A stretch of DNA of 64,000 nt from Elmis aenea (lineage: Eukaryota; Arthropoda; Insecta; Coleoptera; Elmidae). This document shows, one piece after another, positions 1-64,000 of the stretch (positions are counted from its first letter, which is position 1; every line of letters starts with the position of its first letter). Position numbers and translations under genes: made by a program. The notes beneath the pieces are model-generated. The model had not been told where the DNA came from. It made no database searches and worked only from the letters and a program-made list of their open reading frames with translations. The stretch spans positions 59,589,415 to 59,653,414 of the forward strand of contig OX393578.1 of NCBI GenBank assembly GCA_947652605.1. Direction: 5' to 3'.

Positions 1-1859
1 CAAAAAGCAGAGTGGAGCTAGTTTTTACACTAAACAGTCTAAACCTCTAAACACTAAAATTATTTTTGAAAAAAATCTATTTTGTAGAAAGGAGAGCATC
101 AGAGAACTTATTTTTATAATATTTATGCTCTATCTTTTTCATAAAATTGCAGGGGAGTAATATTAGTCCTTTTGTGAAATCAGACAGCCAAAGAGAAGAG
201 CTGTGAAGCATATTCCTTGTGTTTTTAATTAATGATTGTCAATTAATTACATCTACAGTAGCTTCGTGTACTTAAATTGGCAATGTCAAAGTCAAGAGAG
301 CAACCATATTATATTATCACTGCTACAGAGCATTAATTATTATATAATACAATAAAAAGGAATGTGCAAATTAAATATGGTCATGCCAGCCAGTAAAATC
401 GTTATCTTTGGAGACAGAAAGACACGCAATGACATCAGGATGCAAGTACTGGTTTGTGATATAACGGAATGTTAAGCTTTAAGTAGAAAGAAACCACTTC
501 TAACTTGCAATCTTGAATGAAAGCTTCAAAATCTGGTTTTTATTTTTAAATTGGTTAAAGGGTTGATTAAGTTTTAAAGTTATTGGATGAGACCATGGTT
601 AGAAAAAAATTTGCTATAAAATTAATAGGTAGCATTTACACTGAACTAAAAACATTTGTGTGAGAGACACTTCTTTTATTTCTGCTGTGATGTTCCCATC
701 TGCTAAAAAAGCTACTCAAATCACTAAGTAGTTCGTCCGATTTGCATCACTTTGTCGTCCATGCAAAGAACAGTAGGTATTTTTGAAAAGTCTATTTTGA
801 TTCTTTATTTTTTATTAACAGCTACAAGAAGTTGTGGCTCTTGAGCTGTGTAGCTTGGCTAGTTCTTGCCTAGAATATTAAATAACTAGAATTTAATTAC
901 GAAAAAATTCAACTTGTTTAGATTGCTGCAAAGAAACCTAATTCATTAATTACAAAATACTTTATGCATTAAAGCAATTGCTTATATTCCATACTTAAGC
1001 AATTTTGAAAATAATCATTAAATATTTAGATAGGTATTTATGTGTGATTGAAGCAATTACAGTTATTGCTTACCTAGTTAGCACAACCTACTTGATCGTA
1101 CGTGCAATGGCAAGTCTTAGCGTGATTAAAATTTAAGTAAAACCATCAAAAATCTACTTAAAGTAATTACATATCAAACTGCAATTAGCAAGTGGGTAAT
1201 TAGTATAGTTTTTATGTAAGTTCCTGTCTCGTAATTTCGTATAATACCGTAGCGGTAAGTAGAATTTGGTCGTCGTTTTGTGAAAAGGCTGAGTTTACAT
1301 AACTTGTGTGGCAGGGCAAGGCTGTAGAACCGCCGAAGAGCCGACTGACAAGACACCGGTAGGCAATGACCGCACTGGGTACGTTGAACCAAAGATTCCA
1401 TTTCACCGGAGCGGCTAACTTAGTTCCGGGATGTATGTTTGTTTATTTTGGTTAGGTTTGTAGACTTCTGTTCAATGAAGAGGTAAATCAAACTGTTAAG
1501 AAACAGCAAGAACAAAATCTACACATGAAGTAATCTTGTTAACACTCCTATTAGGTACCGGTAAGTCAGATGAAGGTTACCAAAAATTGAAATTAGTTTT
1601 AAGGTTGTATAGGGCTTGTTCCAATAGCTTTTGGTCACTGTCGGATGAAAATCTCTTTAAAAATAATAATTACGGATAAACATAGGTAAATATTTCTTAT
1701 AACTTATTATTATTTTAATGATTGTCTAGCAAGTCTGGCTAGAGATTTGTCTGAATTTTTATTTAATTTTGGGCGAAGAATTTTGCTAAATATATCCTTG
1801 TTGCTTCCTAATATCCAAACTTTCTAGATATCTATGAAGTTTTTGGCTGGTTTGCCTTC
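1..1859. other. Gene-free AT-rich sequence with one GC-rich island
   Basis: No convincing coding exon is seen. The only contrast is about 1240-1440, clearly richer in G and C than its surroundings, with short overlapping open frames on the minus strand (about 60-75 codons) that match no family I recognise. It could be a 5' UTR exon or promoter of a gene to the left, or a TE scrap. Confidence 0.4.
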
Positions 1860-2120
1860 GTTTCACAGTGTCCTCATCATGATCTTCTTTTTAATCGAAT
1901 CCTCTTGTACCTTTCGGTCTCGAAAGATGTTTCCCAAACCCCAAACACTCGATTATACTTCTAAATCTTTGTCTATAATTGGCTAACTGTGTCACATCTC
2001 TCCTGCTGACTCCTTTTTCTTCTAGTCTCTGCCTCTCTTCATTTTCCCATTTTGTTCTTAGTCTTCCTTAACTTTTTTCCGCTAAATCTTTATTTTCCAT
2101 TTCATTTTTGAATACCTACT
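1860..2120 (-). mobile_element. LINE 3'-end fragment (non-LTR retrotransposon)
   Basis: This stretch closely resembles 20760-20960, the 3' end of the LINE remnant in SPH-A intron 2. Both share the same run of words, for example CTCTTGTACCTT, GGCACATCTCTCC-like and TTCTTCTAGTCTCTGCCTC. In that element the region encodes, on the minus strand, the C-terminal tail of a reverse transcriptase. It is a short 5'-truncated copy with no intact frame. Confidence 0.55.
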
Positions 2121-3849
2121 CACAACTCAACAGTCCTACACCCTACACCTAACAGTAAAAGGACTCATGACTAAATAAAATAATTATGATAAAAAGTGAA
2201 GTAACCCAAGAAAAATGTTTCATACAGTAATTTAATCAAGAAAAACGATTTTGAAAATATTGTTCTGGTTACTATTCCCAAAAATGTTGTAAAATAAATA
2301 TTTTTGTAAAGAAATTGCATCTTATTAATTCTCCACAAAAATTAGAATAGATTTCTTATAGTTCTATATTTCCTGGATAAAAAATTCGAACTTATTCTAA
2401 TACAAGAGAATAAAGAACTGAAAAAGAATTGAAGAACATGTACTATTTTTGAAACATACTTCAAGTACTATCCATCGACATCAAAACTAAAGTGAAATGT
2501 GTGATTGAAATTCTTCAAAATGTATTATCCTATAATTTAGTGACCAAAAAAATCATATTATTTCTCGTAAAGTAAATTTATGACTAAAGTGAAACACAAA
2601 ACTTAATATCAAATTATTAATGTTGTCCATATTTCGGCGAACCCATTATTAAAGACAACTTTGACAGCAATATTCCCTGCACAATAAGCAACAAAAAACA
2701 ATTTTAATGATCCTTGTTACTTAACAAACACGAAAAGCAACTTAGCTTATCAAAGTCCATTTTAAATTCAATATTGCAAATAAATAACTCGACGGATCCT
2801 TCCGAACAACAGGATGTGATGCAAACGCTGCAATAATATCACCAAAAATTATGGAATGCTGTAATTATTTCCCGGATATTTAATCATAAAGTTTCGCTAA
2901 GAATAATTTAGGACTCTTTTTCAAGTCTCCACAGGAAATCAATGATACCTCAGGCATCTATTTTCTCTTCCACTAATACATAAACATCTTTTTCGTTTAT
3001 AAAATTTGAATGCCAAACATTTTGATTAGTCTAAATGTTGGTTAAACGTGTACAAAAAATGTTACTTGAAAATCAACAGATTATTAATGTTAATAAAGCT
3101 TTTTACGAATTAAGATAAATTTGTAACTATTAGCAAACAAATTGCTGTCATCAATTTAAACAAATTTATCAGTAATAAATATGCGAATTCTTTTTGGTGC
3201 GTGTTCCGCATATATTTTAATCATCAAAATATTACTATAACAATCTCCTTGAATAGTAAGAACTGTGTATCACATCATACAACCATTTTACTGTTTATTT
3301 GTGATAATTCCAAGACACTGCACAACAGACAACGTGCGAATTCTTCAGCAACTATTTCGCTTTTTTTATTCACTTATAATAGGCAGTCATGCTTTTAGTT
3401 TCGCATTGTTGAGTTACAAAATGGTGAATCCAACTAAGAGGTGAATGGAGAAGAAAAAGAAGTACTTTGAAAAGGTATTAGACAGTAGACCAACGCTAGC
3501 ACAATTTTAGGAGCCGGATCAAGTGAAAAATGGCAAGTACAACTGTACAATGAACTTGCATTTGGCGTATTTTTTTTTGCGAATTCAATCTGTGTGGCTC
3601 TAGCAGTATGATATATTACTAACAAGAAGTATCTGTTACTTCACCAAAAGCAATAAATACAAAACTGACGATGTGAGGTTTAAATTTGAATAATTTTTTT
3701 GCAAGACCTCATTTGTAACATTTCCTCTTGAAGGTAATTCATGGAAATTGATCAGTTTGTTTCTTTAAACACTATCACTAAATATAAATAAAAATGTGCA
3801 GCAATAATAAAGGTGTATTATTGTGGAAACTTTCACGAAAAAATTACAC
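2121..3849. other. Gene-free AT-rich sequence
   Basis: I see only short random-looking open frames (65 codons or fewer), no recognisable domain, RNA gene or repeat structure. Confidence 0.4.
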
Positions 3850-4317
3850 TTCATGATATAAAAATAAGCAGTTTATTCTTGTTAAAATGACCACTTTAAA
3901 AAACCAAGTTTGTTCTACAAAAATTAGCAGTTCTTGCACGCAAAATTATCACTATAACAGAATAGTTTAGGCCCCCAAAATTAAGCACTTTCGTCTTGTT
4001 AAAATTACCACTAAAATAAAACAAATCATTCGACCAATTCTTCTTAATATTGTCACTGAAAGAAGAAAATTCCTCCAACAATAATTCCAGTTTCTTTTTG
4101 TTAAAGTAATACTAAAATAAAGATGTTCATTCCACAAGAAAAATATGTTAAAATTATTCCAAAATTAGTGGATTAACAATTAAACTGTTTCTTCTTTTAG
4201 AACTACCAGAAGAAAAAGGCAGCTTAAGCCAGTTTTTTAAAATTATTATTAGGGGAAGAAAATTCATAGCTCACAATTAATTATTAAAGTTATTGCAAGA
4301 AAAAGGGAGATTATGAC

Positions 4318-5437
4318 TAGTGGGTCCTTCCCGGGATTTCCCGGGCGGGAATTCCCGTGAAATTGGCTGTTTTTTTATAATCCCGACTCCCGGGATTCAC
4401 GTTTTAAATCCCGGGACGAGACTGATGAGCGCGATAGCAATTATGAAGAACGAAATATTAACAATGAAAATGCTAAAAATGTACATTAGCATCGAATGGT
4501 AATCGTAAATTCAAACACACGGTATCTCCCGTCGCCCGGTCTCGCTAAAAAAAAATAAATCAGAAAGACGTTCCAAAGACCTTATTTCGCTTGTAATGTT
4601 TCTACAAAATCCAGAAAATTTAAAACAGACGACCCAATCTTATAAATATAGCCAGTTATTTTCAAAATCTACCATTTCCTCCGTTGCTAAATATGCAAAA
4701 GACTTGGTAAACCAGTACTTTTTTGGTGATACAGAATGGGAATCGGAACTTAGTGATAGTGGTTTAGTAGGTGAATGATGAAACTTCCCCAGTGAATCTT
4801 CATTAAGACTCTCTTTAGCAAATGCAATAATTGCATCCAATTAAACCCATGGAAGAAGTAGAACCCGACACAATATTATCAATTCAAAAGGAGCTGAAAC
4901 TATATGAAGGAACAGAAATGAAGACAGGTACTAAAAAAAGTATATGCTTACGATTCGTTATTGACTATGAAGCCTACATCGACGGAATCAGAACGCGTTT
5001 TTTCAATTTCTGGCACAATCGTCACCAAAAAAAACGCGTTGGTCTATTTGATCATTCTCTTGATGTTCTGTTTTTTAAAAACTTATTTTAAAAACCAACA
5101 TGACGTATAACATTTTCTTCCTGTTTTTTTTTTGATTAAAAAAATGAATGTGTTTTTGTTTAATGCTTCACTTTAAAAAGAATGTTTTTTTTAAATTTTA
5201 AATAATGAAATAACAAATATGTTTTATTCTTGAGGCTTTCGCGGCCGTTATCCATAATACAATCTTGGTTTCCGGGTTTGGAACCGCGTCTTCTATATTT
5301 AGAAGTAGTTGACGTTTCGACCATTGTGTCTTGGTCTTTTTCAAAACGACTCATTTTGAAAAACGAATCCCGGGATTTTACGAACTTTCAATCCCGACTC
5401 CCGGGATTGAAAAAATCGTCGGGAACAGCACCCACTA
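4318..5437 (+). mobile_element. hAT-type DNA transposon remnant with 8-bp target-site duplication
   Basis: The element starts TAGTGGGTCCTTCCCGGG and ends with the near-complement (…GGGAACAGCACCCACTA). It is flanked by the perfect 8-bp direct repeat ATTATGAC at 4310-4317 and 5438-5445, the hallmark of hAT insertion. Several TCCCGGGA-type subterminal repeats sit inside both ends, as expected for transposase binding. About 4980-5090 encodes a decayed version of the hAT C-terminal dimerisation segment (…RVGLFDHSLDVLFFKNLF). The transposase interior is mostly deleted. Confidence 0.85.
4596..5091 (+). pseudogene. Decayed hAT transposase fragments
   Basis: Two short frames survive inside the hAT element. 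One (4596-4778) carries a low-complexity acidic stretch (TEWESELSDSG). The other (4831-5091) ends in a decayed hAT dimerisation motif whose usual form is roughly R-x-x-L-S-D-x-S-L-D-x-L-x-F-L. Together they are about 145 codons against about 600 for an intact transposase. The catalytic core and zinc finger are missing, so no activity is expected. Confidence 0.6.
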
Positions 5438-6060
5438 ATTATGACACAACATTTAGGTAATTTCTTCTTGATAAATCTACCACGAGAAAGATAATTTAGG
5501 CCAAAAAATTAAGCAGTTTTTTTTTTCCTTGTTAAAATCAGTGCTATACGTAGAATGCCACAAAATGAAGTGGTTTCTCCTTTACAAAATCGCAAGCAGA
5601 AGAAGAAAACTCATAACTCAAAAACTTAGGAACACTTATTAATTAAGGTTATCACAATTAGAATATCGTACCTACATGAACCAAAATCAAGTCTTTTTAA
5701 AAATTAAAACTATAACAGAAAAGTACCTAAATGCTACAAAAATTAAACGAAATCGTCTTGTTGAAATTACCAGCAAAGAAAAATCGTTATCAATATGAAG
5801 CAGATTCTTCAATAAATAAAAAAAGGTTTATGCTACAAATATTAAACTGTTTATTCTTTTTAAAATTACTGCATGTATGTGCAAATAGAAGAAGAAAGTT
5901 AATTTTGCAAAAGTTAAGCAGTTTCATTTTCTACTAGATAAAAACTATGTACGCCATAAAATATGGGCGATTTCTAGTATGTAAAAGTTTATTAAGGGTA
6001 AGTTAATAATGCCACAAGAATCACATTTTATTTTTTTAATATACCAACTCACGTGTTTAA

Positions 6061-7117
6061 ACATTATAGGTACACAAGCAAATTTTTACCGCAATTAATT
6101 ACAGCCATAACTTGGCAAACCAGTAAAAGTAAGAATGCGAAGTACCCAGAATTTTACAACTGTTTTATGCCTTTGGTCTTTCTTGGCTAAAAAGAAACGT
6201 TAAAACGGATTCTTCCTTTGATTACCAGTTAATTCTAAGTAATAGTTTACCCACAAATTATACTTTAGGTCATTTATTCGGCAGTTTGTTGGACAAATGG
6301 CTTGTACTTACAACGTATTGTTTGCTAAACGATTTGTAGTATGATTTTAATGGCTATGCATGTTTTCACTACTTTTTCTTCCTCACTTAACCCGATATAT
6401 TAAAAGGCTTTGCAAAGAGAAATTAATGAAGAAGCCTTAATGCAAACTATAGTGCTCTGACCCGGATATAGACATGAAAACTGTCTCTAAGTCTAAGTTA
6501 GTCATACAAGACCAAAAATATATTTTAACGCCAGTTGAAAGTTTATTTTTAATGAATTTAGGCACAAACCAAAATAAGACTGTGACAAGCACTGCAACCT
6601 ACTAACATAAGATGAAAATATTACAGTTTATTTTGCTTCCTATCACTCTATGATGAAAATTAATGACTCTATTAGCACTTAAATCTAAAGATGGATGGAA
6701 TATGCAAGGGTGTAGTATTTTTTGGAGTCCTAAAAGGCTTTGACATTCACACCGACAGAAAAAAATATGGGGGATATATTACAGATCAGTTTATTAAGTT
6801 GTTATAACTACAGAAAAAAAAAGTGCTTTAATACTAATTTCAAATGATATTGGCTTGTTTCTAATATTTTTGTGTTATTTACACTTTATAATTACTAACA
6901 AAGCCTTTAGAACTAATTATTTTCGAGCAGGTGTACACTATTACCTCCCCTTTTCTACGCCTATGGCATTTTGTTTAGCAATGACACAAACCATTGACTT
7001 AAGATGGCGACACCTCACTGAGTCAACTAGCAGGATTTTATAAGTTTTGTTATGATACTTGATATGTTTTGATTAGTGTGTTAAGTCGTATTTTTTAATA
7101 TTATAATTTCCAAAGCG
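6061..7117. other. Intergenic spacer upstream of MRGBP
   Basis: There is no gene-like open frame. The last few hundred bases must hold the MRGBP promoter and 5' UTR; I could not recognise specific promoter elements. Confidence 0.4.
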
Positions 7118-7931
7118 ATGGATGAATTTGAATGGAATGTAATAAATGAGCGTCACTTATTTCAAGCGATGGTTGGCCATAAGCCCATTGGTAGGTATCA
7201 ATTATATTTTGTTTGCACACAATACTAACCTATATACACTAATTTTCATTAAAATGTACAACTAAAACACCATGCCATCTAGTTAATGTTCAAAGAAATA
7301 AAATTTTGAATTTTTTCTCATAGGAGTGAACAAATATTTTCAAATGGCCTGCATCTGGGATAAATTTACCGAAAGCCTAAACAAGGACGTCCAGTCTGAG
7401 AAAATTTGGACACACCTAGAAACCATGTACAATCTAGAAGCGCTAGACGAAAGTGAATCTCTGCCTTTCCCCAACGACGAACGAGATTTCTGCCTGCCGG
7501 ATTCTGAATACGCCTCTCTGATCGCGAAAAAGGAAGACAACAAAGTCGAAGAAAAAAAGAACCAGCAGAAAGGCAGGGAGACACCTAAAGTCGTCAAAGA
7601 AATCAAAAAGGAAGAAAAAACGCCGGTCCGCACTACCAAAGACGTACAACGCCGTGACAGCAAGGACAGCAAAGATGGAAAGACACCGACAGCTGCCAAG
7701 AAGGAGATTAAAAAGGAGCCGGATAATAAAAACAAACCACAAGCGAAAAGCCGAAACTCACTGAGCACCTCCAAAGACGAACCGAAAGGTGGAAAAACCA
7801 AATCCGAAGACATTCCTAAAGCCGGGAAAAGACCAACGAGAGGTAGTTTAAAACCTGAAGAAACTCCAAGCAGTGGAAAGTCTAGTCCAGTAACTGTTAC
7901 GCCGGGTGGAACCAAGAGACGAAGAATTTAA
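7118..7931 (+). CDS. MRGBP: MRG-binding protein (Eaf7 homologue), NuA4/TIP60 subunit
   Basis: Two exons, 7118-7190 and 7324-7931, joined at a GT-AG intron of 133 bases, encode 226 aa. The junction lies inside the conserved Eaf7 block: exon 1 begins MDEFEWNVINERHLFQA and ends …GHKPIG, and exon 2 continues VNKYFQMACIWDKF, as in animal MRGBP. Residues about 1-80 form the Eaf7/MRGBP domain, which in animals binds MRG15 (MORF4L1) within the NuA4/TIP60 histone acetyltransferase complex in the nucleus. The rest is Lys/Ser/Pro-rich, probably disordered, and ends in the basic TKRRRI, a likely nuclear localisation signal. Length is close to the human protein (about 200 aa). The start chosen is the first in-frame ATG, and the Eaf7 block begins right after it. 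An AATAAA lies at 8077-8082. Codon use is more GC-rich than the surroundings, as expected for a constrained gene. Confidence 0.93.
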
Positions 7932-8298
7932 TATTACTGTAAGACTATGGTTTATTGTATTTGCCTTGACTTGTACCTATATTAGTGCAAAAATTGACCG
8001 GTCACTATGTGACTGCGCTCGCCACAAAATTATATATATTAAGTAATTATTTGGTATTATTTAATTGCTTGTGGTAAATAAATGGAGCCGTTTCGAGATG
8101 CAGGAATGACGAATAATGAAACACCAGTACGACATGTAATGATTTACTCGATAAATATAAACATTTATAAGCTTTGCATTTAATGACAAAATACCATAAA
8201 ATTCAATTTTACAATATAGTGTACGGTACACAATAATTAAAACCTCACTAAAATCTTATTTTCCAAATTTATTCTTCACTGTAATTAAAAACTATTAT

Positions 8299-8850
8299 AC
8301 AGGGTGTTTCTTAAGTATTGCTAAAAAAGTCAGGTGATTCCTTATTGAAAATTAAGGGGGGCTTTTATGTAAAATTTTTTCTTTAGACGTCACCTTTTGG
8401 AGTTACACCCCCCTGAAGGGCAGCGGTAAAATTAAGTTTTTATTTTATTTATCAAATTTGGATATATGTAGGAGAATGATATTCGGCTGATGTTTTATAC
8501 TTATAAAAAGGTTTCCCATAGTAATAATTTTAAATCATCTCCCACCTTCACAGGGGGTTGAAAAGTGCGCCCCCTGTTGATTTTTTCATCAGGACTTTTT
8601 GGTGAGTAAAAATTTGGAAATTTTAAAAGCTTGATTTATTAAGAAGCTTTTTTATTCTTTAGTTTTTCTCTTAAAACGTACCGTTTTTGAGTAAAAAATA
8701 AAATAAGTAAATATAAATATATAGAATAATTCATTTGTTTTTTTTTAATCTCTTGGGACTCACTTACAAATAAGAAGAAATTTTTAACCCCCTCTTGATT
8801 TTCAAGCACAGCACACACCAAGATTAAATTACACTTTTTAAGCACCCTGT
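8299..8850. mobile_element. Foldback-type element, family 'ACAGGGTGTTTC' (copy 1)
   Basis: It opens ACAGGGTGTTTCTTAAGTATTGC and closes CACCCTGT, and carries the family's internal landmarks (GGAGTTACACCCCCCTGAAGG and CTCCCACCTTCACAGGGGG). The left arm is complete to about 8710; the second arm is reduced to its terminus. The same family recurs at 10771, 49650, 52034 and 54754. It is non-autonomous with no coding content, and lies just downstream of MRGBP. Confidence 0.7.
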
Positions 8851-10770
8851 ATACCACAATGTCTTAACAAAATAAATTTTTTAGCTTTCTACAAAAATTT
8901 TCATATTGCACCAGAGTTTATTAATAACCCGTTATTTGTGCTAATCAATAACAATGCTGTAAACGTTTTAATTATTGTGCAAAATTTTCAAGTTCTGTTT
9001 ACTATCCTATCACCTAAATTTTAAAGAAAATCTCAGTAAAGTGCAAGAAAACATTGATAAAAAACAAACATTTTTAATATTAACATATCAGCAATACATA
9101 CATATAAATAATTTTCAAGTGTAGCTTCTGTTTAAAATTTTGCAGATGTTCTAGGATCTATATTGCAACACCCAATAATCTCAAATTAAACAAAAGGTTT
9201 TTATGTACATGTCAGATTGGTTTTACATAACTAAAAACTGTATAAATAGTAACCTTAAGCCAAAATAATATTTAGAAAGTCCCACATGTAAATGGACAGA
9301 GGATTTTTGGTTTTTAAATTGTTTTAAATATGAAACAAACAGTTTAAAAAAAAAGTAACTAGTTCTACAGTATCACAATAAATATTCACGCTGCTGTTAA
9401 TAGATATAAATTAAATTAGTACTAATTGTGTTAGCGCTTCACTAGTTTTAAATTAAACTCCTTCTGTTGCTTTACATGTGAAGTTTTCAAAATATCCAAA
9501 CATTCTTTTACTCCATTAACTAATACATAATATAAAATCGCCCCCCTCCCCTCCAATGTGTTCATTTGTTTAACAATTGGTTGTAAAAAAATCTAATCGC
9601 AACTGTTACTACGCAATAAAAAAAAACAATCAACTTTTACACTTGTTTTTAATTTCATCACTCACAAAACAGGAAAAATACAAGATGTCCCAGGGCATTA
9701 GTCGTTTGTTTTGTAAATAAACAAGTGATCAAAAATCCCTTTAAAAGCATACAGGGTTTTGCTGTTTCAAAAAATGTTACAACTAATAAAAAATTACTTA
9801 ACACTGAATGGAATGTATTATCTTAATTTCCATCACACACACGACCACTTTAAAGCTATTGTTTTCAAAAATTCAGCTAAAAACAATTGAACAACATGTA
9901 ATAGGCTCCCCCTTGCATTTTACCTTTTTTTGTACTATTATTTTAACTATATTCAGTGAAGTGTCATTACATTAGTTTCTAAAACAAAATATTTCCGCTT
10001 AAATAATTAAGACTAAAAGAAAAGTTCTCAAGAAAGAAACTTCACGGCCTTTGGTGTACAAAAACCAAACTCTTTTACATAAATTAGTCTGGAAATTTTG
10101 TTATCGACCCTGGTATATAGAATTTTAATGAAGAGATGGTCAACATGTTGATTACAATTGATAAATCCAGCTTAGCACACATGTATTTAAGCAAATATTT
10201 ACTTTAACACTGCACCTCATCTTTAACTACAATGCAGACAATTTTTGTCAACAAATAAAATGCTAGTTTAGTCGTAAAAAAATTGATTACAACACAATTA
10301 AAAATGAAATCACTAATTGATATTTTCCGGGTTTAAAATTACAAACAAATAAATGAATCATATTCATATAATATTAATCTACTACTGTATTTTAAGGAGT
10401 TTTTTCATTAGTTGCCAACCGTAAAACAACAAAAAAATACAAGAAAATAACATTCAATTGTTTTTCAGTAACAATTAGTTACGATTTTCGTAAATTTCTT
10501 AGATTGTACGAAGGCATGGTTGGACTTTTACTACGCTAATTAAAGACCAATTTATTAAATTAACTAAATTAATTAACTACATCAACGTAATATTTATATA
10601 CATTTACTTATCAAAAGTGCACAGAGGAACAAGTTAAATTTAATTTGATAACTTACAGAGCATATTTTTGGAATCCAGTTTAAATAGGCGAATAGTTATT
10701 GTCCGGAACATTTAGGGGATTTTTTTTTTTACATTTCATAATATGGAAATTTTCAAAAACCAAAACTTAT
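8851..10770. other. Spacer between convergent genes
   Basis: AT-rich sequence between MRGBP (+) and the SMAP-like gene (-). No coding exon is seen. Part may be a long 3' UTR of the SMAP-like gene, but no clear minus-strand poly(A) signal could be chosen. Confidence 0.35.
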
Positions 10771-11651
10771 ACAGGGTGTTTCTCAACTATTGCAAAAAAA
10801 ATCAGGTTGTGATTCATTATCGAAAATTAAGGGGGGTCGTCCATATATTTTTTTTTCCTTAGACGTCTCCTTTCGGAGTTACATCCCCCTAAAGGGGAGC
10901 GATAAAATTGGGTCTACATTTTATTTCTTAAATTATGATAAATGTAGAAGAATGATATTAGGTAGATATTTTATACTCATTTAAAGGTTTTTTATAGTAA
11001 TATTTTTAATTCTCTCCCACCTTCACAGGGGGCTAAAAAGTGCGACCCCTGTTGGTTTTTTTATCAGAACTTTTTGGTGGGTTAAAATTTGGCAATTAAA
11101 ATATTTTTGCTTAAGAGCCTTATATATTTAGAAACTTTCTTTATTCCATAGTTTTTCTCGTAAAACCTACAATTTTTGAGTAAAAAATAAAATAAGTAAA
11201 CATGAACTATCAAATGTTGGAATATTCGATGGTTCATGTGTATTTAGTTTATTTTTTACTTTTACGAGAAAAACTAAAGAATAAAAAAAGTTTTTAAATA
11301 AACTAAGCTTTTACACAAAAAAAATTTTAATTGCAAATTTTTAAACCAAAAATTTCTGATAAAAAATCCAAAAGGGGTCGCACTTTTCAGCCCTCTGTGA
11401 AGGTGGGAGACGATTGAAAATATTACTATGGGAGACCTTTTAATAAGTACAAGACATGTACCAAATATCATTCTCCTACATTTATCATAATTTGAGAAAT
11501 AAAATAAAAACCCAACTTTATCGCCCCCCTTTAGGGGGGTGTAACTCCGAAAGGAGATGTCTAAGGAAAAAATTTTATATGAAAAACCCCCCTTAATTTT
11601 TGATAAGGAATCACCACCTGATTTTTTTGCAATATTTAAGAAACACCCTGT
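10771..11651. mobile_element. Complete foldback element, family 'ACAGGGTGTTTC' (copy 2)
   Basis: This is the best-preserved copy. It reads ACAGGGTGTTTCTCAAC… at 10771 and …AAGAAACACCCTGT at 11651. The whole left arm (10771 to about 11205) is repeated in inverted orientation in the right arm (about 11222-11651), around a small palindromic centre (ATGAACTATC…GATGGTTCAT). Both arms carry the CTCCCACCTTCACAGGGGG landmark. The transcript would fold into a hairpin of over 400 base pairs. No transposase is present. Confidence 0.85.
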
Positions 11652-12054
11652 ATAAAAATTACGTATTTGCAACTGTAGAAAACATTCCACAAAAATTGAA
11701 ATTATTTTAAATGGGCAAGATCATGTAGGTATACTCAAAACTTAAAAAAATATATAATAAACAAAAGAAAAATTATACTATTTAATCAGGCTGTAAGTTT
11801 AAGGAGGCTGTGGACATAATAGAAACATTTGAACATCATGCCACTTGTTATTATCAACTACAAAAAAATATTTGCACAGTACCATTGTATACACAAAAAA
11901 TTGTGTATAATTTCACTTCCTTTGGACATATACAAAAATTACTCTTTTTTTTTTAACGATATGAATTTACATTGCACGGCAAGTTGAGTGGGACACCCTG
12001 TACATATAATATCATTGTATCAGATTTGTGGGCTAAGTAAGAAAATAAAGAATA
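11652..12054. other. Probable 3' flank or UTR of the SMAP-like gene
   Basis: No gene is visible. A terminus-like ACACCCTGTACA at about 11992-12004 looks like the end of another degenerate repeat. The SMAP-like coding region ends at 12055 reading leftward, so this stretch probably includes its 3' UTR. Confidence 0.4.
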
Positions 12055-13670
12055 TTACTGCCATAAATTTGTTGCTAATGTCGGTCCAGGATTACTTCCG
12101 GGTTTATTTATTGATAAACTGGCAAACTGCTGCGGTAAGGGGTTGGCTTGATTCCCGAAAAACGGATTGACTTGCGGAGTTTGACCGGCAAAACTCGCGT
12201 TCTGTGTCGGGAATTGGCCCATCTGGTTCGGCATCGTAGGAAACTGGGTTTGCGGAAAGAATTGGGGGCCGTTGGGGGGCTGGTTCGGCACGAATTGTGT
12301 CGCGGGTGCGTTAAATTGTACGTTCGTCTGCGTCGGGCCAAACTGATTATTCAAACCATACTGACCTAACGGCGGATTCGCCGGGAAAGGCTGCGCCGGA
12401 AACTGCTGCTGTTGTTGAAACTGATTCGTGGCGTTTCCGAACTGTCCTAACCCGTTCTGTTGCGCGGGAGCGGTGGTTTGTGGAAAAGCCCCGCTGAAAT
12501 TCTGGAAATTCGGTTGACCGGGAAATTGTTGTTGGTACGCCTGGTTCTGGAACGTGGGATTAAAATTGTTGACCGGCGGCGTATTCCCGTACAAGGCTAA
12601 TATGCTATCTTTAGTCAATTTAACTTTCTCTTTCTCCGTCGGCGCAGTCTGGTTGAAAAAACTCTCCTCTTCGCTCTTAAGCGCGTCGGTTTCTTCCTTC
12701 TTCTTCTCTTCAACAGTCGTCACGGGAGCCGACAAAAACCCGCTAAAACTATCGTCGCCATTTTGTAAGCCCAACAAATCAGTACTCTGCTTCGTTTCAG
12801 CAGTATCTTTAATAATGTTAGCACTAGGAACGGTTACGCGACCCGGCTTCGGGCTCGCACTTTTTGGTTTCGGAAGTTGTGGAACTTCGACCATATTTAA
12901 AGGTTTCTTTTCGACGGAAGATTTCTTTTTGCGCTTCTGCCTTTCGATTTCTTCGTCGATTTCTTTCTCCCAGTTAACTTTCGGCAGAGGCGGAGGCACC
13001 CATTCCCTCGCTATATACTTTTTGTGTTCGTATTTTGCGCGTATAAACGATTCTAGGCTCGTGTCGCTTTGCGGTCTACGGAAGTTATCCGGCAAGTTTG
13101 CTTCGTACACTGCTCTAGCCCTCGAGTTGCCCATTTGCTGGAGGGACACCACTTGTTCCGGTGTCCACGAATCTAAGTTCACTGATTTCACTTTCGAGAT
13201 ATGTACTCCTAAATTTCTGTGAATTCCTGCACACCTTATGCATAGGAAAACTCCTAAATTCCATGATGCCCATCTTGGACCTATAAAAAATACATAAAAT
13301 AGTCTACGTTAATCATGCAAATGCGTCCACGTCTTCATGTTATTTGAGAAAAATCATGGCGTATTTGAAGGGTTGCATCATATGGAATTTATTGACAAAA
13401 TATAAATGGGTTAATAGCCCCTAAAAGCTCAGTTTTTCAAGGAAACATGAGATTATTTATCATGCATACGCCCCCAGCAACGTTCTGACAGTCACAGTTC
13501 TTAGAACTTATCTGACAGACAAACTAAAAAATAAAGTTGTGTCCCGGCTTACCTTTAGAATCACAATCAACACAGTATTTGTTGTCTTCGTCACGTAACA
13601 GAGCGTTCAGCAGTGATTGACATTTATCTTGAATTTGTTTAACTTTATCCTTTTCACTTTTAGAACTCAT
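12055..13670 (-). CDS. SMAP: Stromal membrane-associated protein-like ArfGAP (SMAP1/2 family)
   Basis: Two exons on the minus strand, 13670-13553 and 13280-12055, join across a 272-base GT-AG intron to give 447 aa. The ArfGAP zinc finger is split by the intron: CVDC lies in exon 1 and, 16 residues later, CIRC in exon 2, followed by GIHRNLG with the catalytic Arg finger. SMAP-type ArfGAP continuation follows (SVNLDSWTPEQV, then NFRRPQ and a KYI/W segment), ending about residue 135. Then come a basic coiled stretch (EIDEEIERQKRKKK), a clathrin-box-like LLGLQNGD, and a long Gln/Asn/Pro/Phe-rich tail as in SMAP1/2. The family stimulates GTP hydrolysis on Arf6/Arf1 and works with clathrin in endosomal and plasma-membrane traffic. 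Start: MSSKSEKDK at 13670, the usual short leader before the ArfGAP domain. Its codon use is more GC-rich than the flanks. Whether it corresponds to SMAP1 or SMAP2 cannot be said; insects usually have one. Confidence 0.93.
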
Positions 13671-15440
13671 GTTTCCATTTAACTCGTGTCAAAAATACGC
13701 TCACATATGACAAGGGGTGACTGCCATCTACAACTGTCAGCCTGACGCAAGCGCAAGAGAAAAAATTGTTCGATTTTGTGTGGGCGGCATCTCACAGCAA
13801 TCAAACTAACTAACGTTTATTTAAATTTAATTAAATAAAGTTCAACTTGATTTTTGAGAGCAAAATACGCTACATGCTTTGTTGTAAATCAAGAAGAATA
13901 AAATAAATGGCACAAGAAAGAATATTTAACTTAAACTTACACGTACGTACAGTATGTACAGGGGCGCACCAATAGAGGATGAAAAGGGGTTTAAAAAATA
14001 TAATATATTTCAATAAAATATTTTGTTACTTATTAACTTATTGTAAAGCGTTACGGTTAATATAATCTATTTTATTATCTTATTCAGACGTCAGACACTT
14101 TGTTAATAATTGTTATCACATCTTTAAGTACATCAATTATCAGTTCTGGTTTATAAACCCAGTTATAATTGATAAACTAAAAAAATATACAATGCAGTTT
14201 TATATGATGTGACTTGACAGTCTTAAGCAATAAAAAATTAATTATCTGATGGACTTTGAGCACGAATTTAATTTAAAAAACTAAACAGTTGTCTACCAAT
14301 TTTTTCGCTTATTTAAATATTAAAAAGTTATTTGAGACATTTTATACTAATTTAATTAAATAAACTTTCAGGATCTGTTAAGACTTGTCCAGAATATCTA
14401 TAAGAGATCTTTTGTAAGAGACACTAATTTATATTGATAAACAATACTTTAAAATACATCTTGAACTGTGCGTTTTTGTGGAAAGGATGTATTTATAATC
14501 ACATTATTCAAAGCCAAAACAGCTTCAAAGTCAGATTTGATCGAGTATGGTTCACTATTGAAACGAATGTTATAAATCCCCAAAATTTTTAATTAACATA
14601 GTTAGGTATTTAATAAATTATATAAAATTCTTTAACCATTGCGTTTTAAATACAATGTAAAAATGTTATAGCGTTTTTTACTGAGTATTTTATTACGAGA
14701 TCTGATTTTTTTATTTTCAGCACTTAAATTAGTGTGCCTACGCATTTATAGGGTCATAAACCTTTTTCCATGCAAATGAATCGATCACATTTAACTGAAA
14801 ATGTATTGATATACTGCTACAGTTTGTTGCTATAATAAGGGATGATAAAGTGAGGACCAGACTTGCAAAATGCATTTTATCCATTTCTGCAAATTTTGAG
14901 AAACGCCAAAAAAACATTGCATAAAAACTACAAGTGCAAAAAAATTCTTTTAAAAGTAAAATTTATAGTAAATATATAAAATATTGGATCACAAAGTTTA
15001 ACACAAGAAAATTAAAAAATAACTTAAATCTGAAAAATATGTCAGAAATAAACGCGGTTTGCATGTCTATTGTGGACAAAATGACGTGTGAAAGTCAATA
15101 ACAATCTATTTCATCACAAAAATGACTAACGTTGCAAGAAAATTGTATATTTAATTTCAGATCAACTTAACAATTAACTTAACTTTAACGTATTTAAATA
15201 AACTTAAGATATTTTCAAACGCATTAAACAAAAATAAAAAATTGATAATGTATTCTGCAAGAAAATTATTCATTCAAATGTAAAACAATTGTTTTAAAAA
15301 AATCACCCTCTTCTGGGTCAACACACTCACAAATTTCATTATCATTTTCTTCATCAGAATCCAATTGAAACACTGGGACCATTCATTTTAATTCTGGATC
15401 ATTAGTCCAATTTTCACCAGATAATGAAATAAGTGATTTT
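13671..15440. other. Intergenic spacer including the SMAP-like promoter
   Basis: The first 100-150 bases are less AT-rich and should contain the SMAP-like promoter. The remainder is AT-rich with no recognised gene or element. Confidence 0.4.
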
Positions 15441-15449
15441 TTTAAACTT

Positions 15450-17360
15450 CCTAATTTTTTCTTTTAATATTTTGTTGGTAAGAAACCTCAAAAATTAACT
15501 CGAAAAAGCAAAATATATTTTTATATCGTTTTAAAACACATATTCGGGAATAATTTTTTAACTGCTTAAGATATTGACTTGAAATTTTCAGGACATGTTT
15601 ATCATGCTTATCTACAACAAAAAACTGATTTGGGAAACGATCCAATATTTTGTTTGGGAGAAACTTCAAAAATTAACTTAAAAAAGCTAAATTTCTTAAT
15701 TTTTATATCGTTCTAAAACACATATTCGCGAATAATTTTTGAACTGCTTAAGATATTGGCTTTGAAATTTTCAGGACATGTTTATCATGCTTATCTACAA
15801 CAAAAAACTGATTTGGAAAACGATCCAATATTTTGTTTGTAAGAAACTTCAAAAATTAACTCGAAAAAGCAAAATTTTTAAATTTTTATATCGTTTTAAA
15901 ACACATATTCGCGAATAATTTTTTAACTGCTTAAGTTATTGACTTGAAATTTTCAGGACATGTTTATCTTGCTTATCTTCAACTAAAAACTGATTTGGAA
16001 AACGATCCAATATTTTGTTTGTAAGAAAATTCAAAAATTAACTCAAAAAAGCAAAATTTCAGTTTTTATATCGTTTTAAAACACATATTCGCAAATAATT
16101 TTTGAACTGCCTAAGATATAGACTTGAAATTTTCAGGACATGTTTATCATGCTTATCTACAACGGAAAACTGATTTGGGAAACGATCCAATATTTTGTTT
16201 GGGAGAAACTTCAAAAACTAGCTTAAAAAAGCTAAATTTCTTAATTTTTATATCGTTTTAAAACACATATTCGCGGATCATTTCTGAACTGCTTAAGATA
16301 TTGATTTTGAAATTTTTAGGACATGTTTATCATGCTTATCTACAACAAAAAACTGATTTGGGAAACAATCCAATATTTTGTTTGGGAGAAACTTCAAAAA
16401 TTAACTTAAAAAAGCTAAATTTCTTAATTTTTATATCGTTTTAAAACACATATTCGCGAATAATTTTTTAACTGCTTAAGTTATTGACTTGAAATTTTCA
16501 GGACATGTTTATCTTGCTTATCTTCAACGAAAAACTGATTTGGAATACGATCCAATATTTTGTTGTAACAAAATTCAAAAATTAACTCAAAAAAGCTAAA
16601 ATTTCTTAATTTTTATATCGTTTTAAAATACATATTCGTGACAAATTTTTTAACTGCTGAAGATATTGACTTAAAATTTTTAGAACATGTTTATCAAGCT
16701 TATCTACAACAAAAAACTGATTTGGGAAACGATCCAATATTTTGTTTGTAAGAAACTTCAAAAATTAACTCGAAAAAGCAAATTTTTTAAATTTTTATAT
16801 CGTTTTAAAACACATATTCGCGAATAAATTTTTAACTGCTTAAGATATTGACTTGAAATTTTCAGGACATGTTTATCATGCTTATATTCAACAAAAAAAA
16901 TAATTTGGAAACTATCCAATATTTTGTTTGTAAGAAACTTCAAAAATGAACCCAAAAAAGCAAAATTTCTTATTTTTTTTTATATCGTTGAAACACATAT
17001 TCGCGAATAAATTTTTAATTGCTTGAGATATTGACTTGAAATTTTCAGGACATGTTTATCATGCTTATCTACAACGAAAAACTGATTTGGGAAACGATCC
17101 AATATTTTGTTTGTAAGAAACCTTAAAAATTAACTCAAAAAAGCAAAATTTCTTAATTTTTATATCGTTTTAAAACACATATTCGCGAATAAATTTTTAA
17201 CTGCTTACGATATTGACTTGTAATTTTTAGGACAGGTTTATCATGCTCATCTACAACAAAAAACTGATTTAAGAAACGATCCAATATTTTGTTTGTAAGA
17301 AACTTCAAAAATTAGGTAACTCAAAAAAGCAACATTTCTTAATTTTTATATCGTTTTGAA
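15450..17360. repeat. Satellite array, about ten 182-bp monomers
   Basis: The landmark GGACATGTTTATC (or a one-base variant) occurs at 15591, 15774, 15956, 16136, 16319, 16501, 16683, 16865, 17048 and 17230, giving spacings of 180-183 bases. Each unit also contains TATCGTTTTAAAACACATATTCGCG, CTGCTTAAGATATTGACTTG and GATCCAATATTTTGTTTG. The units are AT-rich and highly similar, with scattered substitutions and small indels. Short open frames in the array are chance products of the repeat. It marks the boundary between the housekeeping genes and the SPH array. Confidence 0.93.
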
Positions 17361-17830
17361 ACTAAATTGAAAAAACTATTTGAAACTTTACCATAATATT
17401 TAATTGTATATAATATATCTTAAACAAAGTATTTTCCATACCCTCACTCTTATAATATTCCAAGGTACACATCAAATACTCAGTAATCCACCAAAATATT
17501 TGAAGTTCAGCGAAAATTGCCTCTGCTTCAAAAATTACCATATTTTAGGCGCCTTGATTTTTCCGAGCGATTTGGCTTTTTTTATGAAACTTATTTAAAA
17601 TGTTCAATGTCATTACAGTCCATTAAACGTAAGACTGCCTCTGCCTCTAACCGCCTGGGGTCAGCGATTGATGTGTTAAATATTAATAGATAACTTGCTC
17701 TGCGTTTTGTATTTCCAACCGGTTTTTTTCGAGGTTCAGTGCTCCGAAGAGTTTTCCTATCAGGGGCGAACTAACTTTTACCCCTTACAGAGTACACCGT
17801 TGGAAAAGCCAAGTATAAAGTGAGGCATAC
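17361..17830. other. Spacer upstream of SPH-A
   Basis: No gene is seen. The block about 17640-17800 is slightly richer in GC and unlike its neighbours, but I cannot assign it. Confidence 0.35.
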
Positions 17831-17849
17831 ACTTATGTTGAAAGCACCA

Positions 17850-18083
17850 TTCATTAGGATAATAAAGTATGATATCATCGAAAAAGTATTAAATACAAAA
17901 CAAACTTCGATCTAACTGAATGTTAATGTTAGAGGAGTCAATGATAACTTGTTTACTTGTTCTTATTTCAATAATTTCAGTATGTGTTATGATTTGCTAG
18001 CGTTGAGTGCTAAAAATTGTTCATAATATTTTAATAAGTTACTTTTTTAAATATTTTGTCGAGTTTTGTGTGATGTTACAATT
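17850..18083 (+). promoter_or_regulatory. Candidate promoter of SPH-A
   Basis: This region is conserved with the block upstream of the duplicate gene B (about 26625-26858). Shared words include CTTCGATCTAACTGAA, GAGGAGTCAATGATAACTTG and ATAATTTCAGTATGTGTTA. The TCAGT at 17977 matches the arthropod initiator consensus about 105 bases before the ATG, with a GATA-type TGATAA at 17942 about 35 bases further up. Conservation may only reflect recent duplication. Confidence 0.35.
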
Positions 18084-21000
18084 ATGACAAAACTACATAT
18101 AATTGTGCTAGTTTTTCTAGCACGTGTTGAAAGCATTTTTAGTCAAGGTAAGTGTTTAATTTGTTAATATTAGAAGCGAAAAATGTTAAGGTTGTACCTC
18201 TGCCATAAAAAACAACTTTTTTTCACACAGAAATAATATAAGAAAATATTATTTGTTCAATAAAATGAGTACAAAATTATGTTTTTTATTGTTTTTGATC
18301 GGTTAGCCAGTTAGATTAATTATGAATATATGTTTTTTTTGCTCCCCATAGCGCCTAGTATTCCTTGCTAAAAATTAAGTATAAATTTTGCATGTTAACC
18401 GCCTGGGTATATTCCTTAATCCGATATCGTAGTCAATGTCATTATAGCAATTTTAAATATAATAGACCTTTAACAAATTTTAAAGGTAATTAAATTATCG
18501 ATGTAAAATATGTAAAAACATATAGGGTGTTCTATTAAAAAAAAAAAAGACTTATTCGTGTTGGAAGTTTAAACAATTGGACCGAGCATAAAAAACACCC
18601 TGTGTATTATTTTAAAATTTTAACTAGTCAGAAATCACTATGATACTATTGTCGAACAAAGTTTCAAAGGACTTCGTTCTGAAATTGCTATGTTGTGAAA
18701 TATCAATATTTCTTTTTTCTGTCAAAATTTTCATAAAAACTGAAATAACTCAAAAATTATTAATTTTAGACATACAAAACCTATCCATTTTGAAAGACAA
18801 TTTAATTCTGCATCTACAAAGTGCAAAATATACAGGGTATTCGTTTAAAGAAAACAAAGTGACGTATCGGTACGCAAAAACAAAACACTGGGTATAGTTG
18901 AAAATAATTTTCGGTTATGTAGTAAATTACCACAAACAACTTTTATCCGAAACTTTTTTTTTGTAAAGTTGCCACAAGACGAGATATTGATCCGTTACGT
19001 TACTTTTTGTACAATCTGTATATAAATTAGTATTACTTACAAATTTTTGTGTGACTATATTTAACTGGTTGCTTACAACATAATATCTATGATCGTTATG
19101 GATTGTTTGTGCAAATTGATAGCCTAACAAAAACAACTACACAAATTCATAAATAAATACAAGTTTAATTATAAAATCATTAATGCTTTCAAGAATACGA
19201 ATCGCTCATTTGAAGAAAATTTATACCGATATTAAGACTATAGTTGCATCGTCATTACATTGTTTTCATGTCTAAGATAAGTGTTTATTTTCAATTATTT
19301 AATAGCATTTAAAACGAATCATTTAAATAAACGAAACACATCTACGAATCAAGCAGTTTTTTTCCTTCAGGTGGTCTACCACATCCTAAACGCCTATTTT
19401 TCCAATCCACCGATTGGTTATCTACTAATTTTATTTAACATTCTTATTTTCAATGTATGAATCACATAAACCAAATCATGTAAGAAGTGGCAACACACAA
19501 TAACGATATTTTAAAATGGAGCAATAAATTCTTTTTTGGAGACTTGATTTTTTACAAGGACGTAAAAAACTTTTTGAAAGTTTGTATTCAAAACAGTCGT
19601 TACTAGATGTGTTTCTGACTGCAGGCAGCAAAAAATGCTCGTCACGTGCTAATATATTATATTTCTACTAACTATGGTTTAGTGTATCATTATACTGTAA
19701 TAAAAAACAATACAGGCCCAAAGTTTAAGAAAAATGCCTGCAACAGTTTAATTAAATCAAGAAATTCCAGTCACACGTCATCTGCAGTGATATAAAAAAT
19801 TTGCGCAGGCTTCTGTTTTTATAAAAAATTAATTTAACCAGTTAGGAAACTATGCCACATTTTTTCTTTACGACAGTTTATAATATGTTACATTCTAAGC
19901 AGCAAAAGTAGACCACAACATTTCTTTTAACTAGTTCAGTACAAACAAAAATCTTTCCGATACCTACTTCCAAGGAAAAAAATTTAAAATTCCAAACAAA
20001 GGAAAATATTATTATTAAATATTTCCCCAAGCTCACAGCCTGCTTTGTGGCAGAACTCTTTCTCGTTAACGGAATTTTGCGAACAGTTCTAGAAAATGCA
20101 CGAAAAAGTACTTTTACGAATAAGCTTTAGTTAATTCGAATGGAGTTCGCTTGAAGAACAATCTCGACTATAGAAATATTTGCAATAATTTTTAATAACG
20201 TTAAAAACAGCGCTTTTTACATTATATTAGCTTGGTTTGATTGTCTGAGAAAGTTTAGGACGAATTTAGTGAAAAACTTTCTGGATTTAAGGAACAACTA
20301 CTGTCATATTACCCTGACTTTTTTAAAGGTAGGCTTATAACTTAATAATTTGCCCTGGTTTAACTATAAAGAGTTCGAAAGATATAATATCTAACCTTTC
20401 TTACAACTTGTATTGTTCTAGATTCCTGCGCAACACCAAATGGAAGACCAGGGTCTTGCGTTTTGTTATCAGAATGTCCATTATTATATACTGGAGTTGT
20501 GAATTTAGACAAAAAAGCGTTAGATTTGGCAAGGGAAGCGAAATGCAAACAACAAAATGACGACTTTTACGTCTGTTGTGGTAAGTAACAAAAATGTGCT
20601 TTTAAAAGGATTAAAAATGACCAATGGTGAACGTTATCAAAATTGCCGTTTAACGGTACATGATCTTTTTCTTAACGAGCTTATCCGTTCCTGGATGTTG
20701 GCTATCCATGACGCGATTTTAATTTCTTAGCAGCATTACGAAACAATTCAGTGGTTGTAGTCTTCTTTTTCTTAATCGGTTCCTCTTGTACCTTAAGGTG
20801 TCGAGGTACCTATGCTTTTCTATTTCTGTGTTATGTTTCTCCACTCCTGCCCATCGTTAGCTAATTGTGGCACATCTCTCCAGCCGACCTCGTTTTCTTC
20901 TAGTCTCTGCCTCACTTCTTTTTACCATTTTATTCTTGGTCTTCCCCAATTTTTTTTTCCTCTATCTGCATCTAAATCCTATTTTCGCGTATCTACAATC

Positions 21001-24000
21001 TGCAGTGTTGTACTGCATTATCAGATTCTTCAACCACGCGATCATTCTCCGCTTACCATCAACCTTCCCCGGAAGTATCAGTTGCCACAACAGTCCGTAC
21101 TTTTCTGGATGTCTCATTATGTGACCCAGGTACTCCAGCTTTTTCCTTTTAACAGTATGCACAACCTCTGTCTTCACTTTTAATCTCCTTAGGACCTCTT
21201 CGTTGGTGGCATGGTCCTTCCAATTGATTCTAAGTATCAGTCTGTAAGTCCATATCTCGAACGCATTTAGTTTTTTCGTTGGAGCCTCCGTTAACGTCCA
21301 AGATTCTACTCCGCACAGGAGCGCCGGAAAAACATAGCACTTTAATACCAATCTAAACCTAAGTTGGAAACTCAGCTTGTGGTTCTTTAAAACTGTATTT
21401 ATTTTACGAAATGCTGCTTTGGCCTTTTCTATCCGGCATATTATTTTAGCCGAATGGTCCCATTGTGCATTCGGTAAACTTTCCAAGTACGTGAATGTTT
21501 CCACTTTTTTAATTTCTATATTGTGTAGGAGAAGCCTTCCCGGGTTTAGTAGGAAGTTTTTATTAATGACCAAGCATTTAGTATTTTGACTTTAGTTTGA
21601 GGCCATGTCGTACGCTGGCTGCTGCTATGCTATTCAAGAGCTGTTGGAATCCTTCCATGGAGCTTGTAAATACGTTATAGGTTATATTCCAGGATTTATT
21701 ATTTTTTAAATCTTCAGATAAGTGTGCATCGCAGTGCGTTCCACTGCAATCATGTCCTCATATTTTGAAGGGCGTGCTCTCGTTGGATCAGAACGCGATT
21801 GAAACGGCAGAAAAATCTGTTTGTAGAAAAGATACTGGCACGACGTATGTTTGCTGTGATGCTCCCGAAGAAACAAATACCGAAAGAATAAAAGTCGATG
21901 TCGTTAGACCGCCTTTAGAGAGTGCACTTCCGGATGAGCGGGTATGCGGTTATCAACATTCCGATTATCGCATACGCGATCGGCAGAAGATAAGCAACGA
22001 TGAGTTTACTTGGTTGGTGATGCTCTTGTACCAAACTGGGAAAAGCAAAGCTGCCCCTTTGTGTCTTGGTACACTCGTTACTCATAGGCATGTGATAACC
22101 GCTGCTAGATGTATTGAATTTCCGAAGAAGGCGAATTACAGCCTGTAAGTATATATATGCATTTTTTTTTCGGGCAAAAATGAACAACCAAAACGAACAA
22201 ATTCAATTATTTCAAAAAAGGTTGTCGGAATCGCATTTTTACTATAGGAATCTCCGAAATTGAAAACAGTTCTTTACCCAATCAAAAATATGCGAGTGTT
22301 AGACTAATTTCAAATAATAAGATAACACTAAAACTGTTCAAAAAATAAACGAGAAAAATCAAACGTTTGTTTTGCAAGATAATTTTACTGTAATCAGTAA
22401 TTTTGCGTTATTGTATATGACCAATTTAATTTTTCTATAGTAGTAGTAGTAGTAGTCTTTATTTGTTCTGTAAAATCCAAAAAGGCATAGAACATGTCAC
22501 AATAATGATAATAATAATACACATATATACGAATATATACACAATACAAAATTATATTTACTTAAGAGAGTTTTTAAAGTAAGCGTCATTAAGGTATTCA
22601 CTAACTCCATAGTAAGCTTTAGAGATTAGGACATTTCTTAATATTTTCTTCAAGTCTGGGGTGGGTAGGTTTTTTATACTCTCAGGTGATGTATTAAATT
22701 TGTTATATATTGCAATAATTATAGAGGCAACATTTTTTTGAAGATAAGTATATTTGAAGCAATCGGGCTTAAGATTTTTTTTATGTCGGGTATTGACTGC
22801 ATGGTTTCTTATATTCACTTCGAACAGATCAAAATTATTTCTTACGAAAAGGATAGCTTCGAAAATGAATAGGCCGTAAAAAGTTAATATTCGTTTGTCA
22901 CGGAAAGTATCTTTGCAGTGATCTCGGTAGTTAAGACCAAAAATAGTTCTTATACATCGCTTTTGTATAATAAATAGGCGTTCCGAGTCACTAGCGTTAC
23001 GTTTTATGACATCTCCAGATATTTCTTTGTAAAGAAATACCAAAAATTCAAAATTTGTTTATTTTTCTAATACCTTCCTCGTCGTACTAAAACTCTTAAA
23101 AGTATCGCGGTACTTCTATCAACAGCTTTTCCAACTAGAATTACACTTCTGCCTAAACAAAGCTGTTGAATTTCATTGAATACTAGTAAAATGAACTACT
23201 TAACTTATATTTACAGTAAAGTATATGCCTTAACGTAAAAAATTAATGAAATGTTCATTTTAATTTAGGAAAAATTTAAACTTGTTATCTGTTAAGTACC
23301 TATTTTATGAGATGTATAAAACTAGGGGTGTATTTTCTTTTGAGTTATAAAAACCAGTTTTTATGACACACCAATAAAAAACTACTTTATTATTGCGAAA
23401 ATTACATTACATTGGAATTTGATGGTTTTCTTATTTACAAGCAGTTTCGAAGTCGTTGACGGTTGGAACTTTCCGATCTCAAATAAATCTATTCTAGTGA
23501 ACATTTTGTTATGGAAAGTTCAGGGCATGGGACTGATTCATAAGTTTTAAGAATTTTAGGTTGAATGTGATCATTAAAAAAACCGTACAGTAAGTTTATT
23601 AAAACTGATACTCTAGTAAGCAGAAGAGACAACAGCCCATTTACCGCTTAACAAGAAAAATGTACACTTTTCCCGCGCGATTTTATTTGTTGATTTATCA
23701 TTTTTCAACTTCAGGACGTCTGTTCGACTCGGCGAGTTTAATCTTAACACAGATCCGGACTGCGAGCAATTCGAAGAATTAAACTTTACATATTGTGGAG
23801 AATCCGTGTTAGAAGTTCCCATAGAAAAATACGATATTCATCCAAACTACTTTTCTGTAAATAATGTAGAGCACGGTAATGATATTGCAGTGATAAAACT
23901 TGAAAAATATGTTGAGTTCACAGGTGAGGTAAAAGCTAAAAGATTTATTGCTCATGTATGACTAATTGAATTGTGTTATAGAATACATTCGGGCTATTTG

Positions 24001-24565
24001 CCTTCCTAAAGTTGAAGACACTTCACGGGCGGTAGGACAAGAGCTTTATACTTCAGGATGGGGATTTTCAACGAACGGTAAGTCAATTTTCTCAACTCGC
24101 CTAAAAGTCGGATCTTAAAATTGTCGATATACGAATAAAAAATTTAAGAAAACTCAAAACTTTTACGGGTTTGATCCTTTTAAAGTTGCTTCGCATATCA
24201 AATAACGAACAAAATGCGTTACATTTCACAGTAATAAATTGTTTTTAAAATATAACACTTTTTCAGGCTATCCAGCTTTATATGACATTAAGAAGAAAAG
24301 TTTAGGTACAATAGTGAAAAACGAAGAATGCCAGTTCTCCGAATCATCGATTGCAAATAATCTGCATTTGTGTTTAAGAGAAGGAAAAAATGCGAGTTGT
24401 TATTTCGACTTCGGAGGTCCTTTAATGTCGGAAAAGTCAACGCAATACTTTTTAGAAGGAATTTTCAATTCTCCGCTAGGCAATAATTGCGAAGAAAACA
24501 GCTTGGGGGCATATACTTCGGTTGCCAAACACCTAGAATGGATTAAGAGAGTAATTTTGAACTGA
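18084..24565 (+). CDS. SPH-A: double-CLIP serine protease homologue, predicted inactive
   Basis: Six exons: 18084-18147, 20422-20580, 21718-22144, 23715-23923, 23982-24077 and 24267-24565, all GT-AG; 1254 nt, 417 aa. Residues 1-21 are a signal peptide (MTKLHIIVLVFLARVESIFS). CLIP1 has six Cys at 24, 34, 40, 64, 73 and 74; CLIP2 at 77, 81, 87, 110, 120 and 121, with an unusually short first loop. The chymotrypsin-like domain follows from about 151 (CGYQHSDYRI). The His site reads TAARC instead of TAAHC, and the Ser site reads FDFGGPL instead of GDSGGPL. Asp is kept in GNDIAVIKL. RLGEFNLNTDPDC and TSGWG are typical of clip proteases. The IVGG that normally follows the activation Arg is IRDR. 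It should therefore be a secreted, non-proteolytic homologue; relatives act as cofactors in prophenoloxidase or Toll cascades (inference). Poly(A) signal at 24652. Introns 2 and 3 hold LINE remnants. Confidence 0.92.
18148..20421. other. SPH-A intron 1 with a short repeat scrap
   Basis: A 2.3-kb intron against about 0.46 kb in gene B, so it gained sequence after the duplication or gene B lost it. At about 18522-18604 a small inverted-repeat scrap begins AGGGTGTTC and ends AAACACCCTGT; another AGGGTATTCG terminus lies at about 18834. Otherwise it is AT-rich with nothing recognised. 20170-20400 is again clearly homologous to gene B 27150-27370. Confidence 0.5.
20740..21600 (-). mobile_element. 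LINE remnant (C-terminal reverse transcriptase region) in SPH-A intron 2
   Basis: On the minus strand 21573-20962 is open for 203 codons and encodes the C-terminal part of a non-LTR reverse transcriptase polyprotein. Typical landmarks are FPALLCGVESWTL, KKLNAFEIWTYRLIL, KLEYLGHIMRHPEKY and GKRRMIAWLKNL. This resembles the endonuclease-reverse transcriptases common in insects (RTE-like; clade not certain). The catalytic RT core is absent. The 3' end (about 20740-20960) is shared with the fragment at 1860. The same insertion is present in gene B. Confidence 0.8.
22437..23045 (-). mobile_element. Non-LTR retrotransposon 3' fragment in SPH-A intron 3
   Basis: The minus strand 23043-22558 encodes 161 aa of the post-RT region (IIQKRCIRTIFGLNYRDHC, LFIFEAILFVRNN). 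It then has CAGAACAAATAAAGA and a trinucleotide tail, seen on the plus strand as (TAG)n at 22438-22453. The sequence matches the 3' part of the longer copy at 24975-26354. It is absent from the corresponding 116-base intron of gene B, so it was inserted into A after the A/B duplication or lost from B. Confidence 0.8.
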
Positions 24566-24970
24566 TTGTAATAATTTTGTATGTCATTAGGACCATTAGG
24601 TAATTAATTTTGTCGTTACTAATTTTGTAGATGCATATTGTTAATTAATTTAATAAAAGCCTTTTCCAGTAATGACTAATTAATAGCGTACTATTTTAAA
24701 TTGTAACAGTGTTAAAATATTAATTTTCGACCGCATTAAATTGGTTGAGTCTCTGTTTAAACAAACTCTTAAATTAATTAAAAAAATTGCTTAGTTTTTG
24801 ACAATTATTTTAAACAGTTTAGGAATAATGTAGCTTTCAAGTAAAACAATTTATTATTTGATGCAAAACGAACCAAAATAGTAAAAATCCGCTTTTCTAC
24901 TGTAATTTTCAACTCAGTGTTTTAGCCAACACAATTACATACTGGGCATGTAACAGCTGACTCCTTCCAT

Positions 24971-24974
<4 letters not shown>
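24566..24974. other. SPH-A 3' UTR and spacer
   Basis: AATAAA at 24652-24657 is the likely poly(A) signal. About 24566-24790 is homologous to 29836-30050 after gene B, showing that the duplicated unit extends past the gene. Confidence 0.5.
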
Positions 24975-25009
<35 letters not shown>

Positions 25010-26354
25010 CTTTATTTGTTCTGAATATCCCAAAAAAGGTGTAGAACTTGTCACAATAATAATTTACGTACATTACAAATAATATACATAGTTAATAAAA
25101 ACACAGAAAAATTATATTTAAATATAACATTATATAAAGTCAGCATCATTTAAATATTCGCTTATTCCATAGTAAGCTTTAGAAATCAGAACTTTTCTTA
25201 ATTTCTTCTTCAATTCGCGGGTGGGAAGATTTATTATACTCTCAGGTGATGTGTTAAATTTATTATATATAGCAATAATTGTGGAGGCAACATTTTTTTG
25301 AAGATAGGTATATTTGAAACAATCGGGTTTTAGGTTTTTTTTTATGTCGCGTATTGGCTGCATGATTTCTTATATTCTCTTCGAACAGATCTACATTATT
25401 TTTTACGAACAGGATGGCTTCGAGAATAAATAGACCATAAAAGGTTAACATTTCGTTGTCACGAAAAGTTTCTTTACAGTGATCTCGGTAGTTTAGACCA
25501 AATATATTTCTTATACATCGCTTTTGTATAATGAAGAGGCGTTCTGAGTCACTAGCGTTACCCCAAAAAATTACAGCATAGCGTAACCTAGATTCGACAT
25601 ATGCATGATATGCAGTTTTGGCCGCGTTTGCATTGACCAATTTTTTTAGGTTTTTTAGTGCAAAAGGGTACCGTGACAGGCTTTGTGACAGGCGTTCGAT
25701 GTGGTATGACCAGTCCAGTCTAGAGTCAATACATAAACCAAGAAAAGATATTTTATTAACAACATTTATACTTGTGGAATTATTTTGAAATTTTAAGTCG
25801 GAGTTTATTTTACTTTGTGAAAATTTTATAACTTGCGTTTTATTGACGTTTAAGGTTAGGTTATTTAACGTAAACCTATGTTGGAGTTGGCCTAAACAGT
25901 CAAAGAGTTTTTGTTCAGAGTTTTTGGAATCTGAGTCACTAATAATGGCAGATGTGTTATCGGCAAATTGTATAAGGGAAGTTTTGACAAAATCTGGAAG
26001 ATCATTTGTGTACAGTATGTATAGGAGGGTGCCTAAGATTGATCCTTGCGGGACTCCTTTTTTGATTTTCTTTTTGTTGGGTTTTAGAAATCTACCTGAC
26101 GAGTCTTTTCCGGCAACGTATTGGTTTCTTTCCGAAAGATAAGATGTTATAAGATTATGGGCGGTCCCTCGTATACCATAGTGTTCTAATTTCGTTAGCA
26201 GTATCTCGTGGTCAACACTATCAAAAGCTTTTGAGAGATCAACACACATGACCATGGTGTGTTTGTCTTTGTTGAGGGATTGAAGAACATTTCGGATTGC
26301 CATGTAAATTGCTATGATGATAAATATAGCAATCCCAATTTTACTATAATACAA
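24975..26354 (-). mobile_element. Non-LTR retrotransposon remnant with reverse transcriptase domain
   Basis: On the minus strand from 26354 the frame covers much of an RT domain: VDLSKAFDSVDHEILLTKL, GVPQGSILGTLLYI and FADNTSAI. The catalytic FADD box has mutated to FADN. A frameshift near 25300-25360 separates this from the C-terminal part (25363-25130). The 3' end is CAGAACAAATAAAGA followed by a trinucleotide tail, (ATA)n on the plus strand at about 24976-25010. It is 5'-truncated, with no endonuclease. It belongs to the same family as 22437-23045 (Jockey/CR1-like group, clade uncertain) and sits between genes A and B. Confidence 0.85.
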
Positions 26355-26624
26355 TATTAAAACCCATCAGCGTTTAGAAATAGCAAAGAACGCGTCTATT
26401 ATTACTTAAACTTACATTATTTTTAAAATTGTAATAAATCATAATCGAAAATGCTTTTTAATTAATTTAATCTTTTAAGAAGTAAATAAACCAGGTTTTA
26501 TCCAATATACTTTGACAGTAAAACCTCAAACCAGTTCAAAATCCAGAGAAAACCTAAAAAAGATCAGAAATGAAACATATAGAGAACAATTAAAGAAAAA
26601 TAAGGCATACACTAACGTTTACAG

Positions 26625-26858
26625 GACCATTCATAAGGATAGTAAAATATGATATCGCAAAAGTATTAAATACAAATCAACTTCGATCTAACTGAAAGTA
26701 AATGTTAGAGGAGTCAATGATAACTTGTTTACTTGTTCTTATTTCAATAATTTCAGTATGTGTTAGCATTTGATTGCGATAAGTGCTAAAAATTGTTCAT
26801 AATATTTAAATAAGTTTTTTGAATTTTTTTTTGTCGAGCTGTGTGTGATGTTACAATT
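26625..26858 (+). promoter_or_regulatory. Candidate promoter of SPH-B
   Basis: This is the counterpart of the region upstream of gene A. It keeps TCAATGATAACTTG (TGATAA at 26718) and TCAGT at 26753, with the same spacing to the ATG (about 141 and 106 bases). Confidence 0.35.
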
Positions 26859-29835
26859 ATGACAAAACTGTATATAATTGTGCTAGTTTTTCTAGCATGT
26901 GTTGAAAGCATTTTTAGTCAAGGTAAGTGTTTAGTTTGTTAATATTAGAAGCGAAAACTGTTAAAAGGTTGTATTTATTTGCCATAAATCAATTTAAAAA
27001 AAAATAAGAAAATTGTTTATTAAAGTAAGTACCAAATTATTCTTTTTATTGCTTTTAATCGGTTAGCCAGTTAAATATAGTTTGTCTTTTGTGTAAAGCG
27101 GCGATTTTTTTTTGGTATTAATAATGAAAACATTTGCAAAAAATTTTAACGACAAAACAGCATTTTTAAATACATATATTAGCTTCGTTTGATTGTTAGA
27201 GAAAGTTTAGGACGAATTTAGTGAAACACTTTCCGGATTTAACGAACAATTACTGTCATTTTACCCTGACTTTTTTTAAGCTAGGCTTGAAACTTAATAA
27301 TTTGCCCTGGTGTTACTGTAAAATCAAAGAGTTCAAAAGATATAAGACAATATCTAACACTTCGTAAAACTTATATTGTTATAGATTCCTGCGCAACACC
27401 AAATGGAAGACCAGGGTCTTGCGTTTTGTTATCAGAATGTCCAGTATTATACACTGGTGTTGTGAATTTAGACAAAAAAGCGTTAGATTTATCAAAAGAA
27501 GCGAAATGCAAACAACAAAATAACGACTTTTACGTCTGTTGTGGTAAGTAACAAAAATGTGCTTTTAAAAGGATTAAAAATTACCAATGGTGAACGTTAT
27601 CAAAATTGCCGTTTCACATAACGTTATTTTCTCCTTCTGAACGTATCTATTCGTTCCCGGGTTTTGGCTATCCACGACGCGAATTTAATTTTTTTAGCAG
27701 CATTACGAAATAATTCCGTGGTTGTAGTGTTCTCAAATTATTCATCAACGAGATCCTTCTCCGTCCCGGACCGCTCTTACCATCTACCTTCCCCTGAAGT
27801 ATCAGTTGCAAGAGTTCGTACTTTTCTGGTTGTCTCATTATGTGACCCTAGTACTACAGCTTTTTCCTTTTAACAGTATTCACAACTTCTGCCTTTACAT
27901 TAAATCTCCTTAGGACCTCTTCGTTAATGACATGGTTCTTCCAATGGATTCTAAGTATCTGTCTGTAAGTCCATATCTCTAAAGCATTTAGTTTTTTCCT
28001 TGGAGCCTCAGTTAACGTCCAAGATTCTACTCCGCACAGGAGCGCCGGAAAAACATAGCACTAATACCAATCTAAGCTTAAGTTGGAAACTCAGCTTGTG
28101 GTTCTTTAAAACTGTATTTATTTTACGAAATGCTGCTTTGGCCTTTTCTATCCGGCATATTATTTCAGCCGAATGGTCCCATTGTGCATTCGGTAAACTT
28201 TCCAAGTACGTGAATGTTTCTACTTTTTCTATTTCTACATTGTGTAGGAGAAGCCTTCACGGGTTTAGTAGGATGTTTTTATTAATGACCACGCATTTAG
28301 TATTTTGACTTTAGTTTGAGGCCATGTCGTACGCTGGCTGCTGTTATGCTATTCAAGAGCTGTTGGAATCCTTCCATGGAGCTTGCAAATACGTTATAGG
28401 TTATATTCCAGGATTTATTATTTTTTAAATCTTCAGATAAGTGTGCATCGCAGTGCGTTCCACTGCAATCATGCCCTCATATTTTGAAGGGCGTGCTCTC
28501 GTTGGATCAGAACGCGATTGAAACAGCAGAAAAATCTGTTTGTAAAAAAGATATTGGTAGGACATATGTTTACTGTGATACTCCTGAAGAAACCAATACC
28601 AAAAGAATAAAAGTCGATGTCGTTAGACCGCCTTTAGTGAGTGCACTTTCGGATGAGCGGGTATGCGGTTATCAACATTTTGATTATCGCATAAGCGATC
28701 GAAATAAAATAAACAAAGATGACTTCCCTTGGTTGGTTATGCTCTTGTACCAAACTAGGAAAAGCAAAGCTGCCCCTCTGTGTCTTGGTACACTCGTTAG
28801 TCATAGGCATGTGATAACCGCTGCTAGATGTTTTGAATTTCCAGAGAAGGCCAATAATTATAGCCTGTAAGTCCATATGCATTATTTTTTCGGGCAGAAA
28901 TGACAAAAAAAAAACGGGTTGTTGGAATTTCAATTTTAGTATAGGAACCTTTATTTGTCGATTTATCATTTTTCAATTTCAGGATGTTTGTTCGACTCGG
29001 CGAATTTAATCTTAACTCAGATCCGGACTGTAAGTATTTCAAAGAATTAAACTCTACAGAATGTGAAAAATCCCTGTTAGAAGTTCCCATAGAGAAATAC
29101 GATACTCATCCAAACTACTTTTCTGTAAATAATGTAGAGCATGGTAATGATATTGCAGTGATAAAACTTGCAAAATATGTTAAGTTCACAGGTGAGGTAA
29201 AAGCTAAATGATTTATTGCTCATGTATGACTAATTAAATTGTGTTATAGAATACATTCGGGCTATTTGCCTTCCTAAAATTGGAGACACTTTACGGGCAG
29301 TGGGACAAAAGCTTTATACTTCAGGATGGGGATTTTCAACAAACGGTAAGTCAATTTTCTCAACTCGCCTAAAAGTAAGATTTTAAAATTTTGATATACG
29401 AGTAAAAAAATAAAAAAAACTCAAAACTTTTACGGGTTTGATCCTTCAAAAGTCGCTTCGCATATCAAATAACGAAAAAAATGTGTTACATTTCAAACAC
29501 TAATAAATTGTTAAAAATATATACCAATTTTTCCAGGATATCCAGCTTTATATGATGTTAAGAAAAAAAGTTTAGGTACAATAGTGAAAAACGAAGAATG
29601 CCAGTTCTCCGAATCATCGATTGCAAATAACCTGCATCTGTGTTTAAGAGAAGGAAAAAATGCGAGTTGTTATTTCGACTTCGGAGGTCCTTTAATGTCG
29701 GAAAAGTCAACGCAATACTTTTTAGAAGGAATTTTCAATTCTCCGCTAGGCAATAATTGCGAAGAAAACAGCTTGGGGGCATATACTTCGGTTGCCAAAC
29801 ACCTAGAATGGATTAAGAGAGTAATTTTGAACTGA
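26859..29835 (+). CDS. SPH-B: double-CLIP serine protease homologue, recent duplicate of SPH-A
   Basis: Six exons: 26859-26922, 27385-27543, 28437-28866, 28983-29191, 29250-29345 and 29537-29835; 1257 nt, 418 aa. The domain order is as in A: signal peptide 1-21 (MTKLYIIVLVFLACVESIFS), CLIP1, CLIP2 with the same short first loop, a linker, and a protease-like domain. His is replaced by Arg (VITAARCF), Ser by Phe (FDFGGPL), and Asp is kept (NDIAVIKL). The last exon is almost identical to that of A over its full length. Differences cluster in exon 3 and exon 4; for example DPDCEQF in A reads DPDCKYF here and FTYCGESV reads STECEKSL. AATAAA at 29914. The predicted role is as for A: a secreted non-catalytic cascade component (inference). 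Confidence 0.92.
27600..28320 (-). mobile_element. LINE remnant in SPH-B intron 2, shared with SPH-A
   Basis: The sequence is colinear with 20740-21600 but lacks roughly 250 internal bases near 27745 and has more frame breaks. Minus-strand landmarks such as NAQWDHSAEIICRIEKAKAAF are kept. Since the same insertion occupies the same intron in A and B, it predates the gene duplication. Confidence 0.78.
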
Positions 29836-30590
29836 TTGTAATAATTTTGTCATTGTCATTGGGTAATTAATTTTGTCGTTATTAATTTGTAGATGCATAC
29901 TGTTAATTTATTAAATAAAAGCCTTTTACAGTAAAGACTAATTAATAGCGTACTATTGTTAATTGTAGCTGTGTTAAACTATTAATTTTCGAACGCATTA
30001 ATTTGTGTGTTTCTGTTTCAAAAAACTCTTAAATTAATTAAAAAAATTGCTTAATTTGTGACAATAAATAATTAGCAGTAACTGCCATAATATTTTACTG
30101 TGGTTTTCTAAGCAGAAATCTATTGTTGTTGCATGGACGAAAAATAATATCCGTAGAGACTGGTAGAAAAATGTAATTATACCACTATATAAAAAAGGAA
30201 GCAAAAGTAAATGCGAAAACTATAGAGCATCAACATTATATAAAATGTAAAGAAAAATATAAGAGAGAAAACTAAGAAATGAAGTGGAAAAGAAAATGGA
30301 AGCAGAACAGGCAACCTTCATGAAAGAAAATTAAACACAAGGCTCATTTTAATGTTACGAAAAGCAAGGAATCAAACGACGCCGTTTGTTTTTTGATCTC
30401 GTCAGGTTTTTTTTCCAGGCGATTGTCAACTTTTTCGTTTCAAAAAAGAGTTGCAATATTAACTGAAACTTAAGTGGTTGACAAATAAAATTTTAGTTTT
30501 GATGCGTCCTTGGCACGAATGTAACTTAAAGAGCTACGCATCTAACCAAATGTTCAGATAAATTTCATTGCCATGGGAAGTAAATATGAC
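29836..30590. other. SPH-B 3' flank and spacer
   Basis: Contains the gene B poly(A) signal and the tail of the A/B duplicated unit. 30120-30340 has decayed LINE-like character (ACCACTATATAAAAAAGGAAGCAAAAG, as in reverse transcriptase upstream regions), too broken to assign. Confidence 0.35.
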
Positions 30591-30672
30591 GCATACCATA
30601 CATAAAAATCCCACCAGAATATTTTGCTACTAGTTGACTAATTATTTACGTACAGGTTGTGCGGTGATCATT

Positions 30673-30684
30673 TGATAGCCTTGT
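30673..30684 (+). promoter_or_regulatory. Conserved upstream motif TGATAGCCTTGT (gene C)
   Basis: TGATAGCCTTGT lies 246 bases before the gene C start codon. The same word occurs 256 bases before D (35917) and 259 bases before E (39382). In C and D it is within a longer conserved block, but E is more diverged, so retention there suggests function. The core resembles a GATA site. Confidence 0.35.
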
Positions 30685-30918
30685 CACATCTAGTTTCATC
30701 ACACGTATTTGTGTTCAATAAATAAATATCAAGTAACAATGCTGCGTTTCAAAAACGTTTTTAATTAAGTCAAAATTCATGTGATACAAAAATAACAGCG
30801 TTTAAATCACCTTAGAAAAGTAAATAGCTCCTTTTTATGAAGAAGCCACAAATTTCACGCACCGGTTTATAGTTAGATTATTATTACGTATGTTATTTAT
30901 GATGTCAAAGTGCTAAAA

Positions 30919-31928
30919 ATGTTGTTGAAAGTTTTTTACGTTGTTGCTTTATTTAAAGTTTGTGTGATATTTACTGTTAAGACTGGTAAGTTTGTTTTCT
31001 TTATTTTTGCAGTGTATAGGTTTGATACAATGAAAATTGTAATTTCTATGAGGCTACAACCAATAAAAGTTGTCATTTAAAAGTACTTAAGCAATTTTGT
31101 CTATTTTCCAGTAACCACCCAATTTTGAAAAGTTGTTAGTATATTAATTACAATCAATGTATATTGATGGAAAAATTACCACTTTACAATTTTTTTCTAC
31201 TTGTCAGAAAAATGTTTGTGTTAAAGCAGTTTTACAGTATTTTGAAATGTAATATAACAAAGTGTCTTAAATGTCAAGGCAAATAAGTAGTGCCACTTTT
31301 GAAATAATAAGTTTTTGTAATTGCTCAATCGATTCTTAGCATTTACTTGTACAAAATGGTTAGAAAAAACTACATAGGTACATAAAAATTTATTAGTTTT
31401 GAACACGAGTTTTTTTTTGTTGATAATATTATATCTATAATTTCTATACAGATTCTTGTACGACATATTACGGAAAGGTAGCAGAATGCATTCCGCTAAG
31501 AAAATGTCCTTTGATTAACGAAGGCCTTTTCAAACTAGACGACTCAGCTGTGGATTTCGCAAGAAAATCCATATGCAAAATTGAAAACCGCGAAACTTTT
31601 GTGTGTTGTGGTAAGTAGGTACCTACTGTTAAGTTTTATAAATATTTTCGATGTAAAAAAACTATTTTATTCAGGCCAGTGTGGACCTAGTAGGAATGGA
31701 ACAGAAGTTGACTGCATCCCTTTAAGAGAATGCAAAAGTGTAGTTAATGATTTGTTATCCTTGGACCAGAAGTCGATTGAACGTGCCAAAAAGTCTGTGT
31801 GTAAGATAGAAAAAGATGAGCTTTATGTCTGCTGTGATGTTTACTCAAAAACGGACGCAGTGGACCGCTTTTTAGACAAAACAAGTAATAACTTCATTAA
31901 TATTGATAGTCACGACAAAATGTATTAG
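30919..31928 (+). CDS. SPH-C short product: secreted double-CLIP protein without protease domain
   Basis: Exons 30919-30985 (signal peptide MLLKVFYVVALFKVCVIFTV), 31452-31610 (CLIP1: CTTYYGKVAEC … FVCC) and 31675-31928 (CLIP2: CGPSRNGTEVDC … YVCC); 480 nt, 159 aa. After CLIP2 only about 30 linker residues remain before a TAG stop. The linker (YSKTDAVDRFLDKTSNN) resembles that of gene E (YQSKLEVVVPVSEKTSINN), where it leads into the protease-like domain. An AATAAA at 31976-31981 lies about 48 bases after the stop, so a short polyadenylated transcript is plausible. Both CLIPs have all six Cys, and CLIP2 has the E/F-type long first loop. CLIP-only proteins could compete for clip-domain partners (inference). 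The alternative is a truncated remnant whose signal exon now serves the long product. Confidence 0.65.
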
Positions 31929-34900
31929 TGTGAAAAAGCCTGCCTTATGTTGAAAGTGATTAGACTTACAAGAAAAATAAATACATGACTTTGGATCTAA
32001 AATAAAAGGCGCTAGAATCAATCTACTTTTGAAATGAAAAATGCCACAATTTTAAAAACTAGTGTTACAATAATTTAACAAAAAAAAAATAATTAATAGG
32101 GTGTACGCAAACTGGTGAGCCATTTTAATATTGTACAACGCTACCTCAAAAACCTTATCAGAAAGTGTACATCGCTGGCTGTTCATGTTTGACTGTAGAA
32201 TCAAAACTTTTAGCTACATTACTGCAATCAGTTATAAATAAATTGTAATCATCTTGTGACTTTATCCATATTTAATTTTTTTAAATGTTTAGTGCACACC
32301 TTATCTGCCACGCAAATTTAATAATACTTATCTGAATTAAAGAATACTGTACCACTCCACACGACAGGCTCGGGGAATGCGTGTCTTTAAATAATTGCCC
32401 ATTAATATACAATGGAGTTGTGAATTTGGAAAAAGAAGTTATCGATTTCGCGAGGAAGTCTAAATGCAAGGAAGAGAATGACAACGTATTTGTTTGCTGT
32501 GGTATGAAATCTCTTGAGCAGAGCATTCAAAATTTTTTAAACTTTACAAAATTTCAGGCAAATGCGATTCGGATTGCGTTCCTTTGCGATCATGTAAGAA
32601 TCTTTACCGACGCGTGCTTCAAATGAACAAAATGGCTATAGATACTGCCATAAAAGCCGTTTGTAAAAAGGAATCCGGTACCACTTATGTGTGTTGTGAT
32701 AAATCTGTTAACATCGAGAATAACATAATACTAGATACGGTTGTAGAAGACACTACTAAACCACCAAATTATTATGGTTTTGAAAAAAGGACTACTAAGT
32801 TAATGCCAACATCTACTGAGCTAATAGAAACAAATAGTTCTTTGGAAACATCTACTGGGCTAACAGGAGCACATGGTCCTTTGGATATATTTACTAAGCT
32901 AACAGAAGCATATGATCCTTTGGATTTATTTACTGAGCTAACAGAAGCATCTGGTCCTTCGGAAACATCTACTGAGCTAATAGGAGCATATGGTCCTTTG
33001 GAGATATCTACTGAACCAAAAGAAACCGTTACTAAACCAAGTTTAGAGAGCATTCTACCTAACAGTTACTATTGCGGTTATGAAGTGGTTTATTCCCACA
33101 AATCTTACCATAGAAATCAAGTGAACTCTAACGAGTTTCCATGGCTGGCGATGGTAGTGAACAAAAACAGTGAAAATGGAACTTTGATGTGCCTAGGCAC
33201 TCTTATAAGCAATACGCACGTTTTAACTGCAGCCAGTTGTTTGGAAAAATCAAAAATAGACAATGAAGATTCGTAAGTGTATTCATAGGTTGATTCAAAT
33301 TTGAATAAAACAATTGGGATATATATCATTACTAGAGAAGTTACTGAGGTTCTTGTTAATTAATAATATCTACACAGAATCAAGAAAATCTCACTTAAAA
33401 AAAATATGTATATAATCATTAGTTTTAAGTTTATCAAAATATTTATTCATACTCTTTTCGATTTTCTTTATTTAAACAATGTCCATCTCCATGTTTTTTT
33501 AAAGAATTGTATGTGTAGGCATTCTGTTTTAAAGATTTAAAGGGGGCACAAAATAGTCTTCACAAAACAATCAAATTATAAATTTCAGTGAAGAAAGCAT
33601 ATTAGATTTTTTTTTCAGTTTCTATGAAAATAGTTGCAAATATCTGTGCTTGGTTTTGATCTTAACAATCAGCGTAACTAAACAAAAACATATACTCAAT
33701 CAATAATATAATAACAAGAGAGATAGTAATAGTTGCTCTAGAATTTAAATCAGCTTTTGTGAACCTACTAAAATTAATTGTACATTATTATAAACGTTTA
33801 ATAAATTATAGATTTATTTCAGCATATTCGTTCGACTTGGAGAAGTTAATACAAAAACAGATCCGGACTGTGATTTTTTTGAAACGTACAAAGCTCCATT
33901 GTGCGATGCACGTATTTTCGATGTTGCCGTCAAAAAATATGCAATCCACCCGGATTATTCTAACATAAGTTCAACTGAACGTATTTACGACATAGCAGTA
34001 ATAACACTCAAAGATTCTGTGACATACACAGGTAAAAAAGAATCTGATATATCCAATGATCTTTGAAGATAAATGTTTATTTTTTAGAATTTATTAGACC
34101 ACTTTGTCTTCCTAGGATCGAAGATTTGACCCGGGAATCGGGTCAAAATATAAAACTGTATACAACAGGTTGGGGTTATTTAGATAATGGTAAGGTAATC
34201 ATTTTCAAGTTAAAAGAAAATTACGTAATTATAAGTATTCACTCTGTTAAGAATGTAGTTTTTTTATATTTTATTTTGGGAAAAGTATACAATTCGAATA
34301 ATCGTGTGATTTTCCGGGAAGTTTTTTTTTTAATAACAAATGTAATTGATAGTTTTTGACTTTCATTTTAATATTCCTCAGAAGTTTAAAAAAATGTTTA
34401 GGTTTTCATTAGTTTCTTGCAGAACGTAATAAAAAAATTTAAAACGCAAGTTATTTTAAAACAAATTTTTAAAGATACTTTTTGTAATTATCTTAATAAG
34501 CATTAAAAAAAAAAAACTTTTGATAAAAGATCTTTATGTACCCGGGCGGGGTTCTAAAATGTTAAGAAAACGTATTTGAAGAACAATCAGTTATTAAAAA
34601 TTATATTTGTATGATATCCGGTGTAAACTTTTAGAAACTTACAAATTTTAAAATTGGTTTATTAAATATCATGGATTTATTTCGTTATGTTTTGGATAAT
34701 TTTAATCAGTAACTCAAACAAGTTGTTTAACATAAATAATTTTTAGGTAAGCCGGCCCTTTACGACATCAAGAAAAAAAGTTTGGGTACGTTAGTACCAA
34801 AAGAACAATGTTCGCTTACTGCGTTAACTTCCGAAGTATCTCTTAATCGAGACTTAAACTTGTGTTTCATGGAGGGCAAAAACGCAAGTTGCTACTCAGA

Positions 34901-35060
34901 CGTGGGGGCTCCCTTAATGTCGTACCAATACTATCAATACTTTTTGGAAGGAATATTCAGCATGCCCACGGGACAAGACGCTTGTAAAGAAAACAGTTTG
35001 GGTGTTTACACCTCAGTAATTCAAAGTTTGGATTGGATTAAGAAAAGAATATTAGATTAA
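30919..35060 (+). CDS. SPH-C long product: double-CLIP serine protease homologue
   Basis: Proposed join: signal exon 30919-30985, then 32343-32501 (CLIP1, YCTTPHDRLGEC … FVCC), 32558-33272 (CLIP2 KCDSDC … YVCC, linker, start of protease-like domain), 33823-34031, 34088-34189 and 34747-35060; 1566 nt, 521 aa. No signal exon lies between 31928 and 32343, and the 30985 donor has the right phase for 32343, so I infer skipping of the first CLIP pair. The linker holds five diverged 13-aa repeats (STELIGAYGPLEI type). His is replaced by Ser (LTAASCLEK). Ser is replaced by Val and the next Gly-Gly by Gly-Ala (SDVGAPLMS). Asp is kept (YDIAVITL). The activation Arg-Ile is lost (HKSYHRNQVNSNEFPW). Poly(A) signal 35111. 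The exons are certain; the 5' connection is inferred. Confidence 0.78.
31976..31981 (+). terminator. Poly(A) signal of the SPH-C short product
   Basis: AATAAA 48 bases after the short-form stop codon and upstream of the second CLIP exon pair. Its use would end the transcript before the protease-like exons. Confidence 0.4.
32812..33029 (+). repeat. Coding 39-bp minisatellite in SPH-C linker
   Basis: Five diverged 13-residue units of the form S-T-E-L-x-x-A-x-G-P-x-E-x lie between CLIP2 and the protease-like domain. Expected to be a flexible, possibly O-glycosylated linker. Homologous to the purer array in gene D. Confidence 0.75.
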
Positions 35061-35916
35061 AAAAATTATGCAATTATATTTGATTTTTAATGTATGTAAG
35101 TAAATTATTAAATAAACGCGTGTGCCTTCCACCATACACCGAAAAACACAGAAGAATATTAAAATGATCCGAATATAATATGTAGTTGTATAGTTCATAG
35201 TCAATAAGGCAATGAATAAAAATTTCATGCAGGTTTAAAAAAATTAAATTCAAGTAAAACCCGCAATAAAAGAAATTTTCCTAAGATACATCAAGTTTTC
35301 AACAAAACAGCAACTCATGTACCTTGTCATATCTCAATTATTTGTCTTGTTTTAAAAACTGACCCATATTGACAGCAGAAATTTGTATTAATTAAATTTA
35401 AGTATCCTAAGATATATATTATGTAGTATTAATTAGGACATATTCAAGATTTCTCGAATAAGTTACCTCTTTGTATTAATCCTAGTTAAAATTATTTATA
35501 TACTATTATTCATATTGCAAATATTTATTACAAAAATTATCTTATTGAGTTCATATGATATAGCAATATTAAGGTAATATTTCCGAAATGTATGTTTCTC
35601 TCACCAATATTATTTTATTATTTACTTATAATAATCATGGAGCCAAACGTATTACATCTATCAATTGGAGTTGTTTTTAAGTAGTAAACCTCTCCTTTCG
35701 TTTCTGGGTAATTTATTTCAAATTTTTGATTTAAATTGTTATGTCCCGGAATCCCGATAAACCCGGGGAAGAAGTACGATTTCTTCCTGGAATCCCAAGA
35801 CAAGCAGAAATGTCAAACATGAGAAACCTTAACGCATACCATTCTTGAAAAATCCCACCAGAATATTTTGCAACTAGTTAACTAACTATTTATGCAAAAT
35901 TTGTGCAGTGATCATT
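35061..35916. other. SPH-C 3' flank and spacer
   Basis: AATAAA at 35111. 35061-35470 is homologous to 38841-39270 after gene D, part of the C/D duplicated unit. The rest is AT-rich with nothing recognised. Confidence 0.45.
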
Positions 35917-35927
35917 TGATAGCCTTG
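35917..35927 (+). promoter_or_regulatory. Conserved upstream motif TGATAGCCTTG (gene D)
   Basis: It lies 256 bases before the gene D signal-exon ATG, in the same position as in genes C and E. The block from about 35850 to 36240 is closely similar to 30590-30986 of gene C. Confidence 0.35.
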
Positions 35928-36172
35928 ACACAAAGTATGTAGTTTCATCAGACGTATTCGGTTTTTCAATAAAACAATATCAAGTAACAATGAAGTGATT
36001 CAAACACGTTTTTAATTAAGTCAATATTTATGTGATACAAAAATAACAGTGTTTAAATCACATCAGAAAAGTAGATAGCTAATCTTGCAAAGAAACCACA
36101 AATTTCATGTTCCGGTTTATAGTTTAGTAGATTATTATTTCGTGAGTTATTTATTATGTCAAAGTGCTAAAA

Positions 36173-38840
36173 ATGTTGTTGAAAGTTTTTTACGTTGTTG
36201 CTATATTTAAGGTTTGTGTGATATTTACCGTTAAGACTGGTAAGTTTGTTTTCTTTATTTTTGAAGTGTATGGGTATGACACAATTAAAATTATAATTTT
36301 TTAATATATAAAATGGAAATTGACTGAACATTAATCCAAATGTCTGTTCCAAAATGTTATTAGTTTTGGATGCAAAGGCAAAAATGTGTGAATATCGTGT
36401 GTTGTCATAAATCTGTGAAAATCGAGAGTAGCCTAATGTTAGATAACGTTTTAGAAGGCACTACTAAACCACCAAATTATTGCGGTTCTGAAAAAAAGAC
36501 TACTAAGTTAACAGGACCATTTAGTCCTTTGCCAACATCTACTGAGCTAACAAAAGCATATGGTCCTTCGGAGACATCTACTGAGCTAATAGGAGCATAT
36601 GGTCCTTCGGAAACATCTACTGAGCTAATAGGAGCATATGATCCTTCGGAAACATCTACTGAGCTAATAGGAGCAAATGGTCCTTTGGAAACATCTACTG
36701 AGCTAATAGGAGCATATGATCCTTCGGAAACATCTACTGAGCTAATAGGAGCATATGGTCCTTTGGAAATATCTACTGAGCCAAAAGAAGCAACTGTTAC
36801 TAAACCAAGCTTAGAGAGCATTCTACCTAACAGTTACAATTGCGGTTATGAATTGTATTATACCCACAAATCTTACCATAGGAATCAAGTGAACTCTAAC
36901 GAGTTTCCATGGTTGGCGATGGTAATGAACAAAAACAGTGAAAATAGAACTTTGATGTGCCTAGGAACTCTAATAGGCAATACGCACGTTTTAACTGCAG
37001 CCAGTTGTTTAGAAAAATCAAAACAAGACAATGAAGATTTGTAAGTGTATTCATTGGGTGATTCAAATTTGAATAAAACCATTGGGATAAATCGTATTAC
37101 TAGAAAAGTTTCTGAGGTTCTTGGTAGTTAATAATAACTACCTAGATATCAAAAAAATCTCACTTTAAAAAAAATTACTTAATCATTAAGTTCAAGTTTT
37201 TACCATATCTATCCATACTCTTTTCGATTTCCCCTTTTTCTTTTTTTGAATAGAATCCATGTCTATGTTTAAAAAAAAAATAATATGTGTAGGCATACTA
37301 TTTTAAAGATTTAAAGGGGTTATAAAATAGTCTTCACAGAACAATCAAATCATAAATTTCAGTTAGGAAAGCATTTTAAAGATTTGTTTTCAGTTTCTAT
37401 AAAAATAGTTGCAAATATTTGTACTAGGTTTTGATCTTAACAATTAGCATATTTAAACAAAAACTAATGCTCTATCAATAATATAATAATAAGAGAGATA
37501 GTAATAGTTGCTCTAGAATTTAAATCAGCTTTTGTAAACCTACTAAAATTAATTGTACATTATTATAAACCTTTAATAAATTATAGATTAATTTCAGCAT
37601 ATTCGTTCGACTTGGAGAAGTTAATACCAAAACAGATCCGGACTGTGATTTTTTTGAAACGTATAAAGCTCCATTATGCGAGGCACGTATTTTTGATGTT
37701 GCCGTCAAAAAATATGCAATCCACCCGGATTATTCTAACATAAGTTCAACTGAACGTATTTCCGACATAGCAGTAATAACACTCAAAGATTTTGTGGAAT
37801 ATACAGGTAAAATAGAATCTGATGTATTTAATAATCGTAGATGATAAATGTTTATTTTTTAGAATTTATTAGACCACTTTGTCTTCCTAGGATCGAAGAT
37901 AGGACTCGGGAATGGGGTCAAAATATAACACTGTATACAACAGGATGGGGTTATTTAGATAATGGTAAGGTAATCATTTTCAAGTTAAAGCCAAATTAGG
38001 TAAAAATAAGTATTCACTCTGTTAAGAATGTAGTTTTTTTATATTTTATTTTGGGAAAAGTATACAATTCGAATAATCGTGTGATTTTCCGGGAAGTTTT
38101 TTTTTTAATAACAAATGTCATTTAAAGTTTTTGACTTTCATTTTATTATTCCTCAGAAGTTTAAAAAAATGTTTAGGTTTTCATTAGTTTCTTGCAAAAC
38201 GTAATAAAAAAATTTAAAACGCAAGTTATTTTAAAACAAATTTTTAAAGATTCCTACTTTCTGTAATTATCTTAATAAGCATTAAAAAAAAAACAAACTT
38301 TTGATAAAAGATCTTTATGTATCCAGGCAAAGTTTTAAAATGTTAAGAAAAGGTTTTTGAAGGATAATCAGTTATTCAAAATTATATTTGTATGATATCC
38401 GGTGTAAATTTCTAAAACTTACAAATTTTAAAATTTGTTTATTAAATATCATGGATTTATTTCGTTATGTTTTGGATAATTTTAATCACTAACTCAAACA
38501 AGTTGTTTAACATAAATAATTTTTAGGTAAGCCGGCCCTTTACGACATCAAAAAAAAAAGTTTGGGTACGTTAGTGCCAAAAGAACAATGTTCGCTTACT
38601 GCGTTAACTTCCGAAGTATCTCTTAATCGAGACTTAAACTTGTGTTTCATGGAGGGCAAAAACGCAAGTTGCTACTCAGACGTGGGGGCTCCCTTAATGT
38701 CCTACCAATTGTATCAATACTTTTTGGAAGGAATATTCAGCATGCCCACGGGACAAGACGCTTGTAAAGAAAACAGTTTGGGTGTTTACACCTCAGTAAT
38801 TCAAAGTTTGGACTGGATTAAGGAAAGAATTTTAGATTAA
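36173..38840 (+). pseudogene. SPH-D: duplicate of SPH-C that has lost its CLIP exons (possibly still expressed)
   Basis: A signal exon like that of C survives at 36173-36239 with a good GTAAGT donor. The next homologous sequence begins only at the end of CLIP2 (about 36390, VCC), so CLIP1 and nearly all of CLIP2 are deleted. The following exons are intact: about 36370-37040, 37598-37806, 37863-37964 and 38527-38840; from the ATG at 36370 they encode 431 aa. The TTATTAG before 36364 would be a natural acceptor but gives the wrong frame from the signal exon. TTAG at 36442 would be in frame but is a weak acceptor. His is replaced by Ser (TAASCLEK), Ser by Val (SDVGAPL), and Asp is kept (SDIAVITL). 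The linker has six 13-aa repeats. AATAAA at 38891. Either a secreted CLIP-less homologue via a cryptic acceptor, or a dead gene. Confidence 0.75.
36535..36790 (+). repeat. Coding 39-bp minisatellite in SPH-D linker (six units)
   Basis: Six nearly identical 13-residue units (STELIGAYGPSET type) plus a partial one. They are more homogeneous than the five units in gene C, so they were expanded or homogenised after the C/D duplication. Confidence 0.85.
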
Positions 38841-39381
38841 AAAAATTATACAATAATATTTGAACTTGATGATATGTAAATAGATTATTAAATAAACTCG
38901 TGAACCTTCCACTATACACCAAAAAATACAGATGAATATTAAAATGATCCGAATATAATATGTAGTTATGTAGTTCACAAGCAATAAGGCAATGAATAAA
39001 AATTTTATAAGGGTTTAAAAAAAATAATAAAAGAAATTTTCCGATGATACATCAAGATTTTAACAAAACAGCAACTCATGTAGCTTTCCATACCTCTATT
39101 ATTCGTCTTGTTTTAAAAACCGACCAATATTGACAGTAGAAATTTGTACTAATTAAATTTAAGTAGGTATCCAAAAATATATACTACCTTGTATTAATTA
39201 ATACACCTTAAAGATTTCTCGAGTAAGTTATCTTTTTGTAATAATCCTTGTTAAAATTATTTATATACTATCTTTCTTCTAAAAAATAAATTACAATGAC
39301 AAAGAAGAAAGTAATAACATCTATTAACCCAGAATTTGTTTTGCAGTTTCGTGTTTACAAATTACGTAAATTTGATTGAAC
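38841..39381. other. SPH-D 3' flank and spacer
   Basis: AATAAA at 38891, then AT-rich sequence homologous to the gene C flank up to about 39270. No gene is seen. Confidence 0.45.
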
Positions 39382-39393
39382 TGATAGCCTTGT
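39382..39393 (+). promoter_or_regulatory. Conserved upstream motif TGATAGCCTTGT (gene E)
   Basis: An exact copy of the word found before gene C, 259 bases from the gene E ATG, in otherwise little-conserved surroundings. Confidence 0.35.
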
Positions 39394-39640
39394 GATGCAA
39401 CAGGTGTTTCTATCAAATTATTTCCCATAACAAACTACAAAGAATTGTGAAATTGGCAGCATGAAAATACTGTTAGTGAATTTTAAAGTTGGGTCATTGA
39501 ACAATTCAATTGCGAAGATGATTTCTGTGTTGTAAAAACAAGTTTCGCTGACTTACAAAGTTCACGGTTGGATATATATAAATTCATGTATCATCATCAT
39601 TATAATTATTGGATTATTTAGGTGCTAGTAGTTTGCGAAG

Positions 39641-42600
39641 ATGTTTTTAGGTATTGTTATCGTGGGTGCAGTGTTCAATATTTTTGTGATACCAACAATT
39701 AATGCCGGTAAGTTTAGTATATTTGCATGTTCGATACTTTTTGAACAAATAAATATGGTATATTGTTGCAGTGAATGTTTTAATTTTATTTATTGCATTG
39801 GTTGTCATTAATTTGTATGTTTATATTTGTTTATTGGGTCAGTCTAACGTCATAAAGGTTAAAAATTTCCAATTCACACATTAATAAAGGTGAGAATTTG
39901 GTTATGCAACATTTCTGTGAACAATCCCATAGAAGAATTCTTGAATTTTAGGGTTTATTACTAGACAAATTTTTAAAAATTTTGAAGAGCATTAGAAAAT
40001 ATTTTTAATAAGGTTCTAAACAAATTAATAGTGGTTATGGATTGCATAATGCATATATTATATTATTTAACATTTCTACGTACCTACAATCAGAGCCAGA
40101 GCAAAATTTTTAATTATTTGGCAATAACAAAGTTCAAAGGTACACACTTAACAAATTTTCGGGAACTTTAAAGAGCTTTAAAAATTATTTTTAACGGTTT
40201 TTTTCGCAATTAACTTAAACATTGCATGTATAAATTTTATTGATATTGTATTTATATATGCAATGTTTATAGTTACTGATCAAGAGTTCAATAAAGACTC
40301 GAAAGATTTGGCTGATGTAAAGAGTTTTCTTTATAAACCTCATGACTACCGTCCCGTTATTCTCTACAATTATTGTTTGGTCGTATTCTTGGTTCATAAA
40401 CAATATTTTTCAAAAAACAGAATTTGTCAATTTGCTTTAAAAAGTGTTTGAATCTTTTCTGCAACTTTTTGTAATAAAATTATCTAGAATAATTAACTGC
40501 AGCTACCAAAATATCTACTTCCGCATCTAAAACCTTTAAGTATCTTTTAACCACCCCAGTTTTTTTTAATACTAAGCTTACGTATAATTTGCGATAAAAT
40601 CTCTTTTAGCTAATTAGAAGGTATTATTTTGCAATAAAAGGGGTTTTAAAAAATATACCCATCTGCTTATTGAATGGCTTAAAGGTATTGCATTTATTAC
40701 GTAAGGGAAAATAATTTTGTCGCGCCTCAACGCTTAAAACTGATAAGCAGGATTTAATATTTATTCGAACGACGTTTAAAGTAATTAAAAAAGGATGAAA
40801 TTGTGATATTTTAAAGTCACATGGTACCAAAAAAATAAAATTTCTACTTACAAAGAGACGAGAGTTCTGAAACAGGCTTGCTCATTAACAAGAGATGCCT
40901 CAAAAATAAGATCAGTGATTTTTAATTGCATCTATTTATATTAATAATCTAAAATATTTTAAGCATTTATCAATAACGGTTGCTCTTACATTTTTGGAGT
41001 TTATTTATAACCCATTTTAACAGATACCTGCACAACCTATTTTGGCCAGAAAGCGGAATGTATTTCTTTGCGTACATGTCCCACAATGAACGAGGGAATT
41101 TTCAAGTTGGACCCTTCAGCAGTAGACTACGCAAGAAAATCTATATGCAAAATTGAAAATAACGAAACTTTTGTTTGTTGCGGTACGTACTATCCAAGTC
41201 TATCCCCATTTCTGGTTGCTCATGAGAGTTTTTTTTACAGGATTGTGCGGGCTTTCCAAGAACGGAGAGGAAATGGGATGCATACCGTTAAAAGAATGCT
41301 CACACATCGTGGATGATTTGTTATCTTTGGATCAAAACCTAATAGATCAGGCCAAAAAGGCTGTGTGCAAAGTGCAAAACGATGAAGTTCACGTTTGTTG
41401 CGATTACCAGTCAAAACTGGAAGTGGTTGTTCCGGTGTCCGAGAAGACGAGTATCAACAACCTTACCAGTACTGAAAACGTGGATAGGGATCTTCCGAAT
41501 GATAGGATATGTGGTTTTCAACATTCAGATTATCGAATACGTAATAGTAACACCATAAATTCTGATGATTTTCCGTGGCTGGTATTGCTTATGTATGAGA
41601 TAAATGATGGAACTACGAAGCCGTTCTGTACTGGGGCGCTAATAAGTCACAGGCATGTGGTTACAGCAGCGAGCTGTCTTGAGAAAGTACAAAATTTGTA
41701 AGTAATATGGTATATAAAAGACATTTTGCAGGTCGTTTAGTCCCAGAGCTTGGTTATATTCTTGCACACTCTTCTCTCTTTGGCTTTCTTCCTCCAATTC
41801 ATTATGTGTTTCTCTCTTAGTTCTGTCTCCACCGCTTCTCTCCATCTTTGTCTGGGTCTTCCCCTTTATTTCTTGTATGTAAGTTCTTTCCACGCTATCT
41901 CTTTTATTATTCTGCTGTCCTCCCTTCTCTCAATATGTCCTAGCTATTGTATTCTTCTGGCATTTATTACTTTGTCTATAGTGGCTTCTTTGAAAATTTT
42001 ATATACCTCCTCGTTCGTTCTTCTTATATATCCCTCATTTGTTCTCTTTCCTCCCACTATTCTCCTAGTTATCTTTCTTTTCCATCTTCTTAGGGCTTCC
42101 TTTGCATTTTTGTTCAGTACCCAGGTCTCACACCCATAGATCGCTGTAGGTCTTAGTATTGTTTTATACAAACGTAGTTTGGTGCTCCTAGATAACTCTT
42201 TTACTCTTTTGTTGGCTTTCAGAACTCTCATGTTTATGTCTTTTTCTTCTTCCATTTTGTTTGTGAGAAGTGTCCCAAGTACACAAATTTATTAACTTCC
42301 TTAAATCCCCCTACCACTAGCCTGTCTTCTTCTGTTTGATGTCCTATTACCATTAGCTTGGTCTTATCTTCAGTTTTGGATAACGTTTGAAGTTCAAATG
42401 CAGTTGATATGTCAAAAAGTGTGTTGTTTCGTTTACCCTTAATCCCATTTTTTTGTGCTGCTTCTGTCATTCTGCTTGTGATCTCTTCTAGTTCCTTCAA
42501 AGTTTTTGCCAGTATCGGCGTAACATGAGTTGGTGACTTTTGTTTAGAATTGTTCCCTCTCTGTTCAGTCTCCCATCTCTTACTTTTTTTTTCAGAACTG

Positions 42601-45490
42601 CGTTGAATATGAGGGCTGATAATGGCAAGCAATATAGTCCTTTTTTTAAATGCAGAAGAATTAGACTAAATGCAAGGATTCCTGCAAGCAAATCGAATAA
42701 CAAAAGACTAATTGCTACCAGCTTTATAAAAATAAAAATTTATTTAATATTAAAAGTTTAAAAAACGTAACGTTTTTCCTTGAATAAGGCGAGCAGTGAA
42801 AATGTTAATTTCTGAGTAAATTTACGATTAAAAAAATTAAATAATTAAGTAGTTTTTACTCATACGCCAGCGGATATATTTTTTTTCATTTACGTAGTTT
42901 CTAAACAAAAACAATCATTTACCTGTAAAAAGTTTTGAATGTGCCAGGAAGCAGATATTAATTATAGTAAAACTTTTATGCTAATTATGTTAATATTCCA
43001 GCTGGGCGAGTTATTTATTATATTTGTGATATTACACATTCCAGCATTTGCTAAATTTTAAGAAAATATTCGAGCTATTATGATCCAAGAAATTTAATAA
43101 AGCCTGTCCGATATCAAGAAAAGCAATTTGTTTCAAACTAAATATATTTCCTCTACATTATTAACTGATTTGTTGCAAAGATTATTAAAATTTTGCTAAC
43201 AAAAAATGGTAGTGATTAATTTTTTCCTTCTTACTTTTTGCACAAGCATTAAGGATTATTAGCCCCTAAATACGATTTTTAATTTTTCGCGAAAAATGGG
43301 AAAAGTACAAAGGCTATAGTCTTTGCACTTTTTTCGACAAAAAAATCGATTTTCTTAAAACTACAGCAAATGGCTTCAAACTTCTTAAACACGTTAGTTA
43401 CGAGCAAGTTAAGGATTATTAGCCCCTAAATACGATTATTAATTTTTCGCGAAAAATGGGAAAAGTACAAAGGCTATAGTCTTTGCACTTTTTTCGACAA
43501 AAAAATCGATTTTCTTAAAACTACAGCAAATGGCTTCAAACTTCTTAAACACGTTAGTTACGAGCAAGTTAAGGATTATTAGCCCCTAAATACGATTTTT
43601 AATTTTTCGCGAAAAATGGGAAAAGTACAAAGGCTTATATATATAGTCTTTGCACTTTTTTCGACAAAAAAATCGATTTTCTTAAAACTACAGCAAATGG
43701 CTTCAAACTTCTTAAACACGTTAGTTACGAGCAAGTTAAGGATTATTAGCCCCTAAATACGATTTTTAATTTTTCGCGAAAAATGGGAAAAGTACAAAGG
43801 CTATAGTCTTTGCACTTTTTTCGACAAAAAAATCGATTTTCTTAAAACTACAGCAAATGGCTTCAAACTTCGTATACACATTAGTTATGAGCGAATTAAG
43901 GATTATTAGCCCCTAAATACGATTTTTAATTTTTCGCGAAAAATGGGAAAAGTACAAAGGCTATATATATTAGTTACGAGCAAGTTAAGACCTAATTCCT
44001 TTACAGTAATTTTATTTTGTGTCACTAAAATACCAACAAGTTGACAATTTTTCATTCAAATATTACTTCTGATTTTTTTTATTTCAGAAAATTTGTTCGT
44101 CTGGGGGATTTTAACCTTAAAACAAACCCGGATTGTGAATATATTAAAGAACTTAACTTCACGTACTGTGGAGAGGACGTTATAGACAATCCTGTAAAGA
44201 ACTATGTAACTCATCAAAATTATTCCTTCGATGAACATGGAACATTTAACGACATAGCTGTACTGCAGTTGAAGAAATATGTCGAATTTACAGGTAAAAA
44301 GTAAGTGCGTTACTGATTTTGGTCAATTTTTAACTAAAGTTATTTTGTAGAATACGTCAGAGCCATTTGCCTACCGAATAAGGACGATAATTTACGGAAA
44401 ATTGGGAAAATGTTGTACACATCTGGGTGGGGTTCTTTTGTAGACAGTAAGTATAATATTGAGTTATCTTAAATATAAACTGTTTATTATAAAGTGGTTT
44501 AAATATATTAGCGTATGCCAATTAAAGCCATCTTTTCTTCAAGTATTTATTTTAATGTGCTGTATGCTTATTAGGGCTTGATAACCCAGTCAAAAAATCA
44601 CAAAAACATTTTAAATTACAATCAGTTAATTAAACTCCAACTTCATGTTGCTTGGTGTTAAAAAACATCCAAGTTTTGTTTAAAATTTGAGACATACGAT
44701 GATAAACTAAATTGTTTCGCATTTATTCCACAAAAATGATCAAAATTATTCATGCAGTCCTATTTTAATGGGGCAATAAGGAAGAATGCTGTAGGGAACT
44801 TGTTATAAAATACGTTAGAATGTCGAAAGTGATCATGTATATTGATTTATGAGTATGATTTCAAAATGAGTGCAAGATAGGAGAAAAAAATGCTGCCTTT
44901 TGATGTAAAGTTTGTCTTTAGTGCATTTATAAATTGTTTAAAAAAAATAGAAACGGGAAAAGTGGAAAAGTCCAAATTCAAATAGTTATTAAATAAATTC
45001 TATACAACATGATACAAACATTAAAAACTATTAGGTACACTTTTTTACAATAATTTTACTAATTTAATCAACTTTTTTGATATCAATATGTTTTCCTATG
45101 TAACATTTACACCCTGTAAGTCATTCAAAATTTGTGACTTTTACAAATCTTTCTTTAAGCTAACAGTATGGTTTTAAAATTTTAGATAAGCCAGGCTGGT
45201 TTGATATCAAGAAAAAAACGATCGGAACCTTGGTACCCACTACTGAATGTGTATCTAACTACAACTCTTCAGTTCAAGAATCCTACTTGTGTTTACGTGA
45301 AGGAGCAAATGCCAGTTGTATATACGATTCAGGAGGACCTCTCATGTCGTCCAACAAGTTACAGTTTTATTTGGAAGGAATTTTCATAGGCTATCCAGGA
45401 AATAACTTCTGCAAAGAGGGAAATACTGGGATTTATACTAAAGTTGTTCAGTATGTAGAGTGGATCAAGAGCACTGTTGTGGAATTGTAA
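39641..45490 (+). CDS. SPH-E: double-CLIP serine protease homologue that keeps the Ser but not the His
   Basis: Six exons: 39641-39707, 41024-41182, 41241-41697, 44088-44293, 44351-44446 and 45186-45490; 1290 nt, 429 aa. Signal peptide 1-22 (MFLGIVIVGAVFNIFVIPTI). CLIP1 (CTTYFGQKAEC … FVCC), CLIP2 with long first loop (CGLSKNGEEMGC … HVCC), linker, then CGFQHSDYRI and the protease-like domain. The Ser site is canonical (YDSGGPLMS) and Asp is present (NDIAVLQL), but His is Ser (VVTAASCLEK), so hydrolysis should still fail. RI is followed by RNSN rather than VGG. Intron 2 is only 58 bases; intron 3 is 2.4 kb and holds a LINE remnant and a tandem array. An AATAAA overlaps the stop codon (45490-45495) and a second lies at about 45502. 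Its first CLIP pair is the closest relative of the CLIP-only product of gene C. Predicted secreted, non-catalytic. Confidence 0.92.
39708..41023. other. SPH-E intron 1
   Basis: AT-rich, no recognised element or exon; short open frames here look random. Confidence 0.45.
41715..42650 (-). mobile_element. LINE remnant in SPH-E intron 3
   Basis: Minus-strand frames, broken by frameshifts, encode the second half of a non-LTR reverse transcriptase: PLSALIFNAVLKK (GxSPLLFN-type), EDKTKLMVIGHQ, FVYLGHFSQ, LRPTAIYGCETWVLNKN, RRWKRKITRRI, and a C-terminal tail ending near 41720 (LGLNDLQNVF). The upstream RT core and endonuclease are missing. It is a different family from the remnants in genes A and B. 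Confidence 0.8.
42651..43250. other. SPH-E intron 3, unassigned part
   Basis: AT-rich sequence with no recognised feature between the LINE remnant and the 160-bp tandem array. Confidence 0.4.
43251..43990. repeat. 160-bp tandem array with internal palindromes in SPH-E intron 3
   Basis: AAGGATTATTAGCCCCTAAA starts at 43251, 43411, 43571, 43738 and 43898, so the period is 160 bases (one unit is 167 because of an extra TATATAT); about 4.6 units. Copies are nearly identical. Each contains the perfect palindrome ATTTTTCGCGAAAAAT and the stem AAAAGTACAAAG … CTTTGCACTTTT. Confidence 0.93.
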
Positions 45491-46419
45491 ATAAATTGGC
45501 TAATAAAATTTTAAATCTTGCTGACTTTATCGGATTAGTTGAAATATCGAAACGTGTATGCTCAAACAACGTAAATTTTAAATCGCTGTTCGTTAGTTGT
45601 AAACAGATGGAATGGACCGAATAACTTATTGTTAACAAGGTGTATGTCGTACAAAAGGACGAAGCAGACTTTATTATATGGTTTGTTTGTAATGAAAGAC
45701 CCAGTTTGTTTGCTGTTATGAGGTTTGTACTGCCAACATGGGGGCTTTGTGATTACTGCCAGCAACGAAGTCAAACTGAAACATAATTAGGATCTTAAAG
45801 CAAAATAAAAGTCACTTCCCATGTTTTCTAGAACACAAACCATTCTAAAAAATATGCAAGATGAATAATTCATGCGAAAAATTTCAAAATTAAAAAACAA
45901 TTAATTACGAATAAGGCAATAAAGAGCAATACTAAATGTTTAAACTTTACAAAAATTATCTAACGGAACTGTGTTGTGTTGTTTATAAGTTTCGCGAAAC
46001 ATGCAAATAAGGGGATGAACTTTTCAGCGTTTGTTTTTACGAAAGAATGTTCTTAACTTGATTGTTAGTATAAATTATGCTAATTATTTCAAACTCAAAC
46101 TATTTTTAACAACTTTAACAACGGTACACACACAGTGCGTGTTTGAATGGTTGATAAATATTTACTATGGGCTTTTATTGATTATCATTATTATTTTAAT
46201 TTAAAATTTGCAATGCACTTAATATTATAGATTAATAAACATTTTAACTTTAACCTAATTTGCTACGTTTTTTTTTTGAGTCTGGTTGTCGCAATGGTCA
46301 ATCCTGGTCACGATTACAATCTAATCACTACACTACTGTAACTACAGAGCACTGTACTCTGCTTTTGTACACTTTCAGTCTACACGAGTTCAAAGGGTTT
46401 TATCCTTTTGAGCCTACGC
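45491..46419. other. Spacer after SPH-E
   Basis: AT-rich; nothing recognised beyond the gene E poly(A) region. Confidence 0.4.
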
Positions 46420-46830
46420 ACTAGTTTTTAGTTATCGAGGTTGGAGCACTTCAATGTTGGAATGCCTGGGGAGCCTCTCCTCGTGGCTTTTGGCAGCTTT
46501 TTTAATTTCTTGCTTGACAGATTCAACCTGGAGTTTCTGGTGTAAATCGCTGTTCCGAACATAAATGCTCCTTGGTATGTCCAAACAGCCTGAGCACCTG
46601 TTTGTATAGAAGTTTGTTTTGGATAGAAAGCTGGGAGATTCTTCATACCAGCCAATTCATATCTCTATACTTTATCTTCAACTGTTCCGTTTTTTTTTTG
46701 ACGTGTTTCTTCCATTTTAACTTGACGTCTACGTTTAGGCCAAGATTTTTAGCAGCCTTTTTGCAAGGGATTAAGGGATTATATCATTATGTAGATACAC
46801 TGGTAGGTAGTTTATTCTAAACGAGAAAGC
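46420..46830 (-). mobile_element. Jockey-type LINE C-terminal fragment
   Basis: Minus-strand frames encode the end of a Jockey-like ORF2. VRNSDLHQKLQVESVKQEI and KSHEERLPRHSN (46560-46435) match the Jockey C-terminal pattern LHxDLxIPxVxEEI…RLxxHPN. Upstream, in another frame, WTYQGAFMFGTA and basic WKKHVKKK-type residues are consistent with the same family. The copy is frameshifted and truncated. Confidence 0.65.
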
Positions 46831-46872
46831 TAATAGTGTAATAGGCTGTTTATACAATATTTCATCTATCTA

Positions 46873-47220
46873 TCTATATATATAAAAGAGCTTGTTTGTT
46901 TGTTTGTTTGTGTGTTTGTTTGTTTGTTTGTGTGTTTGTTTGTTTGTTTGTTCGCTATAGAATCCTAGGTCCGTTGTCCGATTGGGACCAAATTTTGCAC
47001 AGTTACTATTTAGGACCTGACGGATCAAACGTCATATAAAGAACGGCCGGAAATGCCCGGGAACGGCCGGAAACGTCCGCCGAGCGCGAGCGCGGAGCGC
47101 CAGTAGTCTGTAATTGAACGTTTGGGAACGTCCGCAGGGCGCGAGCGCGGAGCGCGAGTAGTCTGTGATTGATAAAAGATAATTGTAATCACCCGTGCAA
47201 CGCCAGGTAAATCGCCTAGT
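46873..47220 (+). mobile_element. Non-autonomous Helitron-like element
   Basis: It starts TCTATATATATAAAAGAGC and ends CGTGCAACGCCAGGTAAATCGCCTAGT. It is inserted between an A and a T, matching the usual Helitron rules (5'-TC, 3'-CTAGT, A|T target, no target duplication). Inside are a (TTTG)n microsatellite (46891-46951) and two GC-rich direct repeats containing GCGCGAGCGCGGAGCGC and AGTAGTCTGT at about 47075 and 47130. No coding content. Confidence 0.65.
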
Positions 47221-47910
47221 TAATTATAAAAGACTCTGAACGCATTGGAATAATTACCTCATCATTTGAAAATAACTCGCCACGCGTCTAATACCAAATC
47301 TGTCCACTCTGCAATAATCTGCTTTAAATTTCATTAATCAATTATATTCGCAAAACATTTCAGAATCGCTGCGTACACCCATTATTTAACTCCAAAATTG
47401 TTAACCTGTCTAGATGTTACAGCTCCACAAGGTATCTCTTAATTAAGATTTATGCAATGCAGAATGCTGCAAAAACTATTTTAATTTAAAAATATTAATA
47501 AAGCGACAATAAAGCACACTCGAATAATGAAAATAATAATGTTCATTTCAACTAAAAATTTCCATTTATTTGCAATTTAGCTAAATCTTCGCGTTTAATA
47601 TTGTTTCAGGTGTAATTTAATTTAGCAACGTTTAAGTATCTATGAATTTAGCCTGGCTGAAAGTTTGGTTGAATTATATTTCATTCTCTGTATTTATTCA
47701 TGATACTCTAAATGGATTGAATAATATTGTGTAGTACAGCATAAATTAGTGTAAAGAAGATACAATCAAACTTTTGATAGTACTATTTGATGAATTTATT
47801 ATCATCTGGATACGATGATTAAATTAGAATTTGTATTAAAATTTTGTCTATCATTCCTAGTGAATCGACAGCTATAATAGTTATTTATGTATCAAGGCCA
47901 AAAAGTGTAA

Positions 47911-47951
47911 CTTTTTCGGCCTCGTCTGGTTTGCAGACAAGGCCGAAAAAG
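47911..47951. repeat. Imperfect palindrome, CTTTTTCGGCC arms
   Basis: The arm CTTTTTCGGCCTCGTCTG (47911-47928) pairs with CAGACAAGGCCGAAAAAG (47934-47951), with one mismatch and a 5-base loop. A third related word, TTTTGGCCGAGG, follows at about 47956. Confidence 0.8.
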
Positions 47952-48102
47952 TACGTTTTGGCCGAGGTGCATATTACATTTTTTGTGCGATCGAATTAAA
48001 AACAATTTAAATTTTTAGTAATTTTCAAAATTACAGGTTAGCAACTACGTGACATTCTGTCACTGACAGATGACGGCGTATGTACTGCATTACCGGCCCT
48101 CT

Positions 48103-48147
48103 CCTTAGCAACGGCCGTAAAAGTTACTTTTTCGGCCGTTGCTAAGG
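48103..48147. repeat. Perfect 15-bp inverted repeat
   Basis: CCTTAGCAACGGCCG (48103-48117) pairs perfectly with CGGCCGTTGCTAAGG (48133-48147) around a 15-base T/A-rich loop. Confidence 0.85.
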
Positions 48148-49041
48148 GTAACGGCCTTCTGTACAACAGTTTTCTATTATATTCTTAAGAATCGTTCCGT
48201 ATAGTCTGCTCAACGTATTTTACCTAACTTTTAATATTTATTACTTCACATACATTAATGTACAGCTTTTTTTTGTACAATGTGCACTTTGCGCTGGAAG
48301 CCTGACGCAGCGAAATAGATAACGCTTTGGAAATTTGCATTTTGAGTGCTTCTCTATGATAAAATTAGATCTATAGCTTAGTTCAGTCGAACAGTTCATA
48401 AAGAAATGCTCTAAATTTAGCAATTTCTAGCGAACTTTCAATAAACGTCCCTGAACTGGATTATACTATCGCCGGTACATTCATAATAAACTCATTCTTA
48501 ACCGGTAATGTTGTATAAGTGCAACAAACTTTCAAATGTTTGTGTATTATCAGGAGCGTATATGCTGCTAGAAGTAAAGGCGGATATTTCCTAGATTAGG
48601 TAATGTTTATAAAGTAGATTGGTAATAATTTCAAACTTAGTTGATTAAATTGTGCTAGACGAATTTTAAAAGCGGTTTAGAGGCAAATTTAAATGAATAA
48701 ACTGCAATATTTGCAGCCTTAACCTTGTCCGAACGACATTTTCAAGCTGCAATGGAACTAATTATATCGTTTAGACGCATGATTATAACTGTATTAGTAA
48801 ATAATATTGGACGGTTAAGTTAAATTAAGCAACGCTTAAGGCCGGTTTTGTTTCCTAACTTCAACAATCGTTAAAGCAAACTGGTCCAGTTAAATTTTCA
48901 CCTTTAGTTAAACGACAAGGTAAATTCTTACTCAGGGACGTCAACAAACTACCGCGAATTCTTGACGAATTCTTATTCCAGACGAATTAATTTTGCATCG
49001 GCAGATAGTGCGCGCGTAATACAACTTTGCATTTGCATAAA

Positions 49042-52000
49042 ATGTTTAATAGACGTTGTTTGCAGGGGAAAATTACGGTAGTGTTATTGTGGTTGAGTGC
49101 AGTTGGAGTGCAATTTGGTTCAGCGCTTGGTAAGTTTTGCTTGAGTTTTGAGTTTAAATGTGCTGTTGTGGACACAGAAAGGACAAAACAGCTGGTACAG
49201 TGAAGTTTCATTTATACCCAACAAAAACAACATAATATTAGTTGCATTTTAACCATAAAACTTCCTGAAAATATGATCAATGATTTGATACCGAATTAAA
49301 AAGAAATAAACTGTGATACTTTCACGTCAAAAGGAATTAATTTTCGGTGTGATTAAATATAAATATTGTTATGATCGTCTAATTTTCTATAACACTATTA
49401 ATATTCAAGAATTATTGTAGCCGAGTGAAAGTGTACACTATGACATTATGCATGGCATAAAAACAATTACGTTAAATAGGCAAAGGTAGTTAGACTTTTT
49501 ATACATTTTCTTCAATATTTATGCTACATACTGCTTTTTTTAAAATTTTACTAAAGAAATATTCATCAAATGAAGAAATAATACATTCCCAGCTTAAATA
49601 AAAAAACAATTTTTTGTAAACGACGGTGAGTTTTATAATTATTTTATATACAGGGTGTTTCTTAAATATTGCAAATAAAATCGGGAGGTAAGTCCTTATC
49701 AAAATAAAGGGGGATCTTTCATGTAAATTTATTCCTTAGACGTTTCGTTTCGGAGTTACATCCCCTAAAGTGGAGCTGTAAAATAGGGTTTTTATTTTAT
49801 TTCTCAAATTTGGATAAATGTAAAAGAATGATATTTGGTACATGTTTTATACTTATTAGAAGGGTTCCCATAGTAATAATTTTATTCATCTCCCACCTTG
49901 ACGGGAGGCTGAAAAGTGCAACCCCTGTTGTTTTTTTAATAAGAACATTTTGGCAGGAATAATGTTAAACTGGTATAGTGTCCTGGGGGCACCAACATAC
50001 CAGGGAATGAGAAGGCAGATCGCCTAGTCGAAATTGGCAACGAGACACGTTTCTTCGTTCCAGAACCCGCAGAAAAATGTTTTTTATAACTTTTTTTTAT
50101 TGCAAAATTTTAACCCACCAAAGAGTTCCAATAAAAAACCAACAGACGTCACACTTTTTAGCTCCTGGTGAAGGTGGGAGAAGATTAAAAATATTACTAA
50201 GGGAAATCTTTTAATAGGTATAAAACATCTACCAAATATCATTCTCCTACATTTATCCAAATTTGAGAAAGAATATAAAAACCTAATTTTACCGCTCTTC
50301 TTTAGGGGGGTGTAAATCCCAAAGGAGACGTCCAAGGAAAAATTGTTATACGAAATACCCCCCTGAATTTTTGCAATATTTAAGAAACACAATGTATAAG
50401 TACAGTATATTTGTTAAATATTATATTACAATTCCTATGATTTTTAAATAATTTAAATATTAATAAACAAAATACTCGTAAGTTTATTTGAAATTTGTTC
50501 TAATAATTCTGCAAGTAGTGTCTCTAAGGAAAAATTATTATTAAATTTATTTACATATCATAATTAATACTCAAATAATACAAACAATTATAAATACATA
50601 TATGTTGGTACCAAAAACAAATAAGAATTCTCCCTATGAAGAGACGAAAGTTTTAAAACAATAATAGACTTTTTTTGTTGGAAATGAGGTTAGGGATTTT
50701 TAAATTAAACTTTTGTATATAGTTTTTACCTTTAAAACAAGTCCAACTTTCTTTAGATTATTTATATAGTATCATAAAATTAATGTTGCAATACACAACA
50801 ACAAATACCTTTCGATTGTATCATTCCATTAATTATTGGGTAAATGTGTTGGAGAAAATTATTATTAGATAAGGTGTTTATAAAAAGGATTAGGTAAATA
50901 AATAAGCAAAAATTATTTTAAAACTTTCGTGCAGATTATACGAAAGTCCAACCTCTAGTACATTTTTACCCATTAAGATAAAATATACCAAACAAGATGA
51001 GTACATATGTACATACACTCATGTTTATTCATTTGTTGACAATTTTAAGGCAAAACTGATCCTTGCATAATTTCAAGTAAAAAATGTCTGTACAAGTACT
51101 TTGATCGGGGTAATTCTCCCAATAGTAAAATGAAAAAAAAAAACGAATAGTTTTAATTAGGAACTAAAGTGACATCACATATTTAAGTTATTTGCCTTGT
51201 ATCAATTAGGTTATGCTAAAAATTTGCACAGTTGCTAAATAAATTCTGCAAAACAAGGATATACAAAAGTTAAGTTTATTCCTGCTAGTTTAAATTTGTA
51301 GTGTTGTAAACATTTTCTTGATTATGTCGTTAAAGACAAGGATTTGTTCACGATATAAAAAACAGATTTTTATGTTGGTTTATCATGCATTATGATAATA
51401 ATACTTTTGTCACTTGACTTCAGCGTTTAATGTTTAATAGTACCTACTAATTAATTATAAATAAATGACATATCAATATTAATTAATAACAATTACTCAT
51501 TAATTGCCAGTTATTAAAACATTTCTTGCTATTCAAATTATTCCTAATATTTACTTAAGACACAAGAGTTTGGAAACTTTGATAAAAACTAATAAATAAT
51601 TTTTAATTAAACCTTGTTGATTTAAAAAAAAATATGAAAGCCTTGGTCAAGATTCTGTTTTAAGCATTATTAAGCAGTCATCAAATATTTGGGTCTTTTA
51701 ATATAGCTCAGTTGAAAGTTTAAAATGAAAGGTGCAATTAAGCAACTGCTACATTTAAAAAAATCTATATCAACTTAAGTTAAAATATCACCTTTATTCT
51801 TGATGAGTGTTCCAAATACATAGACAGAGTTGCATTTAGTTTTACAGACAGTTACTAATAACCTTAATTATATATGCAGGAAAAGGAAAACTATAAACAC
51901 GTGAAATATGAATTCGGCATAGCTCCCATAACATTTAACGTAAAAACTGGTTTAAACTGTATTTTTAAATCAATGTCTATTCAACAGGTTTGTAAAAATC

Positions 52001-55000
52001 AGAGGTTAATTTAAAATATAGTTCACTATACCTACAGGGTGTTTCTTAAATATTGCGAAAAACTTCTGGAGGTGATTCCCTATTGAAAATTAAGGGGTCG
52101 TTCATATAAAAAAAATCCTTAGACGTCTCCTTTCGGAGTTACACCCCCCCCTAAAGGAGAGCGATAAAAATCGGTTTAAAAAAATTTAAAATTACCTATT
52201 AAGCAATTTTTATTAACCGAAATGTGTGGGTTTAAGGAAGTTTCAATTTTTAGTCTTTCGCAGAATGTCTTTCAAAATTAACAAAACCAGTTTTTTACTG
52301 AGCATTCAATTGTCAAGTTAATTAGGTCTAACTTCGCTAATTCAACCGAATCTTTAGGTTTCATTGCAATATAATTACCATGGAACGCTGCACGATTTGT
52401 AAATATTTTCAATGATTTTTTTGTAGCAAGGAAATTGCTATTTAGTATCAAAAAATTGTGTCCTAGCGCATTGGTCCCTGCGATAATTTTTGTCACAGAA
52501 AATACTGTTTCACTTAGCGCTTCCGGTCTAATTAAGTTTTCCTTTTCGAGTTAATGGCTTTTTGCTTTTATGTGTCACGATTGATTTATAGGAAAGTGCT
52601 CAGTGCCAAAGGGTAAAAAATTCGCGTATATCCATTTCCCTATAAGTTTCATTAACTACTTTTAGTATTAAATTTGTTTGATTTTAATGAACTAATTTAA
52701 GCATTCAAAATTATTTTGATATTTTCATATTTGCTACGTACTTAGACACAAATTTTAGTGCATTTTCATTTCAGATACATGCGTTACGCCTTTTGGAAGA
52801 AGGGCAGAATGTGTGCCATTAGGTTCCTGTCCTATCATATACGAAGCAATTATAAAACTAGATGACGCAGCTATTAATTTCGCCAAGAAATCATCCTGCA
52901 AGACTGAAGGAAATGAAACATTTGTATGCTGTGGTAAGGTATCTTACAAAAAACAAACTTGAGCTAGCCTCTTCCAAGCAAGTTACAAATACTATGGTCG
53001 TGAACAGAAGGCTTATATGTTTAACAACTTGTAAACATCATAAAAGATTACAATAACGTGGTACTAAATTAAAAAAATATCAGTAGTAATATACGCATTG
53101 AAAATTATCGATAATTTTTGGTAAATATGCCCGAATGCAAGTTGAGCTGAAAAAAACACGAGTGATTTTTTCTGATTCAACTTTCATGAGTGAAGATTTG
53201 TCAAAAATCATAGATTATTTGCAATGCACGACTTATATTTTGTCAGAGAATATCCTTCACCTAACCTACCTGCCAAATTAAATGTACGTTATGTCAAATT
53301 TTACAAGCACTGTCAGAGTGGTGCGTCAGGGTGTGGTTTAATCTATATTAAAGTAACGCTACTGGTCGCCGAAATTCGTCAAAAAATTATCAAGACCAAA
53401 ATATTTAATTCCCTCTCCAAATTCATATTTTCGACCAATCACAAACTCAGATTTCTTAGAAACGGCCAATAGACGCATGAAAATCTGTTAATTGCGAAAA
53501 GGATATTATCAGTGTATGATTATGTTTATTGGCCGTTTCTAGGAAATCTTAGTTTGTTATTGGTCAAAAACGCAAATTTGACAGGAGCGATCAACATCTG
53601 AAAGGGAATTTAAAATTATTACCGTGTAATAATGCTCCTATTAGTAGTCTCTAGAAGATTTAAGAATATTGATTGGTTGAAAACGCAACTATGATAGGTG
53701 AAGGAAATTTTCACTGTTATTCTATTGTTACATTGAAAATAATAACTTTTTTTTAAAACGTTTTCAATTATTTTTTGACACAGTCTGCATGCCCTATTTT
53801 GTAGGTACCTGCACCAATCAAGATGGGACGGAAACAGACTGCGTCCCTCTACGATCGTGTCCTGCAGTTCTAAAAGGATTGTTATCCTTACGAGAGCATG
53901 GAGTACAAGCAGCCAAAAAGTCGGTTTGCAAAATACAAGCTGACGAAACTTACGTGTGTTGTGGATCGACTCCCAACATTTTACCAGTACTACAAGGCAA
54001 GCCAACATATTTTGAAACTTCGAAGGATGAGGAATTAGATAAAATAATCGAACTACCGGAAGTCATAAAACAAATACTTTCGGTAGAAACAACAACAAAT
54101 ATTCCTGCAAAAACAATCACCACACCAACAACTCCTGTCACAACAACTCCTGCTGCAACAACTCCTGCCACAACAACTCCTGCCACAACAACAGCTCCTG
54201 CCACAACAACAGCTCCTGCCACTACAACAGTCACAACAACTCCTGCCACGACAACTACAAAAGTTCCTGCAACTACAACTAAACCAAGGTTTACAGAAGT
54301 AACAACAATTAAACAAATAATTTCTGAGCACACAACGATAAGACAAAAAAATCCTTCCATCACAACACCCAAACCAATTGTAACTACAACAGAAAAACAG
54401 AACATATCAGTAATTTCGATCGATACATTAATTTCGGGTAACGCGAACGTCAACACAAAGGAAGAAGATGTTTTTGCCCTTCTTCCTGGTGATAAAGCTT
54501 GCGGATACCAGCACACGGATTACCGGATCCGATTAGATAACCAAACTAGCAGTGATGAATTTCCTTGGATAGCCATGATAACTCACGTTGACGAGTCGAA
54601 TCGGGAGCAGTCGTTCTGCATTGGGTCGTTGATAAGCAACAGATACATTTTAACAGCTGCTAGTTGTATTTATAAGCCGTTGCTGTTAAATTTCACGATG
54701 TAAGTATAAAAATGCAACTAATAACATACGATATATCGTATTTTCCGGCATATACAGGTTGTTTCGTAAATGTTGCGATAAAATTCGGGAGGAATACCTT
54801 ATAGAAAATTAATGGGGCTTTGATATGATTTTTCCTCTTACAAGTCTCCTTTCGGAGTTCCATACTCCTAAAGGAAAGCGGTAAAATTAGGTTTTCATTT
54901 TATTTCTCAAATTTGGATCGATGCAGGAGAAAGAATTTGGTACTGATTGAAAGTTTTCCATGGTTATATTTTTAATCGTCTCCCACCTTCATAAGGGGCT

Positions 55001-58000
55001 GAAAACTGCGACCCCTGTTTTTTTTTTATCAGAACATCTTGCAGACTTAAAACCTAACCATTTAAAAATTTTCATTTGAAAGCTTGCCAGCAGCAATTGA
55101 TTAGCAGTTAGGCGTCTTTATGAAGAAAAATATCCCAACCGCGTAACTCCACATCATACGATGATAGCACAAAAACACCCCTCAATTCTACTCAAGATGA
55201 ACATGGTTACTACCAAAATGAAATCGTTTTTGTTTAGAATCTGTAATAGCTTATGTTCACTTAATTCATTTTTACCCAAAAACTAGGTTTTGCTGGAAAA
55301 GTTAAGATTTAAAAAAGTTTTTTAATAAATTAAGCTACAACAAAACACTTTTAACCTGCAAAATTTCAACCCTCCAAAAAGTTCAGATAAAAAAACCAAC
55401 AGGGGTCGTACTTTTTAGCCCCCTGTGAAGGTGGGAGATGATTGAAAATATAGCTATCAGAAACCTTTCAATAAGTATAAGACATCTACCAAATGTCATT
55501 CTCCTACATAGATTAAAATTTGAGAAATAAAACAAAAACCTAATTTTGACGTTCCTCTTTGGGAGGGTGTAAAAAGTTAAAAAAAAACTTATTTTCGATA
55601 AGGAATTAACTACCGAATTTTTTCGCAATATTCGAGAAACCGTGTATAGGGCGCTTTTTTCCAAAGAGCTTTACGAAAAATCACCCTGCGTTTTATACGG
55701 TGGTAGTAGGAGGATTTTTTGTTTATTTCAAAATATGCCCTCAAAATTGGGAGGCGTCTTATACGTCCGTGCGCCTTGTACGCCAAAAAATACGGTAATT
55801 AATGGCATGCGAGCTATGGAATATGTAGTACTGTCGCAAAAGTTTTTGAACTTTTTAAGCTATGACAACTGAGTTGCGATATTTATAAGAAATGTTTGGT
55901 TACAGTCTTAACACTTTTCTTATCAATAAAAACAATTATATACCGCTAATATGTCAATAAAAATTAAAATAAATAACTAGGAAGCATGATATTTTTGTAA
56001 AAAAAAATTCCAATAACGTAACCAGGTAACTGTTATATTCTTTGAGACACCTTCGGTGCTTTCAATGAAACGTTCAGCTTAAAATATTAATTGGATTGGA
56101 ACAACATACACCTACAAACTAGTATTTAGAAGGTTTAACATATCTAAACATAATTTAAAATATTTGTCATTTGTTGAAGCCTGCATGTTGCAAATAGTTA
56201 CGAAATTTTACCTGTCAGATTCAGTGTTCATAGTAATTTACGTCAGTAAGTTGCAAATTAATCTTTAAAAATAAACGCGTTGCCTACGCAAAAATTGTGA
56301 TTGAATGCGTATTTTTCGTTGCTAAATACATTTTGTAAAAATATTTATTTTAAAGTGAGAGAAAACGGTTTTGATACCGAAAGCATGATTTTGTGTTCTG
56401 AGGACGTATTTGTGTAAGGGACATAAAGACAGCTCTAGGAGTTGGACAACGTTATGCATGTCCAATTAAATTTACTGTATTAATTTATGATGACCACTTT
56501 TTTTATTATTCCAGAAAATCTGCTCGTTTGGGCGAATTCAACCTGAGAACAAATCCCGACTGCGAATACTTCAAGGACCTCAACTTCACCTATTGTGCAG
56601 AACCAATACTTGATATTCCTGTGGAAGAATATGTAATCCATCCGGACGCTTCGACCAACGGTGTAGAAGCCATATACGACATAGCTCTACTACGCCTTGA
56701 GAAACCCGTCCATTTTACGGGTAATATGCTCGAAATTTTGTTACAGTCAGCATTTTATAAGTAATCTTCGATATTGCAGAGACCGTGCGAGCCATCTGCT
56801 TACCTAGACCAGACGCCAAGTTAAGAAAAATTGGAAATAGTTTGTTTACATCGGGCTGGAGCTCTTTCATAAATGGTAATTGCAAATATGATTTTGGTTA
56901 ATTACACAGGCCGACATTTCAGAACTTTGTAAACGTTGTTTTAATTTTGATAACTGTTCTTATATGAATTACATCCTCTGAATTTAATGGAACACGCAGT
57001 TTCTCGCTATCACATCAAGTTTTTCAGCAAAATGGAAAAACATATTATTGAGGTTTTAAAGAAAAACAGCACATAATTAAATTTCTAAAATATCTAATCA
57101 ACAAACTGTTTGGATAATTTATATTAGAATCGCTGTCCTTATATAAATCGCATACTCTGAATTCAATGGCACACACATATTTTCCTTATCTCCTCAAGTT
57201 TTTCAGCCAAATGAAAAAAAAAAGATTGATGAGTCTCTAAAAAGCCAAATTTATTTCAAAACTATTGAAACAAAAAACTGTCTGCACAATTTATATTATA
57301 ATTGCTGTTCTTATATATATCACATGTTCTGAATTCAATGGCTTACACAGATTTTCGCTATCACATCAAGTTTTCCAACAAAATGGAAAAACAGATTGTT
57401 GATTCTCAAAAAAAATAAAACATTAAATATCAAAATTATTTAAACAAAAAAGTATTTGCATAATTTATATTAAAATAGCCGTTCTTATATAAATAACATC
57501 CTCTGAATTCAATGGCGCACACAAATTTTCGTTATCACATCAAGTTTTTCAGGAAAATAGAAAAACAGTTTAATGAGTTTTCGAATAAAAAAAAATTAAT
57601 TTTAAAACTGTTTAAACAATAAACTATTTGTATAATTTATATTAAAATGTCTGTTCTTATATAAGTAACATGCCCTGAATTCAATAGCCTTCTCTTTCCT
57701 ATTTCATATCACTTGCTAGACCACTCTCTGTCAAGATAGAACAAAGTTTTAATCTCAATTCTGGTAAAAAAGCAAGAAAAATTTAAAATAGATACTTATT
57801 TTAAGATATTCTGTGACTGTGTGACTGCTGTAATATAATATTATTTGGGCAATACAACTAATCGTGTTTTAAAATCCATTCCATACGCCCACAGCTAAAA
57901 CTTTTCTTAAATTATATAATTACAAAAATGTCCTTAAATTGCTTTTGAGTTAATATACAGCACTGAAAAGAGGCATGCTGTAATTGCATGTCCAATTTTA

Positions 58001-58735
58001 ACAGGTTTATAAAGTTTTCAAACGGTTTAAATTCGTCAGAAGTCACAGGCAACGTTTTATTTGACGGTTTGAAATCAAAAATTAATACAAACGTGGTTTA
58101 ATTTAGGAAAATGTTACTACTCCTATTTAATAAGGAATTAACAAAGACTAAAGTATTCAGGAATTTTAGTTACTTGAAATTTGTTGGAAAAAATGTTTTA
58201 ATTACTATTCTGTCTCTCATTTTAATTCTAGCGAAGTTTAGAAAAACGGTTGTATAAATTTCTGGGAAACAAATTTAGAAGCGACCAAATTTAATACCAT
58301 TTTAGAAACAAACTTACTGCAAATAAACATGGCGAATTTTCGAAGCAAAATCTGAAAAATATTTTTCGATGAGATTTTTTGTTCTTGGTGTAGGTATTTA
58401 TTAGAGTATTTTATTATTCATCGCTTTTTGTAGGTAATCTCGGATTCTACGACACTAAGAAAAAGAGCGCTGGAACTCTCCTCTCCCCTTACGACTGTGC
58501 AACTTCCGAGATTTTCCAAGGACGAAACGCTCATTTGTGCTTCAAAGAAGGGTCAAACTCCAGCTGCTTTTTCGACATAGGTGGGCCACTGATGTCGACC
58601 GATAAGTCACAGTTCTTCATAGAGGGAATTTTGAGCTTCAACCACGACCAGAGCTTTTGCAAGGAAGGATCCATCGGCATCTACACGAATATCGTTCAAT
58701 GTATAGATTGGATCAAGTCTACGGTGCGGAAATGA
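49042..58735 (+). CDS. SPH-F: double-CLIP serine protease homologue with Thr-rich mucin-like linker
   Basis: Six exons: 49042-49129, 52775-52933, 53805-54699, 56515-56720, 56780-56875 and 58434-58735; 1746 nt, 581 aa. The signal segment is about 1-29 (hydrophobic VVLLWLSAVGVQFGSA). CLIP1 (CVTPFGRRAEC … FVCC) and CLIP2 with long first loop (CTNQDGTETDC … YVCC) end near residue 130. A long linker follows, with a Thr/Pro/Ala block (TTPATT, TTAPATT units, about 54091-54296) probably carrying O-glycans, then ACGYQHTDYRI and the protease-like domain. His is Ser (LTAASCIYK), Ser is Ile (FDIGGPLMS), and Asp is kept (YDIALLRL). RI is followed by RLDN, not VGG. AATAAA at 58851. Introns 1, 3 and 5 are large and hold foldback elements and a tandem array. 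Predicted secreted, non-catalytic. Confidence 0.92.
49650..50395. mobile_element. Foldback element, family 'ACAGGGTGTTTC' (copy 3), with captured RNase H scrap
   Basis: Left terminus ACAGGGTGTTTCTTAAATATTGC; right terminus GCAATATTTAAGAAACACAATGT (degraded). Both arms keep GGAGTTACA-type and CTCCCACCTT landmarks. The centre (about 49965-50083) is not arm sequence: plus-strand 49979-50080 reads CPGGTNIPGNEKADRLVE…, the end of a LINE RNase H domain (…GHxGIxGNExADxLA…). Lies in SPH-F intron 1. Confidence 0.8.
50396..52033. other. SPH-F intron 1, unassigned part
   Basis: AT-rich, no exon or element recognised. Confidence 0.4.
52034..52170. mobile_element. Foldback element fragment, family 'ACAGGGTGTTTC' (copy 4)
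   Basis: ACAGGGTGTTTCTTAAATATTGC and the following GGAGTTACACCCCCCCCTAAAGG match the family's left arm; the sequence then diverges. It is a solo arm terminus in SPH-F intron 1. Confidence 0.7.
53416..53582. repeat. Inverted repeat in SPH-F intron 2
   Basis: GACCAATCACAAACTCAGATTTC…GGCCAAT (53433-53470) is inverted at 53528-53565 (ATTGGCCGTTTC…GTTTGTTATTGGTC), with weaker similarity extending about 17 bases further out on both sides. Loop of about 57 bases. Probably a small foldback element; no terminal motif or target duplication identified. Confidence 0.7.
54091..54296 (+). repeat. Thr/Pro/Ala-coding low-complexity repeat in SPH-F exon 3
   Basis: Runs of ACAACAACTCCTGCC-type units encode TTPA, TTAPA and TTTPVT repeats, a mucin-like segment between CLIP2 and the protease-like domain. 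Confidence 0.85.
54754..55646. mobile_element. Foldback element, family 'ACAGGGTGTTTC' (copy 5), with captured transposase scrap
   Basis: Left terminus ACAGGTTGTTTCGTAAATGTTGCG at 54754; right terminus CGCAATATTCGAGAAACCGTGT at 55646. Both arms keep CTCCCACCTTCA and the GACCCCTGTT landmark. The centre (about 55080-55240) is unrelated to the arms and encodes on the plus strand VRRLYEEKYPNRVTPHHTM, the helix-turn-helix pattern of DUF4817-type transposases. Lies in SPH-F intron 3. Confidence 0.8.
55647..56514. other. SPH-F intron 3, right part
   Basis: 55650-55800 contains GGCGTCTTATACGTCCG and TACGCCAAAAAATACGG, words resembling terminal sequences of small DNA transposons of insects; I cannot name the family. 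The rest is AT-rich. Confidence 0.35.
56940..57690. repeat. About 174-bp tandem array in SPH-F intron 5
   Basis: CTGTTCTTATATAAAT-like words followed by CTGAATTCAATGGC and ATCACATCAAGTTTTTCAG occur from 56954, 57133, 57305, 57479 and 57651: spacings 179, 172, 174 and 172; about 4.2 diverged units. Confidence 0.85.
57691..58433. other. SPH-F intron 5, right part
   Basis: AT-rich, nothing recognised. Confidence 0.4.
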
Positions 58736-58989
58736 TGAGACGTATATGATATTTTTAAATTAAAAGTAACGTGCTATTTAATACCAAAGGATAATTATTT
58801 GTAAATATTTGGTGGCAGAGAACGCAAATATGATGAGTTTGTAATGAGAAAATAAAATATTTATAGTTTATTCCATTTCTTTATAAATCAAGACTTCAAA
58901 ACTTGATAAATTTCTATTTCCTTATGAGTAAAAAACCTTAAAAAGTAGTGATTTGATATGTTTTCAAGCTCAAGTGGTACCAAAAATGT

Positions 58990-59400
58990 GAAATGGTGAA
59001 TAAATGTGACTCAACCATCCCGGCTGTCTCTCTTGCATTTTTGTTCAACGGATTTTTTCTTTAATTGTTCGCAATACTGATTCTATCTTTTTTGGTTTTT
59101 CCTTGGATTTTTCTTAGAAATCTCATTTCTATTGCATTCACTCGTCTACTATTTTTATTTGTGAGTGTACACGTATAAAAGTGCCGGAGTTACTACATTT
59201 TTTAGTGCTTCCACTTTTGTTCGTTTTGGGACTTTTCTATTTCCAAAAAATGTTGTTATTAAACTGTTAAATATTTTTCCCACATTTCCTGTCCTTTCGC
59301 TTATTTCCTTGTCCATTCCTCCGTTTTCCTCTATGATCACTCCTAAATATTTAAAGCTTTCTACCTGTTCCAACCTAAGTCCATTCAAAGTGCCCTTTGT
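58990..59400 (-). mobile_element. LINE reverse-transcriptase fragment
   Basis: The minus strand (59388-59155) reads VESFKYLGVIIEENGGMDKE … KRTKVEALKNVVTPALLY, the RT thumb region of a non-LTR element. Further left, AIEMRFLRKIQGKTKKDRI-like sequence in a shifted frame continues its C-terminal part. Truncated on both sides; located after SPH-F. Confidence 0.7.
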
Positions 59401-60502
59401 TCAAAAAAGTGGTGTAACGATATTTGAGATCCAATATATCGGCTCGTTTAAATTAGCATTTGTTTTAAAGGGTGTTGCGGAAATTTTTCTGAACAAAAAG
59501 CAAAAGTTGTTCAGGCTTTAGTTATACAAAACTGGGATATATAACTTTTCTGGATTGTTTCTATTTCCCAGATCTTTTTATTTACGACATTGAATAAAAA
59601 TCATATACTTTTATGTTTACTGACGCAAGATCGTAAACTTTACGGAGAGTTTGGTTTACCAATAACAACAACAAAGAAAAATTGTATCAACCAAAGCTAT
59701 GTATAATTCAATAAATAAATCTACAACTGAATCAGTTTTTAGTTGATAAATAAATGTTTTTCCAAAGCTCTTAAAAATTTACTCCGATTTGTTGTATTTA
59801 TTTTTGACCGTATCGTATCTGATATCAAGTTGTGTTTCTAACGTTATTTCCTTTTTACAAAAATCCAATATCCCTTTAAACGTATTTGATAAACAGGTTC
59901 ACTGAATCGAAATTCACCAATAAAATGCGTAGCTGTTTTTGAAATATGCAAATGCAATTTGTTTTATCTTTATCGTTAAATGGAGCAACTGACATGAAAT
60001 CCGACCGTTTTCAGTATTCAGATTTTTAAGTCCTCGGTACTTTTTCACTTCCCTAGGAACATTTATCTATAATAAAAATTAATATAACAGTACATGTTAA
60101 ATTAAAGGATGTGTGCAATTTTTAGGGACTCTTTTAAAGGATAAATCAAATTTGATGTCTTTAATGCAAAAATTTTGCATTTATATCACTTCGATTGTAC
60201 GACATAACACAGTTTTTCCACCACCCACACAACATTATTTCCTGCGTTCAAAGAATTCTGTATGCATTCTTCCGTTAAAAAAATAGGGTTGCTGACTACA
60301 GCGAAATTGAAAAACAGCACATGATGAAATGCCATTAAAGAAAAGGTACCTATATCATTTTTTTTTAAATCATCAAACGGCTGACGATCTTGTCTGACAA
60401 AGAAATTCGCTGTTGCATAACAACGACGCAACATAGGATCACAATTTGTTAACAAGAGTACTGGAGATGTAAATGATTTAATTTAGGGAATTATAAGATA
60501 AA
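59401..60502. other. Spacer; one unassigned minus-strand open frame
   Basis: 60455-60186 on the minus strand is open for 89 codons (MLTNCDPMLRRCYATANFF…) with no family I recognise; it may be a degraded exon or chance. The remainder is AT-rich. Confidence 0.3.
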
Positions 60503-61812
60503 TACAGGGTTAGCCAATAGGAATGTCGAGATCTAAGTAGGCTATATAAAAAAACATAGGCAACACTGAAACTTCATAAACGTCAAAAGATCTTCGAGAG
60601 TCTTTGCAATTGATGAAGCTATGGCGCGTTCGCCTTTAAACCAACGATTTTTCGCAGTACAGACGTTTTTCGAAACTCGCAGCATTGTAGAAACGCAAAG
60701 AATATTTCGGCGTGAATTCCAAGTTCCAAGACACGGAAGAACACCCACAGACAAAACTCTTTCAAGATGGATACGTGACTTTCGTGCTCGTGAAAGTGTT
60801 GTTTCAAAATTTTCGGGCACTACTCGTTCAGTCAGTTCTCCTGAGAACATTGAACGTGCAAGAATTGCTGTCAAACGGAGTCCGACCCGTTCAGATAAAA
60901 GGCATTCTCAAGCTTTGAACATCTCGAATACATCGTTCCGGCGAATCTTGAAACACGATCTTCGCTTTCACCCTTATAAGAGTCAAATTGTTCAGAAACT
61001 AAAATCCCAGGATAAGAGAGCACGTGTACAATTTTGTGAACATTTTCTAGAAATTTCAATGCCAATGAAAATCAACTGAATGAACTTATGATGACCGATG
61101 AGGCCCATTTTCATTTAGATGGATAAGTAAGTAAGCACAGCTTCAGATACTGGGCTCTGCAAAATCCTTTGAGTTTGCATGAAAAACCTCTACACAGTCC
61201 CAAAGCTACCGTTTGGTGGGGAGTCACCACATCAGGAATTATTAGTCTTCATTTTTTTGAACTGGATAATCTGTAACGGTTACCTCTGATCGTACCTGGT
61301 TATGCTGCAAAACTTCCTCATGCCTGAAGTAAGAAGACTCGGTTTAAACAATGTAATGTTCCAACAGGACGGTGCTACGGCCCATACAGCTCTTCAGTCG
61401 ATGAACACCGTGCGAGAATTTTTTTTCGGGAAGAAGAGTTATCACACGATTCGGTGACATTCAATGGCTTGCAAGATCACCCGACCTGACTGCCCCTGAC
61501 TTTTATTTATGGGGCTATCCCAAGTCTAAAGTGTACAGGGATAAACCACGCACACTTCAAGAACTGAAACTTGCAATTGAACGTGAAGTAAGGGACATCA
61601 ATCGCGATGTGATGTTGAATTTTGTTACGAGATTACGTCTATGTGTTAATTCTCATGCGAATCATTTGAAGGAAGTCATTTTTAAATACTAGATGTATGT
61701 AGTAAAATTGCAAAATTTAAGCTATTAAAAGTTTTTGAACATGTCATTGGTTTTTGTTTGTTCGTTTCATCGCCTACTAAAACCCTGTCATACCTATTGG
61801 CCAACCCTGTAT
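60503..61812 (+). mobile_element. Tc1/mariner-superfamily element (DUF4817-type), decayed
   Basis: Terminal inverted repeats: TACAGGGTTAGCCAATAGGAATG at the left and CATACCTATTGGCCAACCCTGTA at the right. The ends fit TA-target insertion. The interior carries one decayed transposase reading frame. Confidence 0.85.
60621..61692 (+). pseudogene. Decayed DDE transposase (DUF4817 helix-turn-helix plus DDE_3-like core)
   Basis: The first 152 codons (60621-61079) are open: the HTH region FAVQTFFETRSIVETQRIF … GRTPTDKTLSRWIRDF. After a stop, the catalytic segments follow in shifting frames: TDEAHFHLDG (first Asp), NNVMFQQDGATAHTA (second Asp) and RSPDLTAPDFYLWGY (third acidic position). The end is LRLCVNSHANHLKEVIF with a stop at 61690. 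Several stops and frameshifts interrupt it, so it is inactive. Confidence 0.85.
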
Positions 61813-62294
61813 TTAGCAGTTATTTAACTTCTTCGTGACTCCTAAAAATTTTTGTTAACTCGCAAAAACATTTTTTTTAAACTTGTTTTCTAGGACGTGC
61901 CGATCTGATTCACAAACATTCCTCACGATAAAGCAAACATTTTTTTTCTGAGATACTTATCTGGACCTACATTTTTAGGATGCTTCGTGTGGTTTGTGAA
62001 ATCCTAAACTGGTCTGGTTATTACAAAATAAAGTCTATAAAACATGAGTTTTTAACAGGGAGATCTACTTCAACAATTCATATTGCTTCTGGAAACCCAA
62101 GTACAAAACCTGACTTGGTGTTTACCAGGGTGACACGACGCTACTCGTCCCCATTCGGTAGATGTAACGAGTTGCAATGCAACAAGTTAATTAATTTTAA
62201 AGTTATTGTGCACTTCACACTTTGCAGCTTGAACAAAACATTTGGATTGGTTCAAACAATTTGTTACTTCAAGAAGCGAAAAAGTTCTAACAAA
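61813..62294. other. Region upstream of SPH-G exon 1
   Basis: Presumed promoter and 5' UTR of gene G. An open frame runs from 61980 into the signal exon, but its upstream residues look untranslated (no CLIP-like or signal-like content). 62070-62180 resembles nothing I know. Confidence 0.35.
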
Positions 62295-62358
62295 ATGTTT
62301 CAACTTCTGTTTTTGATTGTGTTCATCGGTCAGCTAATAAATGTAACTCATAACGCAG
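62295..62358 (+). CDS. SPH-G, first exon only (partial; gene continues past the window)
   Basis: A 64-base exon encodes the signal peptide MFQLLFLIVFIGQLINVTHNA, then a phase-1 GTACGT donor. Length (64 nt) and phase match the signal exons of A and B, and the position continues the head-to-tail order. No CLIP exon appears in the remaining 1.6 kb; introns of this size occur in A, E and F. Call based on exon shape and context only. Confidence 0.6.
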
Positions 62359-62525
62359 GTACGTTAATCTTTTAATTTACTTAAATTGAGGCATATCTTG
62401 CACAAATATAAGTATTCCCAAAATATTATGTATTAATTTTTGGATAACTTAATAACTGTCTTAAAACTAACCTGATTGTTTGAATAATTTACTGAATCTG
62501 TTCTTAAGACTGCAGGCCGATGCTA

Positions 62526-63613
62526 TACAGGGTGGTCCACTTTTTTTGGAGCAGGACTTTCACAGTCGATAAAAAAACTTATTTTAAAGCGAATATTCCA
62601 TATCAACATGGGTTCAAAAACGCTTCATTTTAAAGATACAAGGTGTTGACATTTTCGAAAAAATATAAATAATGTTTAACCATTTTTGAACCAGTACATA
62701 CATATATTTAAAGCAAATTTGTTATACAGCACCACCTTACAGGTTACCACAATCGGTGAAAATGTCAAGTCCCACAAGCAACCAATGGCCGAGTTGTGAG
62801 AGTTCAGTTTCAATACATTTTATAAAAAACTAGTACGGCCCTGTTCAAAATCAAACTCGAACTGGTTTTTTGGGTAGAACATTTTATTCTAAACAAAAAG
62901 TGTCACGACTTTTCTTGGTATCTACCACCGTTTGGCGCGAAATTGGATTTATTTTATCATTTTCGCGAAAAATTCGTTCGTAAGTTCGATCTAAAAATAT
63001 AACTAATATTCGTAATAATAAAGTAATTACCGATTTTTGCAGTTTTTAATAGTAGAACATACTAATAATGAGGAAAGAAGTTTCGCTAAATTAATGAATA
63101 ATGAGCATTTACTCTGCGAGTTGCAATTTTCTGCTTTTCGCGATATTTTCAGATCGAACTTGGGAGCAAATTTTTCGCGAAAATAGTAAAATAAATCAAA
63201 TTCCGCGCCAAACCTTGGCAGATACGAAGAAAACTCATAAAACTTTTTTTGTTGAGAATAAATTGTTCTACCCAAAAACAAGTTCGAGTTTTATTTTGAA
63301 CAGGTCCGTACTAGTTTTTTATAAAATATATTGAAACTGTACCCCACAACTCCGCCACTGGTTGCTTGTGGGACTTGAAGTTTTCACCGATTGTGGTAAG
63401 CTGTAAGGTGGTGTTGAATACCAAATTTGGTTTAAATATATCTATTGGTTGAGAAACGGTTAAACATTATCGTTATTTTTTCGAAAATTTCAACACCCTG
63501 TTTCTTTAAAATAAAGCGCTTTTGGACCCATGTTGATATGGAATATTCGCTTTAAAATCAATTTTTTCAATCGACTGATAAAGTCCTGCTACTAAAAAGT
63601 GGACCACCCTGTA
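62526..63613. mobile_element. Large foldback element with about 500-bp inverted arms
   Basis: Left end TACAGGGTGGTCCACTTTTTTTGGAGC; right end (reversed) TACAGGGTGGTCCACTTTTTAGTAGC. Matching inverted blocks run inward: CGAATATTCCATATCAACATGGGT near both ends, then ATTTTCGCGAAAAATT and GCGCGAAATTGG/GCGCCAAACCTTGG near the middle. The unpaired centre is only about 63000-63130. No coding content. Different family from the 'ACAGGGTGTTTC' elements. Within the presumed intron 1 of gene G. Confidence 0.88.
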
Positions 63614-64000
63614 TTTGTAAACAAGTTTAGTGCAGTTATTGAACTTTGACAATATCTTGCTAAGTTAGAGCATTTAAAAACGACAGCCAAATAATAGCTC
63701 TGATATACAGACCAACAAAAAATAATTTTAACTGTACAGCAAACACTACGCATTTTTATACCCCTGACATTGTTTTCAAGCGCATATCTACATCTTGTTT
63801 GGTTGTAAATTTTGTGTAACAGCACGCGATTTTTTTGGAATTGTTTCATGTCGTCTGGAACAAAGGCACCTAATTTCTCTTCGTACGGTAAAAAAGTGAA
63901 CCACCGGTATTTAAACAATGATTTATTTATCATATAACTACCCGAACGGCAAGAACAATCCACAACAGCCGTACGTACTACAGTTTCGACGAATTTTTTG
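63614..64000. other. Right edge, unassigned
   Basis: No recognised feature. A minus-strand open frame of 123 codons (63963-63592) overlaps the foldback terminus and matches no family I know. Confidence 0.35.

What the first reader, a model, noticed from the sequence alone, without database searches (positions are those of the whole stretch)
30919..35060. Gene C is a chimera: one signal exon, two CLIP pairs, two possible products
Seen: the signal exon, then an E-like CLIP pair ending in its own stop and AATAAA, then an A-like CLIP pair (short CLIP2 loop C-x3-C) that continues into an A-like protease domain (exon 4 is 209 nt as in A and B, against 206 in E and F). The second pair has no signal exon of its own, and the first signal donor is in phase with both. 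Inference: fusion of a truncated E-like gene with a 5'-truncated A-like gene. Alternative splicing or polyadenylation would make either a CLIP-only secreted protein or a full SPH from one promoter.
Basis: partly seen in the sequence, partly recalled or inferred. Interest (0 to 1): 0.75.

Follow-up and report, generated by a model that had tools for sequence, protein, structure and literature searches.

The report
Fused CLIP gene, two possible products
In an insect genome, probably a beetle's, parts of two neighbouring immune-type genes appear to have fused so that one start could feed either a short CLIP-only secreted protein or a full-length inactive protease relative; the fusion is well supported by sequence, while the two products are a prediction that needs RNA data.

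Summary
The anatomy is confirmed: one signal exon (30919-30985), an E-like CLIP pair with its own stop (31452-31610, 31675-31928; AATAAA 31976, 32001), then an A-like CLIP pair (32343-32501, 32558-33272) running into an inactive protease-like domain ending at 35060. Trees place the near pair with gene E (100/98) and the distal pair with A and B (100/97) and reject uniting C's two pairs (p-AU 1.8e-5). The signal peptide is E-like. Simplest history: loss of DNA between a 5' E-like and a 3' A-like tandem paralogue (inferred). New: gene D is a tandem copy of C that kept this signal exon and the A-like domain but has no complete CLIP, so that linkage predates the C/D duplication and is unlikely to be an assembly error. 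No own signal exon was found for the distal pair. The protease-like part is constrained since the duplication (w 0.32, p 0.0014); evidence for the CLIP-only part is weaker (2dlnL 3.99). Splice sites lean towards the short form, but only modestly. Dual output from one promoter remains untested: no RNA was available.

The parts
30919..30985 (+). Signal exon of gene C, phase-1 donor CTG|gtaagt; E-like signal peptide
   Evidence: C-E 8/22 identical, score reached by 1 of 2000 shuffles and 0 of 5000
31452..31610 (+). Near (E-like) CLIP1 exon, 159 nt, phase 1-1
   Evidence: (40/52 with E)
31675..31928 (+). Near (E-like) CLIP2 terminal exon, ends in TAG
   Evidence: (33/54 with E); no donor in it scores as high as the 29 modelled donors
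31976..32006 (+). Two AATAAA signals (31976, 32001) after the stop
31929..32342 (+). Presumed fusion joint; no own signal exon for the distal pair, no detectable homology to introns of A, B, E or to F's flank; TATAAA at 32233 (0.5 expected by chance)
32343..32501 (+). Distal (A-like) CLIP1 exon, 159 nt, phase 1-1, with an AAG acceptor
   Evidence: (29/52 with A)
32558..33272 (+). Distal (A-like) CLIP2, Thr/Ser/Glu-rich repeat linker, start of the protease-like domain
   Evidence: (27/47 with A)
33823..34031 (+). Exon 4 of the protease-like domain, 209 nt
34088..34189 (+). Exon 5 of the protease-like domain
34747..35060 (+). Last exon of the protease-like domain, stop TAA
36173..36239 (+). Signal exon of gene D, tandem copy of C's (21 of 22 residues the same)
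36364..38840 (+). Rest of gene D: end of CLIP2, repeat linker and A-like protease-like domain; lacks the equivalent of C 31046-32688

Best explanation
Gene C is a chimera of two neighbouring, same-strand CLIP-SPH paralogues (shown by trees for the CLIP pairs). The simplest origin is loss of the DNA between the linker of a 5' E-like gene and the first intron of a 3' A-like gene, leaving one promoter and one signal exon ahead of two CLIP pairs (inferred). The near pair now ends as a terminal exon with its own stop and polyadenylation signals (shown as sequence). If transcripts end there, the product is a secreted protein of 159 residues with two CLIP domains and no protease-like domain. If the near exons are skipped and transcription runs on, the same signal exon joins the A-like pair and gives a 521-residue SPH. 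The short form is the likelier default and the long form minor or regulated (inferred from the order of exons and from splice sites). By analogy with other clip-SPHs the long form would act as a non-catalytic partner in a hemolymph protease cascade, and the CLIP-only form could bind the same partners and compete (inferred, not tested).
For: CLIP-pair tree: near+E 100/98, distal with A+B 100/97; uniting C's pairs rejected, p-AU 1.8e-5. E-like signal peptide. Exon 4 of 209 nt as in A, B, D. D repeats the linkage of this signal exon with the A-like domain: 30589-31045 against 35832-36299 86%, 32689-35533 against 36397-39296 88%. No own signal exon for the distal pair. No trace of the rest of an E-like protease-like domain between 31839 and 32342. 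Constraint on the C-D protease-like domain: w 0.32, p 0.0014; without exon 6, w 0.38, p 0.016. Near-pair branch w 0.043, 2dlnL 3.99 against w=1. About 2 indels expected in 371 nt on the C lineage if neutral, none seen to break the frame.
Against: No RNA evidence for either product. By whole-domain identity E's protease-like domain (55%) is closer to A's than C's is (52%), and a C+D+E+F grouping is not rejected at 0.05 (p-AU 0.078). No noncoding homology of C's upstream or intron 1 with E, or of the joint with A or B (10 comparisons, none beyond shuffles), so the breakpoint and promoter origin are not shown. The near-pair branch includes time before the truncation, and intactness could be chance (P of no stop 0.18-0.41 at 0.10-0.05 substitutions per site). 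D cannot show whether the near pair was present before the duplication. Leave-one-out acceptor scores of 31452 (5.3) and 32343 (4.6) differ little, and 5 of 30 acceptors score below 4.6, so the preference for the short form is modest.
Confidence: 0.5

Rival explanations
1. Chimera, but two separate transcription units: the E-like stub makes a CLIP-only protein, and the A-like SPH uses a promoter and start of its own that the scan missed.
For: TATAAA at 32233 and an in-frame ATG at 32285 lie just upstream of the distal pair.
Against: The reading from ATG 32285 closes at a TGA at 32333, before the CLIP; no phase-1 donor bridges it; TATAAA is expected 0.5 times in 414 nt by chance. D keeps the upstream signal exon with the A-like domain.
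Confidence: 0.17
2. Only the short CLIP-only protein is made from C; the distal A-like part is a relict without a signal.
For: Near exons come first and have consensus sites; the 32343 acceptor is the only AAG of 30 and donor 32501 scores 5.6 against 12.8 for 31610.
Against: Distal reading frames are open, with 12 of 12 cysteines; the C-D protease-like domain is constrained since the duplication, although this could come from D alone.
Confidence: 0.17
3. Only the long SPH is made; the E-like pair is a skipped relict inside a long first intron, as in A and B.
For: The SPH form is the family's normal architecture; intact frames over this time could be chance.
Against: Near exons have good splice sites, intact frames and 12 of 12 cysteines, and fewer inferred changes than E in three outgroup counts, none significant.
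Confidence: 0.1
4. Insertion instead of deletion: an E-like CLIP pair was copied into intron 1 of an A-like gene that kept its own signal exon.
For: Exon-module copying would be easy, as all CLIP1 exons are 159 nt and phase 1-1; no noncoding homology decides the breakpoints.
Against: C's signal peptide resembles E's (1 of 2000 shuffles) and not A's (757 of 2000) or, beyond a weak signal, B's (90 of 2000).
Confidence: 0.04
5. Assembly artefact in a recent tandem array.
For: The window holds recent tandem copies (A/B 84-92%, C/D 86-88% in the longest matches).
Against: The signal exon to A-like domain linkage occurs twice, in C and in D, with different content between.
Confidence: 0.02

Closest known systems
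Insect clip-domain serine protease homologs that are cofactors of prophenoloxidase activation (cSPH35/cSPH242 of Drosophila; PPAF-II of Holotrichia)
   Same: N-terminal CLIP followed by a protease-like domain without the catalytic serine (abstract and passages of PMC10540698)
   Different: Those have Gly in place of Ser (abstract); C has Val, and Ser in place of His (alignment to 2olg). C has CLIP pairs and a second, self-terminating pair.
Two-CLIP prophenoloxidase-activating proteinases (Manduca PAP-2; Plutella PxCLIP11)
   Same: Two CLIP domains ahead of one S1 domain (a reference title seen; passage of PMC4676143)
   Different: Those are described as, or suggested to be, active activating enzymes; C's domain lacks two triad residues.
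Firefly CLIP-SP-CLIP-SP proteins (P0001, P0003, P0004, P0005)
   Same: Nearest named relatives of this cluster and also a joined arrangement
   Different: They alternate CLIP and protease-like domains in one chain; C stacks two CLIP pairs ahead of one domain, with a stop between.
Chimeric genes from tandem duplicates (Drosophila)
   Same: New gene structures from parts of neighbouring copies (passages of PMC4503668)
   Different: Here the CLIP modules of both parents are retained and the joint carries a stop and polyadenylation signals.

Membership tests
CLIP domain, group 2 | Six cysteines, last two adjacent, 5 residues between Cys2 and Cys3, 22-26 between Cys3 and Cys4 (passage of PMC4676143) | tested here: met
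   4 of 4 CLIPs of gene C, spacing x-5-22-9-0; Pfam CLIP 48 and 53.5 bits against cut-off 20
Serine protease homolog (S1, inactive) | Trypsin-like domain with one or more triad residues replaced | tested here: met
   Pfam Trypsin 93.7 bits; aligned to 2olg: His to Ser, Ser to Val, Asp kept
Clip-SPH cofactor of prophenoloxidase activation | Gly in place of the catalytic Ser | tested here: not met
   Val at that position; definition from abstract
Clip-SPH cofactor of prophenoloxidase activation | Promotes prophenoloxidase activation with an activating protease | not testable with these tools
   Needs protein and hemolymph assays
Two-CLIP prophenoloxidase-activating proteinase | Catalytic triad intact | tested here: not met
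Chimeric gene of tandem paralogues | 5' and 3' parts group with different paralogues | tested here: met
   CLIP-pair tree and p-AU 1.8e-5; protease-like domain with A+B 92/96, not starred
Gene with alternative terminal exon (intronic polyadenylation) | Both mRNA ends observed | not testable with these tools
   No RNA data; in-phase joins and AATAAA signals only

The most novel reading that the evidence does not exclude
One promoter and one signal exon serve two mutually exclusive CLIP pairs of different parentage, giving a CLIP-only secreted competitor and a full SPH of the same cascade, the ratio being set by use of the early polyadenylation site; three-CLIP and hybrid-pair forms are also in phase.
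Probability: 0.3. Interest if true: 0.6.

Novelty: new variant of a known kind. Interest (0 to 1): 0.42.

Why it matters
If both products exist, one locus would set the balance between a non-catalytic SPH and a CLIP-only binder, a natural test of what CLIP domains do without a protease-like domain. For the Cotesia venom SPH Vn50, neither the clip nor the protease-like domain alone inhibited melanization (abstract and passages of PMC4553444). It is also a clear case of gene fusion made easy by exon modules: the six modelled CLIP1 exons in the window are all 159 nt and phase 1-1.

Tried and rejected
The window's own genome could not be searched: the same genome search was answered 'busy' six times, so copies outside the window are unknown. 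A protein search with the CLIP-only product had 10 candidates and none at E 0.001 or better. The profile search with A, B, C, E and F gave 5 distant hits, none with more than one listed CLIP family entry. Noncoding homology that would place the breakpoint or promoter was sought in 10 comparisons, none beyond the shuffles; the shuffles kept base composition only, and an eleventh comparison, of D's intron piece with C, was reached by 8 of 200 shuffles. An own signal exon for the distal pair was sought and not found. A donor inside the near CLIP2 exon that would bypass its stop was sought: the best, 31800, scores 3.9, against 5.4 for the lowest of 29 modelled donors. Rfam (gathering threshold) and ARAGORN found nothing in the window. 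Papers: searches for two-CLIP SPHs in beetles, clip splice forms, CLIP-only proteins, fusions and duplications listed no title or abstract start that describes this arrangement; listings were capped, two searches found no paper at all, and most subscription journals are not held. Splice scores come from a small matrix built on this window's own models and rank sites only roughly. NG86 gave no dS for several saturated pairs, so codon models were fitted in scripts. Structure prediction was not run.

Full report
What the window is. It is AT-rich (GC 0.28-0.35 in 4-kb steps) and holds a same-strand cluster of genes for inactive serine protease homologs with CLIP pairs. The organism is therefore probably a beetle, but it is not identified. 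Models for A to F were built from splice consensus and homology; the signal exon of F was not modelled (two candidates).

Observation. The finding's coordinates hold. The six modelled CLIP1 exons (A, B, C near, C distal, E, F) are each 159 nt and phase 1-1. The near pair of C ends in TAG at 31928, with AATAAA at 31976 and 32001. The distal pair begins at 32343 and continues to 35060. A six-frame scan found 12 CLIPs on the + strand, those of the models, plus weak matches with E from 0.3 to 15.

Parentage. CLIP1: near pair with E 40/52 and with A 22/52; distal pair with A 29/52, with E 24/52, and with the near pair 26/52. CLIP2: near with E 33/54, distal with A 27/47. In the tree of concatenated pairs the three inner branches are starred: near+E 100/98, distal with A+B 100/97, A+B 100/99. 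Uniting C's two pairs costs 42 log units (p-AU 1.8e-5); distal+E (6.4e-6) and near+A+B (1.1e-12) are also rejected. In a tree of 17 protease-like domains (6 from the window) C+D fall with A+B at 92/96, not starred; C+D+E+F (p-AU 0.078) and A+B+E+F (0.12) are not rejected at 0.05, and E is 55% identical to A while C is 52%. The A-like nature of this domain thus rests on the tree, on exon 4 length and on its being continuous with the A-like CLIP pair. C's signal peptide matches E's in 8 of 22 positions, a score reached by 1 of 2000 shuffles and 0 of 5000; A-C was reached by 757 and B-C by 90 of 2000. Upstream DNA and intron 1 show no homology to E, A or B where compared.

Gene D. C and D share 30589-31045 with 35832-36299 (86%) and 32689-35533 with 36397-39296 (88%). 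D lacks the equivalent of C 31046-32688 and so has no complete CLIP. The signal exon can reach the protease-like frame in D by 19 AG acceptors in 36241-36899, all within or after the linker's start (36443 onward); whether any is used is unknown. The linkage of this signal exon to the A-like domain therefore predates the duplication. D cannot show whether the near pair was there then. C-D identity is 0.86-0.90 in the 5' flank, the start of intron 1, introns 3 and 4 and the 3' flank, but 0.951 in intron 5; gene conversion in the 3' part would explain this (sliding values).

Selection. C-D protease-like domain: w 0.32, p 0.0014; without exon 6, w 0.38, p 0.016. This shows constraint in C, in D or in both. 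CLIP-pair codon model: one w 0.118; near branch 0.043 (2dlnL 3.99 against w=1, about p 0.05 on one degree of freedom), distal branch 0.110 (5.10), E 0.051 (15.51). The near branch includes time before the truncation. Changes on the near pair against E: 5 to 11, 3 to 5 and 3 to 8 with outgroups F, A and the distal pair; none significant. Under neutrality about 2 indels would be expected in 371 nt of the C lineage since the C/D split (15 events and 180 substitutions in 1385 aligned noncoding nt), and the chance of no stop is 0.41 at 0.05 and 0.18 at 0.10 substitutions per site. Taken together this is suggestive of constraint on the near pair, not proof.

Splicing. Leave-one-out scores: acceptors 31452 5.3, 31675 7.0, 32343 4.6, 32558 11.4; donors 30985 13.6, 31610 12.8, 32501 5.6. 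The acceptor at 32343 is the only one of 30 that ends in AAG; 5 of 30 score lower. Donor 32501 outscores 2 of 29. By a matrix that left out 32343 alone, 7.1% of the window's AGs score as high as 32343, against 1.9% for 31452. The lean towards the short form is thus real but modest, and the position of the near exons adds to it. No own signal exon exists for the distal pair in 31929-32342 among the six ATG readings; the nearest, ATG 32285, closes at the TGA at 32333.

Conclusion. The chimera is real in the sequence (about 0.9). Loss of DNA between tandem paralogues is its simplest origin (inferred). That both a CLIP-only protein and an SPH are made is plausible and untested (about 0.5). As a kind of thing it is a new variant of chimeric clip-SPH genes. 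Action in melanization is analogy only, and the Gly that marks the known cofactor SPHs is absent. Of the papers, PMC11172050, PMC4553444, PMC10540698, PMC4503668 and PMC4676143 were seen as passages, some with abstract; the others only as search listings.

Noticed in passing
36173-38840: Gene D is a tandem copy of C with no complete CLIP; it may make a CLIP-less secreted SPH by using an acceptor in the linker, such as 36443 or 36455.
   Followed up: partly
34190-35060 and 37965-38840: C-D identity rises to 0.951 in intron 5 against 0.86-0.90 in the other noncoding parts compared, as gene conversion would give.
   Followed up: partly
28437-28866: CLIP2 of gene B has lost one of the paired cysteines (YVYC in place of YVCC; five cysteines).
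   Followed up: no
32808-33014 and 36500-36792: A 39-nt repeat in the linker has 5.3 copies in C and 7.5 in D.
   Followed up: no
49042-49129: Candidate signal exon for gene F with a gtaagt donor; a second candidate lies at 46454-46541.
   Followed up: no
15466-17362, 43249-43965, 56950-57685: Long tandem arrays with units of about 182, 160 and 172 nt.
   Followed up: no
25263-26366 (-) and 12055-13308 (-): A reverse transcriptase reading (Pfam RVT_1) between genes A and B, and an ArfGap gene.
   Followed up: no
P0001, P0003, P0004, P0005: Four firefly proteins each have two CLIP and two trypsin-like stretches, another joined arrangement among the nearest relatives.
   Followed up: no
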